Assembly (NCBI GenBank): GCA_944392975.1
Contig: CALXYN010000004.1
Span: forward strand, 1 to 64,000
DNA length: 64,000 nucleotides
Source of the DNA: an uncultured Spirochaetaceae bacterium
GTDB lineage: Bacteria; Spirochaetota; Spirochaetia; Sphaerochaetales; Sphaerochaetaceae
Direction: 5' to 3'
A model generated the notes under the pieces. It ran no database searches, was not told the origin of the DNA, and was given only the letters and a program-made list of their open reading frames with translations. A program made the translations under genes and the position numbers. Below are positions 1 through 64,000 of the stretch, one piece after another (position 1 is the stretch's first letter; every line of letters begins with the position of its first letter).

Positions 1-191
1 ATCATGATGAATATGAACGAACACTCTGTACGACAGGTATGTGTGCTGAGAGCAGGACATATTACTTCTCTCCAGCTGAGAACAGGAGAATAAGTGCATA
101 CAGTGTCGAGAATGCACTTAATGCAATGGGGGAAGAGAAGATAGCGTATTATCCGATTCCAATCAAGGAAGATATAAGCTACGTTATTTAA
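1..191 (+). CDS. C-terminal end of a protein cut by the window edge
   Basis: An open frame enters from the left edge and stops at TAA 189-191, giving about 62 residues. The visible part contains a segment reading RTYYFSPAENRRISAYS and ends KEDISYVI. The Tyr-Tyr ... Glu-Asn-Arg-Arg-Ile pattern resembles the C-terminal strand of choloylglycine-hydrolase-type (linear amide) Ntn hydrolases, where a similar YYxTYENxxI motif occurs. This is a weak family guess and the catalytic N-terminus is outside the window. A strong terminator follows at 203-227. Confidence 0.5.
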   Translation, partial: HDEYERTLCTTGMCAESRTYYFSPAENRRISAYSVENALNAMGEEKIAYYPIPIKEDISYVI

Positions 192-202
192 AAGAAATAA
201 TT

Positions 203-227
203 CAAGGAGGCTTCGGCCTCCTTGTTT
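203..227. terminator. Bidirectional intrinsic terminator between convergent genes
   Basis: CAAGGAGGC (203-211) pairs perfectly with GCCTCCTTG (216-224) around a TTCG tetraloop. TTT follows on the plus strand and an A-rich stretch precedes it, which reads T-rich on the minus strand. It lies between the gene ending at 191 and the stop codon of the minus-strand aminopeptidase at 227-229, so it can serve both. Confidence 0.85.
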
Positions 228-1504
228 CATCTTGAGATAAAAGCTTTGAAAAGATTCAGAAGAGCTTCTGTATCCCTGCTTCCCGCACTTTCATATGGAG
301 AGTGCATCGCAAGCTGTGCTGCTCCGATATCCACAGATGGCACGCTCAGCTTCTCTGCTGAAAGATTTCCGAGGGTTGATCCTCCAGGGATATCTGAATG
401 ATTCACAAAATACTGATAAGGAATTCTCTCCCTCTCCATCAGAGCACGTAAATAGCTTGCGCTTTGTGCATCGGTTGTGTATTTCTGAGCGGCGCTGAAT
501 TTGATGGCAATGCCTCCATTCATCACGGCTTTGTTTGTCACATCGCATTTCTCCATATAGTTTGGATGCATGGCGTGACAGTTATCTGCACTGATCATGA
601 ATGAAGAGGCTGTCTTCATTGCTTTTTCTTCTGTATCAAAACCAAGCGCGTATGAGATACGTTCGATTGTTACAGGAAGAAAATCTGAAAGGGCTCCCTG
701 CTTTGTGCCGCTTCCTGTTTCCTCATTGTCAAAAAGACAGACAAGAGGTGCATAGTTATTGCCTTCTGTTTCGATTATCGCTCTGTAAGCAGTATATGCG
801 CACATAAGGTCATCTATCCTCGGTGATGAGAAGAATTCGTTATCAAGGCCCCAGAAGGAGTGTGGTGTTCTTGGATAGAGGAATAGCTCGTACTCAAGGA
901 GTTCTTCTTTTTTGCAGTTTGCGGCTTCTGCAACAGCTTGTATGAATCTTCCTTTTTCTGCACCTTCTGCAAAGATGGGAAGCATATCCTTTTGTGCCTT
1001 GTAGCTATTTTCATCGTTAACCTTTCTGTTCATGTGGATTGCAAGGTTAGGGATGAGCACTGCATCTCTTGCAAAATCCACAAGGCGCTCTTCTATGCCG
1101 TTTCCGGTTTTTATGAAGACTCTTCCTGCAATTGAAAGAGGCCTGTCGAACCATGGAGCCATCAGGAGACCACCATAGACCTCTGTATTCAGTGTTGTAT
1201 AGCGTCCTGATGATATAATCTCCGGATCTGTTTTTATCTTGAATGCAGGGCTGTCTGTATGTGCAGAGACAAGTGAATAGCCTTTATAACCCTTTTGAGG
1301 AATGCGGAATGCAATGAGGGCAGAGCTGTTTCTTTTGACAAAATATGCTTTTCCTTCATCCAGTTTCCAGCGTTCTTTTTCATCCAGACGTGTAAAACCG
1401 TTTTCAAGCAAACCGTTTTCCATGTTTTTCACAGCATGGAACTGGGTCGGACTCGATGATATGAATGCACAGAGATCTTCTGTGACTTTGTATTTGCTGT
1501 TCAT
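227..1504 (-). CDS. apeB: M18 family aminopeptidase
   Basis: This is a 425-residue cytosolic metallopeptidase that removes N-terminal (typically acidic or neutral) residues from peptides. The binuclear zinc-site motifs of the M18 family are all visible: AHTDSPAFKIK near residue 81, LFDNEETGSGTKQGA near 258, SADNCHAMHPNY near 305, and GAAQLAMHSPYES near the C-terminus. The length matches the family. It stands alone, converging on the gene at the left edge. No Shine-Dalgarno is visible before the ATG at 1504. Instead a promoter-like TGTACA-N17-TAAACT ends six bases upstream, so the transcript may be leaderless. Confidence 0.93.
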   Translation of the reverse strand: MNSKYKVTEDLCAFISSSPTQFHAVKNMENGLLENGFTRLDEKERWKLDEGKAYFVKRNSSALIAFRIPQKGYKGYSLVSAHTDSPAFKIKTDPEIISSGRYTTLNTEVYGGLLMAPWFDRPLSIAGRVFIKTGNGIEERLVDFARDAVLIPNLAIHMNRKVNDENSYKAQKDMLPIFAEGAEKGRFIQAVAEAANCKKEELLEYELFLYPRTPHSFWGLDNEFFSSPRIDDLMCAYTAYRAIIETEGNNYAPLVCLFDNEETGSGTKQGALSDFLPVTIERISYALGFDTEEKAMKTASSFMISADNCHAMHPNYMEKCDVTNKAVMNGGIAIKFSAAQKYTTDAQSASYLRALMERERIPYQYFVNHSDIPGGSTLGNLSAEKLSVPSVDIGAAQLAMHSPYESAGSRDTEALLNLFKAFISR

Positions 1505-1510
1505 AGCCTG

Positions 1511-1539
1511 AGTTTAGAATCAGCATGGAAATCTGTACA
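1511..1539 (-). promoter_or_regulatory. Candidate leaderless promoter of apeB
   Basis: On the minus strand, TGTACA (1534-1539), a 17-base spacer and TAAACT (1511-1516) end six bases before the ATG at 1504. The expected transcription start would therefore fall on or beside the start codon. No ribosome-binding site is seen. This is pattern reading only, with a 4/6 match in each hexamer. Confidence 0.45.
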
Positions 1540-1545
1540 GTCCTC

Positions 1546-2904
1546 TCAGAGTTTTCTTCCGACTCTGACGCAGATAATGGTTGTTATTATTGCAATGCCG
1601 CTATTGGAGATCATCATCATGACGCCAAGTGCAGTCGCTCCATCGCTGATGAATTGCTGTAGAGCAAGGAGCACAGGAATCCTAAGAACAAATATCCTCA
1701 GGAAATTTATAATGAGAGTTATCCTGGTCTTCCCGAGTCCCAGAAGAAAATCCATACCGGCTCCGTTCAGGGCAAGACTAAGACAGCTTGTCACATCAAA
1801 GATGAAAATTCTTTCTATCTGCTGCATGAAAAAAGCATCAAAACCTGTACGGCTTGTAGCGAACAGGGTAATAAGAGGATTCTTGATTATGAAAAGAATT
1901 ATCATGGCTATTAAGCTGGCAGCAAGAGTGATTACGATATTTGCCTTATAGGCTTTGATAACTCTGCTTTTCAGCCCTGCGCCATAATTCTGACTTATGA
2001 TTGAACTTGAGGCATCTGAAAATCCGTTTTCGAATTTGGTAGCAAGACCGCAGATGTTATTGGATATTCCCAATGCCCCGATTATATCCGACCCATAGGA
2101 CGCTGCAATGGAGTTGACTACGGTCTTTCCCAAAGAGAATGCCGAATCCTCAATTGCAACTGGATAAGATAACCCGATGAGGCAACGTGTATATTCTTTG
2201 CTTCTATGGAAGATAAGTGAAGGCCTGATTCTGAAAATACTGTCTTTGCTGGTCATGTGTGTGACAGCAAATAGTGTGAAAACCATATAGGTTATGAGGG
2301 TAGCGAGTGCAATATAGAGAATGCCTTTTTCTAAAACGTATATGAAAAAAGCCGTAAGAAGCAGTTTGAGAATCATTGTCGCAATATTGATTGCCATTAT
2401 CCGCTTCGTGCGTCCTCTGGATTTTTCGATATTGATGTAAAGGAGAATAAGAAAGTTGAATACAGTAGAAACAAGCATTATACGGAAATACTGTGTTCCT
2501 TCTGCGATGAATTCTTCCGGTGTGGCAATTATTAAGAGAAGCTGCGGTACAAAAGGTATGAGAGCAAGAGTAATCAGTGAAAGGATTCCTAGAAGCCTGA
2601 CTAGCGTATTCATCAATATTCCAGCTTTTTCTCTGTCTCCAGCTCCATAGGCTTTGTTGATAAGGATCATGGAACCTGTAATGAGTCCTGAACCCACTGC
2701 ATTCAATATCATCTGCAGCTGATTCAGATAAGCAACAGTAGAAACGCTTACAGTTCCCAGATGGCTCGCCATCATCGTATCGAGAATGGAAAAAAGACCA
2801 TTGAATACAGCAAAGATAGCAAGTGGGGTTCCCACTTGCAATATCAGTCGATAGAGATTTCCTGTCAGGGAGTATTGTCTGAACTCCTCTTCAGTCATAC
2901 GCAT
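1546..2904 (-). CDS. MATE family multidrug/sodium antiporter
   Basis: A 452-residue polytopic membrane protein with about 12 hydrophobic segments in two similar halves, as in MATE (NorM/DinF-type) exporters that expel cationic compounds or metabolites using Na+ or H+ gradients. MATE-typical pieces include the N-terminal VGTPLAIFAVFNGLFSILDT, NKAYGAGDREK after TM2 and ISQNYGAGLKSRV in the second half. It starts 7 bases after the stop of the tandem PII-like gene, so it is probably the last cistron of the DUF1538 / PII-like / MATE operon. The substrate cannot be deduced. Confidence 0.9.
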   Translation of the reverse strand: MRMTEEEFRQYSLTGNLYRLILQVGTPLAIFAVFNGLFSILDTMMASHLGTVSVSTVAYLNQLQMILNAVGSGLITGSMILINKAYGAGDREKAGILMNTLVRLLGILSLITLALIPFVPQLLLIIATPEEFIAEGTQYFRIMLVSTVFNFLILLYINIEKSRGRTKRIMAINIATMILKLLLTAFFIYVLEKGILYIALATLITYMVFTLFAVTHMTSKDSIFRIRPSLIFHRSKEYTRCLIGLSYPVAIEDSAFSLGKTVVNSIAASYGSDIIGALGISNNICGLATKFENGFSDASSSIISQNYGAGLKSRVIKAYKANIVITLAASLIAMIILFIIKNPLITLFATSRTGFDAFFMQQIERIFIFDVTSCLSLALNGAGMDFLLGLGKTRITLIINFLRIFVLRIPVLLALQQFISDGATALGVMMMISNSGIAIITTIICVRVGRKL

Positions 2905-2911
2905 TTGTTTT

Positions 2912-3517
2912 TCACTTATCGCTGAGATTGATGAAATTCCTGACAGGTATGCTAAAAATTATGCCCATTCCTTTTTTCTTAAGTTCTGGCATGCTGCTGA
3001 TGGCTTCCATAACGGCATCGGATTTATCCTTTGATATGACAATCATCAGAATCTCTTTTTCTGGAACAAGTGGTGATCCAAAGAATTTGACATCATCCTC
3101 AGTACTTGTACCATGAGCATTGATGACAGTTCCCCCCTCTGCACCAGCTTTTCTTGCTGTTGCCATTATGTCCTCACTGTATCCATCTTCACATATTATT
3201 TCTATCAAAACCCATTCTGAATTCATATCAGCTGCCTCCATACGATTTCCTCGAGCTGTATCTATAATCATTGCAACGCCTTTTGCTTTTACAGATTTCA
3301 CGGCGTTCAGTATGTTTTCGGCATCTTCCTTGCGGATTACGCTGGTAATCACTTCCTGTTTCGTGTCACCAATGCCAAGGGCCGCCAGAATAGTATTGGA
3401 TGCAGTGCCTTTTGCAAGACAGACAGTCCCTCCAGGGGCTCCTGCCTTTCTTGCTGCAGCCATTATGCTCTTAGCCTGTCCTTTGCGGCTTATTGTTATC
3501 ATTGTACACCAGCTCAT
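2912..3517 (-). CDS. Tandem-duplicated PII-like regulatory protein
   Basis: A 201-residue soluble protein made of two PII-like halves (about 1-100 and 101-201). Each half carries the same signature: RKAGAPGGTV followed by KGTAS in the first, and RKAGAEGGTV followed by HGTST in the second. Each then has a hydrophobic beta-strand and a closing segment ending in KGVAMIIDTARG or KGMGIIFSIPV. PII proteins sense nucleotides and small effectors and control transporters by direct contact. The start overlaps the stop of the upstream DUF1538 gene by four bases (ATGA) and has a GAGGAGGGA ribosome-binding site, so the two are translationally coupled. It probably gates that membrane protein. Two fused PII modules in one chain is unusual, since canonical PII is a homotrimer of single modules. 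Confidence 0.85.
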   Translation of the reverse strand: MSWCTMITISRKGQAKSIMAAARKAGAPGGTVCLAKGTASNTILAALGIGDTKQEVITSVIRKEDAENILNAVKSVKAKGVAMIIDTARGNRMEAADMNSEWVLIEIICEDGYSEDIMATARKAGAEGGTVINAHGTSTEDDVKFFGSPLVPEKEILMIVISKDKSDAVMEAISSMPELKKKGMGIIFSIPVRNFINLSDK

Positions 3518-4962
3518 TTCTGTCCCTCCTCAGTTTTTTTGACACGTGCCTGGTAAATCAAGCCGAGAACTTCTATCAGTAAAATCGGCATCATCGCAAT
3601 CATGGCAATCATTCCAAAAGATGCGGTAAGAGAGGATGATGCTGAGCCGGATGCTGCACCCATTGCCAACGGCAGGAGGAATGCAGAGCTCATTGGGCCT
3701 GTTGCGACGCCTCCTGAATCAAAGCTGATTGCGGAGAAAAGACCTGGAGTCTTTATCATCAACAACATGATAAGAAGATATCCCGGGAGAATGAAATACC
3801 ATATAGAGAGCGAGTGAACTGTCCGAATAAGAGAGAGCACGACAGCAAGACCAACTCCCAGAGCTAGTGTGGCAAGCATAATCTTTTTCGATATCCTGCC
3901 GCTGCTTGCATCTTCTACCTGTCCGGTAAGGACAATGACGGCAGGCTCTGCAAGAACAACACATAGTCCGAATACAAATCCTGCGGCGTATAGAAGAGCA
4001 GGGCTTATGTTTATCAATGCGCTTCCAAGTTCTTTTGCAACGTCCGAAAAAGAGTACTCAACTCCAGTGAAGAATATTACGATACCGATGTATGAATAGA
4101 CGATACCGGAGAATTCTCTTATTGCCTCTGTATGTGGCATTTTTATTACGAATATCTGCATCAGGATGCAGACAGCTACTAATGGCAGAAGAGAAAATCC
4201 GACCTCTCTGAATTTAAGTCCGAAAAGATTCCAGAAACTTATGATGGTTTCCTCTTCTGCCGCTATTGCACCGCTTTCTGATGACCCGAATATTATTCCA
4301 AGCAGTAGAACGAAGAGAATAGGGCCTATTGATGAGAGAGCAACATAGCCAAACTCAGATTCTGCATCGTGTTTTCTGATAGCGGTCACGCCAGCACCGA
4401 GTGCCATTATAAATGGTACGGAAAGAGGTCCTGTGGTAGCTCCTCCTGAATCGAAAGCAACGGAAACAAAGAAGTCCGTATTGAAGAATGCGGCAATGAA
4501 TATGACTGCATAGCATAATGCAAAGATGATTTTCATTGGCCATTCAAGCACTGTTCTGGCAAGGGAAACCGCAAAGAATATGCCAACCCCGAGTGAAATT
4601 GCATAGGTTAGTGTTTTTATGGGGATTGCGGGATTTACTTGGTTGACCTGTGAAGCGAGAACCTGCACATCAGGTTCTGGTATTGTGATAATAATTCCGA
4701 GTACTACTGCGGCTAAGAGTATTACCAGAAGTGAGCGGCTTTTTGTCATGGCAGAGCCTATTCTGCTGCCAATAGGCGTAATACCAACTTCAACTCCTGT
4801 CAGGAAAAGTGTGAGCCCCAGGATTACAAGAAGGCATGAGAGCATGAATTTCCCGAATTCAGATGCATCCATTACACCTGTTGCCATAGATAGTATGGAA
4901 GAGAAGAATGCAATCGGCAGTACAGATATAGTGACTTCTTTCAGCTGTTTTAGTATGTCCAC
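3514..4962 (-). CDS. DUF1538 family membrane protein, internally duplicated
   Basis: A 482-residue integral membrane protein with about 12 hydrophobic segments. The two halves repeat the same motifs: FLTGVEVGITPIGS and FDSGGATTGPLSVPF in the first, FFTGVEYSFSDVAKEL and FDSGGVATGPMSSAF in the second. A loop with IPEPDVQVLA or LAEPAVIVLTGQV lies between. This is the DUF1538 architecture, an inverted or tandem two-fold fold typical of transporters, but no substrate is established. It begins with GTG (AAGGAG eight bases upstream) and overlaps the PII-like gene by four bases. The pairing implies a transport or channel function under small-molecule control. Confidence 0.85.
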   Translation of the reverse strand: MDILKQLKEVTISVLPIAFFSSILSMATGVMDASEFGKFMLSCLLVILGLTLFLTGVEVGITPIGSRIGSAMTKSRSLLVILLAAVVLGIIITIPEPDVQVLASQVNQVNPAIPIKTLTYAISLGVGIFFAVSLARTVLEWPMKIIFALCYAVIFIAAFFNTDFFVSVAFDSGGATTGPLSVPFIMALGAGVTAIRKHDAESEFGYVALSSIGPILFVLLLGIIFGSSESGAIAAEEETIISFWNLFGLKFREVGFSLLPLVAVCILMQIFVIKMPHTEAIREFSGIVYSYIGIVIFFTGVEYSFSDVAKELGSALINISPALLYAAGFVFGLCVVLAEPAVIVLTGQVEDASSGRISKKIMLATLALGVGLAVVLSLIRTVHSLSIWYFILPGYLLIMLLMIKTPGLFSAISFDSGGVATGPMSSAFLLPLAMGAASGSASSSLTASFGMIAMIAMMPILLIEVLGLIYQARVKKTEEGQK

Positions 4963-5020
4963 TCCTGAGTCTCCTTAATATAAGTATAATAACAAAGCCT
5001 GTACCAGAAACCTCTATATT

Positions 5021-5680
5021 CTACCAGATGATTGGTTTTTCTCCATGAGCTTTCAGAAATTCATTGCATTTTTTAAAATGTCCATTACCGAAGAATCCTC
5101 TCGAAGCGCTCAGCGGGCTTGGATGTGCAGATTCAAGTATCAAATGAGAAGGATTTTCAATCAGGGCCTTTTTGCTTCTGGCATAGCTTCCCCAGAGCAT
5201 GAATACCTTTGGTTTTGAATCCACGCCGAGTGCATGAATGGCATTGTCAGTGAAGATTTCCCATCCATTTCCGGCGTGCGATGCAGCCTTATGTGCTTCA
5301 ACTGTCAATGTGCTGTTCAAAAGCAGTACCCCCTGTTCTGCCCATCTTGTCAGATCTCTTGACCATGGCCCCTGTTCTACATCCTCATTCAGAATCTCCT
5401 GATGTATATTCCTTAATGATGGTGGTTCATCGACATAGTCATGGACAGAGAAGGAAAGCCCCATTGCCTGTCCTTCTTCATGGTATGGATCTTGTCCAAC
5501 GATTATGACTTTTGTTTTTTCGAAGCTTGTCAGCCGGAATGCTGTGAAGATGTCATTCATTGGAGGATATATAGTCTTCGTGGCATATTCATTTTTCAGG
5601 AATGCCCTCAGTGCAAGATAGTATGGTTTCCTTTGTTCCACATCAAAAAGTGGCTGCCAGTCATTATCTATGTGTATCAT
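5021..5680 (-). CDS. ung: Uracil-DNA glycosylase, family 1
   Basis: A 219-residue base-excision repair enzyme that removes uracil from DNA. The water-activating motif GQDPYH (about residues 62-67), the uracil-pocket segment LLLNSTLTVE (about 119-128), the WGSYA segment and the DNA-intercalation loop HPSPLSASRGFFG near residue 186 are all intact. The length is normal. No Shine-Dalgarno precedes the ATG at 5680; a TTGGAC-N17-TATCAT promoter ends eight bases before it. The gene is divergent from the permease starting at 5765. Confidence 0.95.
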   Translation of the reverse strand: MIHIDNDWQPLFDVEQRKPYYLALRAFLKNEYATKTIYPPMNDIFTAFRLTSFEKTKVIIVGQDPYHEEGQAMGLSFSVHDYVDEPPSLRNIHQEILNEDVEQGPWSRDLTRWAEQGVLLLNSTLTVEAHKAASHAGNGWEIFTDNAIHALGVDSKPKVFMLWGSYARSKKALIENPSHLILESAHPSPLSASRGFFGNGHFKKCNEFLKAHGEKPIIW

Positions 5681-5688
5681 AGCTTTGA

Positions 5689-5717
5689 ATGATAAACCAT
5701 CTTAAAGGACTGTCCAA
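5689..5717 (-). promoter_or_regulatory. Candidate near-leaderless promoter of ung
   Basis: On the minus strand, TTGGAC (5712-5717), 17 bases and TATCAT (5689-5694) end eight bases before the ung ATG. The predicted start of transcription is at or one base before the codon. The opposing permease promoter begins only five bases away. Confidence 0.45.
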
Positions 5718-5722
5718 TCCGA

Positions 5723-5751
5723 TTGCGTCAGAAAAAGGAAGTGTATATTAT
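5723..5751 (+). promoter_or_regulatory. Candidate promoter of the anion permease
   Basis: TTGCGT (5723-5728), a 17-base spacer and TATTAT (5746-5751) form a good sigma-70-type promoter. Its position argues that the in-frame TTG at 5723 is a -35 element rather than a start codon. It also implies translation from the ATG at 5765 with a leader of only about six bases. Confidence 0.5.
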
Positions 5752-5764
5752 CGCAATCGGTAGT

Positions 5765-6874
5765 ATGTTAAGGTTTATAAAACGGGAAGCCGTATTCACA
5801 ATTGCATTGATTGCTGCACTCATATCATCATTTTTCAATCCTCCATCGATTTCATGGCTGGAGGCAATAGATTTCAGGACTCTTGCGCTTCTTTTCTCGC
5901 TCATGGGAATATCTGAAGGTTTGAAAACCTCAGGGCTCTTCGATGCAGCTGCAGGGGTTATGATGAAGAGGGCAGGAAACATAAGGCTTCTTTCCTTAAT
6001 GTTGCTCCTGATTGTCTTTATCTCTTCAATGTTTTTCACAAACGATGTTGCTCTCCTTATGTTTGTCCCGTTCACGATTATGATTCTTGATAAGGAGAAC
6101 ATCGAAGAAGATTACATGATCCGACTGGTGGTTCTCGAGACCATTGCTGCAAATCTTGGTTCCATGACCACACCTGTGGGAAATCCTCAGAATCTTTATA
6201 TCTGTTCATTCTTCAATGTCGGTGCAGGTGCTTTTTTCAGGACAATACTTCCATATTCCTTGCTTTCTGCGGTTCTCATAGCCATTTGTTTTGTCCTTTT
6301 CTTTTCTTCATCAAGAAAAAAGGTGGAGACAGAAGAGCGTGAGATAAGGCAGGTGGACAAGCCTCGTACATTCATTTATCTCGGTTTCTTGTTGATTGCT
6401 CTTCTTGCCGTTTTCAGGGTGATAGGATGGCCTTATCTATTTATCCTTGAATTGGCTTTCCTTTTAATAGCAGATAGGAACATTCTCAAGCGTATTGATT
6501 ATGTCCTTCTTCTTACCTTCGTATGTTTCTTCATTTTCAGTGAGAATATAAGGAATATCGAAGCCGTAAGACGGATCATTGAAATGCCTATGCAGACACA
6601 TCCTGTTGCTGTTTCTGCTTCGATTTCCCAGGTAATAAGCAATGTTCCGGCTGCAATTCTTCTTTCACCATTCTCTGAAAGCTTTGAAGGCGTTCTCATC
6701 GGTACGGATATCGGAGGCCTTGGAACCCCTGTTGCGTCTCTTGCATCCCTCATTTCATTGAAAATTTACTTCAGCAGAAAGCAAAGCAGAAAGGGGAGGT
6801 ACATGGTTGTTTTCTCCATCATGAACTTCGCACTGCTTTTCTTACTTGCATTATTTGCTTCTTTGATATCCTGA
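5765..6874 (+). CDS. SLC13/ArsB-NhaD superfamily permease (YbiR-like)
   Basis: About 369 residues with 9-10 hydrophobic segments. It carries features of the ion-transporter superfamily of citrate, arsenite and Na+/H+ carriers: SSMFFTNDVALLMFVPF near residue 85, MTTPVGNPQNLYI near residue 137, and the symmetry-related SNVPAAILLSP plus GTDIGGLGTPVASLASL in the second half. This arrangement resembles E. coli YbiR. The substrate is unknown and is probably an anion. The frame is open from a TTG at 5723, but that codon coincides with a promoter -35, so the ATG at 5765 is preferred. Confidence 0.82.
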   Translation: MLRFIKREAVFTIALIAALISSFFNPPSISWLEAIDFRTLALLFSLMGISEGLKTSGLFDAAAGVMMKRAGNIRLLSLMLLLIVFISSMFFTNDVALLMFVPFTIMILDKENIEEDYMIRLVVLETIAANLGSMTTPVGNPQNLYICSFFNVGAGAFFRTILPYSLLSAVLIAICFVLFFSSSRKKVETEEREIRQVDKPRTFIYLGFLLIALLAVFRVIGWPYLFILELAFLLIADRNILKRIDYVLLLTFVCFFIFSENIRNIEAVRRIIEMPMQTHPVAVSASISQVISNVPAAILLSPFSESFEGVLIGTDIGGLGTPVASLASLISLKIYFSRKQSRKGRYMVVFSIMNFALLFLLALFASLIS

Positions 6875-6921
6875 CAATTACTCCCTATTCTGTTGAGATG
6901 TAAGTCTTCTTGATGTTTTTT

Positions 6922-6958
6922 ATAAAAAAATAAAGAGCGGCTCCTTGGATACCGCTCT
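6922..6958 (-). terminator. Intrinsic terminator of the tRNA gene
   Basis: Read on the minus strand after the tRNA, AGAGCGG and CCGCTCT (6952-6958 and 6934-6940) form a stem with an 11-base loop. TTTATTTTTTTAT follows. It lies six bases beyond the tRNA 3' end. Confidence 0.8.
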
Positions 6959-6963
6959 CGTTG

Positions 6964-7036
6964 TGGGCCCTGCTGGATTTGAACCGGCGACCCAAGGATT
7001 ATGAGTCCTTTGCTCTAACCGCTGAGCTAAAGGCCC
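6964..7036 (-). tRNA. tRNA with CAT anticodon, probably tRNA-Ile2 (lysidine type)
   Basis: A complete 73-base cloverleaf can be folded on the minus strand. The acceptor GGGCCTT pairs with AGGGCCC (one G-U), followed by a TAGCTCAGC..GGTTAGAGCA D arm, an anticodon loop CTCATAA giving CAT, and a T arm with GGTTCAAATCC. The 3' CCA is not encoded (ACAA follows the acceptor), so it must be added enzymatically. The body resembles E. coli tRNA-Ile2 (CAU, lysidine-modified), especially the GGTCGC..GGTTCAA..TCCAGCAGGG part. Elongator tRNA-Met cannot be excluded by eye. Confidence 0.9.
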
Positions 7037-7304
7037 AGATGTCTATATGACAACGAATGATAATTTATCAGCTATATGTAATAAATTCAAGGGCTTTTTC
7101 ATCATGAAATTTTAATCCTGTTGTACATTAACTAACCATTCATCATATTTCAAATTATGCAGGTTTATTCTTTTGAGTTTTAACAATTCTTATGTTTCTC
7201 AGAATTGGAGTGCAGAAACAATGAGTTAGGAAATTTCTGCGTTAGTGTGTTTCTCTGCTGTTCCTTTCTTCCAACCTTTCATGTTTCAGGCTAGAATGAA
7301 TGAT

Positions 7305-7709
7305 ATGTTTGGAACAGGAAAAGGATTTTTCGGAGGGCTGATCGGGCTCTTCTTTTTCTCAATAATCGTATTCTTCGTGATTTACTTTCTTGTACCTGAT
7401 GTATCCATCAGATTCTTTGGCATTTCTGTTAATTCAGATGAATATGTCGATGAGAGTATCTCTCAATCACTTGAAGCTATGGATTTACCGGAAGGTATTC
7501 TTACAGAACTTCAGGATTATTTTACCTCGGAAGAAGGGAAGCAATATCTTGAAAATGCATCTGATGCTGTGGGAAATGGCGCTGATCAAGTCATTTCCTT
7601 TGTCAAATCAGATAATTTCAGAAACATTGCAGACAGAGCTGGAGAGGTTATTGCATCGGGCGCGCAGAATGTTTCTGATTATTTTTCTTCTCTTGGCGAG
7701 GCTCAATGA
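7305..7709 (+). CDS. Small single-pass membrane protein, unknown function
   Basis: About 134 residues. A glycine-rich start (FGTGKGFFGGLIG) leads into one strong transmembrane helix, then a soluble domain of about 100 residues with predicted amphipathic helices and acidic character (EGILTELQDYFTSEEGKQYL). I do not recognise a family. In-frame ATGs also exist at 7281 and 7296, and a GTG at 7245, but none has a Shine-Dalgarno. A TAGAAT -10 element seven bases before the ATG at 7305 favours that start. The end overlaps the MBL hydrolase gene by four bases, so the pair is coupled. Confidence 0.6.
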   Translation: MFGTGKGFFGGLIGLFFFSIIVFFVIYFLVPDVSIRFFGISVNSDEYVDESISQSLEAMDLPEGILTELQDYFTSEEGKQYLENASDAVGNGADQVISFVKSDNFRNIADRAGEVIASGAQNVSDYFSSLGEAQ

Positions 7710-8479
7710 CACGCATAGAGTTTCTCGGAACAGGAACAAGCCATGGAGTTCCTGTAATAGGCTGCCATTGTCCTGTATGCTCCTCTTCTGATCCGAGAGA
7801 TAAAAGATGGCGTTCCTCAATTTGCATTACAAAAGGAACGACCACTGTTGTCATAGATACAGGCTATGAGTTCCGCCTACAGGCTCTTCGGGCAGGTATT
7901 GATAAACTCGATGCGGTTCTCTATACACATCAGCATTCAGATCATCTCATGGGGCTTGATGATCTAAGGGTATTTACAGACAAGAAAAAGCTTCCGATAT
8001 ATGGCTTTCCTTCGACCCTTTCTGCGATTGAACGGATTTTTCCCTATGCCTTTGAGGAACTGCCATATAAAGGCGTGCCAAGACTTGAGAAGCATGAGGT
8101 TGAAGAGCGAAAACCATTTTTTATTGGTGACATTGAATTCATGGCTATTCCTGTCATGCACGGAATGATGAGAATTGCTGGCTACAGATTCGGGAATATT
8201 GCCTATATAACAGACGCATCTAATATCCTTTTCGAAGAAAACAAAGAGGCTTTGAGTGGTATCAGAACCTTAATCATAGGTGCTCTCAGAGATAAGCCGC
8301 ATTGGAGTCATTTCACGTTTAAGGAAGCTATTGAGGTTGCTGATTTGATAGGAGCTGAAGATGTCTATTTCACTCATATAAATCATGCAACTTCTGCCAA
8401 TGAGATAGAATCCCGTTTCCTGCCACGTGCAAAAGGCGCGTATGATACACTTGTTCTGGAGGTAGATGATGATCGATGA
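7706..8479 (+). CDS. MBL-fold metal-dependent hydrolase (PhnP-like)
   Basis: A 257-residue metallo-beta-lactamase-fold hydrolase. The metal-binding motif THQHSDHL (His75, His77, Asp79, His80) and the later residues PVMHG, DAS and THINH are present. A Cys cluster (GCHCPVC, residues 19-25) after the GTGTSHGVPV start is typical of the PhnP branch, which hydrolyses cyclic phosphodiesters such as 5-phosphoribosyl 1,2-cyclic phosphate. No phosphonate genes are nearby, so the substrate is open. It overlaps its neighbours on both sides and sits in a transcription unit leading into polA. Confidence 0.88.
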   Translation: MTRIEFLGTGTSHGVPVIGCHCPVCSSSDPRDKRWRSSICITKGTTTVVIDTGYEFRLQALRAGIDKLDAVLYTHQHSDHLMGLDDLRVFTDKKKLPIYGFPSTLSAIERIFPYAFEELPYKGVPRLEKHEVEERKPFFIGDIEFMAIPVMHGMMRIAGYRFGNIAYITDASNILFEENKEALSGIRTLIIGALRDKPHWSHFTFKEAIEVADLIGAEDVYFTHINHATSANEIESRFLPRAKGAYDTLVLEVDDDR

Positions 8480-11306
8480 GCTTTTTTCCGCAGCGGACCT
8501 TGATCCTGAAGTCATTGCCAGAGAAAGAGAGATGAAAACCATAAAGACAGTAGTGAAGGAAGAGAAACCTGTGCCTGCTGTCTCGTTTGATAAGAGGCTT
8601 TATATTATTGATGGTTATTCAGTTATCTATCGTAATTATTTTGCTCATCTGTCAAATCCTCTTACAGATAAAAACGGAGCGAATATAAGCGCATATTTTG
8701 GTTTCTTTTCTACGCTTTTCTCACTCATGTCCGGATATAAGATGGATTATCTTGCAGTCGTTATGGATGAGAAAGCTCCAACATTCCGAAAGGAAATGTA
8801 TCCGGAATATAAAGCTAACCGGGATAAGGCTCCAGAGGATCTCCATGCACAGGTTCCGATGATAAAAACAACACTTGAAAAGATGAATATCCCGTGTCTT
8901 TCCAATCCGGGATTTGAAGCCGACGATATCATTGCAACTCTTGCAGACAAAGCCTCTGCAGCTGGAATAGAAACTGTGATGGTTACTGGTGACAAGGATC
9001 TTCTGCAACTTGTTTCTGATCATGTTTTCGCCCTCCGTCCACCAAGGAAAGGTGAATCTCAATACCGGTTCTTCCGCACAGATGAAGTGCGGGAGGAATT
9101 CGGTATAGGACCGGAACAGATTGTTGATTATCTGTCAATCATCGGAGATAAGGCAGATAATGTTCCCGGCATAAAAGGTCTTGGGGAGAAGGGGGCTATC
9201 AAGCTGCTTTCCGAGTATGTGACACTTGAAGGAATTTACCGCCATGTGGATATGTTGCAGAAAGGTGTAAGAAAGAAACTTGAAGAGGGCAGGGCGGATG
9301 CAGAGCTTTCAAAGGCGCTCATCATTCTTCGTAAGGATGCCCTTCCTGATGATTTTAATATTTCTTCCCTTTCAGTTGCAGGCATTGAGCTCTCTGCTGC
9401 TGCAGCTGATTTTGAAGAAAAGAACTGCCGTTCACTTCTGAGAAGAATTGGAAGCAAGGTTCAGAACGCGGAAGTAGCAGATGTTAAGGAAAATGAGAGT
9501 TCGGCGACAAAGGAAGAGCGCGGTATTTATAGTGCAATTACAGACCTTGATGAAGTCAGAAAGCACTTTGACAAAGCTGTGATGAGTCATGATGGCCTGA
9601 TTGCCATCGATACTGAAACTACAGGTCTTGAAGAGGATTCTGCTATTGTCGGTTTCTCCTTTTCCTATGAAAAGGGCCGTGCATATTATGTTCCGCTTGT
9701 TGCTGGCGGTAGGGAATACAATTCTGCTGAAAACGTGAAAGTTCTCTTTGATGACTACCTTGCGAGCGGCAAGCTGAAGGTAATCAATCAGAATGTGAAA
9801 TATGATCTGAAGGCAATCTGGCGACTTGGATCAGATATAAAGAACATCGCATTTGATACAATGATCGCAGCGTGGCTCATTGATTCAAATGCCAACATAT
9901 ATAATCTCGATGATCTTTCTTCCCGTTATCTGGGGTTGACGACTGTACATTATGAGGATGTCGTTGCAAAAGATGAGATTTTCTCAGATATTCCATTGGA
10001 AAAGGCTGTTCCTTATGGTGCAGAGGATAGTGATATGGCTTTCAGACTCTATCTTGTATTTTCCGAGGAACTGAAAAGAAAGAATCTCGATATAGTATTT
10101 AACCAGTTCGAGCTGCCATTAATCAGGATACTTGCAAAGATGGAGAACCATGGTATTCATCTTTCAAATGAGCGCATCAACGCGTTGAAAGAGGATATAG
10201 ATGGCAAGGTTTCTTCCCTTGTTTCCAGCATTTTCGCAGAAGCTGGCCATGAGTTCAATCTTAACAGTACGATGCAGCTTTCAAAAGTACTTTTCGAAGA
10301 GCTTGGAATGAAAGCCGGGAAGAAAACCCAGAAAGGTTATTCCACGGACACTGCGACACTTGAAGGTTTGAGAAGTGAAGGCGGAAAGATTATTTCAGAC
10401 ATCCTGGATTACAGACAGCTTTCAAAACTGAAGAGCACATATATAGATGTCCTGCCTGCACTTGCTGATAAGAACGGACGTATTCATACATCATTCTTGC
10501 AAACGGGAACTGCAACAGGCCGTCTTTCTTCTCGCAATCCTAATTTGCAGAACATCCCGGTAAGGACGGATGAAGGCCGGTTGATAAGAAGTGCATTTAC
10601 TCCTGATGAGGGAACTGTGTTCCTCTCAGCTGATTACTCCCAGATTGAACTTGTGGTGCTGGCAGATGTCTCCCAGGATCCGGGGCTGATGGAAGCCTTC
10701 AATACAGGTACCGATGTCCATAGATATACTGCCTCAATGATTTTCTCTCGTCCTGTTGATGAGATTACAGACCATGAGCGACGGATTGCGAAGACTATTA
10801 ACTTTGGAATCATGTATGGAATGTCTGCTTTCCGTCTTTCCAATGAGCTTGGAATTTCCAGAAGGGAGGCTACAGAGTTCATAGACCGCTACTTTGCCCG
10901 TTATGCCGGTGTAAAGAGTTTTGTTGAGAGGATGGAGGAAGAGGCGAGAAAGAATGGTTTTGTCAGAACACGCTTCGGTCATATCAGAGAAGTCCTTGGT
11001 ATTAACAGTTCCAATAAGGTTGAAAGGGCAGGGGCGGAGAGAGTTGCTGTAAATACAGTCATCCAGGGAACGGCAGCAGAGATAATGAAAATTGCAATGA
11101 TTGCCATCGATAAAGCACTGGAAGATGGAAATTTTGCAACGAAGACTCTTTTGCAGGTTCATGATGAGCTTATATTCGAGGTTCCTGAGGCTGAGAAAGA
11201 GAGAGTGGCCATGCTTGTCCGTGATAAAATGGAAAACGCTGTAAAGCTTTCGGTTCCGCTCCGTGCTTCACTTGAGTTCGGAGCGTCATGGGGAGATATG
11301 CACTGA
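8469..11306 (+). CDS. polA: DNA polymerase I
   Basis: About 945 residues with all three domains. The 5'-nuclease lies at about 44-330 (LYIIDGYSVIYR, GFEADDIIATL, GDKADNVPG). The proofreading exonuclease is at about 380-540 with intact acidic residues (AIDTETTG, VKYDLK, GAEDSDMA). The polymerase has motif A DYSQIELV near 721, motif B KTINFGIMYG near 775 and motif C VHDEL near 898. GGAGGT five bases upstream supports the ATG at 8469 rather than 8466. Both lie inside the end of the previous gene. About 43 extra residues, rich in acidic residues and lysine, precede the normal N-terminus of the family. It acts in Okazaki-fragment maturation and repair. Confidence 0.96.
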   Translation: MIDELFSAADLDPEVIAREREMKTIKTVVKEEKPVPAVSFDKRLYIIDGYSVIYRNYFAHLSNPLTDKNGANISAYFGFFSTLFSLMSGYKMDYLAVVMDEKAPTFRKEMYPEYKANRDKAPEDLHAQVPMIKTTLEKMNIPCLSNPGFEADDIIATLADKASAAGIETVMVTGDKDLLQLVSDHVFALRPPRKGESQYRFFRTDEVREEFGIGPEQIVDYLSIIGDKADNVPGIKGLGEKGAIKLLSEYVTLEGIYRHVDMLQKGVRKKLEEGRADAELSKALIILRKDALPDDFNISSLSVAGIELSAAAADFEEKNCRSLLRRIGSKVQNAEVADVKENESSATKEERGIYSAITDLDEVRKHFDKAVMSHDGLIAIDTETTGLEEDSAIVGFSFSYEKGRAYYVPLVAGGREYNSAENVKVLFDDYLASGKLKVINQNVKYDLKAIWRLGSDIKNIAFDTMIAAWLIDSNANIYNLDDLSSRYLGLTTVHYEDVVAKDEIFSDIPLEKAVPYGAEDSDMAFRLYLVFSEELKRKNLDIVFNQFELPLIRILAKMENHGIHLSNERINALKEDIDGKVSSLVSSIFAEAGHEFNLNSTMQLSKVLFEELGMKAGKKTQKGYSTDTATLEGLRSEGGKIISDILDYRQLSKLKSTYIDVLPALADKNGRIHTSFLQTGTATGRLSSRNPNLQNIPVRTDEGRLIRSAFTPDEGTVFLSADYSQIELVVLADVSQDPGLMEAFNTGTDVHRYTASMIFSRPVDEITDHERRIAKTINFGIMYGMSAFRLSNELGISRREATEFIDRYFARYAGVKSFVERMEEEARKNGFVRTRFGHIREVLGINSSNKVERAGAERVAVNTVIQGTAAEIMKIAMIAIDKALEDGNFATKTLLQVHDELIFEVPEAEKERVAMLVRDKMENAVKLSVPLRASLEFGASWGDMH

Positions 11307-11887
11307 TGATTATCGGGCTTACAGGTAAAAGCTGTGCAGGTAAGGATACTGTTGCAGCTCTTCTTCCTGAAGATAGATTCTCTGTTATTGATGTAGATGG
11401 TCTTGGGCATGAGGCTCTTGAGGCAAATCATGAAAAGCTCAGGAAAGCTTTCGGTTCTTCTATTTTCCGTGATGATGGGACTGTGGACAGAAAAGTACTT
11501 GGTCCTATTGTCTTCGCAGATGCAGAGAAGCTTGAAACGCTCAATTCGATAACCCATCCCTGGATGAAAGAAGAGACCCTCAGAAAAGCAAAGGAAGTAG
11601 AGGGAAATGGAAAGATTGCCGTGATAAATGCAGCTCTTCTGGAATCGATGGGCTTTGTTGAATACTGCGATATGATTATCCTGGTGATAGCTCCATACGG
11701 CATAAGGGAGGAGAGGGCCTTGACGCGTGATGGAATGACAAAAGAGAAGTTCCATGACAGAGCAATGGCTCAAAAGGATATAGGGCTTTCCCTTCTCGAA
11801 TCCGGACGGAATGTAATTACTATTGTCAATGATTCTGATGAAGCGACAATTTCTCGACAAGTATCATTTCTATGTGCTAAAATTTGA
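11306..11887 (+). CDS. coaE: Dephospho-CoA kinase
   Basis: A P-loop kinase performing the last step of coenzyme A synthesis, phosphorylation of the 3'-OH of dephospho-CoA. The Walker A GLTGKSCAGKDT sits at the N-terminus. A DVDGLGHEAL segment corresponds to the family's IDaD.iaR motif, and THPWMKEE plus NAALLES match the central part of the family. The ATG at 11306 overlaps the polA stop by one base (TGATG) and is preceded by GGGGAGA, so it is preferred over the in-frame ATG at 11288. About 193 residues is normal. Confidence 0.9.
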   Translation: MIIGLTGKSCAGKDTVAALLPEDRFSVIDVDGLGHEALEANHEKLRKAFGSSIFRDDGTVDRKVLGPIVFADAEKLETLNSITHPWMKEETLRKAKEVEGNGKIAVINAALLESMGFVEYCDMIILVIAPYGIREERALTRDGMTKEKFHDRAMAQKDIGLSLLESGRNVITIVNDSDEATISRQVSFLCAKI

Positions 11888-11902
11888 TAGAAGAGGCTTT
11901 TT

Positions 11903-13873
11903 ATGGGAAAAAAGACAAGAATCGTCTTGCTGTCGATAACAGTAGCTATAGCGGTGTTCACTTTCATTGTGATGTGGACTGTAAGACCGGATTCTCAGAG
12001 TTCTGTGCTTGATGCAGCGAGAGAAAGGCAGACAGAGCCCCTTCTTCAAGTGTCGGAACCTCTTGAGACAGATGTTCAGACTCTGAGTTCAGAAGAGGAG
12101 ATGGCAAAAAAAGTCGCAGAAATCCTTGCATCTGATGATGAGTTCATTTCTGAACTCTCCACTTCGATTGCTGGTCGTATTTCTCTTGATGATTACATTC
12201 CTGAGATTACAGAGACTGTATATAACAGAATCTCCGAAAACTATGATGCAATAGCACAGGAAATTGCCTCTATGGTTGAAGCCTCTTTCGAGGATGATGT
12301 CATAGCTCTTTATAATAAATATAAGGAAGATGTCACTTCTGATATCGTGCTTGCTATTCTTGATGAGTATGACAACCTTTCTTTGGAAGAGAAGAGCAGT
12401 GTACTTGAACTTGAGGCTCAGCTGAGAGCGCTTTATGCAAGTTATCGTGATGAAATTGTTGCGGATCTTGCAATTGAATCACCAGAGTCACTTTCTGCGG
12501 ACGAGCTCGAGGCAATGATTCTTGTTTTCTATGAGAGCAGAAGAGATGCAATTGCTCAGGAGATTGCCTCTATAATAAATGCCTCTTTTGAAGATGATGT
12601 TATAGCTCTTTATAATAAATACAAGGATGATGTTACTTTTGATATCATACTTGCTATTCTCGAGGAATATGACAATCTTTCCGTAGAAGAAAAGAGCAAC
12701 GTGCTTGAACTTGAAGAGCAGCTGAGAGCACTTTACGCAAAGTATCGTGACGCGATTATCGCGGATCTTGCAATTGAATTGCCAGAATCCCTTTCAGAAG
12801 AAGAGCTCGAGGCAATGATTCTTGCTTTCTACGATAGTCGTAGAGATGAGATTATCTCTGAGGTAAGTTCGTCAATTGCTACAGAGCCTGAGCCTGTTGT
12901 GGCGCCAGAACCTGTAGTAGAAGAACCTCAGCCTGTTGAGGAACCAGAACCAGTTGTTGAAGAACCAATCGTAAGAACATATTCGTATGCCGGTTATACG
13001 CTCACAGCAACTGTTGATGAAGGAAAGACCATTCTTGAGTATCCTCGCATTGTTACAAATGCTGATGTGAACACATTCTTTGCACTTGAGAATGAAAAGT
13101 ATGGTTTTGATGCTCTTGGTGTTGTTTATTCATTCGCGGGTGCAGGAAAGGTTGAGCTGACATATCCAGAGGCATATGCAAAAGAAGATGTTGCTGCTGA
13201 ACTTGATAAGCTTGTTGATGATCTTATTGCTTATCTTACAACGCCTGTTCCTGAACCTGTTACAGAGCCAGAGCCTGTGGAGGAGCCGACACCAGTGAAA
13301 GAGCCTGAGCCTGTTGAGGAACCAGAGCCAGTTGTTGAAGAACCAATCGTAAGAACATATTCGTATGCCGGTTATACGCTCACAGCAACTGTAGATGAAG
13401 GAAAGACTGTCCTTGAGTATCCTCGCATTGTTACAAATGCTGATGTGAATACATTCTTTGCCCTTGAGAATGAAAAGTATGGTTTAGATGCTCTTGGTGT
13501 TGATTATTCATTCGTTGGTGCAGGAAAGGTTGAGCTGACATATCCAGAGGCATATGCAAAAGAAGATGTTGCTGCTGAACTTGATAAGCTTGTTGATGAT
13601 CTTATTGCTTATCTTACAACGCCTGTTCCTGAACCTGTTACAGAGCCAGAGCCTGTGGAGGAGCCGACACCAGTGAAAGAGCCTGAGCCTGTTGAGGAAC
13701 CAGAGCCAGTTGTTGAAGAACCAGTAAGACCTGCAAGAAGAGCTATTGTGGCTCCATCCTTTGCAAATGGTGGTATCATCGATCCGAATGCTTCCGCAGA
13801 GGAATATGAAGCTGCAAGAACAGAACTCAGAAGGGCGGAAATAGATAAAGTCCTTGATTTCATTGCGGAATAA
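11903..13873 (+). CDS. Membrane-anchored tandem-repeat protein with EP-rich linkers
   Basis: A 656-residue protein with one N-terminal transmembrane anchor (about residues 7-25) and a long soluble, highly acidic part that probably lies in the periplasm. It has two kinds of tandem unit. The first is a 100-residue helical unit present twice (about 115-314, starting DAIAQEIAS and containing DDVIALYNKYK). The second is a 126-residue unit present twice (about 351-602), consisting of a folded core (RTYSYAGYTLTATVDEG to DDLIAYLTTPV) and a Glu-Pro-Val linker. The C-terminus is basic and helical. I recognise no family. The EP-rich linkers suggest a rigid spacer spanning the periplasm. Confidence 0.75.
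   Translation: MGKKTRIVLLSITVAIAVFTFIVMWTVRPDSQSSVLDAARERQTEPLLQVSEPLETDVQTLSSEEEMAKKVAEILASDDEFISELSTSIAGRISLDDYIPEITETVYNRISENYDAIAQEIASMVEASFEDDVIALYNKYKEDVTSDIVLAILDEYDNLSLEEKSSVLELEAQLRALYASYRDEIVADLAIESPESLSADELEAMILVFYESRRDAIAQEIASIINASFEDDVIALYNKYKDDVTFDIILAILEEYDNLSVEEKSNVLELEEQLRALYAKYRDAIIADLAIELPESLSEEELEAMILAFYDSRRDEIISEVSSSIATEPEPVVAPEPVVEEPQPVEEPEPVVEEPIVRTYSYAGYTLTATVDEGKTILEYPRIVTNADVNTFFALENEKYGFDALGVVYSFAGAGKVELTYPEAYAKEDVAAELDKLVDDLIAYLTTPVPEPVTEPEPVEEPTPVKEPEPVEEPEPVVEEPIVRTYSYAGYTLTATVDEGKTVLEYPRIVTNADVNTFFALENEKYGLDALGVDYSFVGAGKVELTYPEAYAKEDVAAELDKLVDDLIAYLTTPVPEPVTEPEPVEEPTPVKEPEPVEEPEPVVEEPVRPARRAIVAPSFANGGIIDPNASAEEYEAARTELRRAEIDKVLDFIAE
12245..12844 (+). repeat. Two 300-bp in-frame tandem repeats
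   Basis: Units 12245-12544 and 12545-12844 encode near-identical 100-residue segments, and a few codons of a third copy follow (DEIISE). DNA identity is high but many third-codon positions differ, so the duplication is older than the 378-bp one downstream. Confidence 0.85.
12953..13726 (+). repeat. Two 378-bp in-frame tandem repeats plus a partial third
   Basis: The string gttgttgaagaacca occurs at 12953, 13331 and 13709, exactly 378 bases apart. The first two complete units are nearly identical at DNA level and the third stops after about 18 bases. The near identity points to recent duplication or gene conversion, and copy number may vary between strains. Confidence 0.9.
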
Positions 13874-13893
13874 GTGGCTGTAATAGTCCAAAG

Positions 13894-13937
13894 AACCCCT
13901 TCGGTTGAATTGAAGTCAGCTGGAGGGGTTGTTTATT
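13894..13937 (+). terminator. Possible weak terminator
   Basis: AACCCCT (13894-13900) pairs with AGGGGTT (13924-13930) across a long 23-base loop. GTTTATT follows. It is placed correctly after the tandem-repeat gene, but the loop is long and the T tract poor. Confidence 0.4.
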
Positions 13938-13939
13938 AA

Positions 13940-14841
13940 GAACATCAGGAAGAGCTTGTTGCAGACCTTGTCATTGCGAATTCCCGGACAAACACAGAAG
14001 AGTCCATGGCTTCTATGCCAGAGAGAATCGGGAAGGTTTTCAGAGAGCTTGCAAGAGCAATTCAGAATGTAATAGAAAGGTCTCAGGAAAGATACAGCTT
14101 CCGCAGAATGTTCGCGATGCTTTTTAATGATATGTTCACATGTCGGAATATTCAGATGAGAATATCAGATATCAATCAGTAAATGATAGTGATATCGTCC
14201 AAGCTTCAACATTAAAAGAGGCTTCTGCAGTATTACTGAGAACACAAGGACAGGAAATAGAGAATCGTTATGATGGCACTATTGCCCGATATGGTTCAAA
14301 TGGCAGAAATAAACTTGTATCTGATGCTGCCCGAGAAAAATCGCTACGGAATTGATTCTCTTCACAAGAACATTTCACAGCTGTTGCGAATGTTCCGCTG
14401 TTATTTAGAAATTTAAAATTGATTTTTGAAAAGCCAGATAGAGGAAATCATCCAGATGTAGCTATAAGATATTATGGTGTCCCGGTTGAGTTTGTAGATA
14501 CAGAAAATGAAGGTATAGCTCAGATACTTGTAAAAGTTAATACCAGAAACCCGAATACAATATATTCATTAGAATTGGTCGGGCTTGCAAAAAAAGAATC
14601 CGGGCCCATTGATGGAGACAGCATTTATGCTGAACCCCGGCATCCGGATTATTCGGTAGATTCCTTGCAGAATCTTCCTTCAATAAGATTATCCTCTGGT
14701 AATTCAAAAGTCAATGAAACGGTAACAAGATATCAATCGTCAAATAGCATGGATCTGACAGAGGACAATGTAATCTCGTGGGGAATGAAGAAATTCAGAA
14801 CCATTTCGAGACAGAGAATGGCTCACGATTCAATAAAGTGA
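13940..14841 (+). pseudogene. Remnant of a phage/ICE-type polyvalent protein (MuF/LPD-like C-terminus)
   Basis: Two coding-looking frames join here. Frame 2 is open from 13940 to 14182 with no good start codon (RIGKVFRELARAIQNVIERS). Frame 1 runs from 14140 to 14841 but contains one TGA at 14353-14355. Reading through that TGA gives KSLRN-stop-FSSQEHFTAVANV, where related proteins have NG. The text DENIRYQS and the later VPVEFVD ... TIYSLELVGLAKK resemble the tail of large polyvalent proteins (LPD-type domains) of phages and conjugative elements. A frameshift near 14140-14180 and the stop make it a decayed fragment. Family assignment is by memory of motif patterns only. Confidence 0.6.
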
Positions 14842-14944
14842 ACTCGCAGGTTGCCAATATCCTTGCAGGAATGCTGATAGAGGCGCGGAAGTAGCCTTTG
14901 ATGAACTGAAAGCTCCATCTTAATGTGTTAGCTAAGAGGGTGTT

Positions 14945-15979
14945 TCACTCAGGATAATATCTCATCTCACCATCTGGAGTTTCGAATATATAGCGCTCTT
15001 TGCCATTATCGTTGACAGATCCTTTGTAATACGTATGGGTGAGTATTACCTTTCCTCCTCCCTGTGGAAGATCTGCAGTGTATTGCGGCATCCCAAGTCC
15101 AGAGAGTTCCTTCCTTATATTCTTCTCTATTTCAAGTCCCCGTTCGATACTTACTCTTAAATGTGCTGTCCCTCGTACCGGATCCCCCTGAAACAGATAG
15201 TAAGGTTTGATTCTTGCCATTAGCAGATTGTCTGAAAGTTCTATCAGTGTCTTTTCATCATCATTGACACCTTTCAGAAGCACGCTCTGGTTGTATGCAG
15301 GAATTCCGGAATCTATGAAAAGCGAAACTGCATGCACTGCTTTTTCTGTAAGTTCCGCGGGGTGGTTGAACTGAGTCATCAGGAAAAACGGAGCTCCATA
15401 CATATGTTTTTTTATTATTCTGATGAGATTCTCTGTAATTCTCTCCGGATATACAGCAACAGATCGTGTACAGAGTCGGAAAATGACATTTGGACAGCTT
15501 GTTTTGAAAATGGAGAGCATGGAATCTATTTTCTCATCAGAGAGTGTAAAGATATCTCCACCGGTCAATAATACCTCGCGGATCTCGTTATGTTCTTTTA
15601 TGTATTTTGCAGCTTCTTTTATTTCCTTTTCATTTGCGGGGCCGGAAAGATGTCCGGTGAAGCGCCTTCGGAAGCAATGCCTGCAATAAGCAAAGCATCT
15701 GTCAGTTGTGAAGAAAGCCGCACGGTTTCTGTATCTGTGAACAAGGCGTTCAGTTCCCTGGTGTTCTTTTTCTTCCTGAGGATCAAGAGAACCGATTGTA
15801 TCTTCATTCTCCTTCTGGGATGGAACGAATTGTTTTCTTATGGCTTCTATTGGTAACAAAGAAACCATATCATCTGAGATAAGCAGCGGAAGTGTAGATT
15901 CCCCACTGCTGTCCCACGCTTTTTCATCCTCCCTGAGCTCAATTAAGGAGGCCAATTCATCCATTTCTGTAATTGCCAT
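14945..15979 (-). CDS. epmB: EF-P beta-lysine modification radical SAM aminomutase EpmB
   Basis: A 344-residue KamA/YjeK-family radical SAM protein. The [4Fe-4S] cluster motif CFAYCRHC is at residues 95-102. A GGD motif (LLTGGDIFTL) and KGVNDDEKTLIELSDNL, the family's PLP-lysine region, follow. The short length and the presence of efp and epmA nearby on the same strand identify it as EpmB, which converts (S)-alpha-lysine to (R)-beta-lysine for transfer to EF-P. It is separated from efp by an MFS gene on the opposite strand. It has no Shine-Dalgarno; TTGCCT-N17-TATAAA ends six bases before the ATG. Confidence 0.9.
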   Translation of the reverse strand: MAITEMDELASLIELREDEKAWDSSGESTLPLLISDDMVSLLPIEAIRKQFVPSQKENEDTIGSLDPQEEKEHQGTERLVHRYRNRAAFFTTDRCFAYCRHCFRRRFTGHLSGPANEKEIKEAAKYIKEHNEIREVLLTGGDIFTLSDEKIDSMLSIFKTSCPNVIFRLCTRSVAVYPERITENLIRIIKKHMYGAPFFLMTQFNHPAELTEKAVHAVSLFIDSGIPAYNQSVLLKGVNDDEKTLIELSDNLLMARIKPYYLFQGDPVRGTAHLRVSIERGLEIEKNIRKELSGLGMPQYTADLPQGGGKVILTHTYYKGSVNDNGKERYIFETPDGEMRYYPE

Positions 15980-15985
15980 GCGGTT

Positions 15986-16014
15986 TTTATAGCATTCAAA
16001 GACGTCTCAGGCAA
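15986..16014 (-). promoter_or_regulatory. Candidate leaderless promoter of epmB
   Basis: On the minus strand, TTGCCT (16009-16014), a 17-base spacer and TATAAA (15986-15991) are followed by AACCGC and then the ATG at 15979. It is the best match to consensus among the leaderless candidates in the window. Confidence 0.6.
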
Positions 16015-16059
16015 TAGAGAATACTGTCTAGATGCGCTAAGGTATAAACAGGAGGAGTT

Positions 16060-17352
16060 ATGGCTGAAAAGAAAAGCCTCTCAGGTTATTGGAGAACGAC
16101 ATTTCTCATCGGACTTGGTTTTTTTACCATGGGACTGATGGATCCGCTGTATGATAATTACATCCCTATGTTCTTGGGAAATTATATTGAGTCTTCATCA
16201 CTCGTTGGTACTGTGATGACTCTGGATAATATTCTGGCAATTTTTCTCATACCGATATTTTCTGCTTTGTCGGACAGAACGCATACTCGTATTGGGCGGC
16301 GTATGCCTTATATCATCACATGTCTTCCCTTGGCTGCTATATTTTTTGCACTTGTTCCATTTTCTGCACTCGAATCATTTCTGTTCCTGTTTGTTACGAT
16401 ATTCCTTCTCAATATCTTCAAACAGGCGGTCCGTGGTCCAGTTGTTGCCCTGATGCCGGATATGGTCCCCGCGGATTTAAGAAGTGAGGCGAATGGCGTA
16501 ATCAATACAATGGGAGGACTGGCTACAATTCTGGGAACGATACTTCTTGCAAGACTGATGGATGTGCGTGTGAATGTTCCAGGATTCGGCGTTGTCGATA
16601 AAGTTCTTGCATTCCCAGTGGCTTCCATTTTCGTACTGCTTGCGGTTCTGCTGCTTTTCATCTTCGTGAAGGAGAACAAAAGTACGGTATCGACGGAAGA
16701 AGAGAGAAAGGAAAAGACAAAAGAACCGATATTAAAAAGTCTTAAAGGCATTTTCTCAGAGAAGGAGAAGAGTGCTCTTTTCATACTTCTTTCCCTTCTT
16801 TGCTGGTTCATTGCTTACCAGGGGATATTACCATTTGTTGGTGTTTACACGATGGAAGAACTAGGTACAAGTGCTGGAACCGCAGCTCTTTCATCAGGAA
16901 TGGTTGGAGTTGCATATGCGGCTTTTGCAGTTCCTTCTGGAAAGTTCGCACATAAATTCGGAAGAAAAAAGACTATTAGAGGGGCTCTTCTGGCAATTGT
17001 GGTCATCCTTCTGCTCGTTTTCCTTCATGGAACCCTTACGCTTGGGATGAATCCCACATTCAGGCTTATATCATTCTGGATACTGTTGTTCCTCTTTGGT
17101 ATTTTCTGGGTTACGGTTGTTACAAACTCATTTCCAATGCTCTGGCAGATGGCAGATTACCAAACGATTGGAATATATACTGGTGCCTATTATTTCTTCT
17201 CGCAGCTGGCCTCTATTATTGCGCCACCACTTGCAGGAGGAACAATTGACCTCTTTGGGTATCCAGCACTCTTCATCTTTGGTCTTATCTTCATGCTTGT
17301 GGCGTTGCTTCTTATGAGGAACGTGCACCGTGGAGAACCTGTTGATGACTGA
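16060..17352 (+). CDS. MFS transporter (GPH/SLC45-like)
   Basis: A 430-residue transporter with about 12 hydrophobic segments. The loop 2-3 motif SDRTHTRIGRRMPYI resembles the glycoside/sugar cation symporter and sucrose-carrier branches. QMADYQTIGIYTGAYYFFSQ in the second half is also typical of that branch. The central loop is charged (ENKSTVSTEEERKEKTKE). GGAGGAG precedes the ATG at good spacing. It lies alone between epmB and efp on the other strand. The likely substrate is a sugar or glycoside, but this is not shown by the sequence. Confidence 0.85.
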   Translation: MAEKKSLSGYWRTTFLIGLGFFTMGLMDPLYDNYIPMFLGNYIESSSLVGTVMTLDNILAIFLIPIFSALSDRTHTRIGRRMPYIITCLPLAAIFFALVPFSALESFLFLFVTIFLLNIFKQAVRGPVVALMPDMVPADLRSEANGVINTMGGLATILGTILLARLMDVRVNVPGFGVVDKVLAFPVASIFVLLAVLLLFIFVKENKSTVSTEEERKEKTKEPILKSLKGIFSEKEKSALFILLSLLCWFIAYQGILPFVGVYTMEELGTSAGTAALSSGMVGVAYAAFAVPSGKFAHKFGRKKTIRGALLAIVVILLLVFLHGTLTLGMNPTFRLISFWILLFLFGIFWVTVVTNSFPMLWQMADYQTIGIYTGAYYFFSQLASIIAPPLAGGTIDLFGYPALFIFGLIFMLVALLLMRNVHRGEPVDD

Positions 17353-17357
17353 TGGAA

Positions 17358-17392
17358 AAAGGGCTGTTTCCGTTTTGGGATAACAGCCCTTT
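17358..17392. terminator. Bidirectional intrinsic terminator
   Basis: AAAGGGCTGTT (17358-17368) pairs with AACAGCCCTTT (17382-17392) around a 13-base loop. A run of A lies on the left and T-rich sequence on the right. It separates the convergent MFS and efp genes. Confidence 0.85.
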
Positions 17393-17411
17393 GTTTCTCT
17401 TTGAGACCTGA

Positions 17412-17975
17412 TTAGCTATTTACTCTTTCGAGATATTCCTTAGTCTCTGTGTTTACTCTGATCTTCTCTCCCTGCTTGATGAAGATAGGAACGCGGACGC
17501 GGAGACCTGTCTCTGTTGTTACATACTTTGTAGCTCCCTGGACAGTATCGCCCTTGACGGCTTCTTCAGCTTCAGCAACTGTGAATACAATCTTTGAAGG
17601 GATTGTGATATCAAGGACCTGATCTTCCCAGAATGTTGCTCTGTATGTTTCGCCTTCTTTCATGAAGTACTCGTAGTCAGGGAAGGACTTCATAGGCACA
17701 TCAATCTGATCGAATGTTTCAGTATTCTGGAAATAGAAATTCTCTCCGTCGTTGTACAGGTACTGGAGATCCCTGTCTTCTACAGTGATGTCCTCGGCGT
17801 TATCCTGGCTCTTCATTGTCTCTGAGAGCACCTGACCTGTTGAAGGGCTCTTGAGCTTAAGACGAACGAATGCTGATCCCTTTCCCGGGTTTACGAACTC
17901 GCGTTCGATGCAGACGAACGGCTGTCCCTTGATAAGGAGAGCAGTTCCCTTGTCAATCTGACCTGCTTTAATCAT
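17412..17975 (-). CDS. efp: Translation elongation factor P
   Basis: A 187-residue EF-P with KOW/OB-fold architecture that relieves ribosome stalling at polyproline. The modified loop reads NPGKGSAF with the acceptor lysine at residue 32, equivalent to Lys34 in E. coli. The C-terminal EF-P signature region (GLRVRVPIFIKQGEKIRV) is complete. A GAGGT ribosome-binding site precedes the ATG. epmA lies 37 bases upstream on the same strand and epmB downstream across the MFS gene, so the factor is expected to carry beta-lysylation. Confidence 0.97.
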   Translation of the reverse strand: MIKAGQIDKGTALLIKGQPFVCIEREFVNPGKGSAFVRLKLKSPSTGQVLSETMKSQDNAEDITVEDRDLQYLYNDGENFYFQNTETFDQIDVPMKSFPDYEYFMKEGETYRATFWEDQVLDITIPSKIVFTVAEAEEAVKGDTVQGATKYVTTETGLRVRVPIFIKQGEKIRVNTETKEYLERVNS

Positions 17976-18012
17976 ATTTTACCTCTGCTTGAATAATAGA
18001 CTGTTTCTTTTT

Positions 18013-18993
18013 TTACTGCCGTAGCATATCAGAAAGAGGAAATAAAAGTAAAGGTTCTATGCAATTAAGTCCCAGATGAACGGCAAGAAGCCTGTCCAGC
18101 CCCATTGCTCCTCCAGACGACTGGGGAATGGAAAGATCTGTAAATGACGGATCATATGGAGGCGTTACATACTCCGTTCCCTGTCTTTCATTTTCCATTT
18201 TCCTGTATTCCTCAGAAAAATATGTCCTTGTTGCTTCTTTATCGGTCTCTTCGTCATAGCAATTGGCTATCTCGATGCCGGAAATATACATTTCCCAGCG
18301 TTTCTTTGTCGGTTTTCCATCCGAATGTTTTGCAAGACAGGCGATTTTATCAGGATAGTCTGTAAGATAAACCTGTCTGTCTTTTGGTAGTGATGGCTCT
18401 GTGTAGGTGAGGAATATCCTGTTGAATGTATCATCCCAGCTTTCATTTTCACCAGGTTCAAGACCAAGCCGTATAGCTTCCTCTCTGAGGTAACTGATAT
18501 CCTCTGCTTTGTCCATATCAACACCCGCATACTTCAGCATTGCCTCGTGCATGGAGATTATAAGCGGTTTCTCCCTCAGCCATGGTTCTTCTATACCCTT
18601 GAGCTTTGTCTTCTCAATCATTTCCATTGTAATGGCAATGGAGTCTCTGTCATCTGCCCCTACTGTGTAGTATTCCAGCATCGTGAATTCCGGGTTATGA
18701 ACGTCTCCAAGCTGTTCTGCATTTCTGAAACACTGGGAAATCTGAAAGATTGAACCAGATCCTGCTGCTAGCAGTTTTTTCATGAAAATCTCCGGAGATG
18801 GTATCATATAAAGATCTCTGGATCCTTCAAATTCATTCACGAACCTTGTGCCAAATGTCTTGATTGTAGGTTCCGGAATAAGGTATGGGGAAAGGGTAGG
18901 TGTCGAAACTTCGAGATACCCTTTATCTATGAAATAGGTCCGTATATTCATCAGAAGCTCAGAGCGCTTCCTTGCTGCATCGAAATTGTACAT
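18013..18993 (-). CDS. epmA: EF-P--(R)-beta-lysine ligase EpmA
   Basis: A 326-residue class II lysyl-tRNA synthetase paralogue without the N-terminal anticodon-binding domain, the GenX/PoxA/EpmA form. It has motif 1 near FIDKGYLEVSTPTLSPYL, motif 2 FRNAEQLGDVHNPEFTMLEY (about 89-108) and motif 3 GGAMGLDRLL near the C-terminus. It activates (R)-beta-lysine and transfers it to the conserved EF-P lysine. It has no Shine-Dalgarno, and TTGCAA-N17-TACAAT ends six bases before the ATG. It diverges from mnmE across a 48-base gap. Confidence 0.93.
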   Translation of the reverse strand: MYNFDAARKRSELLMNIRTYFIDKGYLEVSTPTLSPYLIPEPTIKTFGTRFVNEFEGSRDLYMIPSPEIFMKKLLAAGSGSIFQISQCFRNAEQLGDVHNPEFTMLEYYTVGADDRDSIAITMEMIEKTKLKGIEEPWLREKPLIISMHEAMLKYAGVDMDKAEDISYLREEAIRLGLEPGENESWDDTFNRIFLTYTEPSLPKDRQVYLTDYPDKIACLAKHSDGKPTKKRWEMYISGIEIANCYDEETDKEATRTYFSEEYRKMENERQGTEYVTPPYDPSFTDLSIPQSSGGAMGLDRLLAVHLGLNCIEPLLLFPLSDMLRQ

Positions 18994-18999
18994 GCTGCG

Positions 19000-19028
19000 A
19001 TTGTATTGCCCTCATCTCTCAGTTGCAA
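19000..19028 (-). promoter_or_regulatory. Candidate leaderless promoter of epmA
   Basis: On the minus strand, TTGCAA (19023-19028), 17 bases and TACAAT (19000-19005) are followed by CGCAGC and the epmA ATG. Its -10 abuts the -35 of the mnmE promoter, and its -35 abuts the mnmE -10. Confidence 0.6.
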
Positions 19029-19034
19029 TACTAT
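19006..19034 (+). promoter_or_regulatory. Candidate leaderless promoter of mnmE
   Basis: TTGCCC (19006-19011), 17 bases and TACTAT (19029-19034) are followed by seven bases and the ATG at 19042. It occupies nearly the same DNA as the epmA promoter in the opposite direction. Confidence 0.55.
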
Positions 19035-19041
19035 TCATGGC

Positions 19042-20352
19042 ATGGCACATTACGTCACAGAAGAGCCCATCTATGCACTTGCAACTCCTTATTCCCCTTC
19101 AGCCCTGGCTGTAATAAGAGCATCTGGGGAAGGAGTCCTGTCATTATTTCAACCATATTTCACTGGAAAGCTGCTTAAGGCATCATCTTCTTCCGCGGTA
19201 CATGGATTTATTGTGGGAAAAGAGGGACACCGTATTGATGAGGTTGTGGTTCTTAAATATGAGGAAGGTCACGGATATACATCTGAGGAAGCTTTCGAGA
19301 TTATGTGTCATGGTTCCTTGCCCGTGATCCGTTCTGTTTCCATGCTTCTTGAGGAAATCGGTATCAGAGAGGCTCTGAAAGGTGAGTTCACATACAGAGC
19401 ATTCATGCATGGCAGGATGGACCTTACAGAAGCGGAAGCTGTAGAGGAAATCGTCAGCTCAAAGACTGCAAAAGGCGCTGGAGAAGCACTTGAACGTCTT
19501 TCCGGATCAATCCTGGCTGAAGCTGAAAAGGCAAAGGACAGCATACTCAATATTCTGGCTTCGCTTGAAGTACAGCTTGATTACGGTGAAGATGAGATTC
19601 CTGAGGACTGGGTGTTTCCATCGGAAGAAATCTCTGTCCTACGCTCTCGTCTTCTTAAAATAGCTTCCACATTCAGATCATCCAGACTCTGGACAGAAGG
19701 AGCTGTAGTTGTCATAGCAGGGCGCACCAATGCTGGTAAAAGCTCTCTTTACAATGCAATTTTGAAAGAAAACAGGGCTATCGTTTCTCCTGTGGAAGGT
19801 ACTACCAGGGATTACATAGAGACAAATGCGGAGATTGCTGGTATTCCGGTCCGTCTTTTTGATACAGCGGGATTGAGAAATACCGATGAGAGTGTAGAAG
19901 CGGAAGGTATCAGGCGCACTGAGTCATTGATGGACAAGGCAGATCTTATTGTATATGTGATTGATTCAGCCTCTGAGGATACTGCACCTTCTGGCAGCAA
20001 TGTCCTTACTGTCTACTCAAAGCTGGACATTACAGGAAAACGTTCTGGACTGGCATTTTCTTCTGTAACAGGAGAAGGCCTTGAAGATGTCCTGGATGCT
20101 ATTGCCGGAAGACTTACGGAAAACCTGGAGTCAGTGGAGGATGTACCGCAGATTGCTTCTGACAGGCAACGGAAGAAGCTTGAGGAAGCTGCGGAGACAC
20201 TTCTGGAAGCTGAACGAAATCAGGATTTCGGATACGATGTTATTGCAATGTATCTCCAAAGTGCGCTTACATCAATTGGCGAGCTTACAGGGGAAGTAAC
20301 GGGAGAAGATGTTCTTGACAGGCTTTTTTCATCGTTCTGTCTGGGTAAATGA
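19042..20352 (+). CDS. mnmE: tRNA modification GTPase MnmE
   Basis: A GTPase that, with MnmG, installs (carboxymethyl)aminomethyl groups on the wobble uridine of tRNAs. The N-terminal formyl-THF-binding domain begins IYALATPYSPSALAVIRASG. The G domain has the P-loop GRTNAGKSSLYNAIL, the switch DTAGLRN and the motif YSKLD. The chain ends with the diagnostic FCLGK. The frame extends upstream to 19006, but the ATG at 19042 matches the family N-terminus and sits seven bases after a -10 element. mnmG follows one base after the stop codon. Confidence 0.96.
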   Translation: MAHYVTEEPIYALATPYSPSALAVIRASGEGVLSLFQPYFTGKLLKASSSSAVHGFIVGKEGHRIDEVVVLKYEEGHGYTSEEAFEIMCHGSLPVIRSVSMLLEEIGIREALKGEFTYRAFMHGRMDLTEAEAVEEIVSSKTAKGAGEALERLSGSILAEAEKAKDSILNILASLEVQLDYGEDEIPEDWVFPSEEISVLRSRLLKIASTFRSSRLWTEGAVVVIAGRTNAGKSSLYNAILKENRAIVSPVEGTTRDYIETNAEIAGIPVRLFDTAGLRNTDESVEAEGIRRTESLMDKADLIVYVIDSASEDTAPSGSNVLTVYSKLDITGKRSGLAFSSVTGEGLEDVLDAIAGRLTENLESVEDVPQIASDRQRKKLEEAAETLLEAERNQDFGYDVIAMYLQSALTSIGELTGEVTGEDVLDRLFSSFCLGK

Positions 20353-20353
20353 T

Positions 20354-22159
20354 ATGCGTGATTATAATGCGATAGTAATAGGTGGCGGACATGCTGGAAT
20401 AGAGGCAGCACTTGCCATTTCAAGAGAAGGTTTCAGCACTCTTCTCATAACACAGTCTTTAGATGCAATCGGACGCATGAGCTGCAATCCTTCTATTGGC
20501 GGACTTGCAAAAGGCAATCTTGTGAGGGAGATAGATGCCCTTGGTGGAGAGATGGGGCATCTTATTGATAACACCATGATACAAATGCGCATGCTTAACA
20601 AGCGGCGCGGACCGGCAGTGCAAGCTCCTCGTGCACAGGCTGATAAATTCAGCTATTCACGACTTGCAAAAGAAACATTGGAAAAGGAAGGGCATCTCTC
20701 CCTTTTCATGGATACGGTCACGGATTTCCTTGTTGATGAAAAAACAAACTGTATAAATGGTGTCGTCACGGAAAGAGGATGGAGAATCAGTGCATCTGTT
20801 GTGGTCCTGACAACTGGTACTTTCATGGATGGAAAGATCTTCATCGGAGAGTATGAGGCGCCTTGTGGGAGACTGGCAGAAGGTGCTGCAATAGGGCTAG
20901 GTGATAATCTCCGCCGTCTGGGATTCCATACTGGACGTATGAAAACCGGAACACCTGCTCGCGTCCGCCTGAGTTCTCTTGACCTGGATGAGATGGAGAT
21001 TCAGGAAGGGGATGATCCAATGCTTCCATTCTCTTTCGATACAGAATCTGTAGAGCGGCCATCTCTTCCTTGCTATGTGACATACACGAATGAAGAAACT
21101 CATAGGATAATAAAGGACAATATTTCGCGTTCCCCTCTTTATGGGGGGAAGATTATCGGCAAAGGTCCCCGCTACTGTCCTTCGATAGAAGATAAGGTTG
21201 TCCGTTTTCCTGACAGGGAACGGCATCAGATATTCGTGGAACCTGAGGGCATTGGAACGGAAGAGATGTATCTTAATGGTCTTTCATCATCACTTCCTGA
21301 AGATGTCCAGCACGCATTCATACATTCCATCCCGGGCCTCAGACATGCTGAGATAATGAGGCCTGCATATGCTGTTGAGTATGACTATCTTGATCCGCTG
21401 GATTTGTATCCATCGCTTGAGAGCAAGGTACTTTCGAATCTCTTCATCGCCGGACAGACAAATGGTACTTCAGGCTATGAAGAGGCGGCTGCACAGGGGC
21501 TTGTTGCCGGTATTAATGCGGCAGAGAGACTGAAAGGAGAGAAGCCGTTTATTCTATCCAGGACAGAATCATATATAGGAGTTCTTATTGATGACCTAGT
21601 GACAAAAGGCACAAAGGAACCGTACAGGATGTTCACGTCGCGTGCTGAATACAGGCTTTCTCTACGCCATGATACAGCTGACCAGCGTTTGACTCCGAAA
21701 GGGTATGCTGTTGGCCTTGTGTCAAAGGAAAAAATGGAAAGACTTGACAGGAAGAGTGAGGATATCAGGCACGTTAAAGAGATCCTGCAGCATGTTAAAA
21801 TCGGGGAGAAAAGCGCTTATGATGCGCTGAAGGAGCCGGAAAAGGATATTCTGTCCTTTGACATACCTGCTTTAAAAGGATATTCAGAGAGTATTCTCAC
21901 GGAAGCTGAACTCGATATAAGATATTCTGGCTATATTGACAGACAGGAACGGGAACTGGAGAAAGCAAGAAAGGCTGAGAATATGGAGATTCCTGCTGAT
22001 TTCGATTATGATGCAGTTGATGGAATTTCCAGCGAATCCCGCGAGAAGCTAAAAGCCATACGCCCGATTTCAATCGGACAGGCTGGCAGGATTTCCGGTG
22101 TAAGAGTTTCCGATATAGCTGTTCTTGCGGTTGCTGTAAGGAGCATTAAACGTGGATAA
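20354..22159 (+). CDS. mnmG: tRNA uridine-5-carboxymethylaminomethyl synthase MnmG
   Basis: The FAD-dependent partner of MnmE, about 601 residues. The dinucleotide motif IGGGHAGIEAA is at the N-terminus. The conserved MSCNPSIGGLAKG segment carries the catalytic Cys, followed by PRYCPSIEDK, NGTSGYEEAAAQG and the C-terminal SREKL. The start at 20354 (MRDYNAIVIGG) fits the family and follows the mnmE stop directly. The open frame extending back to 20309 is within mnmE and is not used. rsmG overlaps its end. Confidence 0.96.
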   Translation: MRDYNAIVIGGGHAGIEAALAISREGFSTLLITQSLDAIGRMSCNPSIGGLAKGNLVREIDALGGEMGHLIDNTMIQMRMLNKRRGPAVQAPRAQADKFSYSRLAKETLEKEGHLSLFMDTVTDFLVDEKTNCINGVVTERGWRISASVVVLTTGTFMDGKIFIGEYEAPCGRLAEGAAIGLGDNLRRLGFHTGRMKTGTPARVRLSSLDLDEMEIQEGDDPMLPFSFDTESVERPSLPCYVTYTNEETHRIIKDNISRSPLYGGKIIGKGPRYCPSIEDKVVRFPDRERHQIFVEPEGIGTEEMYLNGLSSSLPEDVQHAFIHSIPGLRHAEIMRPAYAVEYDYLDPLDLYPSLESKVLSNLFIAGQTNGTSGYEEAAAQGLVAGINAAERLKGEKPFILSRTESYIGVLIDDLVTKGTKEPYRMFTSRAEYRLSLRHDTADQRLTPKGYAVGLVSKEKMERLDRKSEDIRHVKEILQHVKIGEKSAYDALKEPEKDILSFDIPALKGYSESILTEAELDIRYSGYIDRQERELEKARKAENMEIPADFDYDAVDGISSESREKLKAIRPISIGQAGRISGVRVSDIAVLAVAVRSIKRG

Positions 22160-22802
22160 AGAGCTTTTGATTTCAGGACTGAAACGGATAGGAATTGAGG
22201 ATGATGGCAGAATTGCCGACCGTCTTTCCATATTCGTCAGTGAAATCATGCTTTTCAATCCCGCATTAAAGCTTGTAGGGGACAAAGACCCTGATGAGAT
22301 TATAATAAGACATGTACTGGATTCAGCTGCTGCCTATCCAGTATTCATAGAAGAGACAAAGGCTGGAGATACAATAGCTGACCTTGGTTCAGGTGCAGGT
22401 TTTCCTGGAGTGGTACTTGCTTCTGTTTTCCAGGATCGGCATTTTGTACTTGTAGAGCGTATGCAGAGACGTTCTCAGTTCCTGAAGGGAGTCCTTGTGA
22501 GGACGGGACTGAAGAATGTGGAGGTGGAAGAGAGAGACCTCCGGACAGTCAAAAGCGCATTTGATGCAGTCACCTGCAGAGCCTTCCATCCTATTTTCTC
22601 GATAGCAGAGGATGTTTCAAGAATCCTCGCTCCGGGAGCTGCTCTTCTTCTGTATAAAGGACAGCGGAGCAATGTATTGTCGGAACTCGATGTGCTTAGG
22701 GGAGAGGACTACAGTTTCGATGAACGGTTAGAGAACATTCGTGTTCCCTATCTCGATGAGACCAGGACAATGGTAGTCCTCAGGAATCTGATTAAGAAAT
22801 GA
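22152..22802 (+). CDS. rsmG: 16S rRNA (guanine527-N7)-methyltransferase
   Basis: A 216-residue SAM-dependent methyltransferase. The SAM motif DLGSGAGFPGVVLA lies near residue 76 and VERMQRRSQFLKGV, typical of RsmG, follows. VTCRAF contains the conserved region near the active site. It starts with GTG, overlapping mnmG by eight bases, as in the classical gidA-gidB order. It modifies G527 near the ribosomal decoding site. Confidence 0.93.
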   Translation: MDKELLISGLKRIGIEDDGRIADRLSIFVSEIMLFNPALKLVGDKDPDEIIIRHVLDSAAAYPVFIEETKAGDTIADLGSGAGFPGVVLASVFQDRHFVLVERMQRRSQFLKGVLVRTGLKNVEVEERDLRTVKSAFDAVTCRAFHPIFSIAEDVSRILAPGAALLLYKGQRSNVLSELDVLRGEDYSFDERLENIRVPYLDETRTMVVLRNLIKK

Positions 22803-25800
22803 AGATAAGAAAACACAGGCTTTCCCTGGCGGTGGGTATTCTCGCAACGGTAATCGGCGGATTATTCTCTCTTTTCCTTGCATTCAGGAGCAGGCTTACT
22901 GCTGTTCCGGAAGTTGTGAATGATATAATCAGTAAAGGTGCTGTATATGCAGGTATTGGAAGCGGAGAGCTTTCGTTGTTCCCGCTTTCTGTCATTGTTT
23001 TCATTACAGGTCTTTTGATCCTTCTTTTCAGACGGAAGAAACGATTCTCAATGTATCTTTCCGTGCCATTCATTGCGATTATTTATTTTACTGTAATGGT
23101 TTTCTTCCATCTTACGGATGGCAATGAGAATCCTGCATTCATAGTTTCTCTCATCGATGCCGAAAAAGCATGGCTTCTTATAGTCTGTGCTGTTCTTGAG
23201 ATTCTTCTCTTTCTTATTCTGATGACAGTCTCCGGCAAGGCAGACAGCCGTATCTTCGAGAAGGAAATAAAACGCAATAAACGCATAATGCTTCAGGAAG
23301 AGAGGAAGGAAGCGGAGGCAGAAGATGATATCGCTTCTGAAAGCGAGGAAGAAACATCTCGTTCCGAAGAAGATGCCAAAAATGATAAGCGCTATATGAA
23401 GATGAAAGAGCGCATGGACAGGAAAACTGCAAAGAAAGAAGCACGTCTTGCTGCCAAAGATGAGAAGAAATTCAGGAAACTGCAGGATAAGGAAGAAAGA
23501 AAAGCCAGAAAGGAAGCAGAGGCTGCAGCTGCTAAGGAAGCAAAGATTGCCAGAAAGCAGGCAAAGAAAGATAACAAGGAAGTGCCTGCAGACGATGATG
23601 AAAGCGTGTTCCTGACAAAAGGTGCGCCTGCAGAGAAACCAAGATATATCGATCCTTCAGAGCGTGTGGATATTCCGGAAGTAGGAGAACTTCCGCACAT
23701 GAAGAGGTTGAGAACTCCAGATGACAGTGTCATAAAAACACAGAAGAAAGAAGTCCCATCTTTTGAGATGCCATTGCAGTCCGACGTATTCTCTCAGATA
23801 AAAGATGAGATGGAACGCGAAGAAAGTGATGAGCATGAACATGAAGCTGATGATCATATTTCATATGATTTCAATAATCCTTCTTCCTTCTCAAAAGGTG
23901 GCATGCTCGAAGCTACGCTGGAAACTCTTCAGGAGCTTAATAAGAGCGGCAATACAGGAAAAAAGCGCAATACAAGTCCTATAATTGGTTTTGACAACAC
24001 AAAGGAAGAGAAGAGTGCAAGAAAGAACAATTCTTCATTTGCACCTTCAAATCTCTCTCCTGAACATCCTCGATACAAGCTTTTTGAGTCTCTTGCGCAG
24101 CAGAAAAACGTATCTTCTTTTCCATCCAAGACTTTTGAAGCGGAGCTTCCTGATGAAGAGCCGGTAAAAGCCGAGGCTTTCATTAAGTCAGAGCAGCCTG
24201 CCGAAAAGAAGATTCCAGGTATGTCCGGTTTTATGAAAAGCGAGGAGAGTCCAGTGCAAGAGGCACCGGCAAAACCTGTTGTTGAACCATTTACAGCAGA
24301 AGAGGATGAAGGTCCTGATCCTTTTGAGGAAATACAGAGACAGGAAGCTGAGAAGAAAGCCTTGAGACAAGCTGCTGCTAAGAAGAAAGCAGAGAATGTA
24401 GAGAGCGTAGTCCTTGATGAAGAGGAACGGGATGTGCCTAATCAGGAAAATGAGCTTATGCTCAGTGTCGGTATCGGGGGATTGCAGAGCAACGATCTCG
24501 GATACGCCGGAATATCCCAGCGTTCAAAGAAAAAATACATGGCACCACCTGCGAACATTCTTGTGGATTACCCGAAATCATCGAGTGAGATTGATGATTT
24601 CACAAAACGGCAGGGCGAGATAATCCTTGAGACTTTCAATGACTTCCATGTCAATGTGTCTCTTGATGAGATTATAAAAGGACCTACCGTAACGATGTAT
24701 CAGCTCAAGCTTGGTGAAGGCGTGATGGTGCAGAAAGTCAAGCAGAGAGAGGATGAACTTTCCTATAATCTTGGCGGGGTGAGAATCAGGATTCTTGCCC
24801 CTGTTCCTGGCCGTCAGGCTGTCGGTATCGAAGTCCCGAACAAGCACAGAGCCATTATTGGATTCAAGGATATGCTTCATGAATTCAAACGAAGCGAAGA
24901 TTCTGAAAAGCTCCGTGTTCCAATGATTCTCGGTCGTACGATTACAGGTGAGCCTGTGACTATAGACGTCGCTAAGATGCCCCATATGCTCATTGCTGGT
25001 ACTACAGGTTCTGGTAAATCAGTATGTATCAATTCCTTTATCTGTACACTCATCTATACGCGTAGCCCGCAGGATGTGCGTCTCATAATGGTTGACCCGA
25101 AGGTTGTTGAGCTTACCGTCTATAATGATATCTCGCATCTACTTACTCCTGTCATTACAGAACCAAAGAAGGTCGTTAAGGCTCTCGGATGGCTTTGTGA
25201 TGAAATGGAGCGCAGGTATCAGATGATTTCCAAATTCGGAGTAAGGAATATCGAAGGCCTCAATGCAAAGATACGGAATGAGAACATTCCTGCAGAAAAA
25301 CTTCCATATATCGTGCTTATCATGGATGAGTTTGCAGATCTCATGTCCACTGTCGGAAAAGATATTGAGACCTATGTTGCTCGTCTTGCTGCTAAGGCTA
25401 GGGCTGCGGGTATTCATCTCATTCTTGCAACACAGCGTCCATCTGCAGATGTCATCACTGGAACAATAAAGAACAATTTCCCTGCACGTATCGCTTTTGC
25501 AGTTTCCTCAGGAACTAACTCGAGAATCATTCTTGATGAAGGGGGGGCAGAAAACCTTCTCGGCAGAGGCGACATGCTTTTAATGGAACCATCTACAATG
25601 GGATTTCAGAGAATACAGGGAGCATTCCTCTCAGATGATGAGGTTTATTCAATCGTCGGTTTTGCAAAGAAGCATGGTTCTCCTGACTATCTTTCTGAGG
25701 ATATCTTTGAAGAACCAGAGGTTAACACAGAAGAAAGTGATGATGGGCCTGTTTCAGATGAGGACAGTGATGAAGTCCTTTATGAAAGAGCAAAGCAGAT

Positions 25801-25957
25801 TGTCTATGAGAGAAAGTGTGCTTCTGCATCATTTCTACAGCGCAGGATGAAGATAGGATACAACAGAGCTGCAAGGCTTATAGAAATGATGGAAGAGAAC
25901 GGTATCATAGGGCCTCAGAACGGTTCTAAGCCAAGAGAAATTCTAAAATACGAGTAA
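22799..25957 (+). CDS. ftsK: DNA translocase FtsK
   Basis: A 1052-residue septal DNA pump for chromosome dimer resolution and segregation. About four N-terminal membrane helices (residues 1-145) lead into a long low-complexity linker with a very charged Lys/Glu/Ala region (about 155-270). The motor has Walker A AGTTGSGKSVCIN near 732 and Walker B LIMDEFADLM near 840. The C-terminal gamma winged-helix domain (SASFLQRRMKIGYNRAARLI) recognises polar KOPS-type DNA sequences. The gene overlaps rsmG by four bases. The linker is longer than the minimal form. Confidence 0.95.
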   Translation: MKIRKHRLSLAVGILATVIGGLFSLFLAFRSRLTAVPEVVNDIISKGAVYAGIGSGELSLFPLSVIVFITGLLILLFRRKKRFSMYLSVPFIAIIYFTVMVFFHLTDGNENPAFIVSLIDAEKAWLLIVCAVLEILLFLILMTVSGKADSRIFEKEIKRNKRIMLQEERKEAEAEDDIASESEEETSRSEEDAKNDKRYMKMKERMDRKTAKKEARLAAKDEKKFRKLQDKEERKARKEAEAAAAKEAKIARKQAKKDNKEVPADDDESVFLTKGAPAEKPRYIDPSERVDIPEVGELPHMKRLRTPDDSVIKTQKKEVPSFEMPLQSDVFSQIKDEMEREESDEHEHEADDHISYDFNNPSSFSKGGMLEATLETLQELNKSGNTGKKRNTSPIIGFDNTKEEKSARKNNSSFAPSNLSPEHPRYKLFESLAQQKNVSSFPSKTFEAELPDEEPVKAEAFIKSEQPAEKKIPGMSGFMKSEESPVQEAPAKPVVEPFTAEEDEGPDPFEEIQRQEAEKKALRQAAAKKKAENVESVVLDEEERDVPNQENELMLSVGIGGLQSNDLGYAGISQRSKKKYMAPPANILVDYPKSSSEIDDFTKRQGEIILETFNDFHVNVSLDEIIKGPTVTMYQLKLGEGVMVQKVKQREDELSYNLGGVRIRILAPVPGRQAVGIEVPNKHRAIIGFKDMLHEFKRSEDSEKLRVPMILGRTITGEPVTIDVAKMPHMLIAGTTGSGKSVCINSFICTLIYTRSPQDVRLIMVDPKVVELTVYNDISHLLTPVITEPKKVVKALGWLCDEMERRYQMISKFGVRNIEGLNAKIRNENIPAEKLPYIVLIMDEFADLMSTVGKDIETYVARLAAKARAAGIHLILATQRPSADVITGTIKNNFPARIAFAVSSGTNSRIILDEGGAENLLGRGDMLLMEPSTMGFQRIQGAFLSDDEVYSIVGFAKKHGSPDYLSEDIFEEPEVNTEESDDGPVSDEDSDEVLYERAKQIVYERKCASASFLQRRMKIGYNRAARLIEMMEENGIIGPQNGSKPREILKYE

Positions 25958-25971
25958 GCGGAGTTTTCAGA

Positions 25972-26766
25972 ATGAGAAGTGCAATCAGGAATGGTGTGCT
26001 GATAAAAGAGGATCAGGCTGTATTGCCTGTGACATATCGGGAAGTACAGTATTCGTTTTCTGTATATGAAGCATTGCGGATTACATCAGGTCATGTCGTG
26101 CATCTCGATGACCACCTGAAGCGTCTTGCTGAATCCTGCAGGGAGATTTCACTTCTCCATCCATTTACGGATGAGCTTATCACCACATCTCTTTCCCGTC
26201 TCATCGAAGAGGATGAAATAAAGAATGCGACGGCAAGGATTCTTCTTGTCGGAGGTCCTTCTCCTCTGTTCTTCATTACTTATTCGGATTTGCTTACATA
26301 TCCGGATAGTTATTACACAGATGGGGTAGGTGTTACCCTCTACTACGGGGAACGCTTTTTACCGACAGCAAAGACCTCTAATCTTTTGATGCAGTATCTT
26401 GCTTTGGAAGATGCAAAATCAAAAGGAGCTTTTGAAGCCCTTCTTGTTAACAGGAAAGGACAGGTACTTGAAGGGACAAGAAGCAATTTCTATGGAATCT
26501 CAGGTAGTCGTCTTTATACAGCTCCAGATGATCTCGTGCTTTCAGGAATCACTCGTATCAGTGTCATCAGAGCTGCGGAGGAACTCGGATTTGAGATAGT
26601 TTACACACCGCCTACGGCTACAAATCTCCACATGTTTGATTCTCTTTTCATTTCCTCCACATCCATGGGTGCTTTGCCTGTTGCAACTGTCAATGGGAAC
26701 CCTGTGAAGAAGGATAAATGGGATTCGGTTCATTCTATCTGTGCGCTTGAGCGTAAGTGGGAATAA
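25972..26766 (+). CDS. Aminotransferase class IV (BCAT / aminodeoxychorismate lyase family)
   Basis: A 264-residue PLP enzyme of fold type IV. The catalytic lysine lies in PTAKTSNLLMQYLA near residue 126, and the PLP-binding segment GQVLEGTRSNFYG follows near 162. SGITRISVIRAAEELG and the SSTSMGALPV phosphate-cup region complete the family pattern. The family includes branched-chain aminotransferase, D-amino-acid transaminase and aminodeoxychorismate lyase, and short members like this are hard to separate by eye. It follows ftsK by 14 bases with a GGAG ribosome-binding site. Confidence 0.85.
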   Translation: MRSAIRNGVLIKEDQAVLPVTYREVQYSFSVYEALRITSGHVVHLDDHLKRLAESCREISLLHPFTDELITTSLSRLIEEDEIKNATARILLVGGPSPLFFITYSDLLTYPDSYYTDGVGVTLYYGERFLPTAKTSNLLMQYLALEDAKSKGAFEALLVNRKGQVLEGTRSNFYGISGSRLYTAPDDLVLSGITRISVIRAAEELGFEIVYTPPTATNLHMFDSLFISSTSMGALPVATVNGNPVKKDKWDSVHSICALERKWE

Positions 26767-26850
26767 ATCTCTTTGTAGACAAAAGAGGACATTAACTATA
26801 TTGTCATCTTTGTTGAGCCATTTGAAATATTACCATTGAGGTTACAATAG

Positions 26851-28419
26851 ATGAAATTCACAGAACTGCCTCTATCAGAAGAGGTGCTTGCCGGAATCCA
26901 GAAGGCAGGCTATACGGATTGCACGCCGGTACAGGAAACAGTTTTGCCTGTATCACTGTCAGGACGCGATGTAATGGTGCAATCAAAGACAGGAAGCGGA
27001 AAAACCGCAGTTTATCTTCTCACGATACTGGAGAAATACAGCAGGAATAATGGCAGTGCAGCGCTTATTGTCTCTCCTACACGTGAACTCGCCGTACAGA
27101 TTGAGGAAGATGCCAGAGTGCTTTCTGCCGGTTTCCCTGATTATCGTATCGGTTGTTTCTATGGAGGAGTGGGGTACAAAGAGCAGAATGAGGAACTCTC
27201 TTCAGGATTGAATCTGTATGTTGGAACTCCTGGCCGTCTTCTTGATTTCGCTAAATCCAACAAACTTGATTTCCGTTGTTTTGATACTGTCGTTCTCGAT
27301 GAAGCTGACCGCATGTTTGATATGGGATTTTATCCTGATGTGCAGTCGATGTTTGCACAGATGGTGAGTCCATCGGAAAGACAGACAATGCTTTTTTCTG
27401 CAACACTCTCGACTAAGGTCCGCAACCTTGCCTGGCAGTATATGGCAGAGCCTGCTGAAATCGCTGTACAGCCGGAAGAGATCACTGTCAAGAAAATCAC
27501 ACAGGAACTTTTCCACGTAACTAAGGAAGAGAAGTTCGGTCTTCTTCTTTCCATTCTAAAGAAAGTGAATCCTTCTTCATGCCTTATTTTCACAAATACC
27601 AAGGACAAGGCAGTAGAAGTGGCTAAACGTCTGGTGATGAATGGCTATAAGGCTGAGTATCTGATGGGCGATATGCCACAGACAAAGAGGCTGAAGACTC
27701 TTGACCGGATGAAGGAGGGAAAGCTTCCATATCTTGTTGCAACCGATGTCGCTGCAAGAGGCTTGCAGATTGATGATCTTGAACTGGTTGTTAACTATGA
27801 CATTCCTGAGGATTTTGAGAGCTATGTTCACAGAATTGGACGTACTGCAAGAGCGGGCAAAACAGGAAAGGCCATCACACTGGCATGTGAGGAGTATATC
27901 TACGGACTGGAACCGATTGAGAATTATATACAGATGAAGATTCCTGTAATCTGGCCAGATGAAGCTGGCCTTGAGAGCGTGGAGGATAAGAGTGCCGGGT
28001 ATCACTATTATTCAAGACGCCCGCAGCAGAAACGCGCAGAAAGAAGCGGTGAAAGACGCAGAGTCGACAGGAAACAGGGTAAGGGGCCGAAGAACGCTCG
28101 CTATGATAAAAAGCCAAAGGATGCAGAGTCCAAAGCATATGAAAAACTTTCTTCAATGTCTCTTGAGCAGCGTATGGAATATTACAAAAATGAATTTGGA
28201 GATAAGCCAAAGGCAATGCCAGAACAGAAGAGAAAGCCTCAGCAGAGCCAGCGTCCTCAGCCAAAGAGAACTCAGAATAAGAACAAGCCACAGGCATCCA
28301 AGCCTCAGAGTGAGGCTGTAAAGCAGCCTGCAAGACCTGCAGAGAACCAGAAAACAGAAGTAAAGAGTGCAAGAAAGGGTCTTTTCGCAAGAATAAAAGC
28401 AAAATTCTTCGGAGAGTGA
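26851..28419 (+). CDS. DEAD-box RNA helicase
   Basis: A 522-residue ATP-dependent RNA helicase. Motifs in order: Q motif CTPVQETVLP, I SKTGSGKT near 46, Ia PTRELA, Ib GTPGR, II DEAD near 149, III SAT near 183, IV LIFTNTKDK, V ATDVAARGL, VI HRIGRTARAG near 327. A C-terminal tail of about 140 residues is rich in Lys, Arg, Gln and Pro and probably binds RNA. It may assist ribosome assembly or RNA turnover, as for RhlE/CshA-type helicases. The stop overlaps the region before the ABC transporter start by one base. Confidence 0.93.
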   Translation: MKFTELPLSEEVLAGIQKAGYTDCTPVQETVLPVSLSGRDVMVQSKTGSGKTAVYLLTILEKYSRNNGSAALIVSPTRELAVQIEEDARVLSAGFPDYRIGCFYGGVGYKEQNEELSSGLNLYVGTPGRLLDFAKSNKLDFRCFDTVVLDEADRMFDMGFYPDVQSMFAQMVSPSERQTMLFSATLSTKVRNLAWQYMAEPAEIAVQPEEITVKKITQELFHVTKEEKFGLLLSILKKVNPSSCLIFTNTKDKAVEVAKRLVMNGYKAEYLMGDMPQTKRLKTLDRMKEGKLPYLVATDVAARGLQIDDLELVVNYDIPEDFESYVHRIGRTARAGKTGKAITLACEEYIYGLEPIENYIQMKIPVIWPDEAGLESVEDKSAGYHYYSRRPQQKRAERSGERRRVDRKQGKGPKNARYDKKPKDAESKAYEKLSSMSLEQRMEYYKNEFGDKPKAMPEQKRKPQQSQRPQPKRTQNKNKPQASKPQSEAVKQPARPAENQKTEVKSARKGLFARIKAKFFGE

Positions 28420-28420
28420 T

Positions 28421-30136
28421 ATGCTTCGTCGTTTCTGTTCTTATTATAAATATTACAAGGGATTATTTGCTCTTGATATGACAGCAGCGCTTATTTCTTC
28501 GCTGCTGTCTCTGCTCTCTCCTGCTATAGTCAGATACATACTTTCAACAGCACTTCCTGCGGGTCTGTTTATCGAGATTATATGGCTGTTGATTGGAATT
28601 ATAGTCATTTACCTCATACAGGCAGGGGCGACATTCATCAGGATAAAGTGGGGCCATTACCTTGGCGTCTGGATGGAAAATAGGATGAGACTGGAACTTT
28701 TCCAGCATCTTCAGAGCCTTTCATTCTCCTATTTTGATAAAACCAAGACTGGCACCATTATGAGCCGCATAACAAATGACCTTTTCAATATTGCAGAGGT
28801 TGCTCATCATTGTCCTGAGGACTTCCTTATTTCAATTGCCACTATTGTCGGTGCATATTCGTTCATGTTTGCTTTTTCATGGCCGCTTGCATTGGTTTCC
28901 GTCATTCCTCTCCCGATAATGCTTGTGTATGGTATCATTTTCAACCATCGTCTGAAGGAGAGGAACAGGGCTATCAGACGGACTATTGCAGAGGTTAATG
29001 TCGCCGCGGAAAATTCAATACAGGGCATCAGAGAAGTCAAAAGCTATTCGAAAGAGAAGCTCCAGGAGAGCAAGTTCGATGAATCGAATGTAAGGCTCAA
29101 GACTTCCAGAGAGAAGATGTACCAGACTATGGCTCAGTATCAGACTGGTATAAGCTTCATGCGTGATTTCTACTATTTCATGACCATTGCGGGAGGAATC
29201 ATTCTGATAGCTCTGGGTAAAGTTGCAGTCTATGACCTTGTCACATTCCTGCTCTATGTCTCCGTTGTACTCCCTCCTATTGATCGCCTTATCAATTTCA
29301 CAGAGCAGTTTACACAGGGCATGGCTTCTTTTGAGCGCTTTACAGAAGTCCTGGATATCAAGCCTCAGATTGAGGACAAGCCTGATGCTGTTCCTTTGAA
29401 AGTCAGCAAAGGTGAGATAGATTTTTCTCATGTGAATTTCTCTTATGAGACAGAGGAGAAAAGCATCATCATTGATGATCTTAATCTCCATATTCCGGGT
29501 GGGGTAAAAGCTGCTCTGGTAGGAGAGTCTGGAGCTGGAAAGTCTACAATAGTATCCCTTCTTGGAAGATTCTATGAGCGTGGGAGCGGACGTATTTCAA
29601 TTGATGGCATGGATGTTGATGACGTGACACAGAAATCACTTCATGATGCAATTGGCTTTGTACAGCAGAATGTATTCCTCTTCGATGCTTCCATACGGGA
29701 GAATCTTCGTTATGGAAAGGCTGATGCGACGGATGAGGAGATGTGGGAGGCTTTAAGAAATGCCAATCTCTATTCATTTGTTTCATCGCTTCCTGATGGT
29801 CTTGATACCGAAGTCGGAGAACGTGGAACAAGGCTTTCAGGCGGGCAGAAGCAGAGGCTTTCCATTGCCAGGATTTTCCTGAAGAATCCTAAGATACTCG
29901 TTTTTGATGAAGCTACAAGTTCTCTGGATACGGAGAGCGAGAAGCTTATACAGGATGCATTTGACAGGCTTGCAGAAGGCAGAACCTCAATAGTAATTGC
30001 ACACAGGTTATCAACAATAAAGGATTCGGATATAATTTTTGTCATAGACAAGGGCCAGGTGAAAGAGAGCGGTAGTCATGAAGAGCTTCTTGAAGAGAAG
30101 GGGATCTATTATCGGCTCTATTCGCTGAAGGGATGA
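28421..30136 (+). CDS. ABC exporter, fused permease/ATPase
   Basis: A 571-residue half-transporter. The six-helix membrane domain is at about 1-320, including QSLSFSYFDKTKTGTIMSRI, the coupling region typical of type IV exporters. The nucleotide-binding domain has Walker A GESGAGKST near 368, signature LSGGQKQRLS near 472, Walker B LVFDEATSSLD and the H-loop IVIAHRLST. It works as a homodimer or with a partner. No partner half-transporter lies beside it, so a homodimeric MsbA-like exporter of lipid or drug is plausible. plsC starts three bases after its stop. Confidence 0.92.
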   Translation: MLRRFCSYYKYYKGLFALDMTAALISSLLSLLSPAIVRYILSTALPAGLFIEIIWLLIGIIVIYLIQAGATFIRIKWGHYLGVWMENRMRLELFQHLQSLSFSYFDKTKTGTIMSRITNDLFNIAEVAHHCPEDFLISIATIVGAYSFMFAFSWPLALVSVIPLPIMLVYGIIFNHRLKERNRAIRRTIAEVNVAAENSIQGIREVKSYSKEKLQESKFDESNVRLKTSREKMYQTMAQYQTGISFMRDFYYFMTIAGGIILIALGKVAVYDLVTFLLYVSVVLPPIDRLINFTEQFTQGMASFERFTEVLDIKPQIEDKPDAVPLKVSKGEIDFSHVNFSYETEEKSIIIDDLNLHIPGGVKAALVGESGAGKSTIVSLLGRFYERGSGRISIDGMDVDDVTQKSLHDAIGFVQQNVFLFDASIRENLRYGKADATDEEMWEALRNANLYSFVSSLPDGLDTEVGERGTRLSGGQKQRLSIARIFLKNPKILVFDEATSSLDTESEKLIQDAFDRLAEGRTSIVIAHRLSTIKDSDIIFVIDKGQVKESGSHEELLEEKGIYYRLYSLKG

Positions 30137-30139
30137 GAT

Positions 30140-30892
30140 ATGAAGAAAAGAATCAGAGTAACAATAGGAATAATATTCATTGCACCGCTTTTTCTTGTGC
30201 TTTCGCTTCTGGCGATGATCTTAGGATATCTTCTGCATCTTCTGCATCTGGAGAGGGCAAGTGAGAAGACTGTTCATTTCCTTCTGGATATTCTCATTGC
30301 CTGGATTTTCTTCTGTCTTGGAATCCGTCTGTCGGTTGAAGGAAAGGAGAATATCCCTCAATGGGGGAAGAAGGTCTGCTATATTGCAAATCATCAGTCC
30401 ATGATGGATATTCCTGTACTCTTTGGTTCCGGTGCATGGTGTGGACTTGTCGCGAAGAAAGAGCTTTTCCGCATTCCTATACTCCATGGCCTTCTGAGTA
30501 TTCTCAAATGTGTCGCAATTGACCGTTCTTCACTCAGAGCAAGTCTGAAATCGATAATGAAGGGAGTCGAGCAGATTGAATCAGGATATCCAATGGGTAT
30601 CTTCCCTGAAGGAACAAGGAGTAAAACAGGAGAGATTGCGGAAATGAAGGCTGGTGCTTTCAAAATGGCAACCCGCCCTAAAGCACTTGTTGTTCCTGTA
30701 GTACTCAAGAATACCCGCCAGACACTTGAAGCTGTTGACAGCTTCCGCATTGTTCATGTCTATGTGCGTATTCTTCCTCCGATTGATACATCTCTTCTGT
30801 CTGACGAGGAAATGAAAACACTGCATTCTGATGTAGAAGCTCAGATAAAGGAAGCGTACGCTGAACTTCCTGGGCCATATGTTAAACGCTGA
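30140..30892 (+). CDS. plsC: 1-acyl-sn-glycerol-3-phosphate acyltransferase
   Basis: A 250-residue membrane-bound acyltransferase making phosphatidic acid from lysophosphatidic acid. The catalytic HX4D motif is NHQSMMD near residue 84, and the glycerol-phosphate-binding motif FPEGTRSKTG lies near 155. One or two N-terminal hydrophobic helices anchor it. It overlaps the following ECF ATPase gene by 14 bases and belongs to the same transcription unit as the ABC exporter. Confidence 0.92.
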   Translation: MKKRIRVTIGIIFIAPLFLVLSLLAMILGYLLHLLHLERASEKTVHFLLDILIAWIFFCLGIRLSVEGKENIPQWGKKVCYIANHQSMMDIPVLFGSGAWCGLVAKKELFRIPILHGLLSILKCVAIDRSSLRASLKSIMKGVEQIESGYPMGIFPEGTRSKTGEIAEMKAGAFKMATRPKALVVPVVLKNTRQTLEAVDSFRIVHVYVRILPPIDTSLLSDEEMKTLHSDVEAQIKEAYAELPGPYVKR

Positions 30893-32207
30893 TATATCCT
30901 TCGAGTACAGAAACGGAGCTAGGATTTTCTCCCACCTCCGTTTTTCAGTCCCAGAAGGCGGAAAACTGAAGATAATCGCACCTCCGGGGTCAGGGAAGAC
31001 AACGCTGGCGAAAATCCTTACTGGCCCGGTACCTTCTTATAGCGGAGGAACTCTTGATGGTACTGTATTCTGGAATGAGCAGGATCTGTTTCTTCTTTCT
31101 ACGCCGGAACGTCTTCCTTTCATAGGACGTGTAAGCCAGAATACAGATGAGATGATGCTTTTCTCTTCAATTGAGGAGGAGATTGCTTTTCCTCTTTCCA
31201 ATCTTGGTCTTCCGCTGCCTGAGATAAATTCAAGAATTGATTCTGTACTTTCTCTTTTTGGTCTTGAGCGATTTCGTGGTGTTTCTGCCTCTGAGCTCTC
31301 TGGAGGAGAAAAGCGCCGCTTGATGCTTGCTGTTCTTTTTGCAATCGATCCGATGATTTTCGTGCTTGATGAGTCTTTCGACGAACTCTCTGCAGATTGG
31401 AGACAAAGACTGGTTGAGTTTATTAATAAATCAAAACGCACATTCATCATCCTTGGTTCGCATATGCTTGAAGAGTACGGAAGAATTCCTGGAGATGTGC
31501 TTACGATAACAGATGGAAGCATTGCTGAGTATCATGAGGAAGAGCGGAGTTCCTTGTTCTCTTTCCCCCTTCATGTTTCTGATGAGGTAATACATGTTTC
31601 CAATCTTTCCATAAAACGTCAGCATAAAAGCATCGCAGAGGACAGCAGTTTCACGCTTCGGGTTCCATCATTTTCGCTGAAAAGAGGGGAATGTGTTGTC
31701 CTTACAGGTGAAAATGGTACTGGAAAAAGCTCTTTTGCGAGAGTCCTTTCCGGTTTATTCCAGGAGGATTCTGGAAAGGTCCTTCTTGGTGGAAAAATGC
31801 TTTCCATGAAAGAAAGAAGATGCAATGTCGCTTATCTTATGCAGAATCCATATGAAGAGCTTTTCCTGCCAACTGTGCAGGATGAAGCAATGAGTACAGG
31901 TGCTGGAAAAAGAGAAATAGAAGAGGCTGTCAGTCTTTTCAGGCTTGAGCCTGAATGGTACTCCTCCGAGATATCATACGGGAAAGCTAAACTTTTGCAG
32001 GCGATGCTTTTCTATCTCCTGAGAAGACCTTTTGCAGTATTTGATGAGTTTGATAGTGCTTTGCCATATATTGAAAGCCTAGAAGCGATAAAAACCTATC
32101 TTGAGGCAGGAACAGGTATCATCGTGATAACGCACGACCCTGTTTTTGCCTCCCTTCTTCCAGGCCGAAGAGTGTACGTGAAGGATGGTGTTCTCCATGA
32201 ATATTGA
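30879..32207 (+). CDS. ECF transporter energy-coupling ATPase, two ATPase domains fused
   Basis: A 442-residue protein with two ABC ATPase domains in one chain, equivalent to EcfA1 plus EcfA2. Domain 1 has Walker A APPGSGKTT near 36, signature LSGGEKRRLM and Walker B FVLDESFDEL. Domain 2 has Walker A GENGTGKSS near 276 and FAVFDEFDS, but its signature is changed to ISYGKAKLLQ. Canonical LSGGQ is lost there, implying only one fully canonical ATP site. EcfT and an S-component follow, forming a complete importer. Confidence 0.9.
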   Translation: MLNADISFEYRNGARIFSHLRFSVPEGGKLKIIAPPGSGKTTLAKILTGPVPSYSGGTLDGTVFWNEQDLFLLSTPERLPFIGRVSQNTDEMMLFSSIEEEIAFPLSNLGLPLPEINSRIDSVLSLFGLERFRGVSASELSGGEKRRLMLAVLFAIDPMIFVLDESFDELSADWRQRLVEFINKSKRTFIILGSHMLEEYGRIPGDVLTITDGSIAEYHEEERSSLFSFPLHVSDEVIHVSNLSIKRQHKSIAEDSSFTLRVPSFSLKRGECVVLTGENGTGKSSFARVLSGLFQEDSGKVLLGGKMLSMKERRCNVAYLMQNPYEELFLPTVQDEAMSTGAGKREIEEAVSLFRLEPEWYSSEISYGKAKLLQAMLFYLLRRPFAVFDEFDSALPYIESLEAIKTYLEAGTGIIVITHDPVFASLLPGRRVYVKDGVLHEY

Positions 32208-32937
32208 CACTTATATTTATGGGACAAGTTTTTATCACAGGTTTGATATCCGGGCAAAACTTCTCTTTACGCTCATTTACTGTACTTGCATTTTCTTCAT
32301 TCACTCATGGCATGGACTTCTGTTTTCCGTCCTTGTACCTTTAGCTTTGTTCATCGTATCACTTGGGAAGCGCGAAACAATCAGAGCTGTGAGAAAGATT
32401 CTTCCAGTGATTATCCTGCTTTTTCTTTTCCTGCCATTGCAGGACAGGTTGTCAGAACCTGTACTGAGCATCAAGAGCGTTGCAATTGTCACGGAAGATG
32501 GACTTTACAGGGTTTTGCGGCTTGCTTCTCGTTTTACATCCCTTTCTCTTACATTGATGCTGCTTATTGCCACAGAGCGCAGCGAACGGATTATCAGCGG
32601 ACTACGGTATTATCATTTGCCTTATAAAGTAGCGCTCCTTTTTTCACTTATTCTCCGTTTCATACCATATCTTGGCTCTGTCTTTGAGGCTATCAAGGAT
32701 TCGATGTCTCTCAGACTGACAGAAGGGAGGCGAGGGATCCCGATTATGCCATCAATAACTGCTTTTGCTGTCTCCGCTGTGAAAATGATTCCAGATACGG
32801 CAGCAGCCCTTGAAGAACGTGGTTTTGGAAGAAAAGGAAGAACAGAATATTCTTCTCTGGAGAAGAACCGGAAACTGTTCACAGAGCTTCTTTTTAGTGT
32901 TATTCTCCCCATCATATTCTTCATCATTATGAGGTGA
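32197..32937 (+). CDS. ecfT: ECF transporter transmembrane subunit EcfT
   Basis: About 246 residues with 5-6 hydrophobic helices. EcfT links the ATPases to the substrate-binding S-component. The cytoplasmic coupling helices contain DSMSLRLTEGRR and AALEERGFGRKGR, matching the family's two Ala-Arg-Gly-type coupling motifs. The start at 32197 (MNIDTYIYG) is preferred over the ATG at 32185 because it fits the family N-terminus (short peptide before the first helix). Both overlap the ATPase gene. Confidence 0.9.
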   Translation: MNIDTYIYGTSFYHRFDIRAKLLFTLIYCTCIFFIHSWHGLLFSVLVPLALFIVSLGKRETIRAVRKILPVIILLFLFLPLQDRLSEPVLSIKSVAIVTEDGLYRVLRLASRFTSLSLTLMLLIATERSERIISGLRYYHLPYKVALLFSLILRFIPYLGSVFEAIKDSMSLRLTEGRRGIPIMPSITAFAVSAVKMIPDTAAALEERGFGRKGRTEYSSLEKNRKLFTELLFSVILPIIFFIIMR

Positions 32938-32940
32938 AAA

Positions 32941-33459
32941 ATGTCTGAGAATAAAACAGCTTTGCACTTAAGTCTTACTGCAGTATCTGCGGCACTTGTT
33001 GCTGTTTTCACAATTGCAGCACGCATTCCCGTTCCTGCGACATCTGGTTATATTTCGCTTTGCGATGCCGCTGTTGTCTTCATTTCCTATGCATTTGGTC
33101 CTGTGACAGGTCTTATTGCAGGTGGTCTTGGCTCTGCTGCTGCTGACTTGCTCGGTGGATACCCTCAGTTTGCAGTAATCTCGTTCATTGTTCATGGACT
33201 TGAGGCTTTTCTTGCGGGCCTTCTAGTCAGAAAGAACAGTCAGTCGGTACCGACCATGATTCTGGGCGCTATCATCTCAATCATAACAGTGTGTGGTGGA
33301 TATCTTCTTCTTGAAGTTCTTTTCATCACAACATTCAGCTCTGCTATTGTCGAGGTTCCTATGAATGCACTTCAGAGCGGGGTAGGTTCCGTTATAGGTC
33401 TTCTTCTTTACGCTGCTGTGAATAAGGCTTATCGCAATCTTGATTCATTAAGGTGGTAG
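32941..33459 (+). CDS. ECF transporter S-component, substrate unknown
   Basis: A 172-residue membrane protein with six hydrophobic helices, the vitamin-binding part of the importer. The segment SLCDAAVVFISYAFGPVTG followed by GGLGSAAADLLGGYPQF is the signature of one S-component group (ECF-type riboflavin/HMP-like, DUF1393-related). Comparable proteins carry vitamins, hydroxymethylpyrimidine or related small molecules, but the ligand cannot be read from sequence. It starts three bases after ecfT in the same operon. Confidence 0.85.
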   Translation: MSENKTALHLSLTAVSAALVAVFTIAARIPVPATSGYISLCDAAVVFISYAFGPVTGLIAGGLGSAAADLLGGYPQFAVISFIVHGLEAFLAGLLVRKNSQSVPTMILGAIISIITVCGGYLLLEVLFITTFSSAIVEVPMNALQSGVGSVIGLLLYAAVNKAYRNLDSLRW

Positions 33460-33502
33460 TAACCATTTTTTGTCTTTGATATATTTCAAAGAGGAGGCAG
33501 AT

Positions 33503-35056
33503 ATGTCCAGAGAAAATCATGACACGATAATCGTTCTCGATTTCGGCGCGCAGTACAGTCAGCTCATAGCACGTAGGGTGAGAGAATGTGGTGTATATAG
33601 CCAGATTTATCCGTTCACAGTTTCTGCAGATGAAGTAAGGAGAATTAATCCGAAAGGAATCATATTCTCCGGAGGTCCTGCAAGTGTTAAGACTCCGGGG
33701 TCGCCACGTCCTGACAGTGCCATATTCTCTCTTGGAATTCCGATTCTTGGAATTTGTTACGGTCTGCAGGTGATGTCTGAAGTTCTTGGAGGCAATGTAA
33801 TCTGCCCGGAGAAAAAAGAGTATGGCCTTCAGAACATCGATATTGTGGATTCTACCACAGAGCTTCTGAAAGATGTTTCAGATAAAAGCCAGGTGTGGAT
33901 GAGCCATGGAGATTCAGTTGAAAAAATTCCTGCAGGTTTCCGTGTGACGGCTAAGACTCCTACCTGCCCATACACTGTAATAGAAGACAGAGCGCGGAAA
34001 TTCTACGGTGTGCAGTTCCATCCTGAAGTTGTTCATTCTGCTGAGGGCGATAAGATGATCCGTTCTTTTGTTCTTGATATCTGTAAGGCAAATGCAGACT
34101 GGAACATGGGATCTTTTGTAAGCGATGCAGTAGAGGCCATCAGAAAGACCGTCGGAAACAAACGTGTGCTCTGTGGACTTTCAGGTGGTGTTGACTCATC
34201 AGTGGCTGCAGTTCTTATCCATAAGGCTATTGGTGATCAGCTGGTATGTGTATTTGTCAACAATGGAATGCTCAGAAAGAATGAGGCAGAATCTGTATTG
34301 GAACTTTTTGGAAAGCATTTCAATATGAATCTGCGATATGCAGATGCAACAGATGATTTCCTTTCTGCATTGAAAGGTGTTACGGAACCCGAAGCAAAAA
34401 GAAAGATAATCGGACGTGTTTTTGTCGATACTTTCTATCGTGAGGCAAGAAAATGCGGTGATATAGCATTCCTTGCACAGGGGACACTGTATCCGGATGT
34501 TATTGAATCGCGTTCTCCTTCTGGAGGACCTTCTTCTACGATAAAATCTCATCATAATGTAGGTGGCCTTCCAGAGGATCTGAAGTGGCAGCTTCTAGAG
34601 CCACTGAGAGATCTTTTCAAAGATGAGGTCAGAGCATTAGGCAAGGAACTTGGTTTACCTGATGAGCTTGTTTATCGTCATCCATTCCCTGGTCCTGGGC
34701 TTGGTGTGAGATGTATCGGTGAAGTTACTAAAGAGCGCCTTGATACTTTGAGAGAAGTAGATGCAATCTTCATTGATGAGATTAGAAAAGCAGGCCTTTA
34801 TGATAAGATCTGGCAGGCCCTTGCTGATTTGCTTCCTGTAAAGAGCGTAGGTGTTCAGGGGGATGAAAGAACATACAGGGAAGTCTGCACCCTCCGTGCA
34901 GTTACAAGTGAGGATGCCATGACTGCTGATTGGTACAGAATGCCTTATGATGTCCTTCAGCGTGCTGCATCCAGAATCTGCAATGAGGTTCCAGGTGTAA
35001 ACCGTGTTCTTTATGATATTTCATCAAAACCACCTGCAACAATTGAGTGGGAGTAA
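33503..35056 (+). CDS. guaA: GMP synthase (glutamine-hydrolysing)
   Basis: Converts XMP to GMP using glutamine and ATP. The glutaminase domain has ILGICYG with the nucleophilic Cys near residue 84 and FHPEV with the catalytic His. The ATP pyrophosphatase domain has the PP-loop LSGGVDSSV near 223. The C-terminal dimerisation domain ends in KPPATIEWE as usual. The ATG at 33503 with GAGGAGGC upstream fits the family. The frame extends to 33470 but that part is not conserved. Confidence 0.97.
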   Translation: MSRENHDTIIVLDFGAQYSQLIARRVRECGVYSQIYPFTVSADEVRRINPKGIIFSGGPASVKTPGSPRPDSAIFSLGIPILGICYGLQVMSEVLGGNVICPEKKEYGLQNIDIVDSTTELLKDVSDKSQVWMSHGDSVEKIPAGFRVTAKTPTCPYTVIEDRARKFYGVQFHPEVVHSAEGDKMIRSFVLDICKANADWNMGSFVSDAVEAIRKTVGNKRVLCGLSGGVDSSVAAVLIHKAIGDQLVCVFVNNGMLRKNEAESVLELFGKHFNMNLRYADATDDFLSALKGVTEPEAKRKIIGRVFVDTFYREARKCGDIAFLAQGTLYPDVIESRSPSGGPSSTIKSHHNVGGLPEDLKWQLLEPLRDLFKDEVRALGKELGLPDELVYRHPFPGPGLGVRCIGEVTKERLDTLREVDAIFIDEIRKAGLYDKIWQALADLLPVKSVGVQGDERTYREVCTLRAVTSEDAMTADWYRMPYDVLQRAASRICNEVPGVNRVLYDISSKPPATIEWE

Positions 35057-35491
35057 CCTCTCAGACCGGACGATAATGGTTAAGTCCGCAATGCCTGAGT
35101 CCCGGGATTTCGATATCGTGGTAAGCACGGAGAAGTTCGATCTCATCGGCATGGCAGAGGATGAGTGACGGTATCTGGAGACGGCGATAGGTGAGGGGCT
35201 ATCTGCCCCTTGCTATTGCTGAACTGCATCTTGAGAGTCGGAACGGAATTCTCCAATCCTTCTTTCCGATAAGAAGGCGAGGAGATTTTAAGCGTTGAAT
35301 CCAGATTTCTTTGGAAGGTATCGATGGCCATATTCGAATAGATATGTTCTATGCTATGTCGTTCATCTGGAAGTCCGCAAGTATTGCTTATATAAGCAAG
35401 TATAAATGTGAATTACAAAATATTATAATTTTGTGGCAAGATTTGCCTTGCTGTTGCCTATGTTATATCATTATCTGTATTGGAGGCATAA
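35057..35491. other. Intergenic stretch with one coding-like fragment
   Basis: There is no intact gene. On the minus strand, 35061-35198 is an open frame of about 45 codons without a start. It reads ILCHADEIELLRAYHDIEIP and ends NHYRPV-stop. Its composition looks like real protein, but I cannot name it, so it may be the tail of a decayed gene. The last 100 bases are AT-rich and probably hold the promoter of the AraC gene. Confidence 0.4.
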
Positions 35492-36271
35492 TTGGATCCT
35501 AGGCTTAAGGATATAGTTGTTACAGATATCACGGACGTGATGATGGTCAACATCCTTGGTGGCAATAAGAAACGCCATATTACAAGAAATGTTTATGGAT
35601 TATCGTTCTGTAACGACGGAGAGATCATATATGATCATGATGGTAGACGATTTGTTTCGGATTCCAGTCATGTTATGATACTTCCTAAGGATATGTCATA
35701 TACGATCCATGAAATAAGTCCTGGGCTTTTTCCTGTAATTAATTTCACTTGTACTGAGCCTTGCAGTATAGATGAATTTATACCGTGCGAGGTTGAGTCG
35801 ATGGGCATTTTCATGAATGCCTATGAATACCTTCAGAAGTTATTCCTTTTCAAAAAGGAGGATTTTCGTTTCAAGGCTCTCGGTGCTATGTATGATATGC
35901 TTAGTAATCTCACCGTTGCGGATTATCACAGCAAGGAATATCTTTCAATACTGCCAGGAATCCGCTATATGGAAGAGAATTTTTCCGATCCAATGTTATC
36001 TGTTGAGAAGATGGCTAGCATATCCGGCATGAGCGTGGCATATTTCCGCAGGCGATTCGAAAACGTATATGGAACTTCTCCTAGGAAGTATTTGATTGAT
36101 ATAAGGATAAAAAGAGCAAAGCAGCTACTTAACGCAAACAGGCCATCGATTCAGGATATATCTGCAGCTTGCGGCTTCGCAAGCGTTCATCATTTTTGCC
36201 GTTGTTTCAAGGACATAGTTGGCTGTACTGCCACTGAGTATTATGAGCAGTATGGCATGAAAGGCATTTAA
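35492..36271 (+). CDS. AraC family transcriptional regulator
   Basis: A 259-residue regulator. The N-terminal cupin-like sensor (about 1-140) is followed by the AraC double helix-turn-helix (about 155-258), with VEKMASISGMSVAYFRRRF as the first and IQDISAACGFASVHHFCRCF as the second HTH. The start codon is TTG, supported by GGAGG five bases upstream. It lies directly before the catabolic TRAP operon in the same direction and is the obvious candidate to activate it in response to its substrate. Confidence 0.92.
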   Translation: MDPRLKDIVVTDITDVMMVNILGGNKKRHITRNVYGLSFCNDGEIIYDHDGRRFVSDSSHVMILPKDMSYTIHEISPGLFPVINFTCTEPCSIDEFIPCEVESMGIFMNAYEYLQKLFLFKKEDFRFKALGAMYDMLSNLTVADYHSKEYLSILPGIRYMEENFSDPMLSVEKMASISGMSVAYFRRRFENVYGTSPRKYLIDIRIKRAKQLLNANRPSIQDISAACGFASVHHFCRCFKDIVGCTATEYYEQYGMKGI

Positions 36272-36406
36272 CATTTTTTAGAGTATTTAACAAAATCGAT
36301 AAAAATTTCAAATTAATAAAGTATCGAAAATAACAATAAACCATCTGTAATCTAAATTGACAGCCCGTTTCTTGCAAACAAATAATGTAATCAGCAGGTG
36401 ATAAAG

Positions 36407-37159
36407 ATGGATTTTCTCAGAAAGACTGTTGTTATTACGGGAGCAGCATCGGGAATAGGCTTTTTATGCTCTAAGAATTTCGCAGAAAATGGTGCAAATA
36501 TTGCGATGCTTGATGTAAATACTGAAAATTTGGGTAATAAAGTTAATGAGCTGAGAGCTCTTAGTTATGATGCCATTGGTGTTGCTGTCGATATCAGGAA
36601 TTATGGTCAGATTGTAGAAGCCAGGGAAAAGATAATTAATGAATTTGGAAGCATTGATATCGTTGTCAACTGTGCCGGTGGTTCATCAAAGCGAATTTGG
36701 AAATGTGATGATGAATTTATCAATGTTCCAATTGAGGTTTTTGATTGGGGCATTGATGTTAATCTCAAAGGTCCCTTTTATGTTGCTCATGCAATGATGA
36801 AGCAAATGGTTGCGCAAAAAAGTGGAGTGATCGTGAATATTGGATCAATCACGGGCGAGGAAGGATGTCCCTCCGCCATAGATTATTCTGCAGCAAAAAG
36901 CGGAGTTATGTATGGCATGACGAAATCACTGGCCTTGTATGGGGCGCAATATGGAATAAGAGTCTGCTGCGTATCCCCTGGCCCTGTCCTGACCAGAGCC
37001 GCAATGAGCAATATGTCTACGCTTGTTGGCCGTGCTGCAGATCCACAGGAGATAGTCGACTTAATCTTGTATGTTGCTTCTGAGAAGGGCGCATTCATCA
37101 CAGGTACGAATTATCTGATTGATGGTGGCAGAAACATCATGAGGATAAAGAAGGGGTAA
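36407..37159 (+). CDS. Short-chain dehydrogenase/reductase
   Basis: About 250 residues, Rossmann fold. The NAD(P) motif TGAASGIG sits near residue 13, NCAGG follows, and the catalytic YSAAK is near 162. The C-terminal INYLIDGG-type end is normal. AGGTGA five bases before the ATG at 36407 decides the start over the GTG at 36398. It is the first gene of the putative cyclic-acid operon, where it could oxidise or reduce a ring hydroxyl. TTGACA at 36357 may be part of its promoter. Confidence 0.9.
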   Translation: MDFLRKTVVITGAASGIGFLCSKNFAENGANIAMLDVNTENLGNKVNELRALSYDAIGVAVDIRNYGQIVEAREKIINEFGSIDIVVNCAGGSSKRIWKCDDEFINVPIEVFDWGIDVNLKGPFYVAHAMMKQMVAQKSGVIVNIGSITGEEGCPSAIDYSAAKSGVMYGMTKSLALYGAQYGIRVCCVSPGPVLTRAAMSNMSTLVGRAADPQEIVDLILYVASEKGAFITGTNYLIDGGRNIMRIKKG

Positions 37160-37162
37160 GAC

Positions 37163-37948
37163 ATGGAAGTGAAGCCGACATTCCTTAACCAGCAGAATCC
37201 TATATTATGTGCGATAACCGAATGCAGTGATCCAGAATCCATAATATCAGATATGTGCAATTCATTTGATGATGGCGCAGATGCCTTTGCCATCGAAATG
37301 GATCACATGAATGATGATGATAAGACTCTTTCAAAATTGAGGTACATCTTTTCCTTCGCAGGAAGAAAGCCGATATATGTTACGAATTATCGGCAAAATA
37401 AAAATTCTGGAAAAACCGATGAAGAGCTTGTGGCTGAATTATTGGTTGCCCTGGAAGCTGGGGCGACTTTGATTGATGTCATGGGAGATCTGTATGATCC
37501 GCACCCACTTGAGTTGAGCTTTGATGAAAAAGCTGTAGAAAGGCAGATGAAGCTGATTGATCTGATACATGAGAGGGGCGGAGAAGTGTTGATGTCATCT
37601 CATGCAAAAACCTTTCTTGAAGAAGCAAAGGTCATTGAGTTTGCCTTGGCTCAAGCCAGCAGGGGGGCGGATATATCCAAGGTCGTGACATGGGCAGATG
37701 ACTATGATGAGCTTTTGGAGAATCTTAGGACGTCCGTGCATCTGAAAGAAAGGCTTGATATTCCATTCCTATTCCTTTCCTGTGGGAAATGTTGCCGTAT
37801 ACAGCGTATCACGGGATATATGTATGGTTCCTCGATTGTACTAAGTGTTCCGAAATATGCGGATATAACATCTAGGTGGCAGCCTACTGTTCGAGCTATG
37901 AGGGCCGTTCTTTCCAATACGAACTGGAGTATGTACAGGGATGAGTGA
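37163..37948 (+). CDS. Divergent type I 3-dehydroquinate dehydratase-like enzyme
   Basis: A 261-residue TIM-barrel protein resembling AroD, which dehydrates 3-dehydroquinate through a lysine Schiff base. The catalytic His (MSSHAK, residue 147) and the Schiff-base Lys (GADISKVV, residue 173) are conserved at nearly the same spacing as in E. coli (143/170). The YRQNK motif keeps Arg77, but the position of E. coli Glu86 is Asn81. The APGQ substrate-lid sequence is replaced by a DITSRWQ region. A related but different substrate is therefore likely. It is translated between an SDR and TRAP genes, which suggests catabolism rather than the biosynthetic shikimate pathway. Confidence 0.75.
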   Translation: MEVKPTFLNQQNPILCAITECSDPESIISDMCNSFDDGADAFAIEMDHMNDDDKTLSKLRYIFSFAGRKPIYVTNYRQNKNSGKTDEELVAELLVALEAGATLIDVMGDLYDPHPLELSFDEKAVERQMKLIDLIHERGGEVLMSSHAKTFLEEAKVIEFALAQASRGADISKVVTWADDYDELLENLRTSVHLKERLDIPFLFLSCGKCCRIQRITGYMYGSSIVLSVPKYADITSRWQPTVRAMRAVLSNTNWSMYRDE

Positions 37949-37961
37949 AAAGGAGCTGAGA

Positions 37962-38498
37962 ATGAAGAAGAAGCTAGTTTTTCTAATAAGGAATTGGGAG
38001 GATATTCTTGCTGCAATATTTCTCTCTGTGATGGTTCTTACCGCCATATTCAATGTTTTTACAAGATATATTCTTAATTATCCATTCACATGGGCTGAGG
38101 AACTTGAATGTATCTGTTTGGTATGGGCGACATTCACGTCAGCCGCTGCTGCCTATAAGAAGAATATGCATTATGGCATGGACTTTCTTGTAGATAGGCT
38201 TCCGATGAAATCAAAAATCCTGCTTAGGAGGATAATAGTATTTATCAGCATCTTTTTCTTTGCTTTCCTTTTGTATCTATCAATTATTTTTATTGGACAA
38301 GTTACAAAAACTACTATTTTCTTCCGTCTTAGCTATAAATATATTGATTCAGCAGCGATAGCTGGTTTTTTGAGTATGGAAATTTATTCGATCCTTTATT
38401 TCATCGAATCATTCACGCATCCAGAAAGATTTGCAGCAAGGTACATCGCTGCTTATGAAGAAGATCAGGTAGAAAGCATTGAAGGAGGCAACTCATGA
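37962..38498 (+). CDS. TRAP transporter small permease (DctQ)
   Basis: About 178 residues with four hydrophobic helices. The typical WAEELECICLVWATF motif is near residue 48. AGGAG upstream of the ATG at 37962 supports that start; the ATG at 37941 overlaps the preceding gene. It ends overlapping dctM by four bases. With dctM and the distant dctP it forms a Na+-driven importer for a carboxylated substrate. Confidence 0.9.
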   Translation: MKKKLVFLIRNWEDILAAIFLSVMVLTAIFNVFTRYILNYPFTWAEELECICLVWATFTSAAAAYKKNMHYGMDFLVDRLPMKSKILLRRIIVFISIFFFAFLLYLSIIFIGQVTKTTIFFRLSYKYIDSAAIAGFLSMEIYSILYFIESFTHPERFAARYIAAYEEDQVESIEGGNS

Positions 38499-39784
38499 CG
38501 TTATATCCTGTTGTTTTGTTATTCCTTTTATTTGGAGCAGGTGTTCCTGTAGCAATTGCTCTAGTCATGTGCTTGATAGGGTATTTCTTATCTGATCCTT
38601 ATATTTCGGCAACCGTGATTATCCAGAGGATGGTTGCCAATGTGGAGAATCCTTCTATGATGGCTGCTCCGATGTTCATAATCGCAGGATCCATCATGAG
38701 CCAGAGCGGTGTGACGAGCCGCCTGATGGATTTAGCTGATTGCTTTGTCGGAAGCCTTCGAGGTGGACTCGGACATGTCAATATACTTCTGTCTACTATG
38801 ATGGGAGGGATATCTGGTTCCGGAGCAGCCGATGCCGCATCGGATTGCAAGATTTTGGTTCCGGAGATGGCTAAGCGTGGATATTCGAAAGCTTACAGCG
38901 CGGCTGTCACAGCTGCTTCTGCAGTGATAACTCCGATAATTCCTCCAGGAGTCGGTCTTGTCATATTCGCAGCTCTTTGCGAAGTCTCTGTTGGTAAGCT
39001 CTTCTGTAGTGGGTATGTCCCCGGAATAATGATGTGCATTGGCATGATGATTTGGAATAGTATCTGGGCAAAGAAGAATGGCATACAGAAGACACGGGAT
39101 AGGATTGCTGATAAGAAAGAGATTTGGAAGGCCTTGAAGGAATCTGCATGGGCCTTGGTTATCCCATTCGTTCTTATATTAGGACTCAGAGCTGGAGCAT
39201 TTACTGCTGTTGAAGGTGGTGCGATAATCGCCCTTTATTCCGTATTTGTCGGCAAATTCATCTATAAGGAGCTGAGATTCAGGGATTTGCCAAAAATAAT
39301 GTTTGAATCTGTACTTTCCATCGGCCCCGTTATGCTCGTACTCTGCGGAGCAAACGTATTCAGTTATTATCTTAGCTGGGAACGTGTACCGCAGGCTATT
39401 ACGGCGGCTGTTGCAGATTTGAGTGCAAATAGGATCTTGTTTCTTCTGATAATCGATGCAATGATGTTAATCCTCGGCATGTTCCTTGATGGCATGGCTT
39501 GCATGATGATTGTTGCTCCTCTGCTTGCTCCTGTAGCGACAGCCTTGGGTGTGAATCTAATTCATTTCGGTATTGTGATGTGCCTGTGTACGGCAATCGG
39601 CGCAATAACTCCGCCGTTTGGTACTTACATATTCCTTGTGTCCGGGGCTATCAAGGTAAGGACAGCTGAGGTATGCAAGCAGCTTGTCCCATTCATAATC
39701 ATATGTGTGATCGTACTGTTGCTTATCACGATATTCCCGGATCTTACGTTGATTATACCGAAGCTGGTCTATGGATCTGTTTGA
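38495..39784 (+). CDS. TRAP transporter large permease (DctM)
   Basis: A 429-residue polytopic protein. It has features of the DctM elevator-type transporter, including the helical-hairpin regions MMGGISGSGAADAA and ITPIIPPGVGL. The second set is in the C-terminal half (GAITPPFGTYIFLVSG), together with FLDGMACMMIVAPLLAPV. It overlaps dctQ by four bases (ATGA), so translation is coupled. Confidence 0.94.
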   Translation: MTLYPVVLLFLLFGAGVPVAIALVMCLIGYFLSDPYISATVIIQRMVANVENPSMMAAPMFIIAGSIMSQSGVTSRLMDLADCFVGSLRGGLGHVNILLSTMMGGISGSGAADAASDCKILVPEMAKRGYSKAYSAAVTAASAVITPIIPPGVGLVIFAALCEVSVGKLFCSGYVPGIMMCIGMMIWNSIWAKKNGIQKTRDRIADKKEIWKALKESAWALVIPFVLILGLRAGAFTAVEGGAIIALYSVFVGKFIYKELRFRDLPKIMFESVLSIGPVMLVLCGANVFSYYLSWERVPQAITAAVADLSANRILFLLIIDAMMLILGMFLDGMACMMIVAPLLAPVATALGVNLIHFGIVMCLCTAIGAITPPFGTYIFLVSGAIKVRTAEVCKQLVPFIIICVIVLLLITIFPDLTLIIPKLVYGSV

Positions 39785-39797
39785 TTAGGAGAGTGTT

Positions 39798-40793
39798 ATG
39801 AAAGCGATTCTTATAAAGGATGATGAGAGGCGGAGCCTTATATGGACGAATGTTCCTGATCCATGTATCGGGTCTGACGAGATACTCATTGAGATACATG
39901 CTGCAGCATTGAACAGGGCTGATTTGATGCAGCGAGCAGGTGATTATCCTCCTCCTGAAGGATGTCCTGAATGGATGGGACTGGAAGTCGCGGGGGTAAT
40001 CGTTGCAATAGGTGATGTGGCTGAATCGGAGTCACAATGGAAGATCGGCGATAAAGTATGTGCCTTACTTGGTGGTGGAGGATACGCTGAATATGTCGCT
40101 GTCAGATATGACATGGCCATGCCTGTTCCTTCGAACTGTTCTATGATACAGGCGGCTGCTATTCCTGAAGCTTTTGCCACGTCTTATTTGAACTTGTTTA
40201 TCGAGGGTAATGCAAAAGATGGCGAAACATTGCTGATGAATGCTGGAGCAAGTGGTCTTGCCAGTGTCCTAATCCCTATGGCAAAGGCTTTTGGATTGAG
40301 AGTGATCACCACTGTACTTACACAGAAGATTGCTGATTCCCTCGGACATCTTAATGCCGACCGTGTCATAGTGACGGAGAAGGAAAGCATAGCAGATGTC
40401 ATGAAGAGAGAACTAGCGGCTGGCCATGGTGTAGATATTGCGATTGATTGTCTAGGAGGTCCCGCTGTCTCGGAGTGTCTTCCTTATATGGAAAGAGATG
40501 GTAGATGGATAATCATAGCGACATTGGCTGGTGATGAGGCCCTGATTGATATGAAGCTTATGTATAAGCATTCATTGCGGATCATTGGAAATACTCTTAG
40601 GGCTAGGACTCCTGCGATGAAGGCTAGAATACTCTCAGCTCTTGTTCGTGATGTTTGGCCTAAGGTAGTAAGGGGTGAAGTTATGCCAACAATCTATAAG
40701 ACATTCCCTATTGAACAGGCAGAGGAAGCCCAGGCAATCCTCCAGCGTGGCGAGAATGTCGGTAAGGTCGTACTTGTCGTGAAGGAGAAATAA
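39798..40793 (+). CDS. Zinc-independent MDR-family NAD(P)H oxidoreductase (quinone reductase-like)
   Basis: A 331-residue medium-chain reductase. It lacks the structural-zinc cysteines and follows the quinone-oxidoreductase/PIG3 pattern: ALNRADLMQRAGDYPPPEG near residue 41 and NADPH motif MNAGASGLASVLIPMAKA near 147. Members reduce quinones or activated double bonds. In this operon it could reduce an enone or enoyl product formed by the dehydratase-like enzyme, which is inference. A spaced GGAG precedes the ATG. Confidence 0.88.
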   Translation: MKAILIKDDERRSLIWTNVPDPCIGSDEILIEIHAAALNRADLMQRAGDYPPPEGCPEWMGLEVAGVIVAIGDVAESESQWKIGDKVCALLGGGGYAEYVAVRYDMAMPVPSNCSMIQAAAIPEAFATSYLNLFIEGNAKDGETLLMNAGASGLASVLIPMAKAFGLRVITTVLTQKIADSLGHLNADRVIVTEKESIADVMKRELAAGHGVDIAIDCLGGPAVSECLPYMERDGRWIIIATLAGDEALIDMKLMYKHSLRIIGNTLRARTPAMKARILSALVRDVWPKVVRGEVMPTIYKTFPIEQAEEAQAILQRGENVGKVVLVVKEK

Positions 40794-41528
40794 TTGGATG
40801 GATTTACAGATAAGACTGCGGTGATAACTGGAGCTGCTGCCGGTATAGGACTTGCTACTGCAAGGATGCTCTTTGATTTCGGCGCACATGTCATGCTGAT
40901 TGATATAGATGAATCTATGGCTGAAGCTGCGGCGGAAGCGATAGATCCTTCTGGGGATGCAGCTAAGGCATATCGCTGTGATATAAGCGATGAGGATTCA
41001 GTAAGGAGAGTATTCTGTGATATCAGGGAGAAGTCAATATCTGTCGATATACTTGTGAATAATGCAGCAATCTGGCGGACTGGTAATGCTGAGTTCATAT
41101 ATTCCGATTCCTATAATTGGAAAAGGAAGATAGGTGTTAACATCCTAGGGACCATGTATTGTACTCATGCTGCGTTAAGAGGAATGACCGATAGAGGCTG
41201 GGGGCGGATAATCAATGTGTCATCCGTTGCAGGAATATATGGTATTCCTTACATGTCAGATTATTCGATGACCAAAGGAGCTATAGACAGCTTTACGAAG
41301 GCTGTTGCCAAGGAGGTTGCTGCCTTTGGGGTCACAGTCAATGCAGTTGCTCCTGGAAATGTTAACAGCGATGGTTCGAAGGAGCATGAGAGAGAGGATC
41401 TTTCATTCATACCGCATTCCTGTCGTCCAGAGGATGTCAATGAGTTGATCTGCTTTCTTGCAAGTAATCAGGCTGGATATATTACAGGGCAGGTAATCCA
41501 GATAGATGGATGTCGTAAGAAGGTATAA
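40794..41528 (+). CDS. Short-chain dehydrogenase/reductase
   Basis: A 244-residue SDR with TGAAAGIG near residue 11, NNAAIW near 86 and catalytic YSMTK near 155. The start codon is TTG directly after the TAA of the previous gene, supported by AAGGAG six bases upstream. The nearby ATG at 40798 is out of frame. It is the second SDR of the operon, paralogous to the one at 36407 but clearly different in sequence. Confidence 0.9.
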   Translation: MDGFTDKTAVITGAAAGIGLATARMLFDFGAHVMLIDIDESMAEAAAEAIDPSGDAAKAYRCDISDEDSVRRVFCDIREKSISVDILVNNAAIWRTGNAEFIYSDSYNWKRKIGVNILGTMYCTHAALRGMTDRGWGRIINVSSVAGIYGIPYMSDYSMTKGAIDSFTKAVAKEVAAFGVTVNAVAPGNVNSDGSKEHEREDLSFIPHSCRPEDVNELICFLASNQAGYITGQVIQIDGCRKKV

Positions 41529-41570
41529 AGCATCTTGTATCAACAGGATATTCGAAAAAAGGAGAAAGAA

Positions 41571-42575
41571 ATGAAGAAAGTGCTTACTGTCTTGGCAGTA
41601 CTCATGATGTTTGTGAGTATTGTATTCGCAAGTGGTTCTGCAGAAGGAGATGGCCCTAAGGTCACGACTCTTAAGATCTCTATCTCAGAGACTCCTGCAG
41701 ATATCAAGGCCCAGCTCATAAACGATATGATAAAGGAGATGGAGGAACTCAGCGGAGGAGAACTTAAGTTTGAGCTTTATTGCTCGAACGAGCTTGGGTC
41801 ATTGGGTGATGTTGTCGAGCAGACTAAGATCGGTGCGAATATCATCTCTGGAACTTCTGGTGATTTCTATGCTACTTATGGAGCTCCGGACATCATGGCA
41901 ACGGCCCTGCCTTATGTCATAAAGACCGCCGATGAATGTGAAAACCTTAACAGTTCTGATCTATTCAAGGAATGGGCGGATGCGATTGAGGCTGAATCGG
42001 GACTTAAGCTGTTTAATATCGGATGGTGTTCTACTCCTAGAGATATCATATCGATAAAGCCGATAAATAGTGTTGAAGACCTTTCGGGATTCAAGATCAG
42101 GATACCCGGAGCTGCAATGGATGCATTCTTTTCTGCTCTTGATGCATCTACGATGTCAATGGCCTTCTCGGATGTCTATACGAGTATGCAGCAAGGTATG
42201 ATTGATGGGGCAGAGGCTGGCATATCTGGGCTGTATTCGTATTCTCTTCAAGAAGTCGGAAAGTATGTATTCATGTCTGAGCATTCGCTTGCTCCTGCTG
42301 TATGGTCTATGAGTTCGGCTGTATGGAATAGCCTTTCTGAGGAAAATCAGAAGATACTCGTGGAAACATTTGAGAAGTATAGCCGGCTTTATGCAGAGAA
42401 AGGGCTTGAGCTTCAGCAGGAGTATATCGACAAGATGACATCTGAAGGTGTTACATTCATTTATCCATCAGAGTCCGACAAGGTTGCAATGGCTGATGCT
42501 GCAGTAAAGGCTATAGCGTCATTTCCTGAGTTGTCTGAAGGACTTTCCGATAGGATTGCGGAAGCAATAGAATAA
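41571..42575 (+). CDS. TRAP transporter solute-binding protein (DctP)
   Basis: About 334 residues with a signal peptide ending around VFASGSAEG. The TRAP P-subunit fold is recognisable from ELGSLGDVVEQTKIGANI and VEDLSGFKIRIP, where the conserved Arg contacts the substrate carboxylate. DVYTSMQQGMIDGAE is the family's most conserved stretch. AAGGAGAAAGAA precedes the ATG at 41571, and the earlier in-frame start at 41535 has no site. It captures a carboxylated compound for DctQM, which lies upstream. Confidence 0.93.
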   Translation: MKKVLTVLAVLMMFVSIVFASGSAEGDGPKVTTLKISISETPADIKAQLINDMIKEMEELSGGELKFELYCSNELGSLGDVVEQTKIGANIISGTSGDFYATYGAPDIMATALPYVIKTADECENLNSSDLFKEWADAIEAESGLKLFNIGWCSTPRDIISIKPINSVEDLSGFKIRIPGAAMDAFFSALDASTMSMAFSDVYTSMQQGMIDGAEAGISGLYSYSLQEVGKYVFMSEHSLAPAVWSMSSAVWNSLSEENQKILVETFEKYSRLYAEKGLELQQEYIDKMTSEGVTFIYPSESDKVAMADAAVKAIASFPELSEGLSDRIAEAIE

Positions 42576-42604
42576 TCTCATTGTCAGCTTGACTTATTAT
42601 TCTG

Positions 42605-42638
42605 TTGAGGCCGTCGCTAATTCTGCGGCGGCCTTCAA
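42605..42638 (+). terminator. Probable terminator of the TRAP operon
   Basis: AGGCCGTCGC (42608-42617) and GCGGCGGCCT (42625-42634) form a 10-bp stem with one G-T pair and a seven-base loop. It lies 32 bases after the DctP stop. The following sequence is only moderately T-rich. Confidence 0.65.
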
Positions 42639-42741
42639 TATGATGCGATGGCTGAGCGTAGTCAGTGGTTGCATGCGTTTATGCCGGTTCGTAATCAGGT
42701 TTTGTTGTTCTATGTCCGCGGTATGATGATGTGATGCACTT

Positions 42742-43195
42742 TCAGGCTTTCCTGAATATGCCTTCTTCCTGCTTCACTCCCTCATTCATCGCCCTTATGA
42801 CTCCCATGGTCATCGGTACAGACATGAGGAATGTCACGAGGTCTGCAAGCGGCTGGGCTATCTGTATGCCCCAGATGCCGATGAGGGGAGGCAGTATCCA
42901 GACTATCGGTATGAGTATGATCCCCTGGCGGGCAAAGCCCAGTATCGAGGCTCGCCACATCTTCCCTGTCGTCTGCAGCAGCATGTTGCTTATAGTGATC
43001 CATGATGAGAATACGAGCGTGAAGCATCTGAGCCTCAGCGCTATGTCTCCGATCTCTATGACCTCCGCATCCCCCGCCGGAAGAAGCCTACTATCGGGGA
43101 GGCCCAGATGTACTCTATGACCGCGAGGACCAGAAGGACTGCTGACTGTAAGAGCCAGTAAAAAAACGTCCGCATCCCCTTCGTTCCCTTTTCAT
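42742..43195 (-). pseudogene. C-terminal fragment of a second MATE transporter, frameshifted
   Basis: The minus strand encodes the last ~150 residues of a MATE exporter: YWLLQSAVLLVLAVIEYIWA, then GDAEVIEIGDIALRL, then a GKMWRASILGFARQG to SVPMTMGVIRA end. The two parts are in different frames. Joining them needs one extra G in a run of five G near 43077. The front two-thirds of the gene is missing and is replaced by the head of an IS21 transposase. Bases here look richer in G and C than the surrounding genes, suggesting transfer. The left boundary of the fragment is approximate. Confidence 0.8.
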
Positions 43196-43570
43196 ACGCC
43201 TCCAACAGAGAAGAGCATTGAACTGGCTGATGCCATATGGCTTGTATCCGCTTCCCTTGCAGGAATCGACATATTCCTTCCATAACAGCTTCTTCGTCAC
43301 ATGCGGCTTCTTCAGCTCTTCGGCAAGATGGCTGAAATCCGGAGCCTTGTAGGACTGGCTGATCCGCTTCCTTTCCTCATCAGGGAACAGGATCGCCGCA
43401 ATCTCCTGATTCGTTATCTCCTCAGGAACCGGCAATGAAATACCTTTCTCCCTGGCAAGGCCGATGCATTTGCTTACCGTGTTCCTGGAGATGCCGAGAG
43501 CCAGGGCTATCTCCCTCTGCGAATAATCCCCGCTGCAATACAGCCGCAGGATTTCCTTGTAATTGGTCAT
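43196..43570 (-). pseudogene. istA: Truncated IS21-family transposase IstA
   Basis: The first ~125 residues of an IS21 IstA are present (TNYKEILRLYCSGDYSQREI, an HTH with LGISRNTVSKCIGLAREKG, then KKLLWKEYVDSC). A good GAGGAGG ribosome-binding site precedes the ATG at 43570. The DDE catalytic core is missing because the frame runs into the MATE fragment. No istB is present. The element is dead. Confidence 0.85.
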
Positions 43571-43634
43571 CGTTGACCTCCTCTTTTGGATTTGCACTTT
43601 CGTGCATATCTTGAGGATAAGTCCTCGATTAAAA

Positions 43635-43685
43635 TGGCTCACTCTAAATCGGTCTCTGGCTCAATGCAGTTCGGTCTGATGGCTC
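43635..43685. repeat. IS21-type subterminal repeats
   Basis: TGGCTC recurs at 43635-43640, 43657-43662 and 43680-43685, spaced by 22 and 23 bases. Each of the first two is followed about 8 bases later by TCGGTCT. They are probable transposase-binding repeats of the element end. Confidence 0.6.
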
Positions 43686-43966
43686 TCAACCATCGTTGTA
43701 CTCAAGAGATAAGCAGATTCTATGGAATAGTCATAAAAATGCTCTATGAAGCAGGAGGCAAACATAATAAACCACATGTTCATGTTGAGTATTGAGAGTA
43801 TGAGGCACCTGTTGGCATTGATGGAGAGGTTCTAGCTGGTATATTGCCAGAGAAACAGTATAGACTGGTTGCGGCTTGGCTAACTCTGCATGAAGATGAG
43901 CTTTATGAGGCGTGGAATAATGCTGTTCAGATGAAACAGCTTCCAAAGATAAGACCTTTGAGCTGA
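43679..43966 (+). pseudogene. DUF4160 protein interrupted by one in-frame stop
   Basis: The frame from ATG 43679 reads EISRFYGIVIKMLYEAGG and KPHVHVEY, meets TGA at 43793-43795, and continues in the same frame as EYEAPVGIDGEVLAGILPEK to RPLS-stop at 43966. Together these are a full DUF4160 domain. Homologues have Gly (HxxYGEY) where the TGA lies, so a single GGA to TGA change explains it. The N-terminus overlaps the IS21 end. DUF4160 is commonly paired with DUF2442, as here, in a presumed toxin-antitoxin-like or regulatory module. Confidence 0.8.
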
Positions 43967-43978
43967 GAAGGAGGAAAG

Positions 43979-44272
43979 ATGTATTTTTCAAATGGATTTG
44001 TGTATGGAGGAACTCCGACCGAATTGATGAAGATTACTAAAGTAAAGCCTCTGGATAATATGATGCTTCTTCTGACATTCAATTCTGGAGAACAGCGACT
44101 GTACGATGCTAGCCAGCTCCTTGAGTACCCTGTGTTCCAGCCTTTGAAGGAAAAGGAAGTATTCTCTCATCCTGAGATTGACCATGGGGTTGTCACATGG
44201 CTTGATGGGGAATTGGATATTTCTCCTGAATCCATGTATGAGAACAGCTATCCATATTTAGCAAGGGTGTAG
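43979..44272 (+). CDS. DUF2442 domain protein
   Basis: A 97-residue small protein matching DUF2442: LLLTFNSGEQRLYDASQLLE, PVFQPLKEKEVF, then VVTWLDGELDISPESMYENS. It is intact, 12 bases after the broken DUF4160 gene, with GGAGG before the ATG. Such pairs are frequent in host-associated bacteria and are suspected toxin-antitoxin-like modules, without established function. With the DUF4160 partner broken, this gene may be an orphan. Confidence 0.85.
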   Translation: MYFSNGFVYGGTPTELMKITKVKPLDNMMLLLTFNSGEQRLYDASQLLEYPVFQPLKEKEVFSHPEIDHGVVTWLDGELDISPESMYENSYPYLARV

Positions 44273-44421
44273 AAAAACTATGTAAGATCTGACTGGATTC
44301 GATACGGCTGAATATGTTGGTACTGAATGCATTAGGTTTGGTTTGTTGACATTGATTCTCTTTGCAGTGTTTTGCCGGATTAATCAGCTGATATGGTCCT
44401 GAGGCGATGAAGTGATGAATA

Positions 44422-44763
44422 TCATTGCTCTACTTGTAGGTGCTTCACCTTGATGCTGGATTGTACCTGCTGGTTCGGGCTGTACTTAGATATTGTAGAG
44501 ACGGAAATGAAGGGAGTGATGGTATTGAGAGTTTCTTCTATGGATTTTGAAAATTCTGCCAAGTTCTGTTCAGGTGGCACCCTGTGAAACTCATGATAAA
44601 TTACAGCATCATCATTTACATTTTCAGGGCTTCTCTTATCAATGCTGTCTTTCCTGCACACCTTCTCCCATAAAGAAAAGTATTGTGGGTTTTTACCGCT
44701 GGCAAACTGATTATGAAGTGTATCAAGCTCTGCTTTTCTTCCATCAAACATGACTCTCTCCAT
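44422..44763 (-). pseudogene. N-terminal remnant of a DUF234-type AAA ATPase
   Basis: The frame begins MFDGRKAELDTLHNQFASGK, the usual start of these ATPases. Just after, the expected Walker A region is found in the +1 frame as FLYGRRCAGKTALI (about 44625-44680). The original frame then resumes as AVIYHEFHRVPPEQNLAEFS KSI. Two compensating frameshifts and loss of about 350 C-terminal residues make it non-functional. A 20-bp perfect palindrome lies just upstream. It is part of the accessory graveyard at 42.7-44.8 kb. Confidence 0.7.
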
Positions 44764-44778
44764 AGAAAGAAAATCATT

Positions 44779-44798
44779 TACTAGAAAATTTTCTAGTA
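44779..44798. promoter_or_regulatory. Perfect 20-bp palindrome, likely operator
   Basis: TACTAGAAAATTTTCTAGTA is its own reverse complement. It lies 15 bases upstream of the start of the DUF234 ATPase remnant, in the position of an autoregulatory operator. No regulator can be assigned. Confidence 0.55.
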
Positions 44799-45153
44799 GA
44801 ATTTTTAGCTTGTTATTTAAAGCAATGCAATCCTATTATTTGTTACTCCTTAGGGGTCCATATGTATCCAGATATGCAAAAGATGTGTAACCATGCATGT
44901 GTTGTATTCTTGGTCTCGCAATCATGACAGTAAAGGTCAAGAAGAGTGGGGCGTGAATTATCTGACCTCCTGATTTGACTCCAGAAAATCCTGAAACGTC
45001 TTAGCCTTTTGAGATGAGTGAAATATATACAGTTATTTGAAACGGGATGATGAGGCTATTTAGTGGAAAGTGATTTAAAAAGTTTTCTGTTGCGTTATTT
45101 TTTCACCCTTTTTATGATTTTATCAGCGTTGTTTGTATAAGGAGGATGAATAT
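44799..45153. other. Intergenic region with no recognisable gene
   Basis: About 350 bases between the ATPase remnant and the lipoprotein gene. I see only short frames and AT-rich sequence toward the right end (AAAAAGTTTTCTG ... ATTTTTTCACC), probably holding the lipoprotein promoter. No tRNA, repeat or homologous protein fragment is visible. Confidence 0.5.
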
Positions 45154-46815
45154 ATGAGAAAACATATTATTGCTCTTGTTGCTGTTCTTCTCTTGATTAT
45201 TGTGCCATCCTGTAATCAGTATCCGGATAACTGGTGGAATTATTTTCCTGGGGCTGATGAGGAAAAGATTGAGACAGTAGATGATCTTGTGCTCTTTCTT
45301 GCAAATAACGATCCGGGAATCGCAGAAGTCAATCTGACTATAGATCCGGATGATCTTGATAATGGACAGTTTCCGATGACAATCAAGGGAATAAAAGAGC
45401 TGTCAGGTCGAATTGAAATTGAAGATACTTCAAGATTCCCATTTTTCAGTACAACAGGCAATATGCAGAGCAGAGTTGCTTCCGTTCCTGTAACGCTCTT
45501 CTCAGTTGATGATAATAATGCCAGCGCAATAATCAAAGACCTTTCAGTGACAATCAAGGAAGAGGCGGCAAGCCTGATTGAATCGGTTATTTCTGTAGAC
45601 AGCGGAAGTCTTTCCGCAACTGGATTTAACGTTGTAGTCAGTGGTACATCAGGAAAAACTGTGACAGGAATCAGCATCGGGGAAAATGCAACTGCAGAAA
45701 CGATTGATATTTCAAATAGCAATCCAGGTGGGATAAGTATTTCTGAGGATAACAGTGAATATAATACAATCCTTGATAAAATCATTCAGGCAAACCCAGA
45801 TATGCCTACAAGGTATGATGCAAGTGATGCAAAAAGCTTCCTTACACTGCTTCTGAACGAGCAAAGAGTCAGGCTCGCCAAGGATGTGACAGTCACGGCA
45901 GATGATGTCAATGCCATAATTAATACCGGAAGTCAGGAAGGAGATGATGAGACAAAGATAAGCTTGATAAATGGAGAATACAATATTGATCTTAATGGTT
46001 TCACTCTTAATTCAGAAGTTGTATGGAATCTGGGTTCTGACGAAGGTCTGATCATTAAACTGACTAATGGAAATCTCAATATGAAGAATTTGAGTGAAAA
46101 AGATTACAAGCCTTCAGAGGCCGCTATCTGGATATATAAAAATACTGAAATTGAATTTGACCATGTGAATTACACTTCAGAAATAACCGGAATTAAGTTT
46201 GTACACTCGAATGACAATATGAAACTCACAATAAAGGATTCAGATTTCAATTGTGATGGTGAATATGCAATCACAACTGATGCTACTAATCCATTATCTG
46301 AAAATGTTGAACTTAATATTTCCGAGTCATCGATTACAACTGATAATGCGTCTGATAACACCGCAATTCTTTTCAATGTTCTTGGTACAGTCTCTATCGA
46401 AGATTCAATAATTACAGGAGATAGACAGGCACTCTTTTTGAGAGGAGGTGGACTCACCAGCTCTCATAGACTTGTCAATTCACTTTTCATTGCAACTGGA
46501 AAAGATTCAACAACAAAGGATTATGAAAACGAATATTGGGATGGAGGTAATGATGCTGTTCTTGCTGCTATTGTAATCGGGAATAGACAAAAATCTTCAA
46601 CATATCCAGATGGAACAAGCGTATGTCTTGAAAATGTAACCGTTCAGACACCATCTCAAAATACAAACAATATTCCATACTATGGTATTTATATTTGCCA
46701 GGAATCAGATGAAAAGCCTGTTAGGGTAAACGGAAGTATAAGGCAAAGTTCCTATTCACAGGCTAAGGAGCTTACTAATAAAAATACCAACGAAGCTTTT
46801 GTACATATTAATTGA
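45154..46815 (+). CDS. Lipoprotein, probable beta-helix fold, unknown function
   Basis: About 553 residues. The N-terminus is a lipoprotein signal ending IIVPSC with the lipidated Cys at about residue 20. The mature part is rich in Asn, Asp, Ile, Thr and Ser with regularly spaced short strands (ISIEDSIITGD, NLNMKNLSEKD), suggesting a right-handed parallel beta-helix. The ATG at 45154 follows AAGGAGG at correct spacing; an earlier in-frame start at 45133 is upstream of that site. It is likely surface or periplasmic. I recognise no specific family. Confidence 0.75.
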   Translation: MRKHIIALVAVLLLIIVPSCNQYPDNWWNYFPGADEEKIETVDDLVLFLANNDPGIAEVNLTIDPDDLDNGQFPMTIKGIKELSGRIEIEDTSRFPFFSTTGNMQSRVASVPVTLFSVDDNNASAIIKDLSVTIKEEAASLIESVISVDSGSLSATGFNVVVSGTSGKTVTGISIGENATAETIDISNSNPGGISISEDNSEYNTILDKIIQANPDMPTRYDASDAKSFLTLLLNEQRVRLAKDVTVTADDVNAIINTGSQEGDDETKISLINGEYNIDLNGFTLNSEVVWNLGSDEGLIIKLTNGNLNMKNLSEKDYKPSEAAIWIYKNTEIEFDHVNYTSEITGIKFVHSNDNMKLTIKDSDFNCDGEYAITTDATNPLSENVELNISESSITTDNASDNTAILFNVLGTVSIEDSIITGDRQALFLRGGGLTSSHRLVNSLFIATGKDSTTKDYENEYWDGGNDAVLAAIVIGNRQKSSTYPDGTSVCLENVTVQTPSQNTNNIPYYGIYICQESDEKPVRVNGSIRQSSYSQAKELTNKNTNEAFVHIN

Positions 46816-46885
46816 TATTGATTATCGGACAGAGTTGTAGCTATTAAATGGTACTGAATTGCTAATTCTGATAACATTCTGAATT

Positions 46886-47278
46886 ATGAAGACAATCAGA
46901 GTCAGTGCAGCTGTAATCAAGAATGGAGATAAAATACTGACCACAGAACGTGGATATGGAAAATATAAGGGTTTCTGGGAATTCCCAGGAGGAAAAAGAG
47001 AAGAGGGCGAGTCTGGTGAGGAGACTATCGTCAGAGAAATTCGGGAAGAACTTGAAGCAACAATAGCTGTCGATAGTTTCCTTTGCACCATCGAACATCA
47101 ATATGAGGATTTCTATATGATAATGGACTGCTATCTCTGTCATATTGTAGAGGGCAATATAATCATAAAGGAACACGAGGCCATGAAATGGATTTCTTCT
47201 GATGCACTTGAGTCTGTTGATTGGCTTCCCGCGGATGTTAAAGTTTTGCCTTCTGTCAGATCAGCATTAGGCTGGTAA
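46886..47278 (+). CDS. NUDIX hydrolase, MutT-like (8-oxo-dGTP pyrophosphatase type)
   Basis: A 130-residue NUDIX protein. The full Nudix box is present: GGKREEGESGEETIVREIRE followed by EL (about residues 35-57). The start VSAAVIKNGDKILTTERG and the FPGGK turn resemble (deoxy)nucleoside triphosphate pyrophosphohydrolases that clean oxidised nucleotides. It converges on the PLD-helicase gene with four bases between the stop codons. MutT-like proteins are often found beside DUF3427 helicases, so the two may form a unit. Confidence 0.9.
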   Translation: MKTIRVSAAVIKNGDKILTTERGYGKYKGFWEFPGGKREEGESGEETIVREIREELEATIAVDSFLCTIEHQYEDFYMIMDCYLCHIVEGNIIIKEHEAMKWISSDALESVDWLPADVKVLPSVRSALGW

Positions 47279-47293
47279 TTTCCTAGGAAATTA
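47276..47293. repeat. 18-bp palindrome covering both convergent stop codons
   Basis: TAATTTCCTAGGAAATTA is a perfect palindrome. The NUDIX gene ends with its first TAA. The helicase ends with the TAG on the other strand in its centre. Without a loop it is a poor terminator, but it could be a protein-binding site. Confidence 0.6.
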
Positions 47294-50210
47294 TGTAATC
47301 AAAGATGTCTCTTCTTACTGGTGTTGAGATCTGATAATGGATAGCAAATGCATCGGTATCTTTGCCGTCGTTGTCTTTTATCTTGACAGCTTTTGCATCC
47401 CCGATAGCTTCTAGAGTTCCAAGGAAATAGAATTCTTTTCTCTCATCAATTGTATTCTTTCTGACGAAGAGAAGAATCGTGTTTTCTTTATCGCTTTCCT
47501 GTATTTTATAGATATGGTTATAGTCAGAACAGCCGATTCTTCTTTTCTTCTTTGAATACGTGATTATATTGCTTTCATCAAGGAATTTATCAGGATAGGG
47601 AATCGCAGAGTCTTTCTTTTCATAATTTACGAAGACAGGAAGAGTTTTTGTCTTGCTGTCATAGAAATAGCCTCCGATATTTAGCGGGTTCATGTTTGTT
47701 TCCCAGCATAGAAGTCTGCATACATCTTCATAGGTGTATTTCTCGTAGAGCACGAACGGAGTATCTGCATATGTTGTCTGATAAAATTCGCTATTTCTCC
47801 TTAAGCCATCATCCACCACTTCTGAAAGTAACTCTCTGAATAACTGATTTCTCATCATATTTGACAACCTTGCAGAAGGAATAACAACATTACTACTAAT
47901 GGATATCAGTGGTGTTGAACCATATTGCAGAGCTTCTTGCTTCTTGAGAAAAGACATATCCAGATTGCTAATCATAGAATTCAGTACTTTCCCTAAAGAT
48001 TTCTGTTCGTATTGTAAGTGATAAGTCAGTTGCTCCGTTGTCTGCATATCATAGCTTTCTTTATAATCATCCAGTACGATTTTGAAGAATTTCAATTCTG
48101 CCCTGCGCTTTCCGTCTTCAAATTTCCTTGATATGTATTTAAGTACAGCTTCTTCGTCTTTTGATAGTTCCTTTCCATATTCCTCGTCGGCCTTTTTCAC
48201 AAATGAGTAATACGAACCGGCATAATCAATGAAATTGAGAACATCGATTGCTTTTTCTCTATGGAAATCAGAAATTGATGGTATGTGTCCAAGTCGGTTC
48301 TTAAGGGAAAAATACTCTTTCTTAAGAAATGCATACTTGCGAAGATTACTCTGATCGATATTTCTGTAGATCAGGTCCTTTGAAATGGCATCAAAATCAA
48401 TCGTAGAACTTCCTGGTATGACAGAGGATCCTTCTGTTATGTATTTTCTCAGGTTGTCTTTATCGTATGTGTTGTCTCCTGAAAGAGCTACCGGAATGAG
48501 AAAAGATTTCTTGTAATTGCCGATGAAGTCAATAGCGACAAGATATTCTTTTCCGTTTGCATTTTTCCTCAATCCCCGCCCCAGCTGCTGTATGAATATT
48601 ATCGATGACTCAGTCGGGCGGAGCATTATTATCTGATTGACTTCTGGTATATCAATGCCCTCATTGAAGGTGTCAACAGTGATTATGAAATCAAGAATTT
48701 CACCATCATCATTCTGAAGCCTTCTGACATATTCCTCTCTGAGATCAATACATGTTTCTCCTATTACATATGCAGCTTTCCAGTTTCTGTTGCTGTTTTT
48801 CTTCCTTTCGTTTATTTTCTCGGCAAGCAGTTTTGCTTCTTTCACATGCGAACAGAAGATTAGTCCTTTTAATCTTTCCCCGCTGAAGCCATAGTATTCT
48901 GATTTTTCAAGAATCCTGTTGACACGTTCATCTGCAGTAAGATCGTTAAAATCTGCTTCTTCCTGTATTGTCTTACCATCGATTGTTATATCTGCAATTC
49001 CGAAGTAGTGGAAAGGGCAGAGCAGATTATTCTCAAGGGCATCCTTAAGCCTTATATCAATTGCTATGTTATAATCAAAAAGTTCGTAGATGTTTTCCTT
49101 GTCTGGACGATCCGGTGTTGCAGACATCCCAAGAAGGAATGCAGGTTTGAAATATGACATTATCCTTCTGTAGGAAGGTGCCGCAGCTTTATGGACTTCA
49201 TCAATTATCATGTAATCAAAATAGTCCGGGGCAAATGTCTTATGGATTTCAGGTTTTGATATCGTCTGTATTGTTGAGAAGACATATTTCTTGTTGAAAT
49301 TTTTTTCGTTTCCCGTGATGAACCCTATATCGTTCTTTATACCGGTACCGAGAACATCGATAAAGCTATCAGCGGCATCATGCAGAATTTGCTCTCGGTG
49401 CACAATGAAAAGCATATGCTTTGGGTTGAAGGATCTTGTATCAAAGGCTGAAAGATAAGTTTTTCCAGTTCCTGTTGCAGCAATCAGCAGAGCTTTATTC
49501 TTTCCTTCCTGTCTCATCCTATGAAGTGAAGAGGCTGCCACTTTCTGCATTTGATTCGGCTCAATAGTATAAGTGATTATTCTTGTTTCTTGTTCAACGG
49601 TACGACGTATTTCCTGCTCTTTTTTATACCGCTCATCATATTCATGTAACCATGATTCAGTGAGCGGAATTGCAGTTTCCCAGAGTTCTTCGAATGCCTC
49701 CTTAAATTCCTCTGTCAGTCCTCCTTGATCAAGGGCTGAAGCTCTGATATTCCATTCCCGGTTTGATTTAAGAGCTCCACCTGTGATATTCGAACTGCCG
49801 ATTATTACAGTGTTTTTAGTACCATCGTTGAAGAAATAACCTTTTGTGTGAAAAGCTTCCTCGGTAACAATCCTTACTTCTATGAAGTTGTAAGTGAGTA
49901 GCTTATGCAAAGCTTTTGGTTCGGTATAGTTCAGGTAATCTGTTGTGATAATCTTTCCAACAGTTCCAGTATTTTCGATATCCTTGAATGTTTGGATAAG
50001 CATTTCAAGACCACTCATGCGGATAAAGGATACTGAGAACATGAATTCTTTTGCGGTTCTGAGTTCTTTCTTTATATGCGAGAGGATATCATTCTGCTTC
50101 TTCTTCGAATTGTCGATAATCGAAGGGCTGAGATGCAGACTATGTTCTATACTCGAATCTATGAATGCAGCCTCTGCTGCGTGTGATATATCCTTCGCCA
50201 GATTATCCAT
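47283..50210 (-). CDS. PLD-like nuclease / SF2 helicase / DUF3427 fusion protein
   Basis: A 975-residue three-part protein. A phospholipase D-like domain (about 40-185) contains HTKGYFFNDG and VIIGSSNITGG with the HxK pair His121/Lys123. A superfamily II helicase (about 215-600) has Walker A AATGTGKT near 244, DEVH at 337-340, GMSATPDRP and motif VI QLGRGLRK. The C-terminal ~300 residues match DUF3427. Such proteins are scattered in accessory regions and resemble restriction-type or defence helicase-nucleases; no function is established. With the NUDIX neighbour it could be an antiviral or DNA-damage system. No Shine-Dalgarno precedes the ATG. Confidence 0.9.
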   Translation of the reverse strand: MDNLAKDISHAAEAAFIDSSIEHSLHLSPSIIDNSKKKQNDILSHIKKELRTAKEFMFSVSFIRMSGLEMLIQTFKDIENTGTVGKIITTDYLNYTEPKALHKLLTYNFIEVRIVTEEAFHTKGYFFNDGTKNTVIIGSSNITGGALKSNREWNIRASALDQGGLTEEFKEAFEELWETAIPLTESWLHEYDERYKKEQEIRRTVEQETRIITYTIEPNQMQKVAASSLHRMRQEGKNKALLIAATGTGKTYLSAFDTRSFNPKHMLFIVHREQILHDAADSFIDVLGTGIKNDIGFITGNEKNFNKKYVFSTIQTISKPEIHKTFAPDYFDYMIIDEVHKAAAPSYRRIMSYFKPAFLLGMSATPDRPDKENIYELFDYNIAIDIRLKDALENNLLCPFHYFGIADITIDGKTIQEEADFNDLTADERVNRILEKSEYYGFSGERLKGLIFCSHVKEAKLLAEKINERKKNSNRNWKAAYVIGETCIDLREEYVRRLQNDDGEILDFIITVDTFNEGIDIPEVNQIIMLRPTESSIIFIQQLGRGLRKNANGKEYLVAIDFIGNYKKSFLIPVALSGDNTYDKDNLRKYITEGSSVIPGSSTIDFDAISKDLIYRNIDQSNLRKYAFLKKEYFSLKNRLGHIPSISDFHREKAIDVLNFIDYAGSYYSFVKKADEEYGKELSKDEEAVLKYISRKFEDGKRRAELKFFKIVLDDYKESYDMQTTEQLTYHLQYEQKSLGKVLNSMISNLDMSFLKKQEALQYGSTPLISISSNVVIPSARLSNMMRNQLFRELLSEVVDDGLRRNSEFYQTTYADTPFVLYEKYTYEDVCRLLCWETNMNPLNIGGYFYDSKTKTLPVFVNYEKKDSAIPYPDKFLDESNIITYSKKKRRIGCSDYNHIYKIQESDKENTILLFVRKNTIDERKEFYFLGTLEAIGDAKAVKIKDNDGKDTDAFAIHYQISTPVRRDIFDYIIS

Positions 50211-50216
50211 GTAGCC

Positions 50217-50245
50217 AGGATAACATCAATGAATGGAAATTGCAT
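50217..50245 (-). promoter_or_regulatory. Weak candidate leaderless promoter of the helicase gene
   Basis: On the minus strand, ATGCAA, 17 bases and TATCCT end six bases before the ATG at 50210. The -35 match is poor (3/6). It is listed because the spacing is the same as in the better leaderless candidates. Confidence 0.3.
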
Positions 50246-50345
50246 TATTTGCTGTTATTCTATTTTTCCATTGATCAGATTTGAAAAACATCTTCACAAG
50301 TTTGTGTAATTGTAGTGTCTGGTATAACCATACAATTAGTAAGTT

Positions 50346-50366
50346 CATATTCATTTTGTGAATATG
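50346..50366. promoter_or_regulatory. Inverted repeat, likely TetR operator
   Basis: CATATTCA (50346-50353) and TGAATATG (50359-50366) are perfect inverted arms separated by TTTTG. The 21-bp site lies one base before the -35 of the TetR gene, the usual place for autoregulation. Confidence 0.6.
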
Positions 50367-50367
50367 C

Positions 50368-50396
50368 TTGTTTTGTCTTTGCTCGTACCCTAGAAT
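50368..50396 (+). promoter_or_regulatory. Candidate leaderless promoter of the TetR gene
   Basis: TTGTTT (50368-50373), 17 bases and TAGAAT (50391-50396) are followed by six bases and the ATG at 50403. No ribosome-binding site is present. Confidence 0.55.
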
Positions 50397-50402
50397 GCCT
50401 GT

Positions 50403-51005
50403 ATGAGCGATATAACAAGGAAAGCAATAGCCGATACGTTGAAATCACTGCTTGCGGAGAGACCCCTTTCCCGTATCACTGTTATGGATATTGCCTCCCG
50501 CTGCGGAATCAGTCGCATGACTTTCTACTATCATTTCAGGGATATCTATGATCTTGTGGGATGGATTATCTCCTCAGATATAACATCAATACTCTCAGGC
50601 CGGAAGACATATGATACATGGCAGGAAGGTTTCCTTTCTATATTCCATGCTGTCGAAAAGAATCATGTATTTGTCTTCAATGTCTATAATTCCATGAGCC
50701 GTGAACAGTTGGAACGAAGCCTTACAGGACCTGTGACAGAGCTTCTTCTCTCTGTCTTGAGAGAAACTGAAACATCTGCCAGATTGTCCGATGACGAGCT
50801 GATGTTCATAGCTTCTTTCTATTCATATGCTTTCATTGGCATCATGCTTGATTGGATAGGTAATGGCATGGGCGAAAAGCCTGATGTGATGATAAAGCGG
50901 ATAGAGGCCGTGATGGCAGGTAGTTTTGAGAAGGCCGTAGAACGCTTTGCTTCCTTACATTCAATCCGTGATGCAAGAATTCCTGACAAAGGGGTGAAAT
51001 TGTAA
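50403..51005 (+). CDS. TetR/AcrR family regulator
   Basis: A 200-residue regulator. The N-terminal HTH is clear (ITVMDIASRCGISRMTFYYHF, about residues 25-45), followed by a helical ligand domain of the DhaS-like type. It is immediately upstream of the oleate hydratase gene and probably controls it, plausibly sensing a fatty acid; this is inferred from position. A 21-bp inverted repeat precedes its promoter. Confidence 0.9.
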   Translation: MSDITRKAIADTLKSLLAERPLSRITVMDIASRCGISRMTFYYHFRDIYDLVGWIISSDITSILSGRKTYDTWQEGFLSIFHAVEKNHVFVFNVYNSMSREQLERSLTGPVTELLLSVLRETETSARLSDDELMFIASFYSYAFIGIMLDWIGNGMGEKPDVMIKRIEAVMAGSFEKAVERFASLHSIRDARIPDKGVKL

Positions 51006-51054
51006 ATACACTCCGCTCCTCCTTTCCTGTAGTTTCATGTCAGGAGGAAACAAA

Positions 51055-52830
51055 ATGTATCATTCAAGTGGCAATTATGAAGCTTTTGTCAAACCAAGAA
51101 AGCCGGAAGGAGCAGACAGAAAATCTGCATATATAATCGGTTCCGGACTTGCTGCACTTTCTGCAGCTGCATTTCTTGTCCGCGACGCCTATGTTGATGG
51201 TAGCCGTGTTCATATTATCGAAAAGGATCCTGTACTCGGAGGAGCCTGTGATGGATGGGATTATGAAGGACTTGGCTATGTTATGAGAGGCGGCCGTGAA
51301 ATGGACAATCATTTCGAGTGTATGTGGGATCTTTATCGTTCTATTCCTTCGATTGAGAATGAAGGTATGAGTGTGCTCGATGAGTATTACTATCTGAATA
51401 AGGATGATCCCAATTATTCTCTTATGAGAGCAACAAAAAATAGGGGAGAGGATGGCAGAACTGACAGAAAGTTCGCACTCTCCGATAAGGCACAGCTTGA
51501 AATCATGCGTCTTTTCTTCACGCCCGATGAGGATTTGTATGATAAGACAATTGAAGATGTCTTTTCAAAGGATGTTCTTGACAGTAATTTCTGGCTTTAC
51601 TGGAGAACGATGTTCGCTTTTGAGAACTGGCATTCAGCTCTTGAGATGAAGATCTATATAAAACGTTACATCCATCATGTCGACGGTCTTCCTGATTTCT
51701 CAGCACTCAGATTCACGAAATACAACCAGTATGAGTCGATGATCCTTCCTCTGCAGAGATATCTTGAGAATCAAGGTGTTGATATCATAACTGAGACAAA
51801 AGTAACTGATGTCAGATTCTCAGTGTCTGATGGAGAGAAACGCGCTGTATCCATTTCAGTGATGGATAAAGAGGGAGAGAGAAGCATCTCGCTGTCCAAT
51901 GATGATCTTCTTTTCATCACTCCTGGTGGATGTGTAGAGAACAGTACACTCGGAAGTCAGAAGGAGAAAGCTCAGTACAGACCTGAGTTGAAGAAGGGTG
52001 GTGGATGGGATCTATGGAAACGCATTGCGGCACAGTCTGATGATTTTGGGCATCCTGAGAAATTCTGTTCGGATCCATCGAAGACAACATGGATGAGTGC
52101 GACTGTCACGCTCTCTGATGATCGTGTTGTCCCATATATCGAGAAGATAACGAAGCGTAATCCGTATTCAGGTAAAGTCGTTACTGGAGGCATCGTCACG
52201 GCGCGCGATTCTTCATGGCTTTTAAGCTGGACTATCAACAGACAGCCGCAGTTCAGGGCGCAGAAGAAAAATGAGCTTGTTGGCTGGATATATGGGCTTT
52301 TCCCATTTGTTGAAGGTGACTTTGTCAGAAAGCAGATGTGTGAATGTACTGGCAAGGAAATCGCGATGGAATGGCTCTATCATATAGGAGTGCCAGAGGA
52401 AGAGATTGTGGATATTGCAGAGAACAGCTGTAATACAATTCCATGCATGATGCCTTATATCACGGCATTCTTCATGCCCCGCAGTCTTGGTGATCGCCCT
52501 TATGTCGTTCCTGAAGGTGCTATCAATTTCGCATTCATAGGGCAGTTTGCAGAGACGGAGAGAGATACGATTTTCACGACTGAATATTCGATAAGAACTG
52601 CCATGGAGGCTGTGTACACACTGATGAATGTGGATCGTGGAGTTCCTGAAGTATGGGGAAGTGCCTTTGATGTCCGAGATCTTGTCCGTGCTTCTGTCTC
52701 TTTGCGTGATGGCTCAAAACTCACAGAGATGGATATGGGCTTGAAGGAGAAACTTGCGATGAAGGAAGCTTTGAAACGTATAAGTGGTACTGATCTCGAG
52801 AAGCTTCTGTTAGAGTATGGAGCAATTTAA
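51055..52830 (+). CDS. ohyA: Oleate hydratase (MCRA family)
   Basis: A 591-residue FAD-dependent hydratase that adds water to the cis-9 double bond of unsaturated fatty acids, giving 10-hydroxy acids and detoxifying host fatty acids. The FAD motif IIGSGLAALSAAAFLVRDA is near residue 27. The family signature RGGREMDNHFECMWD follows, with Glu82 corresponding to the catalytic-site Glu of the S. aureus enzyme. NTIPCMMPYITAFFMPR near the C-terminus is also typical. AGGAGG supports the ATG at 51055 rather than 51037. The family is common in gut and skin bacteria. Confidence 0.95.
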   Translation: MYHSSGNYEAFVKPRKPEGADRKSAYIIGSGLAALSAAAFLVRDAYVDGSRVHIIEKDPVLGGACDGWDYEGLGYVMRGGREMDNHFECMWDLYRSIPSIENEGMSVLDEYYYLNKDDPNYSLMRATKNRGEDGRTDRKFALSDKAQLEIMRLFFTPDEDLYDKTIEDVFSKDVLDSNFWLYWRTMFAFENWHSALEMKIYIKRYIHHVDGLPDFSALRFTKYNQYESMILPLQRYLENQGVDIITETKVTDVRFSVSDGEKRAVSISVMDKEGERSISLSNDDLLFITPGGCVENSTLGSQKEKAQYRPELKKGGGWDLWKRIAAQSDDFGHPEKFCSDPSKTTWMSATVTLSDDRVVPYIEKITKRNPYSGKVVTGGIVTARDSSWLLSWTINRQPQFRAQKKNELVGWIYGLFPFVEGDFVRKQMCECTGKEIAMEWLYHIGVPEEEIVDIAENSCNTIPCMMPYITAFFMPRSLGDRPYVVPEGAINFAFIGQFAETERDTIFTTEYSIRTAMEAVYTLMNVDRGVPEVWGSAFDVRDLVRASVSLRDGSKLTEMDMGLKEKLAMKEALKRISGTDLEKLLLEYGAI

Positions 52831-52873
52831 TTCCGGTTTTCGGATTTTCTATCTGATTTTGTTAATCATACGG

Positions 52874-52907
52874 CTGACTCCTTATTCCCAAAGGAGTCAG
52901 TTTCTTA
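52874..52907 (+). terminator. Intrinsic terminator of ohyA
   Basis: CTGACTCCTT (52874-52883) pairs with AAGGAGTCAG (52891-52900) around a seven-base loop. TTTCTT follows. It is 43 bases after the ohyA stop. Confidence 0.85.
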
Positions 52908-53463
52908 AGAGTGTGCAGGTTTTTAATTTCACCGATCAGACCATTATAATCCTGTCGCTTGAGTTAAGAGGCAGTAAATGACTGATTATAGAGCAAAATC
53001 CTAAACAGAAGGAGGAACTGGATGGTTACAGAGCTCAGAATACATAGTCTGTCAAATCAATAAGCTTGTGCAATGAAATCAGGGTGGTGTTTATGTGGTT
53101 TTTGCAATCAAAATTCATGCCATCATTTTTGATTGTAAAATCTTCTGCAGCGAAGCGGTATCGTCGACGATCTTCAGGACAAGATAAAGGCTTGAACGTG
53201 AGCGTTTTCGCCCAGAGGCTCCGTTGCCGGTTTACCTGTGGAACTCCATCCATGCGGCTGATTGACTGCAGCCTGCTTCACATGTTTCCTGAATGAATCT
53301 AAAATGTATCTAGAGTGAAGGCTGCGAATTTTAAATATTAAATCTGATTTCATCGCCTTCTGTGCAGTTTCTGAGGAGTTTGTCTGTAGTATGTATGTTA
53401 AGTGCAAATCAGTTAAGCTCATTAATTCCCATTGATTAAATAATTCTGTAGTTTATTTTTATA
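52908..53463. other. Intergenic region, possible transposase debris
   Basis: There is no intact gene in about 550 bases. On the minus strand, 53035-53253 encodes a stretch with RYRFAAEDFTIKNDGMNFDC. It vaguely resembles the RRYKFxxEDFxxxxxxxxxxCPxG section of some DDE (IS1182-like) transposases, but the cysteine-proline motif is incomplete. The last ~60 bases are AT-rich and hold the promoter of the outer-membrane protein gene. Confidence 0.35.
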
Positions 53464-55281
53464 ATGAAAAGAACAATTGCCTTCATAATATCTGCAATTC
53501 TTATCGTATCTCCAGTATTTGCTAATACTATGAGAACCTACACATCCCGGGATTCGGTATATAAGGATGTTTCAAGGCTTTGTCGCATGGCTGGTGTTCT
53601 TGGCCCCTCCGGTTATTCTCCTGTTACGGCTCAGGAACTTTCCATATCGCTTGAGCGTATAGACTATTCAACCCTTTCAGATGACCTTGCTGCTGAGTAT
53701 GATAGACTACTTGCTGTACTTACCGAAAGTGAGCCATTGTTCAGTTCTGGAGTATTGGGTCTTGATATAACAGCAGGGGTGAATGTCCAGGCAAACATTG
53801 CGAATGAAAAAGATTTTGATTTTGCAAATGAGTTTTCTGATGGACCAGAAAAAGACAGGAGAAATGAAATCCTTATACCTTACAGATATCAGGAACCGGC
53901 TTTGTATGGGCAGGCTAGGGTATATTTTGGAGATAATGTTCAGCTTGAAGGCGATATTCAGTTTGGCAATAACCAGCACCATTTGTATGAAACTTCGTTG
54001 GGCTGGTTGCTGACGTATCACAATGGTCAGTGGCTGTGGTTGAATGATGCAATGGAGACGAAGACCACATCTGCTCCTGTTCAGTTTCCTTATAGAGCTG
54101 GAATAGCTGCTGGAAATGATTATTTCTCGTTCATTATGGGCCGTTTCCCCCACAGTATGGGTAATGGAGTCACAGGCAATCTTCTTATCGGCGATAATTT
54201 CGTATATCAGGAAGTAGCAAGCATGTCATTTGCTTCTCGTTATTTCACATACAGGATATCTGCAACGCGTTTTGATATGCAATTTGATGGCTGGAATACT
54301 GAAACTGGTATTAATGACAGCCATTATAATGGTATGGAGGGTTCTTTTTCGCGAAGAGAGTTCACTGGTAATCAGCAGTTCAGGATTGTTCATAGCTTTG
54401 ATATTGGTTTGTTTGATAAATTAAGATTTGAAGTTGATTTTGGAACTATGATTGTCTCCCAGTCTTTGTTTGATCTTCGTTTCTTCTCTCCATTTCTGAT
54501 CATTCACGATTACTATAACTATACCAATGAGCTTCCATTGGAATACTTTGATGAAGCCAACAACATAATGGCACTTTCGATGGAGGCTTCTTTGGGGAAA
54601 GGTTTTTCTGCATATGCCTCATTTTTACTTGATCAGTTCCAGATTCCCGGTCTCGAGACATCAACTGTTCCTCTTTCATTTGGCGTACTGGGAAATGTAA
54701 AGCATACAATGCAGATTGCTGGAGGTACACTTGATTCGTATTTTGAGGCAGTCTATACAAATCCATATCTTTACCTGAATGGCAAATACAGGGAAATTGA
54801 TGGTGAGAGATTTTATGCTCATAATCTTGATTTCCTCGTCGGTTATCATAATGAATCGATTGATGACTATGCTTTTTCTGGTTATATCTATGGACCTGAT
54901 TCAATAGTATTCTCAATAGGCTCTATGTATACTGCTTCGATGGATAAATGGGCTGCAGGCGGTTCATTTACATACAGAATTCAGGGAGATAATGTCGCAA
55001 AACATAGATGGAACGGTCCTGATCAGACTCAGATTGATGAGCCGTTCTTTGGTGAAGACTCAGGAGAGAATACGGCAGTAACTCCATCTTGTGGCTGGAA
55101 TAGGGCAGAGCACATGTTCTCGGTCTCAACCTATGGCTATTATTCCTTCTTGAAAGGATTCAGAGTGTATGGCGGCATTCAGATTAATACATACCTGAAT
55201 TATGATAATATCCAGGGAAACAACGGTATTGTACATCCAATGGCCACAATCGGAATCTCATACAGAGGACCTGCAAGATAA
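53464..55281 (+). CDS. Outer-membrane beta-barrel protein (Wzi-like), unknown function
   Basis: A 605-residue protein with a signal peptide cleaved near VFANT. A short helical N-terminal domain is followed by a long beta-rich part. Alternating aromatic and polar strands (FSFIMGRFPHSMGNG, FRVYGGIQINTYLNY) end in MATIGISYRG, typical of outer-membrane barrels. The pattern loosely recalls the capsule-assembly Wzi family, but no capsule genes are near. No Shine-Dalgarno is visible. I cannot give a substrate. Confidence 0.75.
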   Translation: MKRTIAFIISAILIVSPVFANTMRTYTSRDSVYKDVSRLCRMAGVLGPSGYSPVTAQELSISLERIDYSTLSDDLAAEYDRLLAVLTESEPLFSSGVLGLDITAGVNVQANIANEKDFDFANEFSDGPEKDRRNEILIPYRYQEPALYGQARVYFGDNVQLEGDIQFGNNQHHLYETSLGWLLTYHNGQWLWLNDAMETKTTSAPVQFPYRAGIAAGNDYFSFIMGRFPHSMGNGVTGNLLIGDNFVYQEVASMSFASRYFTYRISATRFDMQFDGWNTETGINDSHYNGMEGSFSRREFTGNQQFRIVHSFDIGLFDKLRFEVDFGTMIVSQSLFDLRFFSPFLIIHDYYNYTNELPLEYFDEANNIMALSMEASLGKGFSAYASFLLDQFQIPGLETSTVPLSFGVLGNVKHTMQIAGGTLDSYFEAVYTNPYLYLNGKYREIDGERFYAHNLDFLVGYHNESIDDYAFSGYIYGPDSIVFSIGSMYTASMDKWAAGGSFTYRIQGDNVAKHRWNGPDQTQIDEPFFGEDSGENTAVTPSCGWNRAEHMFSVSTYGYYSFLKGFRVYGGIQINTYLNYDNIQGNNGIVHPMATIGISYRGPAR

Positions 55282-55322
55282 TCTGGAATATTCTTTCTTA
55301 AATCCGTGAGTTTTCACGTTTT

Positions 55323-56213
55323 TTACATCGTCTGGAAATTCTGAAGTTCCTTTATTGACTGGCTTATAAAAGAAAGGAATCTGTTGGTTATCAAAGAGGA
55401 TTTACGCAAAAAGTAGAGACCAATTTCAATATCCTGCTTGGGACGTATAGGGAGAACCACAATTCCCGAGTGCGAGGCAGGAACCTGGGACTCTATAATC
55501 ATCGTTATTCCAAGTCCAGCTCTTACAAGAGCAAGTGCTGCCAGACTGTCTGATGTAGTATATTTTGTGTTTGGTCTTATACCTGCTTCCCTCAGAACTT
55601 CCTTTACTTCACTTTCGTACCCTGGATTTATGTCAATGTATGGATACTTGATGAAATCTTCTACATCAAAACCCTTCTGTCGTGCTGTCTGATGGGATTC
55701 GGGTACAAGAGCAACAAGTCTTGTCCTCTGAAAAGGCAGCCATACCAGTTTATCATTTCCGCTTTCATGATTTGTAGTGACAGCAATATCTAAAGACCTA
55801 GAGATTATTGATTGCAGAAGTTCAGATTTGCTTTTCCACAATATGCTGACCTTTATATTCGGGAATAGCTCAACAAATTTTGCCACCATGGTTGAAAGTA
55901 TTCCGTAGCTTGAGCTGTAAGAGGTTCCGATAACCAATGATCCCGTTTCGAAGCCTTTCACTCGAAGTACTGTCTCATTTATTGCATCTTCTGCACTCAA
56001 AAGAGCTCTGACCTCGTGCATCAGAAGATTGCATTCTTTTGTAGGAGAAACGCCCTTCCGGCTTCTTACCAGGAGCTGAAATCCGATTTCGCTTTCCAGA
56101 CTTGCTATGATGCGGCTTACTCCAGACGTCGTATAATTGTTGCATGCCGCAGCTGCTGCAAGGCTTCCACAGTCCAGTGCAGATACCAAAACTCTCCATT
56201 TTTCAATATCCAT
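55323..56213 (-). CDS. LysR family transcriptional regulator
   Basis: A 296-residue regulator. The N-terminal winged HTH is GSLAAAAACNNYTTSGVSRI followed by ASLESEIGFQLLVRSRKGV. The periplasmic-binding-like effector domain spans about 90-290. It is divergent from the SLC13/SDR/amidohydrolase/BCCT operon, the usual arrangement for a LysR activator of a catabolic operon. AAAGGA lies about nine bases before the ATG. Confidence 0.92.
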   Translation of the reverse strand: MDIEKWRVLVSALDCGSLAAAAACNNYTTSGVSRIIASLESEIGFQLLVRSRKGVSPTKECNLLMHEVRALLSAEDAINETVLRVKGFETGSLVIGTSYSSSYGILSTMVAKFVELFPNIKVSILWKSKSELLQSIISRSLDIAVTTNHESGNDKLVWLPFQRTRLVALVPESHQTARQKGFDVEDFIKYPYIDINPGYESEVKEVLREAGIRPNTKYTTSDSLAALALVRAGLGITMIIESQVPASHSGIVVLPIRPKQDIEIGLYFLRKSSLITNRFLSFISQSIKELQNFQTM

Positions 56214-56317
56214 GGGGTCTATCCTTTGCTTGTTTTCTTATATTTTATCATTGACGAAATGTCAACAATAACTTGAGAAAGTTTCGTTTTACAAAATGTA
56301 TTACATGATGATTTAAT

Positions 56318-56339
56318 TACTCCAGTTCAGACCGGAGTA
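56318..56339. promoter_or_regulatory. Inverted repeat in the LysR/permease intergenic region
   Basis: TACTCC (56318-56323) and GGAGTA (56334-56339) are inverted arms separated by ten bases. It is in the 258-base divergent gap, where a LysR-type operator is expected. The arms are short, so it may be chance. Confidence 0.35.
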
Positions 56340-56471
56340 TCCGGGTGAAGGAGATATTTTTTTTCAGAAACGATGCAGTGAAGGGGCAGCATCCACATAT
56401 CTTAACATGTTCAGCTGCTTTGGCTTGGTTTCTATGCCCCTTTTTGGCATACGTTTCAAAAGGAGCTGCCA

Positions 56472-57755
56472 GTGAGTTCAATGGCAATATGTCTGATCAT
56501 CTTTGTCGCGATGATCATCCTGTTCTTCAATCGTAAAATCCCCATGTCCTTTACCAGCATGGGTGTCATTGTGGCACTATATGTTACGGGGTGTGTTGAT
56601 GCGAATGCCGTCTTTGCGGGATTTGGAAATAACAACGTCCTTACAATGGCTGGAATGTTCATTGTTGCAGCTGGTCTTTCAAGGACTCAGATGGTCAGCA
56701 ACATCACAAAGCTCCTGTATAGAATAAACAATGGTTCTTTCACCAAGATTCTTGCATCATACATCCTTGTAATTTTCATCCTCGGACAATTTGTACCAAG
56801 TCTTCCAGCTCTTTTCGCCATGGTATATCCACTTGTCGTGAATATGTGCAAACAGCTGAAGGTCAGCCATTCGAAGATGATGTATCCAATTGCTGTAACT
56901 GTCGTATCCACTTCATTTGTAATTGAGCCAATCGGACCTTATGCGGCATGGTATGTCACACAGAATGGATATCTTGAATCATATGGATGGGCTGGTGCAC
57001 CTCTTCAGATGTGGAGTGAAACACTGGTATTCCTTCCGACAGCTATCGTTACGCTGCTTGTTGCGATTTTTATTCTTCCAAAGCTTATGCCTGATCAGCC
57101 GGAAATTCCAACAACAGCCATAACAGGGGCAAGCCTTACAGATCAGGAACCACTTTCCAAGTTCCATGAAGTTCTGGGATATGGAGTTTTCATTCTTGTT
57201 GTAATCGGTCTCATGGCAGGTCTTCCATCTTGGGCAGTTACAATGGCAGGTGCTGCTGTAATTGTTATGTTCGGAGTTCTTGAAGAAAAGGAAGCTCTTA
57301 TCAAGATGAATATGAGCATGGTTCTCCTTTATGCTGGTGTTACTGTCATGGGAAGTGCACTTGGCAATACTGGTGCTGCTAATATCCTCGGAGATGGAGC
57401 TGCTGCAATTCTCTCGCATGTACATAATGGCTACGTAATCGGTGCGGTTTTCTATATTGTCTCCTTCCTCATGACATCATTCCTTTACAACAAAGCTACG
57501 ACAACAGTTCTTATTCCGATTCTTGTAATCACATGCGGATCCATAGGTTGTGATCCAAGAGGTCCGGTCATTCTTTGCTCTCTTGCATCTATGTCTTCTC
57601 TCATTACTCCGATGCCGAATCCTGTTGTACCAATGGCCATGCAGGCTGGTGGATATACACAGAAGACAATTCTAAAGGTTGGTCTCATTCCAGCAGTAAT
57701 CCGTGGAATTGTCGGTGTTGGAATCGCTATGACCATTTTCCCGGCATTCGGCTGA
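56472..57755 (+). CDS. SLC13 family anion permease
   Basis: A 427-residue polytopic protein of the SLC13/DASS group (Na+-coupled dicarboxylates, sulfate and similar anions). It has the two repeat-related features of the family, GFGNNNVLTMAGMFIV in the first half and the TSFLYNKATTTVLIPILV / ITPMPNPVVPMAM region in the second. It starts with GTG at 56472 with AAAGGAG seven bases upstream. It is the first gene of the LysR-flanked operon. Confidence 0.88.
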   Translation: MSSMAICLIIFVAMIILFFNRKIPMSFTSMGVIVALYVTGCVDANAVFAGFGNNNVLTMAGMFIVAAGLSRTQMVSNITKLLYRINNGSFTKILASYILVIFILGQFVPSLPALFAMVYPLVVNMCKQLKVSHSKMMYPIAVTVVSTSFVIEPIGPYAAWYVTQNGYLESYGWAGAPLQMWSETLVFLPTAIVTLLVAIFILPKLMPDQPEIPTTAITGASLTDQEPLSKFHEVLGYGVFILVVIGLMAGLPSWAVTMAGAAVIVMFGVLEEKEALIKMNMSMVLLYAGVTVMGSALGNTGAANILGDGAAAILSHVHNGYVIGAVFYIVSFLMTSFLYNKATTTVLIPILVITCGSIGCDPRGPVILCSLASMSSLITPMPNPVVPMAMQAGGYTQKTILKVGLIPAVIRGIVGVGIAMTIFPAFG

Positions 57756-57778
57756 TAAGGTTTTAAGGAGATAAAGAT

Positions 57779-58561
57779 ATGAATCGTTTTGATAATAAAG
57801 TAGTGGTTATCGCGGGCGGCGGATCTGGAATGGGTCGTGTGTCCTGTCAGAAGTTTGCAGCAGAAGGTGCTGCAGTCGGTGTTGTTGATATCAATGAAGC
57901 AGGAGCTGCAGAGACAGTCAGGCTCATAGCTGAGGCAGGTGGAAAAGCAAAGGCCTATAAAGTGGATATCACAAAAGAAGATGAGATGAAGAAGCTCTTC
58001 TCAGATGTCGTTGCTGATTTCGGGCGTATTGATGTTTATTTCACAATTGCTGGTATTAGTCCTGTTGGTACTGCGACAACAACAGAATTCGAGGATTTCA
58101 AAAAAGTTGTCGAACTTGATATGTACAGCGTATTCCTTGGATGTAAATATTCGATTCCTTACATGGAGCAGCAGGGAGGCGGGGTTATCATTGTACTCAG
58201 TGGTACGTATGGAATTCGCCCAACCCCTAACAAAATCGGTTATTCTGCAGCCAAAGCAGGAGCTATCAGTCTCACACGCTCTGTTGCTATAGATTTTGCA
58301 AGAAGCAATATCCGCTGCAATACAATCTGCCCGGGTTTTGTGAATACGCCTCTTAATAATGGCTTTGAAGGAGAGGCTCGCCAGAGATTCCTCAATACTT
58401 ATCAGCCGGCACCTTTCGAGATTCAGAGTGAGGATATTGCCAATACTGCACTTTTCCTTGCCAGTGATGATTCAAGGGCAATTACCGGACAGACAATTGT
58501 TGTTGATGGTGGTACAGAGGCTGCGCTTTATCTTAACTATAAGCGTCCTTCAGCAAAATAA
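57779..58561 (+). CDS. Short-chain dehydrogenase/reductase
   Basis: A 260-residue SDR. The nucleotide motif is AGGGSGMG near residue 12, and the catalytic YSAAK is near 160 after LSGTYGIRPTPNKIG. The C-terminal ITGQTIVVDGG is typical. AAGGAGA precedes the ATG. In the operon it presumably oxidises an alcohol of the imported compound or of the amidohydrolase product; this is inference. Confidence 0.9.
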   Translation: MNRFDNKVVVIAGGGSGMGRVSCQKFAAEGAAVGVVDINEAGAAETVRLIAEAGGKAKAYKVDITKEDEMKKLFSDVVADFGRIDVYFTIAGISPVGTATTTEFEDFKKVVELDMYSVFLGCKYSIPYMEQQGGGVIIVLSGTYGIRPTPNKIGYSAAKAGAISLTRSVAIDFARSNIRCNTICPGFVNTPLNNGFEGEARQRFLNTYQPAPFEIQSEDIANTALFLASDDSRAITGQTIVVDGGTEAALYLNYKRPSAK

Positions 58562-58572
58562 GGAGGTATACG

Positions 58573-60069
58573 ATGGATAGATATATCGTTGCACCTAAAT
58601 ACATCTGGAATGGAAATGAACTCCTTTCTGGTTATGCTCTCCTAGTTGATGGTGGCAGGATTTCTGCCATTGATAAACCGGAAAGTCTTATCTGTATGGC
58701 TCCTGAAGCAACGCTTGAAACAAGGCCTGACTGGTTTGTACTTCCTGCATTCACTGATGCTCATGATCATGGAAGAGGTATGTCTCCTGTTGTTTTTGGA
58801 GCCTGGGATAACCCTCTTGAAATGTGGCTTCAGGATCTTAACAGACTTCCAGCAATTCCACATTATGATGCTTGCTATTACGATGGCGTAAGACTTGCAT
58901 CTTGTGGAGTCGGAATGGTGATGCATAGCCATAATCCTAACAGCTTTGCAAAGATAGCTGATGAGATGGTTGATACAGCTCATGGTTACAAAGATGCTGG
59001 AGTGAGAAGCATCCTTGCACCGCTTTTCATTGATCAGAATAAGAAAATCTACTATGAGCGCGATGCTTTCATTGCTTCATTACCTGAACCGGAGAGGACA
59101 AAGTTTGCTTCTGGGATCCGGGACAAGATTATGAGCATTGAAGAGTATTTTGCTCTTGTTGACGAGATAAGAAGCAGACTTTCCTCAGAAATAAAAGAGG
59201 GTTGGACGGAAGTTCAGCTCCATCCAAATGGGGGACAGTGGTGCAGTGATGAATCTCTTCTTGCTATGAAGGAGTATGCACTCAAGAATGGTATGTACAT
59301 TCATCTCCATCTTCTTGAGACAAAGTATCAGAGAGAATATGCAATGCGTACTTGGGGCAAGAATTTCATCAAGCACTATGCTGATATCGGTTTTCTTGGT
59401 CCTTGGGTATCATTTGCACATTCTGTGTGGATGGATGATGCAGATCTTGATCTTATCGCTTCATCAGGTGCGAAACTTGTAACGAATCCATCATCTAACC
59501 TTCGTCTCCGCAGTGGATGTTTCCGCATGAAAGAGGTTCTTAAAAGAAATATCGTTGCCGGTATTGGGCTTGATGGCTGTGCTTTTGATGATGATCAGGA
59601 TTATCTTCGTGAGATGCGTGTGGCATGGCTTAACAACAGTAGTTCTGGTATCGATGCACAGATTGATCCACATAGTATTCTTCGTATGGCAACCTCGCTT
59701 GGTGCCCAGGTTTCAGGGGCTGGACTATGCAGTGGAACGCTTGTTCCGGGAGGAAAGGCTGATTACCTTTGTGTAAATCTCGATAGACTGGAAATGCCAT
59801 ACGCTGATCCTGATCTTGATCCTGTTGCACTTCTCATTCAGAAGGGAGTCAGAAGCACTGTAGATAAAACTGTTCTTGGCGGTACAGTCACCTGGGAGAG
59901 AGGGAGTGTTTTTGATGATAAGCTCCGAGATGCTGAGAACCGTATCTGCAAAAGTATCAAAAAGCTTAGAAGCGAGGATCCTGGAAAACGAGATAACAGC
60001 TTCATCATGGGTAAAATCCTTGATTTCTACACAACAGGGCCTGGGCGTATTGTGGAGAAGGAGCTATGA
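58573..60069 (+). CDS. Amidohydrolase superfamily enzyme (ATZ/TRZ-like)
   Basis: A 498-residue metal-dependent hydrolase. The metal ligands can be followed: HDH in FTDAHDHGRGM near residue 63, HLHLLE near 239, FAHSVWM near 275, and Asp in IGLDGCAFDDD near 332. A composite beta-sandwich is formed by the two ends. The pattern matches the group that deaminates or hydrolyses cytosine, guanine, triazines and related ring amides. AAGGAGG precedes the ATG, and the end overlaps the BCCT gene by four bases. The true substrate is unknown. Confidence 0.88.
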   Translation: MDRYIVAPKYIWNGNELLSGYALLVDGGRISAIDKPESLICMAPEATLETRPDWFVLPAFTDAHDHGRGMSPVVFGAWDNPLEMWLQDLNRLPAIPHYDACYYDGVRLASCGVGMVMHSHNPNSFAKIADEMVDTAHGYKDAGVRSILAPLFIDQNKKIYYERDAFIASLPEPERTKFASGIRDKIMSIEEYFALVDEIRSRLSSEIKEGWTEVQLHPNGGQWCSDESLLAMKEYALKNGMYIHLHLLETKYQREYAMRTWGKNFIKHYADIGFLGPWVSFAHSVWMDDADLDLIASSGAKLVTNPSSNLRLRSGCFRMKEVLKRNIVAGIGLDGCAFDDDQDYLREMRVAWLNNSSSGIDAQIDPHSILRMATSLGAQVSGAGLCSGTLVPGGKADYLCVNLDRLEMPYADPDLDPVALLIQKGVRSTVDKTVLGGTVTWERGSVFDDKLRDAENRICKSIKKLRSEDPGKRDNSFIMGKILDFYTTGPGRIVEKEL

Positions 60070-61613
60070 AGAGCAACCTTCGCCTTCAGGTTTTTATCCC
60101 GGCATTTGGCATAGTTCTCCTTGCTGGAATAATCGGTCTTGTTGATAATCCCTGGCTAATCTCGTTTTTCCAGGGGATTTTCGAAGGAGCTTATTCCGGA
60201 TTCGGCTGGTTGTACCAGCTGATAACTATAGCACTTTTCATACTATGTATTGTCATGACCTTTTCTAAGATTGGCAATGTACGCATTGGTGGAAAAGATG
60301 CAAAGCCGAAATACAGTTTCTGGAGCTGGTTCGCAATGTCTCTTACCGGAGGAATCGGCGCCAGTCTTGTTTCTTCCTCGATATCACAGCCGATTACCTT
60401 TTTTGAGAATGTCTGGGGAGAGCTTAGTGGATATGGTATTGAGCCGGGCTCTGCCGAGGCTGCGCTTTTTGCACTTGGACGTACATTTCACGAGTGGTCT
60501 TTCTTCCCATATGCATTCTATGGTGTATGCGGAGTAAGTATCGCTTATGTATGCTATAACAAGCACAAGCCTGTAAATGTCTCAAGTTCCCTAGTTCCTC
60601 TTTTTGGGGACAGAGCAAATAAAAAAGGTGTTGCTACTGTGATAGATTCCCTTGCAGTACTTTCACTTGCTCTGGCTCTTGTTGGTACTTTAGGAACATT
60701 CATAGGACTTGCTACATCATGTTTGCAGAAGGTTTACTCGATACAGCCTACAAAAGTGATGATGCTTGGTATCATGTTCATCACTACAGTTCTCTATCTG
60801 ATATCCTCTGTCAGTGGTGTCGATAAAGGTATACGCTTCTTTGCAAACCTGAATTTCAAGTTCTATGTCTTCCTTATGATTGTTTTCGCTGTTTTTGGAG
60901 GAAGTTTTGCCAAGGTTCTTTCAGAGTCAGTTTCATCACTTGGGTACTGGATTCAGAATCTCCCGCTCTGGTCATTTGATACAGGAGAAATAGGGGGGCC
61001 AGCTCTTATCAAGTGGTGGACAATTTACAACTGGATGTTCTGGATGGCGTTTGCCCCTGTTACTGGAATCTTCCTTGCTCAGCTCTCTTATGGACATACA
61101 ATCAGAGAAACACTGATCGTGAACTGGATCATGCCAAGCATATTTGCAATTGTCTGGATGAGCATTTTCGGTGGGGTTGCCATCAATATGCAGAGCAGTG
61201 GTGTTGATCTTGCTGGAGAGATGGCTGCAAGCGGAACATATGTAGCTATCTGGAGTGTGTTGCAGCAATTGCCACTAAGTGAGATTCTCATCCCTGTAAC
61301 GCTCTTTATAATGCTCCTTTCTTTCTCAACCAGTGCAGATAACAGTATTACCGTTATTTCCGCACTTTGCGTTAGAGAAAGGAAAATAGGCGATGAAGCT
61401 CCGTGGTGGCTGAAGCTGATCTGGGGTATTGCAATTGGCCTTCTTTCTTTCCTGCTTATGGCTTTTGCTGCAGGAAGCAAAGGTAATGATGGGGTTAGGT
61501 ATATGGTTGTCACAATGGGCAGCATTCTCTCTGTATTTATTATTCTGCAGATTATTTCTACTGCCCGGCTGATATATTCCTACCACAAGGAATCCGGAAA
61601 AGAAACGGATTAG
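60066..61613 (+). CDS. BCCT family transporter
   Basis: A 515-residue transporter of the betaine/carnitine/choline type with 12 helices. The central helix 8 stretch WWTIYNWMFWMAFAP followed by GHTIRE is the family's aromatic substrate box and signature. It overlaps the amidohydrolase gene by four bases. BCCT carriers move compounds with a quaternary ammonium or similar cationic group, so the operon may act on such a molecule. Confidence 0.92.
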   Translation: MKSNLRLQVFIPAFGIVLLAGIIGLVDNPWLISFFQGIFEGAYSGFGWLYQLITIALFILCIVMTFSKIGNVRIGGKDAKPKYSFWSWFAMSLTGGIGASLVSSSISQPITFFENVWGELSGYGIEPGSAEAALFALGRTFHEWSFFPYAFYGVCGVSIAYVCYNKHKPVNVSSSLVPLFGDRANKKGVATVIDSLAVLSLALALVGTLGTFIGLATSCLQKVYSIQPTKVMMLGIMFITTVLYLISSVSGVDKGIRFFANLNFKFYVFLMIVFAVFGGSFAKVLSESVSSLGYWIQNLPLWSFDTGEIGGPALIKWWTIYNWMFWMAFAPVTGIFLAQLSYGHTIRETLIVNWIMPSIFAIVWMSIFGGVAINMQSSGVDLAGEMAASGTYVAIWSVLQQLPLSEILIPVTLFIMLLSFSTSADNSITVISALCVRERKIGDEAPWWLKLIWGIAIGLLSFLLMAFAAGSKGNDGVRYMVVTMGSILSVFIILQIISTARLIYSYHKESGKETD

Positions 61614-61647
61614 AATTTGCTATTTTATTCGTTTTTGATTTGATTCG

Positions 61648-61675
61648 GGACTCTGCTTTTTGCGGAGTCCTTTTT
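61648..61675 (+). terminator. Intrinsic terminator of the BCCT operon
   Basis: GGACTCTGC (61648-61656) pairs with GCGGAGTCC (61662-61670) with one T-G pair and a five-T loop. TTTTT follows. Confidence 0.88.
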
Positions 61676-61756
61676 GCATCCAGAATAATCGAAAAATCGT
61701 ATAAATAAAAAATCCAGATTATTTTCGTTTCCAGCAAACAAAGAATTTAAAAATGT

Positions 61757-61775
61757 TGTAACTCTTGACATTACA
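61757..61775. promoter_or_regulatory. Candidate Rrf2 operator before the SnoaL-like gene
   Basis: TGTAACTCTTGACATTACA matches the site at 62621-62639 in 16 of 19 positions. Its outer arms are an imperfect inverted repeat (TGTAAc / aTTACA). It contains the -35 hexamer TTGACA, so a bound repressor would block RNA polymerase. Confidence 0.6.
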
Positions 61776-61793
61776 TCAATGATGGTTTATCTT
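61765..61793 (+). promoter_or_regulatory. Promoter of the SnoaL-like gene
   Basis: A perfect -35 TTGACA (61765-61770), a 17-base spacer and TATCTT (61788-61793). The leader to the ATG at 61847 is about 47 bases. Confidence 0.65.
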
Positions 61794-61846
61794 GCAGTCA
61801 TAGATGAAACCGTAATGGTTACAACAATTAGTTTTGGAGGCATAGT

Positions 61847-62620
61847 ATGACAAACAAGGAAAAAGCTTTTGCACTTATCGGGACATTTGCATCCGGTGAT
61901 ACAAAGAGGGCTGCGGAACTTCTTGCTGCTGACTATATTCAGCACAATCTATCTTATGGCACCGGACGAGATGCATTTGTTGGTTCAGTTGAATATCTTG
62001 CATCAGCTCAAGTAAAGACGACAGTCAGGAATATCCGTGCATTTGAAGATGGTGACAAAGTATTCTTGCAAACTGTATATAATTTTGTAGGTGCAGGTGA
62101 GCAGGTTGCTTTTGATATCTTCCGCTTTAATGAAGACGGACTCATCACAGAACACTGGGACAATCTAGCTGCAGTTGCAGCTCCTAATCCATCTGGACAC
62201 ACCCAGATTGATGGATTCATGGAGATAAAGGACATCGATAAAACCGAAGAGAACAGAAGGCTTGTTGAGAATTTCCTCATCGATGTAATGCAGGGGCATC
62301 ATCCAGAGAAGACATGTGAATATTTCGATGGTGATACATATATCCAGCACAATACAGGTATTGCAGACGGCCTTTCCGGGCTTGGTGCTGCACTGGAAGT
62401 TCTTGGGAAACAGGGAATTCAGATGATTTATGACAAGACTCATATGGTTCTCGCTCAAGGCAATTTCGTACTTGCTGTGTCTGAAGGTACATTTGGCGGT
62501 GCTCATACAAGTTATTACGATTTGTGGCGTGTTGAAGATGGAAAGATTACAGAGCACTGGGATGTTATGGAAACGATACCTGATCCTTCTGTATGGATGA
62601 ACAGTAATGGTAAGTTCTGA
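61847..62620 (+). CDS. Double SnoaL/NTF2-like domain protein
   Basis: A 257-residue soluble protein with two copies of an NTF2-like (SnoaL) fold. Each copy has a YIQHN motif (residues 30-34 and about 165) and an ITEHWD motif (about 99 and 233). The fold serves polyketide cyclases and various small-molecule enzymes or binding proteins, so the activity is unknown. GGAGGC precedes the ATG. It is controlled by a promoter sharing an operator with the downstream Rrf2 gene. Confidence 0.85.
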   Translation: MTNKEKAFALIGTFASGDTKRAAELLAADYIQHNLSYGTGRDAFVGSVEYLASAQVKTTVRNIRAFEDGDKVFLQTVYNFVGAGEQVAFDIFRFNEDGLITEHWDNLAAVAAPNPSGHTQIDGFMEIKDIDKTEENRRLVENFLIDVMQGHHPEKTCEYFDGDTYIQHNTGIADGLSGLGAALEVLGKQGIQMIYDKTHMVLAQGNFVLAVSEGTFGGAHTSYYDLWRVEDGKITEHWDVMETIPDPSVWMNSNGKF

Positions 62621-62639
62621 TGTAATCATTGACATTACA
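62621..62639. promoter_or_regulatory. Candidate Rrf2 operator before its own gene
   Basis: TGTAATCATTGACATTACA has perfect six-base arms TGTAAT / ATTACA separated by seven bases. It starts at the stop of the SnoaL gene and contains TTGACA at 62629-62634. An overlapping second repeat, TGACA (62630-62634) / TGTCA (62642-62646), is also present. Confidence 0.6.
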
Positions 62640-62676
62640 CTTGTCATTGATTGAAAATGATGACAGGAGGAAGAGT

Positions 62677-63126
62677 ATGCAGATATCATCAAGATTTACC
62701 GTGGCTCTTCATATTTTTGCCTGTGTTGAATATTTCGGCGATAAATGCAAAGTCACGAGTGATTTCCTTGCAGCAAGCATCAATACGAATCCTGTCATCA
62801 TCCGTAGAATACTTGGCCAGCTTTCAAAAGCTGGTCTTATAAAGGTGATAAGAGGAACCGGGGGAATTGAGATTACCAGACCTTTGAAAGACATCACATT
62901 CCTTGATGTATATAAGGCTGTCGATCCTTTGGAGGATGGGAATCTGTTCCACTTTCATGACAACCCCAATCCTGACTGTCCTGTCGGACGGAACATCCAT
63001 TCCATTCTGGATGGAAAACTGCATTCCATTCAGGAGGCCATGGAGGACAGGATGAAGGAGTACACACTTGAAGATATCAGAAATGGAATCAACGAAATCA
63101 TTTCAGGAAACAGAAAGGGGTATTGA
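62677..63126 (+). CDS. Rrf2 family transcriptional regulator
   Basis: A 149-residue winged-helix regulator. The Rrf2 start MQISSRFTVALHIFACVEYF and the HTH SDFLAASINTNPVIIRRILG, followed by the GTGGI wing, are clear. It has Cys at the CPVG site near residue 106 but not the three-Cys [Fe-S] pattern of IscR/NsrR. It is closer to the YwnA-type branch that senses redox or small electrophiles. AGGAGG supports the ATG at 62677. It probably represses itself and the SnoaL gene through the shared operator. Confidence 0.92.
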   Translation: MQISSRFTVALHIFACVEYFGDKCKVTSDFLAASINTNPVIIRRILGQLSKAGLIKVIRGTGGIEITRPLKDITFLDVYKAVDPLEDGNLFHFHDNPNPDCPVGRNIHSILDGKLHSIQEAMEDRMKEYTLEDIRNGINEIISGNRKGY

Positions 63127-63551
63127 ATGGTATTTTTCCTGTCTTGTTTCTGAAATGCATACTGTAATCGCTGCTACAGCAGATGATGATGGCCTGCCTG
63201 TTACCTGTGCCATAGATATCATGGACAGTGACAGGCTTGGACTCTATTTTCTTACAGCAAGAGGAAAGGGGTTTTATCACAGACTCAGGAAAAGGCAATT
63301 CATTGCGCTGACTGGAGTGCATGGCAAAGGTACCATGTCTTCGTTCGCAATATCTGTCAGAGGGCATGTAGAGGAGACAGGTCCTGATATCCTCAATCAC
63401 CTTATTGAGAGAAACCGATACATGTCTTTCTGCTTGTCCACAACATTGTATTAATTCTTCCAGTATTCCATTCCGTGTTGTGAACGAGAACTGTCTCATG
63501 TGTGGTATATGTTTTGAAATCTGTCCGGAAAAAGCCGTATTAAGGAGGTGA
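63083..63551 (+). pseudogene. Pyridoxamine-phosphate-oxidase-like/ferredoxin fusion, broken
   Basis: The first frame encodes the flavin-binding domain of a PNPOx-fold/4Fe-4S family: ATADDDGLPVTCAIDIMDSD, FLTARGKGFYHRL and MSSFAISVRGHVEETG. The homology in this frame stops at about 63420 (RYM) and the frame ends at 63454. The ferredoxin tail appears in another frame from about 63414, reading TDTCLSACPQHCI and then NCLMCGICFEICPEKAV, stopping at 63551. About 60 middle codons are missing. The two frames overlap on GATACATG, which is consistent with a deletion by micro-homology. The start is unclear; ATT at 63122 or an upstream codon would be needed. Confidence 0.75.
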
Positions 63552-63555
63552 ATTC

Positions 63556-64000
63556 ATGACGCAAGATGAGAAACGGATATGGCTTATTGAATATCTTTTA
63601 AAAGAAGATCCTGCTTATAGTGATACTGAAATTCCTGCTGACAGAAATAATCAGTGGCTGCTTCTGAGATCACTGATGAACATCAGGACAGCAAAGCCCA
63701 TAGGGAAGGATTTTCTTTCAGTTCAAGATGAATTTCTCCAGGAAGAGACGAGAAGAAAGGGGGTTATTGATATCAACTCTTTTTCTCCATCTGATGATAA
63801 CCTGTATATCTGGCAAGGAGATATTACAACGCTTAAATGTGATGCAATTGTAAATGCTGCAAACAGTGGTATGACTGGTTGTTATGCTCCATGCCATATC
63901 TGCATTGACAATACGATTCATACATTTGCGGGAATCCAGCTGCGACTGGAGTGTGCTGAGATCATGAAACGGCAGGGACATGAGGAAGAAACAGGTTTGG
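63556..64000 (+). CDS. Zinc-type macrodomain protein-ADP-ribose hydrolase, 5' part
   Basis: About 148 residues reach the window edge. After a helical N-terminal section, the macrodomain begins LYIWQGDITTLKCDAIVNAA. The zinc-binding loop is recognisable: MTGCYAPCHICIDNTIHTFA with paired Cys and His. IQLRLECAEIM and GHEEETG follow. This is the branch linked to SirTM sirtuins in S. aureus and streptococci, which removes ADP-ribose from a modified lipoylated carrier protein in a redox response. AAGGAGGTGA precedes the ATG at ideal spacing. The partner genes, if any, lie outside the window. Confidence 0.9.
   Translation, partial: MTQDEKRIWLIEYLLKEDPAYSDTEIPADRNNQWLLLRSLMNIRTAKPIGKDFLSVQDEFLQEETRRKGVIDINSFSPSDDNLYIWQGDITTLKCDAIVNAANSGMTGCYAPCHICIDNTIHTFAGIQLRLECAEIMKRQGHEEETGL

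What the first reader, a model, noticed from the sequence alone, without database searches (positions are those of the whole stretch)
18991..19044. Two divergent leaderless promoters interlocked in a 48-base gap (epmA / mnmE)
TTGCAA-N17-TACAAT on the minus strand and TTGCCC-N17-TACTAT on the plus strand share 19000-19034. Each -10 lies next to the other's -35, and each -10 ends 6-7 bases before its own ATG. Polymerase can occupy only one at a time, so EF-P beta-lysylation and tRNA wobble modification would be transcribed in mutual exclusion, with both transcripts starting at the ATG.
Basis: partly seen in the sequence, partly recalled or inferred. Interest (0 to 1): 0.7.

Follow-up and report, generated by a model that had tools for sequence, protein, structure and literature searches.

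The report
Interlocked divergent leaderless promoters, conserved
Two back-to-back genes for the protein-making machinery of a gut spirochaete are most likely started by two head-away promoters packed into one 48-base gap, with no untranslated leader on either message; the layout is kept in 15 related species, but nothing yet shows that the two genes switch each other off.

Summary
The window is from a Candidatus Ornithospirochaeta-like MAG (Spirochaetota). In the 48-bp epmA/mnmE gap, TTGCAA-N17-TACAAT (minus) and TTGCCC-N17-TACTAT (plus) abut reciprocally. The main variable base toggles only TTGCAA/TTGAAA, matching the -35 variation of the genome's other leaderless promoters. A -10 lies 6-8 bases before the ATG in 63 of 66 epmA and 58 of 66 mnmE loci of the family; about 14% of the window genome's upstream-spaced genes look leaderless. 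New here: the interlock derives from a layout in which one palindromic TTGCAA is the -35 of both promoters, mnmE's -10 having moved 17 bp inward. Steric exclusion of two polymerases is a safe inference. Regulatory 'mutual exclusion' is not supported: overlap is absent in about a third of the family, and comparable E. coli overlapping promoters do not compete at basal activity. No TSS data exist. New variant of a known kind.

The parts
18013..18993 (-). epmA (EF-P (R)-beta-lysine ligase-like, 326 aa); first gene of the leftward transcript
   Evidence: Best NCBIfam hit genX/EpmA TIGR00462, 244.6 bits against a curated cut-off of 286.9, so EpmA-like
17412..17975 (-). efp (elongation factor P), 37 bp downstream of epmA on the same strand, probably cotranscribed
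   Evidence: TIGR00038 213.9 bits above cut-off; cotranscription inferred from spacing
19042..20352 (+). mnmE (tRNA U34 modification GTPase, 436 aa from ATG 19042); first gene of mnmE-mnmG-rsmG-ftsK
   Evidence: TIGR00450 323.8 bits above cut-off
19023..19028 (-). -35 of the epmA promoter, TTGCAA (read 19028 to 19023)
   Evidence: Invariant in 15 species except one base that toggles TTGCAA/TTGAAA; TTG at spacing 17 is the genome's own leaderless -35
19000..19005 (-). -10 of the epmA promoter, TACAAT, ending 6 nt before the ATG
   Evidence: Zero changes in 15 species; -10 within 6-8 nt of the ATG in 63 of 66 family loci
19006..19011 (+). -35 of the mnmE promoter, TTGCCC
   Evidence: Zero changes in 15 species; absent in the sister lineages whose mnmE -10 sits elsewhere
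19029..19034 (+). -10 of the mnmE promoter, TACTAT, ending 7 nt before the ATG
   Evidence: One change (C/G at position 3) in 15 species; -10 within 6-8 nt of the ATG in 58 of 66 family loci
19012..19022 (.). drifting 11-bp core common to both 17-bp spacers
   Evidence: Mean 4.18 changes per site in 15 species against 0.29 in the hexamers
18993..18993 (-). predicted epmA transcription start at the A of ATG (inferred)
   Evidence: 7th base downstream of the -10; no 5'-end data
19042..19042 (+). predicted mnmE transcription start at or within 1 nt of the A of ATG (inferred)
   Evidence: 8th base downstream of the -10; no 5'-end data

Best explanation
The 48-bp gap is a compact pair of housekeeping sigma-70-type promoters facing away from each other. 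Each RNA starts at, or within one base of, its own ATG, so both mRNAs are leaderless. The pair descends from a mirror-image layout, still present in sister species, in which one palindromic TTGCAA hexamer is the -35 of both promoters. In the window's clade mnmE's -10 came to lie about 17 bp (one spacer length) closer, directly against TTGCAA, and TTGCCC next to epmA's -10 took over as the mnmE -35. Polymerase can occupy only one direction at a time, but the most likely outcome is independent, constitutive expression of two translation-related operons (epmA-efp and mnmE-mnmG-rsmG), not a switch. Shown by comparison: the geometry, its conservation, leaderless positioning, and descent from the shared -35 state. 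Inferred: actual TSSs, promoter activity, cotranscription, and the absence of regulatory exclusion.
For: Geometry. All 15 species of one clade (SH-aLRT 99) keep all four hexamers: 0.29 changes per site against 3.6 outside the hexamers and 6.0 at 21 four-fold sites (0 of 20,000 column permutations reached this). The main free base toggles TTGCAA/TTGAAA, and the genome's TTG-type -35s have C .39 and A .39 at position 4. TTGCCC is present only where mnmE's -10 lies 17-18 bp from it. TANNNT is 6-8 nt before the ATG in 63/66 epmA and 58/66 mnmE loci, against 0-8 at shifted positions. Genome-wide, TANNNT peaks at 6 and 7 nt before starts (74 and 32 against about 13 of 591), with TTG at spacer 17 in 23 of 109. 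Thirteen family loci share TTGCAA as both -35s. Parsimony gives shared -35 for the 24-species ancestor and interlocked for the 15-species clade.
Against: No RNA 5'-end, promoter-activity or proteomic data. The -35/-10 search favours TTG, so single -35 calls in distant loci are soft. The -35 matches to E. coli consensus are only 4/6. The Fitch counts use a quick protein tree. The 17-bp shift could be a deletion or a more gradual change.
Confidence: 0.85

Rival explanations
1. Regulatory mutual exclusion: the interlock exists so that firing of one promoter represses the other, making EF-P modification and tRNA wobble modification anti-correlated.
For: Steric logic: the hexamers abut, and both predicted open complexes lie within one polymerase footprint. 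Close core overlap recurs: 28 of 66 loci interlocked and 13 sharing a -35. A B. subtilis plasmid (pLS20) uses overlapping divergent promoters, plus a regulator, as a switch (PMC4207663).
Against: 23 of 66 family loci have separate core promoters, with gaps up to 131 bp. At five E. coli bidirectional promoters, lowering one direction did not raise the other at basal activity; competition appeared only after strong activation (PMC12825309). The pLS20 switch needs a dedicated regulator; none is encoded beside this pair. One of the 15 species has a 1-bp offset (L009), so exact abutment is not essential.
Confidence: 0.1
2. The conserved inverted repeat GTATTG-N17-CAATAC is a transcription-factor operator and the promoter resemblance is secondary.
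For: The hexamer junctions form an imperfect inverted repeat, and its arms are kept in most of the 15 species.
Against: The right arm changes to CAATAG in L041 and L188, and TTGCAA becomes TTTCAA in 8 of 15 species while the left arm stays TTGCCC: symmetry is not kept, -35 quality is. In sister species the repeat dissolves and the conserved words move with the promoters.
Confidence: 0.04
3. One or both transcripts start elsewhere (leadered mRNA from promoters inside the opposite gene) and the 48-bp conservation reflects translation-initiation signals or another constraint.
For: No 5'-end data exist; promoter-like matches are common by chance.
Against: No Shine-Dalgarno sequence lies before either ATG in a genome where SD is otherwise strong. 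The invariant bases are exactly the hexamers, not the bases nearest the ATG, and the -10-to-ATG distance is kept across a family in which the sequence is not.
Confidence: 0.06

Closest known systems
Leaderless genes of bacteria (TA-led genes; Zheng et al. 2011, PMC3160421; Leptospira TSS map, PMC5243855)
   Same: TANNNT about 12 bp before the start codon, no SD; reported at low frequency in some Spirochaetes genomes and as about 440 mRNAs with 5' UTR under 10 nt in Leptospira interrogans
   Different: Here both genes of a divergent pair are leaderless, and the trait is conserved at this locus across a family; a different spirochaete lineage from Leptospira
Bidirectional promoters sensu Warman et al. 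(PMC12825309, PMC10268837)
   Same: Two divergent starts driven by overlapping core elements, so one polymerase excludes another
   Different: That class shares a symmetrical -10 with TSSs 7-25 bp apart (mostly 18). Here predicted TSSs are 49 bp apart, -10s are not shared, and each -10 abuts the other's -35; in relatives the palindromic -35 is the shared element
Overlapping divergent promoters with a regulator, e.g. Pc/Pr of plasmid pLS20 (PMC4207663)
   Same: Overlapping, opposite promoters in one short gap
   Different: No regulator gene beside it, two translation-related operons, no evidence of a switch

Membership tests
Leaderless gene pair | -10 element ends 6-8 nt before the start codon | tested here: met
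   6 and 7 nt in the window; 63/66 and 58/66 in the family
Leaderless gene pair | no Shine-Dalgarno sequence before the start | tested here: met
   Read directly; SD is otherwise strong in this genome
Leaderless gene pair | mapped 5' end at the start codon | not testable with these tools
   no RNA data held
Overlapping divergent promoters | core -35/-10 elements of opposite promoters overlap or interlock | tested here: met
Overlapping divergent promoters | both promoters active in vivo | not testable with these tools
   inferred from conservation only
Bidirectional promoter (shared -10, TSSs 7-25 bp apart) | divergent TSSs 7-25 bp apart around one shared -10 | tested here: not met
   predicted TSSs 18993 and 19042, 49 bp apart; separate -10s; definition from PMC10268837
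Promoter-interference switch | overlap conserved as a requirement | tested here: not met
   23 of 66 loci have separate core promoters
Promoter-interference switch | output of one promoter lowers that of the other | not testable with these tools
   needs dual reporters

The most novel reading that the evidence does not exclude
A previously undescribed geometry of bacterial divergent promoters: one palindromic -35 hexamer (TTGCAA) used by sigma in both directions, from which an interlocked form, with each -10 against the other's -35, evolves by moving one promoter by exactly one spacer length. It would keep two translation-quality operons coupled through polymerase competition or shared local supercoiling.
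Probability: 0.3. Interest if true: 0.65.

Novelty: new variant of a known kind. Interest (0 to 1): 0.45.

Why it matters
It gives a naturally replicated series of divergent promoter layouts (shared -35, interlocked, partly overlapping, separate) for the same two genes across 66 loci of one spirochaete family, so the effect of promoter overlap on expression and noise could be tested with real orthologues. It also shows strong leaderless signals in a spirochaete lineage for which I found no promoter study, and it lets -35 and -10 preferences of an uncultured lineage be read from conservation alone.

Tried and rejected
The E. coli consensus scan was uninformative: it misses the plus promoter. 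Operator-palindrome idea rejected, because symmetry is not conserved. Alternative TTG start of mnmE rejected by frame-breaking gap lengths. Looked for other interlocked pairs in the window genome: none of the other 13 both-leaderless pairs has this register; one (L153, MoCoBD/ligA) appears to share a GTGCAA/TTGCAC hexamer. One same-genus genome (G079) and one of another genus (G109) were scanned: leaderless peak clear in the first, weak in the second. Literature searches for a shared -35 found nothing on point; the search tool cannot take '-35' as a term, so absence is weak evidence.

Full report
What was checked. The window lies in a genome (G000, 2.07 Mb, 109 contigs) whose relatives include Candidatus Ornithospirochaeta stercoripullorum and stercoravium (Spirochaetota). 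The gap 18994-19041 separates an EpmA-like gene (minus) from mnmE (plus). Both claimed promoters are present exactly as described. A consensus scan with E. coli rules gives no enrichment and lists only the minus promoter, so sequence match alone would not carry the claim.

Divergent epmA/mnmE is conserved across the family. After removing duplicates, 66 distinct loci were compared. On a tree of the two proteins joined, the 15 species with a gap of 47-50 bp around the window form one clade (SH-aLRT 99). In that clade ATTGTA and TTGCCC never change; TTKCAA changes only at K (six times, between G and T); TACTAT changes once. The 11 spacer bases average 4.18 changes, the bases next to the ATGs 2.4 to 4.1, and 21 four-fold degenerate sites 6.0. 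The free base K makes the minus -35 TTGCAA or TTGAAA. Independently, the 23 leaderless-like genes in 1.23 Mb of this genome that carry TTG at spacer 17 have A .39 and C .39 at position 4 of that hexamer. TTGCCC is seen only where mnmE's -10 is 17-18 bp away; in sister species, where mnmE's -10 lies elsewhere, that place reads TTACTC, GACCGC or other words. This dissects the four hexamers into two promoters.

Leaderless starts. In 591 genes with at least 30 bp upstream, TANNNT peaks at 6 and 7 bases before the start (74 and 32, background about 13), beside a strong SD peak; the excess is roughly 80 genes, about 14% (my estimate). TTG sits at spacer 17 in 23 of 109 leaderless-like genes and 0-6 at other spacings. 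At epmA and mnmE the -10 is 6-8 bases from the ATG in 63 and 58 of 66 loci, against 0-8 when the frame of reference is shifted. The G109 genome has only a weak genome-wide leaderless peak, yet its epmA and mnmE keep the arrangement (L213).

Origin of the interlock. In 13 loci spread over the tree, one palindromic TTGCAA stands 17-18 bp from both -10s, as the -35 of both promoters (gap 64-71). Parsimony gives this shared state to the ancestor of the 24 species around the window and the interlocked state to the 15. The difference in gap, 65 to 48, is one spacer length: TTGCAAT(AAGAGCTTATGATGCAT)ACAAT in L044 against TTGCAATACTAT in the window. A deletion between short ATA repeats would do this, but that is an inference. 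The same -17 register is also found in L206 and L203 of another genus, apparently an independent case. Because the minus spacer is 17 bp, putting the plus -10 against the minus -35 automatically puts the plus -35 against the minus -10; the reciprocal abutment is one event, not two coincidences.

Mechanism. Two sigma-70-type holoenzymes cannot sit on 48 bp at once; that follows from known polymerase footprints. Whether this matters depends on promoter activity. Warman et al. 2026 (PMC12825309) found no competition at basal activity in five E. coli bidirectional promoters and repression of the partner only when one side was strongly activated. Across this family the overlap is not maintained: 28 loci interlock, 13 share a -35, 23 have separate core promoters, 2 could not be called. 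The best reading is compact constitutive expression of two translation-related operons; regulated mutual exclusion stays possible but unsupported.

Limits. No transcript data; assemblies are MAGs; genes were called by a simple script; -35 assignments in distant loci favour TTG by construction; the tree was the quick method. The probability of 2.5e-6 for a random 48-mer is post hoc. The statement that the shared -35 layout is undescribed rests on three limited literature searches.

Noticed in passing
L007, L010, L044, L173, L228, L213, L220, L222, L225, L231, L014, L019, L223 (epmA/mnmE gap): One palindromic TTGCAA stands 17-18 bp from both divergent -10s, apparently serving as the -35 of both promoters.
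   Followed up: yes
L153:6222-6287 (window genome, contig C13): Divergent MoCoBD-domain gene / NAD-dependent DNA ligase pair, both leaderless, with one hexamer GTGCAA/TTGCAC 17 bp from both -10s: a possible second shared -35.
   Followed up: partly
window genome (L111-L170 and window): About 14% of genes with upstream space look leaderless; where a TTG -35 is seen it sits at spacer 17 and is followed mostly by A or C.
   Followed up: partly
window 50211-50402: Divergent DUF3427 helicase / TetR-family regulator pair, both with a -10 ending 6 nt before the start, gap 192 bp.
   Followed up: no
window 14945-17975: efp and a KamA/EpmB-like radical SAM gene lie on one strand with an opposite-strand MFS transporter gene between them.
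   Followed up: no

Follow-up and report, generated by a model that had tools for sequence, protein, structure and literature searches.

Catabolic pathways for quinate and shikimate combine an enzyme of the dehydroquinase fold with dehydrogenases and carboxylate uptake. The described enzyme closest to the protein studied here is type I 3-dehydroquinate dehydratase (AroD; Salmonella structures 3m7w and 1qfe). TRAP transporters for sugar acids are known, for example the D-glucuronate system of STM3169 (PMC7660916), and beta-elimination next to a ketone is carried out on a TIM barrel by the 3-keto-glycoside beta-eliminases AtOGE and PuCGE, which are Mn2+ enzymes (PMC10628242). The operon described here shares with the quinate and shikimate pathways the dehydroquinase-fold enzyme, the dehydrogenases, and the carboxylate uptake, but it encodes an enone reductase instead of a quinate or shikimate dehydrogenase, a domain that was not found in a Pfam scan of all eight operon proteins.

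An eight-gene operon with a TRAP transporter

The window is the whole stretch of 64,000 nucleotides that was analyzed, from an uncultured Spirochaetaceae bacterium. Protein families were assigned by Pfam and NCBIfam scans. Eight genes in the order AraC-SDR1-AroD-like-DctQ-DctM-MDR-SDR2-DctP occupy one strand (+) of window positions 35492-42575, with spacings of -8 to +13 bp and the sole exception of an AraC-SDR1 gap of about 127 bp. The order, strand, and coordinates proposed in the earlier note were all borne out by the ORF positions and the family scans. The features are as follows.

35055..43146, no strand assigned: 8.1 kb segment common to another genome of the genus (G028), 98.3% identity, flanks unrelated
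35492..36271, + strand: AraC-family regulator, 259 aa (Pfam HTH_18, 6e-21)
36357..36386, + strand: candidate sigma-70 promoter in the AraC-SDR1 gap, TTGACA-18-AATAAT, 11/12 match; the count of sigma-70-like sites in the operon region is not above chance
36398..37159, + strand: SDR1, short-chain dehydrogenase (adh_short, 2e-47; Ser and YxxxK)
37163..37948, + strand: AroD-like predicted Schiff-base dehydratase/lyase, 261 aa (DHquinase_I, 63 bits; K173, H147, R215, Q240, D105-V-M-G-D109)
37941..38498, + strand: DctQ, small TRAP permease (Pfam, 2e-24)
38495..39784, + strand: DctM, large TRAP permease (1e-107; TIGR00786 above cut-off)
39798..40793, + strand: MDR of the PIG3 quinone/enone reductase subfamily (333.2 bits against TIGR02824, PIG3 quinone oxidoreductase, above its cut-off of 296.8 bits)
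40794..41528, + strand: SDR2, short-chain dehydrogenase (adh_short, 1e-52; Ser and YxxxK)
41535..42575, + strand: DctP, solute-binding protein (Pfam, 7e-54); the true start is probably the ATG at 41571, with a signal peptide

In the DctP family, a conserved Arg pair and an Asn hold the carboxylate of the ligand (PMC11668362). Both Arg residues are present in the alignment of the window DctP, and the operon shares these residues and the DctP, DctQ, and DctM families with sugar-acid TRAP transporters such as STM3169; it may differ from them in that the position taken for the conserved Asn, as placed by alignment, reads Ala/Gly. The nearest TRAP set among the relatives (G069) has a DctP of 48-50%, a DctQ of 51%, and a DctM of 62% identity, and further relatives have a DctP of about 42% identity. 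The genes beside the nearest set and the further ones include those for MR/MLE galactonate-type dehydratases, an RraA-like aldolase, UxuA, and lactonases, which indicates sugar-acid uptake by guilt by association at 40-60% identity. Given this company of sugar-acid dehydratases and UxuA, the substrate appears somewhat likelier to resemble an aldonate or uronate than to be quinate or shikimate. The dctP, dctQ, and dctM genes are contiguous in these nearest relatives, whereas two enzyme genes split dctP from dctQM in the window, a separation that the earlier note had called unusual.

The AroD-like protein and its relation to dehydroquinases

The AroD-like protein is a member of the DHquinase_I family (PF01487), with a score of 63 bits against a cut-off of 22.2, but its 44.2 bits against the NCBIfam aroD equivalog TIGR01093 are far under the cut-off of 139.3. 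An AlphaFold2 model of the protein (pLDDT 96.8) was searched against the PDB with Foldseek, and the best matches were type I dehydroquinases (TM 0.77-0.78, 18-19% identity). An alignment-based scan of 84,980 prokaryote species, with one genome per species, yielded 112 confirmed AroD-like loci, 80 of which were kept. In the numbering of the Klebsiella AroD reference, which runs one residue ahead of the Salmonella numbering, equivalents of Lys170, His143, Arg213, and Asp114 are present in 80/80 clade members and that of Gln236 in 77/80; in the window protein, K173, H147, R215, and Q240 correspond to Lys170, His143, Arg213, and Gln236. Unlike these residues, Glu46, Arg48, and Glu86 of type I dehydroquinase show no conservation across the 80 members. 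The Glu86 column contains R, K, E, Y, H, and others, with a loop alignment that is uncertain by a residue, and an invariant Arg77 aligns with Arg82 or with the residue after it, where the loop alignment is insecure. A near-invariant motif particular to the clade, D105-V-M-G-D109, contains an insertion relative to type I AroD.

The AroD-like protein thus keeps the Schiff-base and carboxylate-binding parts of the site, and what has changed is the portion of the dehydroquinase pocket that meets the ring hydroxyls. Glu86 is listed, with His143 and the Lys, as a catalytic residue of dehydroquinase (M-CSA entry, PMC11796326). Since this partner of His143 is not conserved, the activity could differ and be, for example, that of an aldolase or isomerase. 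If the protein were a Schiff-base (class I) aldolase or isomerase acting on a 2-keto-3-deoxy acid, with the SDR and MDR enzymes working on its products, this would be in keeping with the lost Glu86, the changed pocket, and the new motif, as well as with a Mesorhizobium homolog that is flanked by an FAH-type hydrolase and a D-lactate dehydrogenase. We consider this activity improbable, as the dehydratase site retains H143, D114, R213, and Q236, the operon has no canonical dehydratase left to make the keto acid, and the recurring enone reductase fits dehydration.

The source genome (2.07 Mb, 109 contigs, 95% complete) encodes a second, canonical dehydroquinase (1.2e-48) elsewhere, within a frame of 493 aa. 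By eye, the C-terminal half of this frame is a shikimate dehydrogenase, identifying the frame as an AroD-AroE fusion. The AroD-like protein is thus not the only dehydroquinase of the organism; had it been the only one, the proposal of the earlier note would, by its own criterion, have been refuted. In 24 other genomes with an AroD-like gene, AroQ (type II) was found in 21 and a canonical type I AroD in one; no AroQ or canonical AroD was found in the other two. A biosynthetic role was set aside because of the separate AroD-AroE in this genome and the AroQ or AroD in 22/24 other hosts, which together indirectly suggest that the AroD-like protein does not serve chorismate synthesis. An ordinary biosynthetic copy that happens to lie beside unrelated transport genes would agree with the Pfam score above cut-off; this was rejected as highly improbable in view of the score under the equivalog cut-off, the separate clade, the other dehydroquinases of the hosts, and the conserved neighbors of catabolic type. 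If annotated records are consulted, proteins of the AroD-like clade are labeled "type I 3-dehydroquinate dehydratase", and a catabolic route may lie hidden beneath this biosynthetic label.

Distribution, phylogeny, and mobility

The 80 loci are mostly from uncultured Oscillospiraceae and other Clostridia, Lentisphaeria (Victivallis), Verrucomicrobia, and Planctomycetota, and the phyla represented are Bacillota, Lentisphaerota, Verrucomicrobiota, Planctomycetota, and Spirochaetota. The uncultured Oscillospiraceae and Lentisphaeria, in which the clade is frequent, are in many cases from animal guts; anaerobes of the gut, often that of herbivores, are numerous among the hosts. Remoter relatives are encoded on a Mesorhizobium plasmid and on haloarchaeal plasmids. 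Among 149 relatives searched, the AroD-like gene was matched only in G028 besides the genome of the window itself; in G019, a short contig carries the 3' part of the operon. AroD-like homologs of 36-40% identity occur in three more genomes of the phylum. In a maximum-likelihood tree, two canonical AroDs are separate from the AroD-like clade (support 100/99), and the window protein falls in a set of 35 sequences with 32 from Bacillota (98/94), apart from the other copies in its phylum, those of G285, G300, and G158. The sequence nearest to it is that of locus L018. Old spirochaetal inheritance was considered and rejected, given the single match among the 149 relatives and the grouping with Bacillota. 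As the window protein groups with Bacillota and not with copies from its own phylum, lateral acquisition of the gene is the simplest reading.

The operon lies within the 8.1 kb segment listed above, the twin of which (L017) is on a contig of G028, another species of the genus. A patch in dctQ/dctM (window 38055-39055) is 88-90% identical to G028, and the segment outside this patch is about 99-100% (about 99.7%) identical. G019 is 98% identical to the window over the 4.9 kb present. In contrast to the segment, the guaA ends of G028 and G019 are only 78-81% identical to that of the window, and the genes flanking the segment in G028 have counterparts in the genome of the window that are only 68-72% identical. 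In G028, one end of the segment extends into an 841 aa gene and the opposite end into a 460 aa MATE-like gene; in the window, both genes are cut at the junctions. The left junction is at the guaA stop codon, two bases after GAGTGGGA, the core sequence at which guaA genomic islands are known to integrate (PMC9376610), and the right end abuts an IS21-type transposase fragment. The core occurs once, with no second GAGTGGGA within the window, and no integrase match was found on the contig; a complete guaA genomic island was rejected on these grounds. The simplest reading is that the segment moved recently between species of this genus, and the contig of the window may instead be chimeric, an assembly artifact. 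The genes on both sides of the operon are intact in G028, so the conclusions on the clade and the cluster are independent of the junction question.

Recurring neighbors and the proposed pathway

A genome-neighborhood survey of the AroD-like clade, as the earlier note had advised, was performed by clustering all ORFs around 82 AroD-like loci, the window included. Many of the contigs are short, so the resulting counts are lower bounds: SDR1 is present in 55/82 neighborhoods and a PIG3-type MDR in 50/82, across distant phyla, followed by a Gfo/Idh/MocA oxidoreductase (34/82), a second MDR-type alcohol dehydrogenase (30/82), an NmrA/epimerase-like protein (22/82), a LacI regulator (18/82), SDR2 (15/82), and AraC (15/82). 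If the count is limited to loci flanked by at least 7 kb on each side, 35 in all, SDR1 is found in 23 (22 of these less than 3 kb away) and the MDR in 25 (20 of these less than 3 kb away), all on the same strand. The SDR1 homolog directly beside the AroD-like gene in many loci has about 47-61% identity. AraC adjoins SDR1-AroD-like in many loci of Clostridia, usually divergently, and several Clostridia have a minimal form consisting of AraC, SDR1, AroD-like, and MDR. Several Clostridia have an MBL-fold lactonase-like gene that either separates AroD-like from MDR or adjoins MDR. Victivallis vadensis DSM 14823 combines its AroD-like gene with NmrA-like, Gfo/Idh-type, and MDR genes.

In L018, SDR1-AroD-like is followed by a 699 aa flavin ene-reductase of the old-yellow-enzyme (OYE) / FadH-type dienoyl-reductase type and then by a TRAP set, and no MDR was recognized near its AroD-like gene. 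Two unrelated ene-reductases in comparable positions are the best indirect sign that an enone would be made and reduced. Among the loci seen, TRAP genes accompany AroD-like in only two lineages, that of the window, G028, and G019 and that of L018, and we read them as a local addition to the conserved module; in the other lineages, R215 and Q240 are the only features that would point to a carboxylate. Transporters elsewhere are of ABC sugar, SSF, and NhaC types, and this heterogeneity led us to reject them as a guide to the substrate. Neighboring glycosidases were rejected likewise, as GH2, GH35, and a GH10-like protein each occur in single loci with no common theme. The window operon does not contain the Gfo/Idh/MocA and NmrA-like partners that are present in a quarter to two fifths of loci, and no close ortholog of either was found elsewhere in the source genome (matches of only 22-33% and 25% identity, respectively).

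In the reading that we favor, to which we assign a probability of roughly 0.5, the TRAP transporter of the operon brings in a carboxylated polyhydroxy compound, which the conserved redox module then breaks down in three steps, the substrate most likely being a sugar acid (an aldonate, uronate, or related lactone/acid). SDR1 would oxidize a hydroxyl to a ketone with NAD as the cofactor, Lys173 of the AroD-like protein would form a Schiff base with this ketone, and His147 would help to eliminate a beta-hydroxyl, or other beta-substituent, and so produce an enone. Reduction of the C=C bond of the enone would fall to the PIG3-type MDR, and SDR2 would act on a second carbonyl or alcohol. The AroD-like protein would be a paralog recruited from dehydroquinase, with the chemistry and the carboxylate-binding residues kept and the rest of the pocket changed. 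What the data show directly is the gene content, the recurrence of the SDR1, AroD-like, and MDR trio, the active-site residues that are kept or lost, and the other dehydroquinases of the hosts. We infer the order of reactions, the cofactors, and the substrate class; that the module oxidizes, beta-eliminates, and reduces an enone is a reasonable reading of its enzymes.

The elimination could also act on glycosides. A partner would oxidize C3 of the glycoside, the Schiff-base enzyme would expel the aglycone to form a 2-hydroxy-3-keto-glycal, and the MDR would reduce this product. The geometry of C3 ketone, C2-H, and C1 leaving group is as in dehydroquinase, and some loci offer a Gfo/Idh/MocA partner or glycosidases. 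AtOGE and PuCGE share with the AroD-like protein a TIM barrel and a beta-elimination next to a ketone, but they belong to another family and use Mn2+ where a Lys Schiff base is predicted here, and the sequence and fold matches of the AroD-like protein are dehydroquinases, not the known Mn2+ TIM-barrel eliminase families. With the Gfo/Idh partner missing from the window operon, and with TRAP and R215 pointing to a carboxylate, glycoside elimination is improbable.

The earlier note had proposed a cyclic-acid catabolic pathway, and its picture of a catabolic-type operon with a non-biosynthetic AroD-like protein and a dehydratase/dehydrogenase/enone-reductase logic, which recurs across phyla, stands. 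Its cyclic substrate fared less well. That a cyclitol acid (quinate or shikimate) is imported by TRAP and reductively deoxygenated towards cyclohexane carboxylates in the gut is unlikely: the retained carboxylate-binding Arg/Gln and D114 of the AroD fold, the many gut hosts, the esterases near the cluster in some Lentisphaeria, and the reported link of gut bacteria to quinic acid derivatives (PMC11602726) agree with it, and the loss of E46 and E86, the missing quinate/shikimate dehydrogenase domain, the sugar-acid genes beside the nearest TRAP relatives, and the GH2/GH35 glycosidases that some loci have instead argue against it.

No described pathway with this gene set turned up in the open-access literature, in agreement with the earlier note, and nothing relevant to the AroD-like cluster was found in the literature searched. 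The conserved catabolic module with a repurposed dehydroquinase fold is real and apparently undescribed, and its AraC-SDR1-AroD-like-MDR set is small enough for direct assay. More speculatively, it may represent a widespread pathway of gut anaerobes in which an acid from plants, such as quinate/shikimate or a uronate, is deoxygenated by the joint action of an AroD-derived Schiff-base dehydratase, an NAD dehydrogenase, and a PIG3 enone reductase, with the reduction as an electron sink; such a pathway might be a genetic basis for the gut conversion of plant cyclitol acids. Identifying the substrate would give a new deoxygenation module and a new function for the dehydroquinase fold, and would possibly explain gut microbial processing of plant acids.

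Ends of the operon segment and the dctQ/dctM patch

The operon segment common to the window and another genome of the genus starts immediately after the guaA att core GAGTGGGA (window 35045-35056), and its right end, at window 43146, lies within a MATE-like gene and abuts an IS21-type fragment. Partial guaA 3' ends are present elsewhere too in other genomes of the genus. The two copies of the segment are 99-100% identical outside a patch in dctQ/dctM (window 38055-39055), where identity falls to 88-90%. The changes in this patch are nearly all synonymous, and its confinement within a near-identical segment suggests that the TRAP permease genes have undergone recombination.

Other genes in the window

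Window 47283-50210, putative PLD-type and DEAD-box helicase protein (975 aa), which reads as such
Window 55323-63126, possible second catabolic cluster, read by eye

The former is possibly a defence or restriction protein. The latter was read as encoding a LysR-type regulator, a transporter, an SDR, an amidohydrolase-like protein, a second transporter, a SnoaL-like protein, and an Rrf2-like regulator.

AroD-like genes on plasmids

L011 8258-10888, AroD-like pair on a Halobellus limi plasmid
L009 11099-19926, Mesorhizobium plasmid cluster with an AroD-like gene

In the haloarchaeal locus (L011), an SDR gene lies between the two AroD-like genes, with galactonate dehydratase and MaoC-type genes close by. 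The Mesorhizobium cluster (L009), in which the AroD-like gene occurs together with genes for an FAH-type hydrolase, an FAD D-lactate dehydrogenase, several SDRs, a DUF4286 protein, and a PIG3-type MDR, is, judged from this gene set, an aerobic variant of the AroD-like module.
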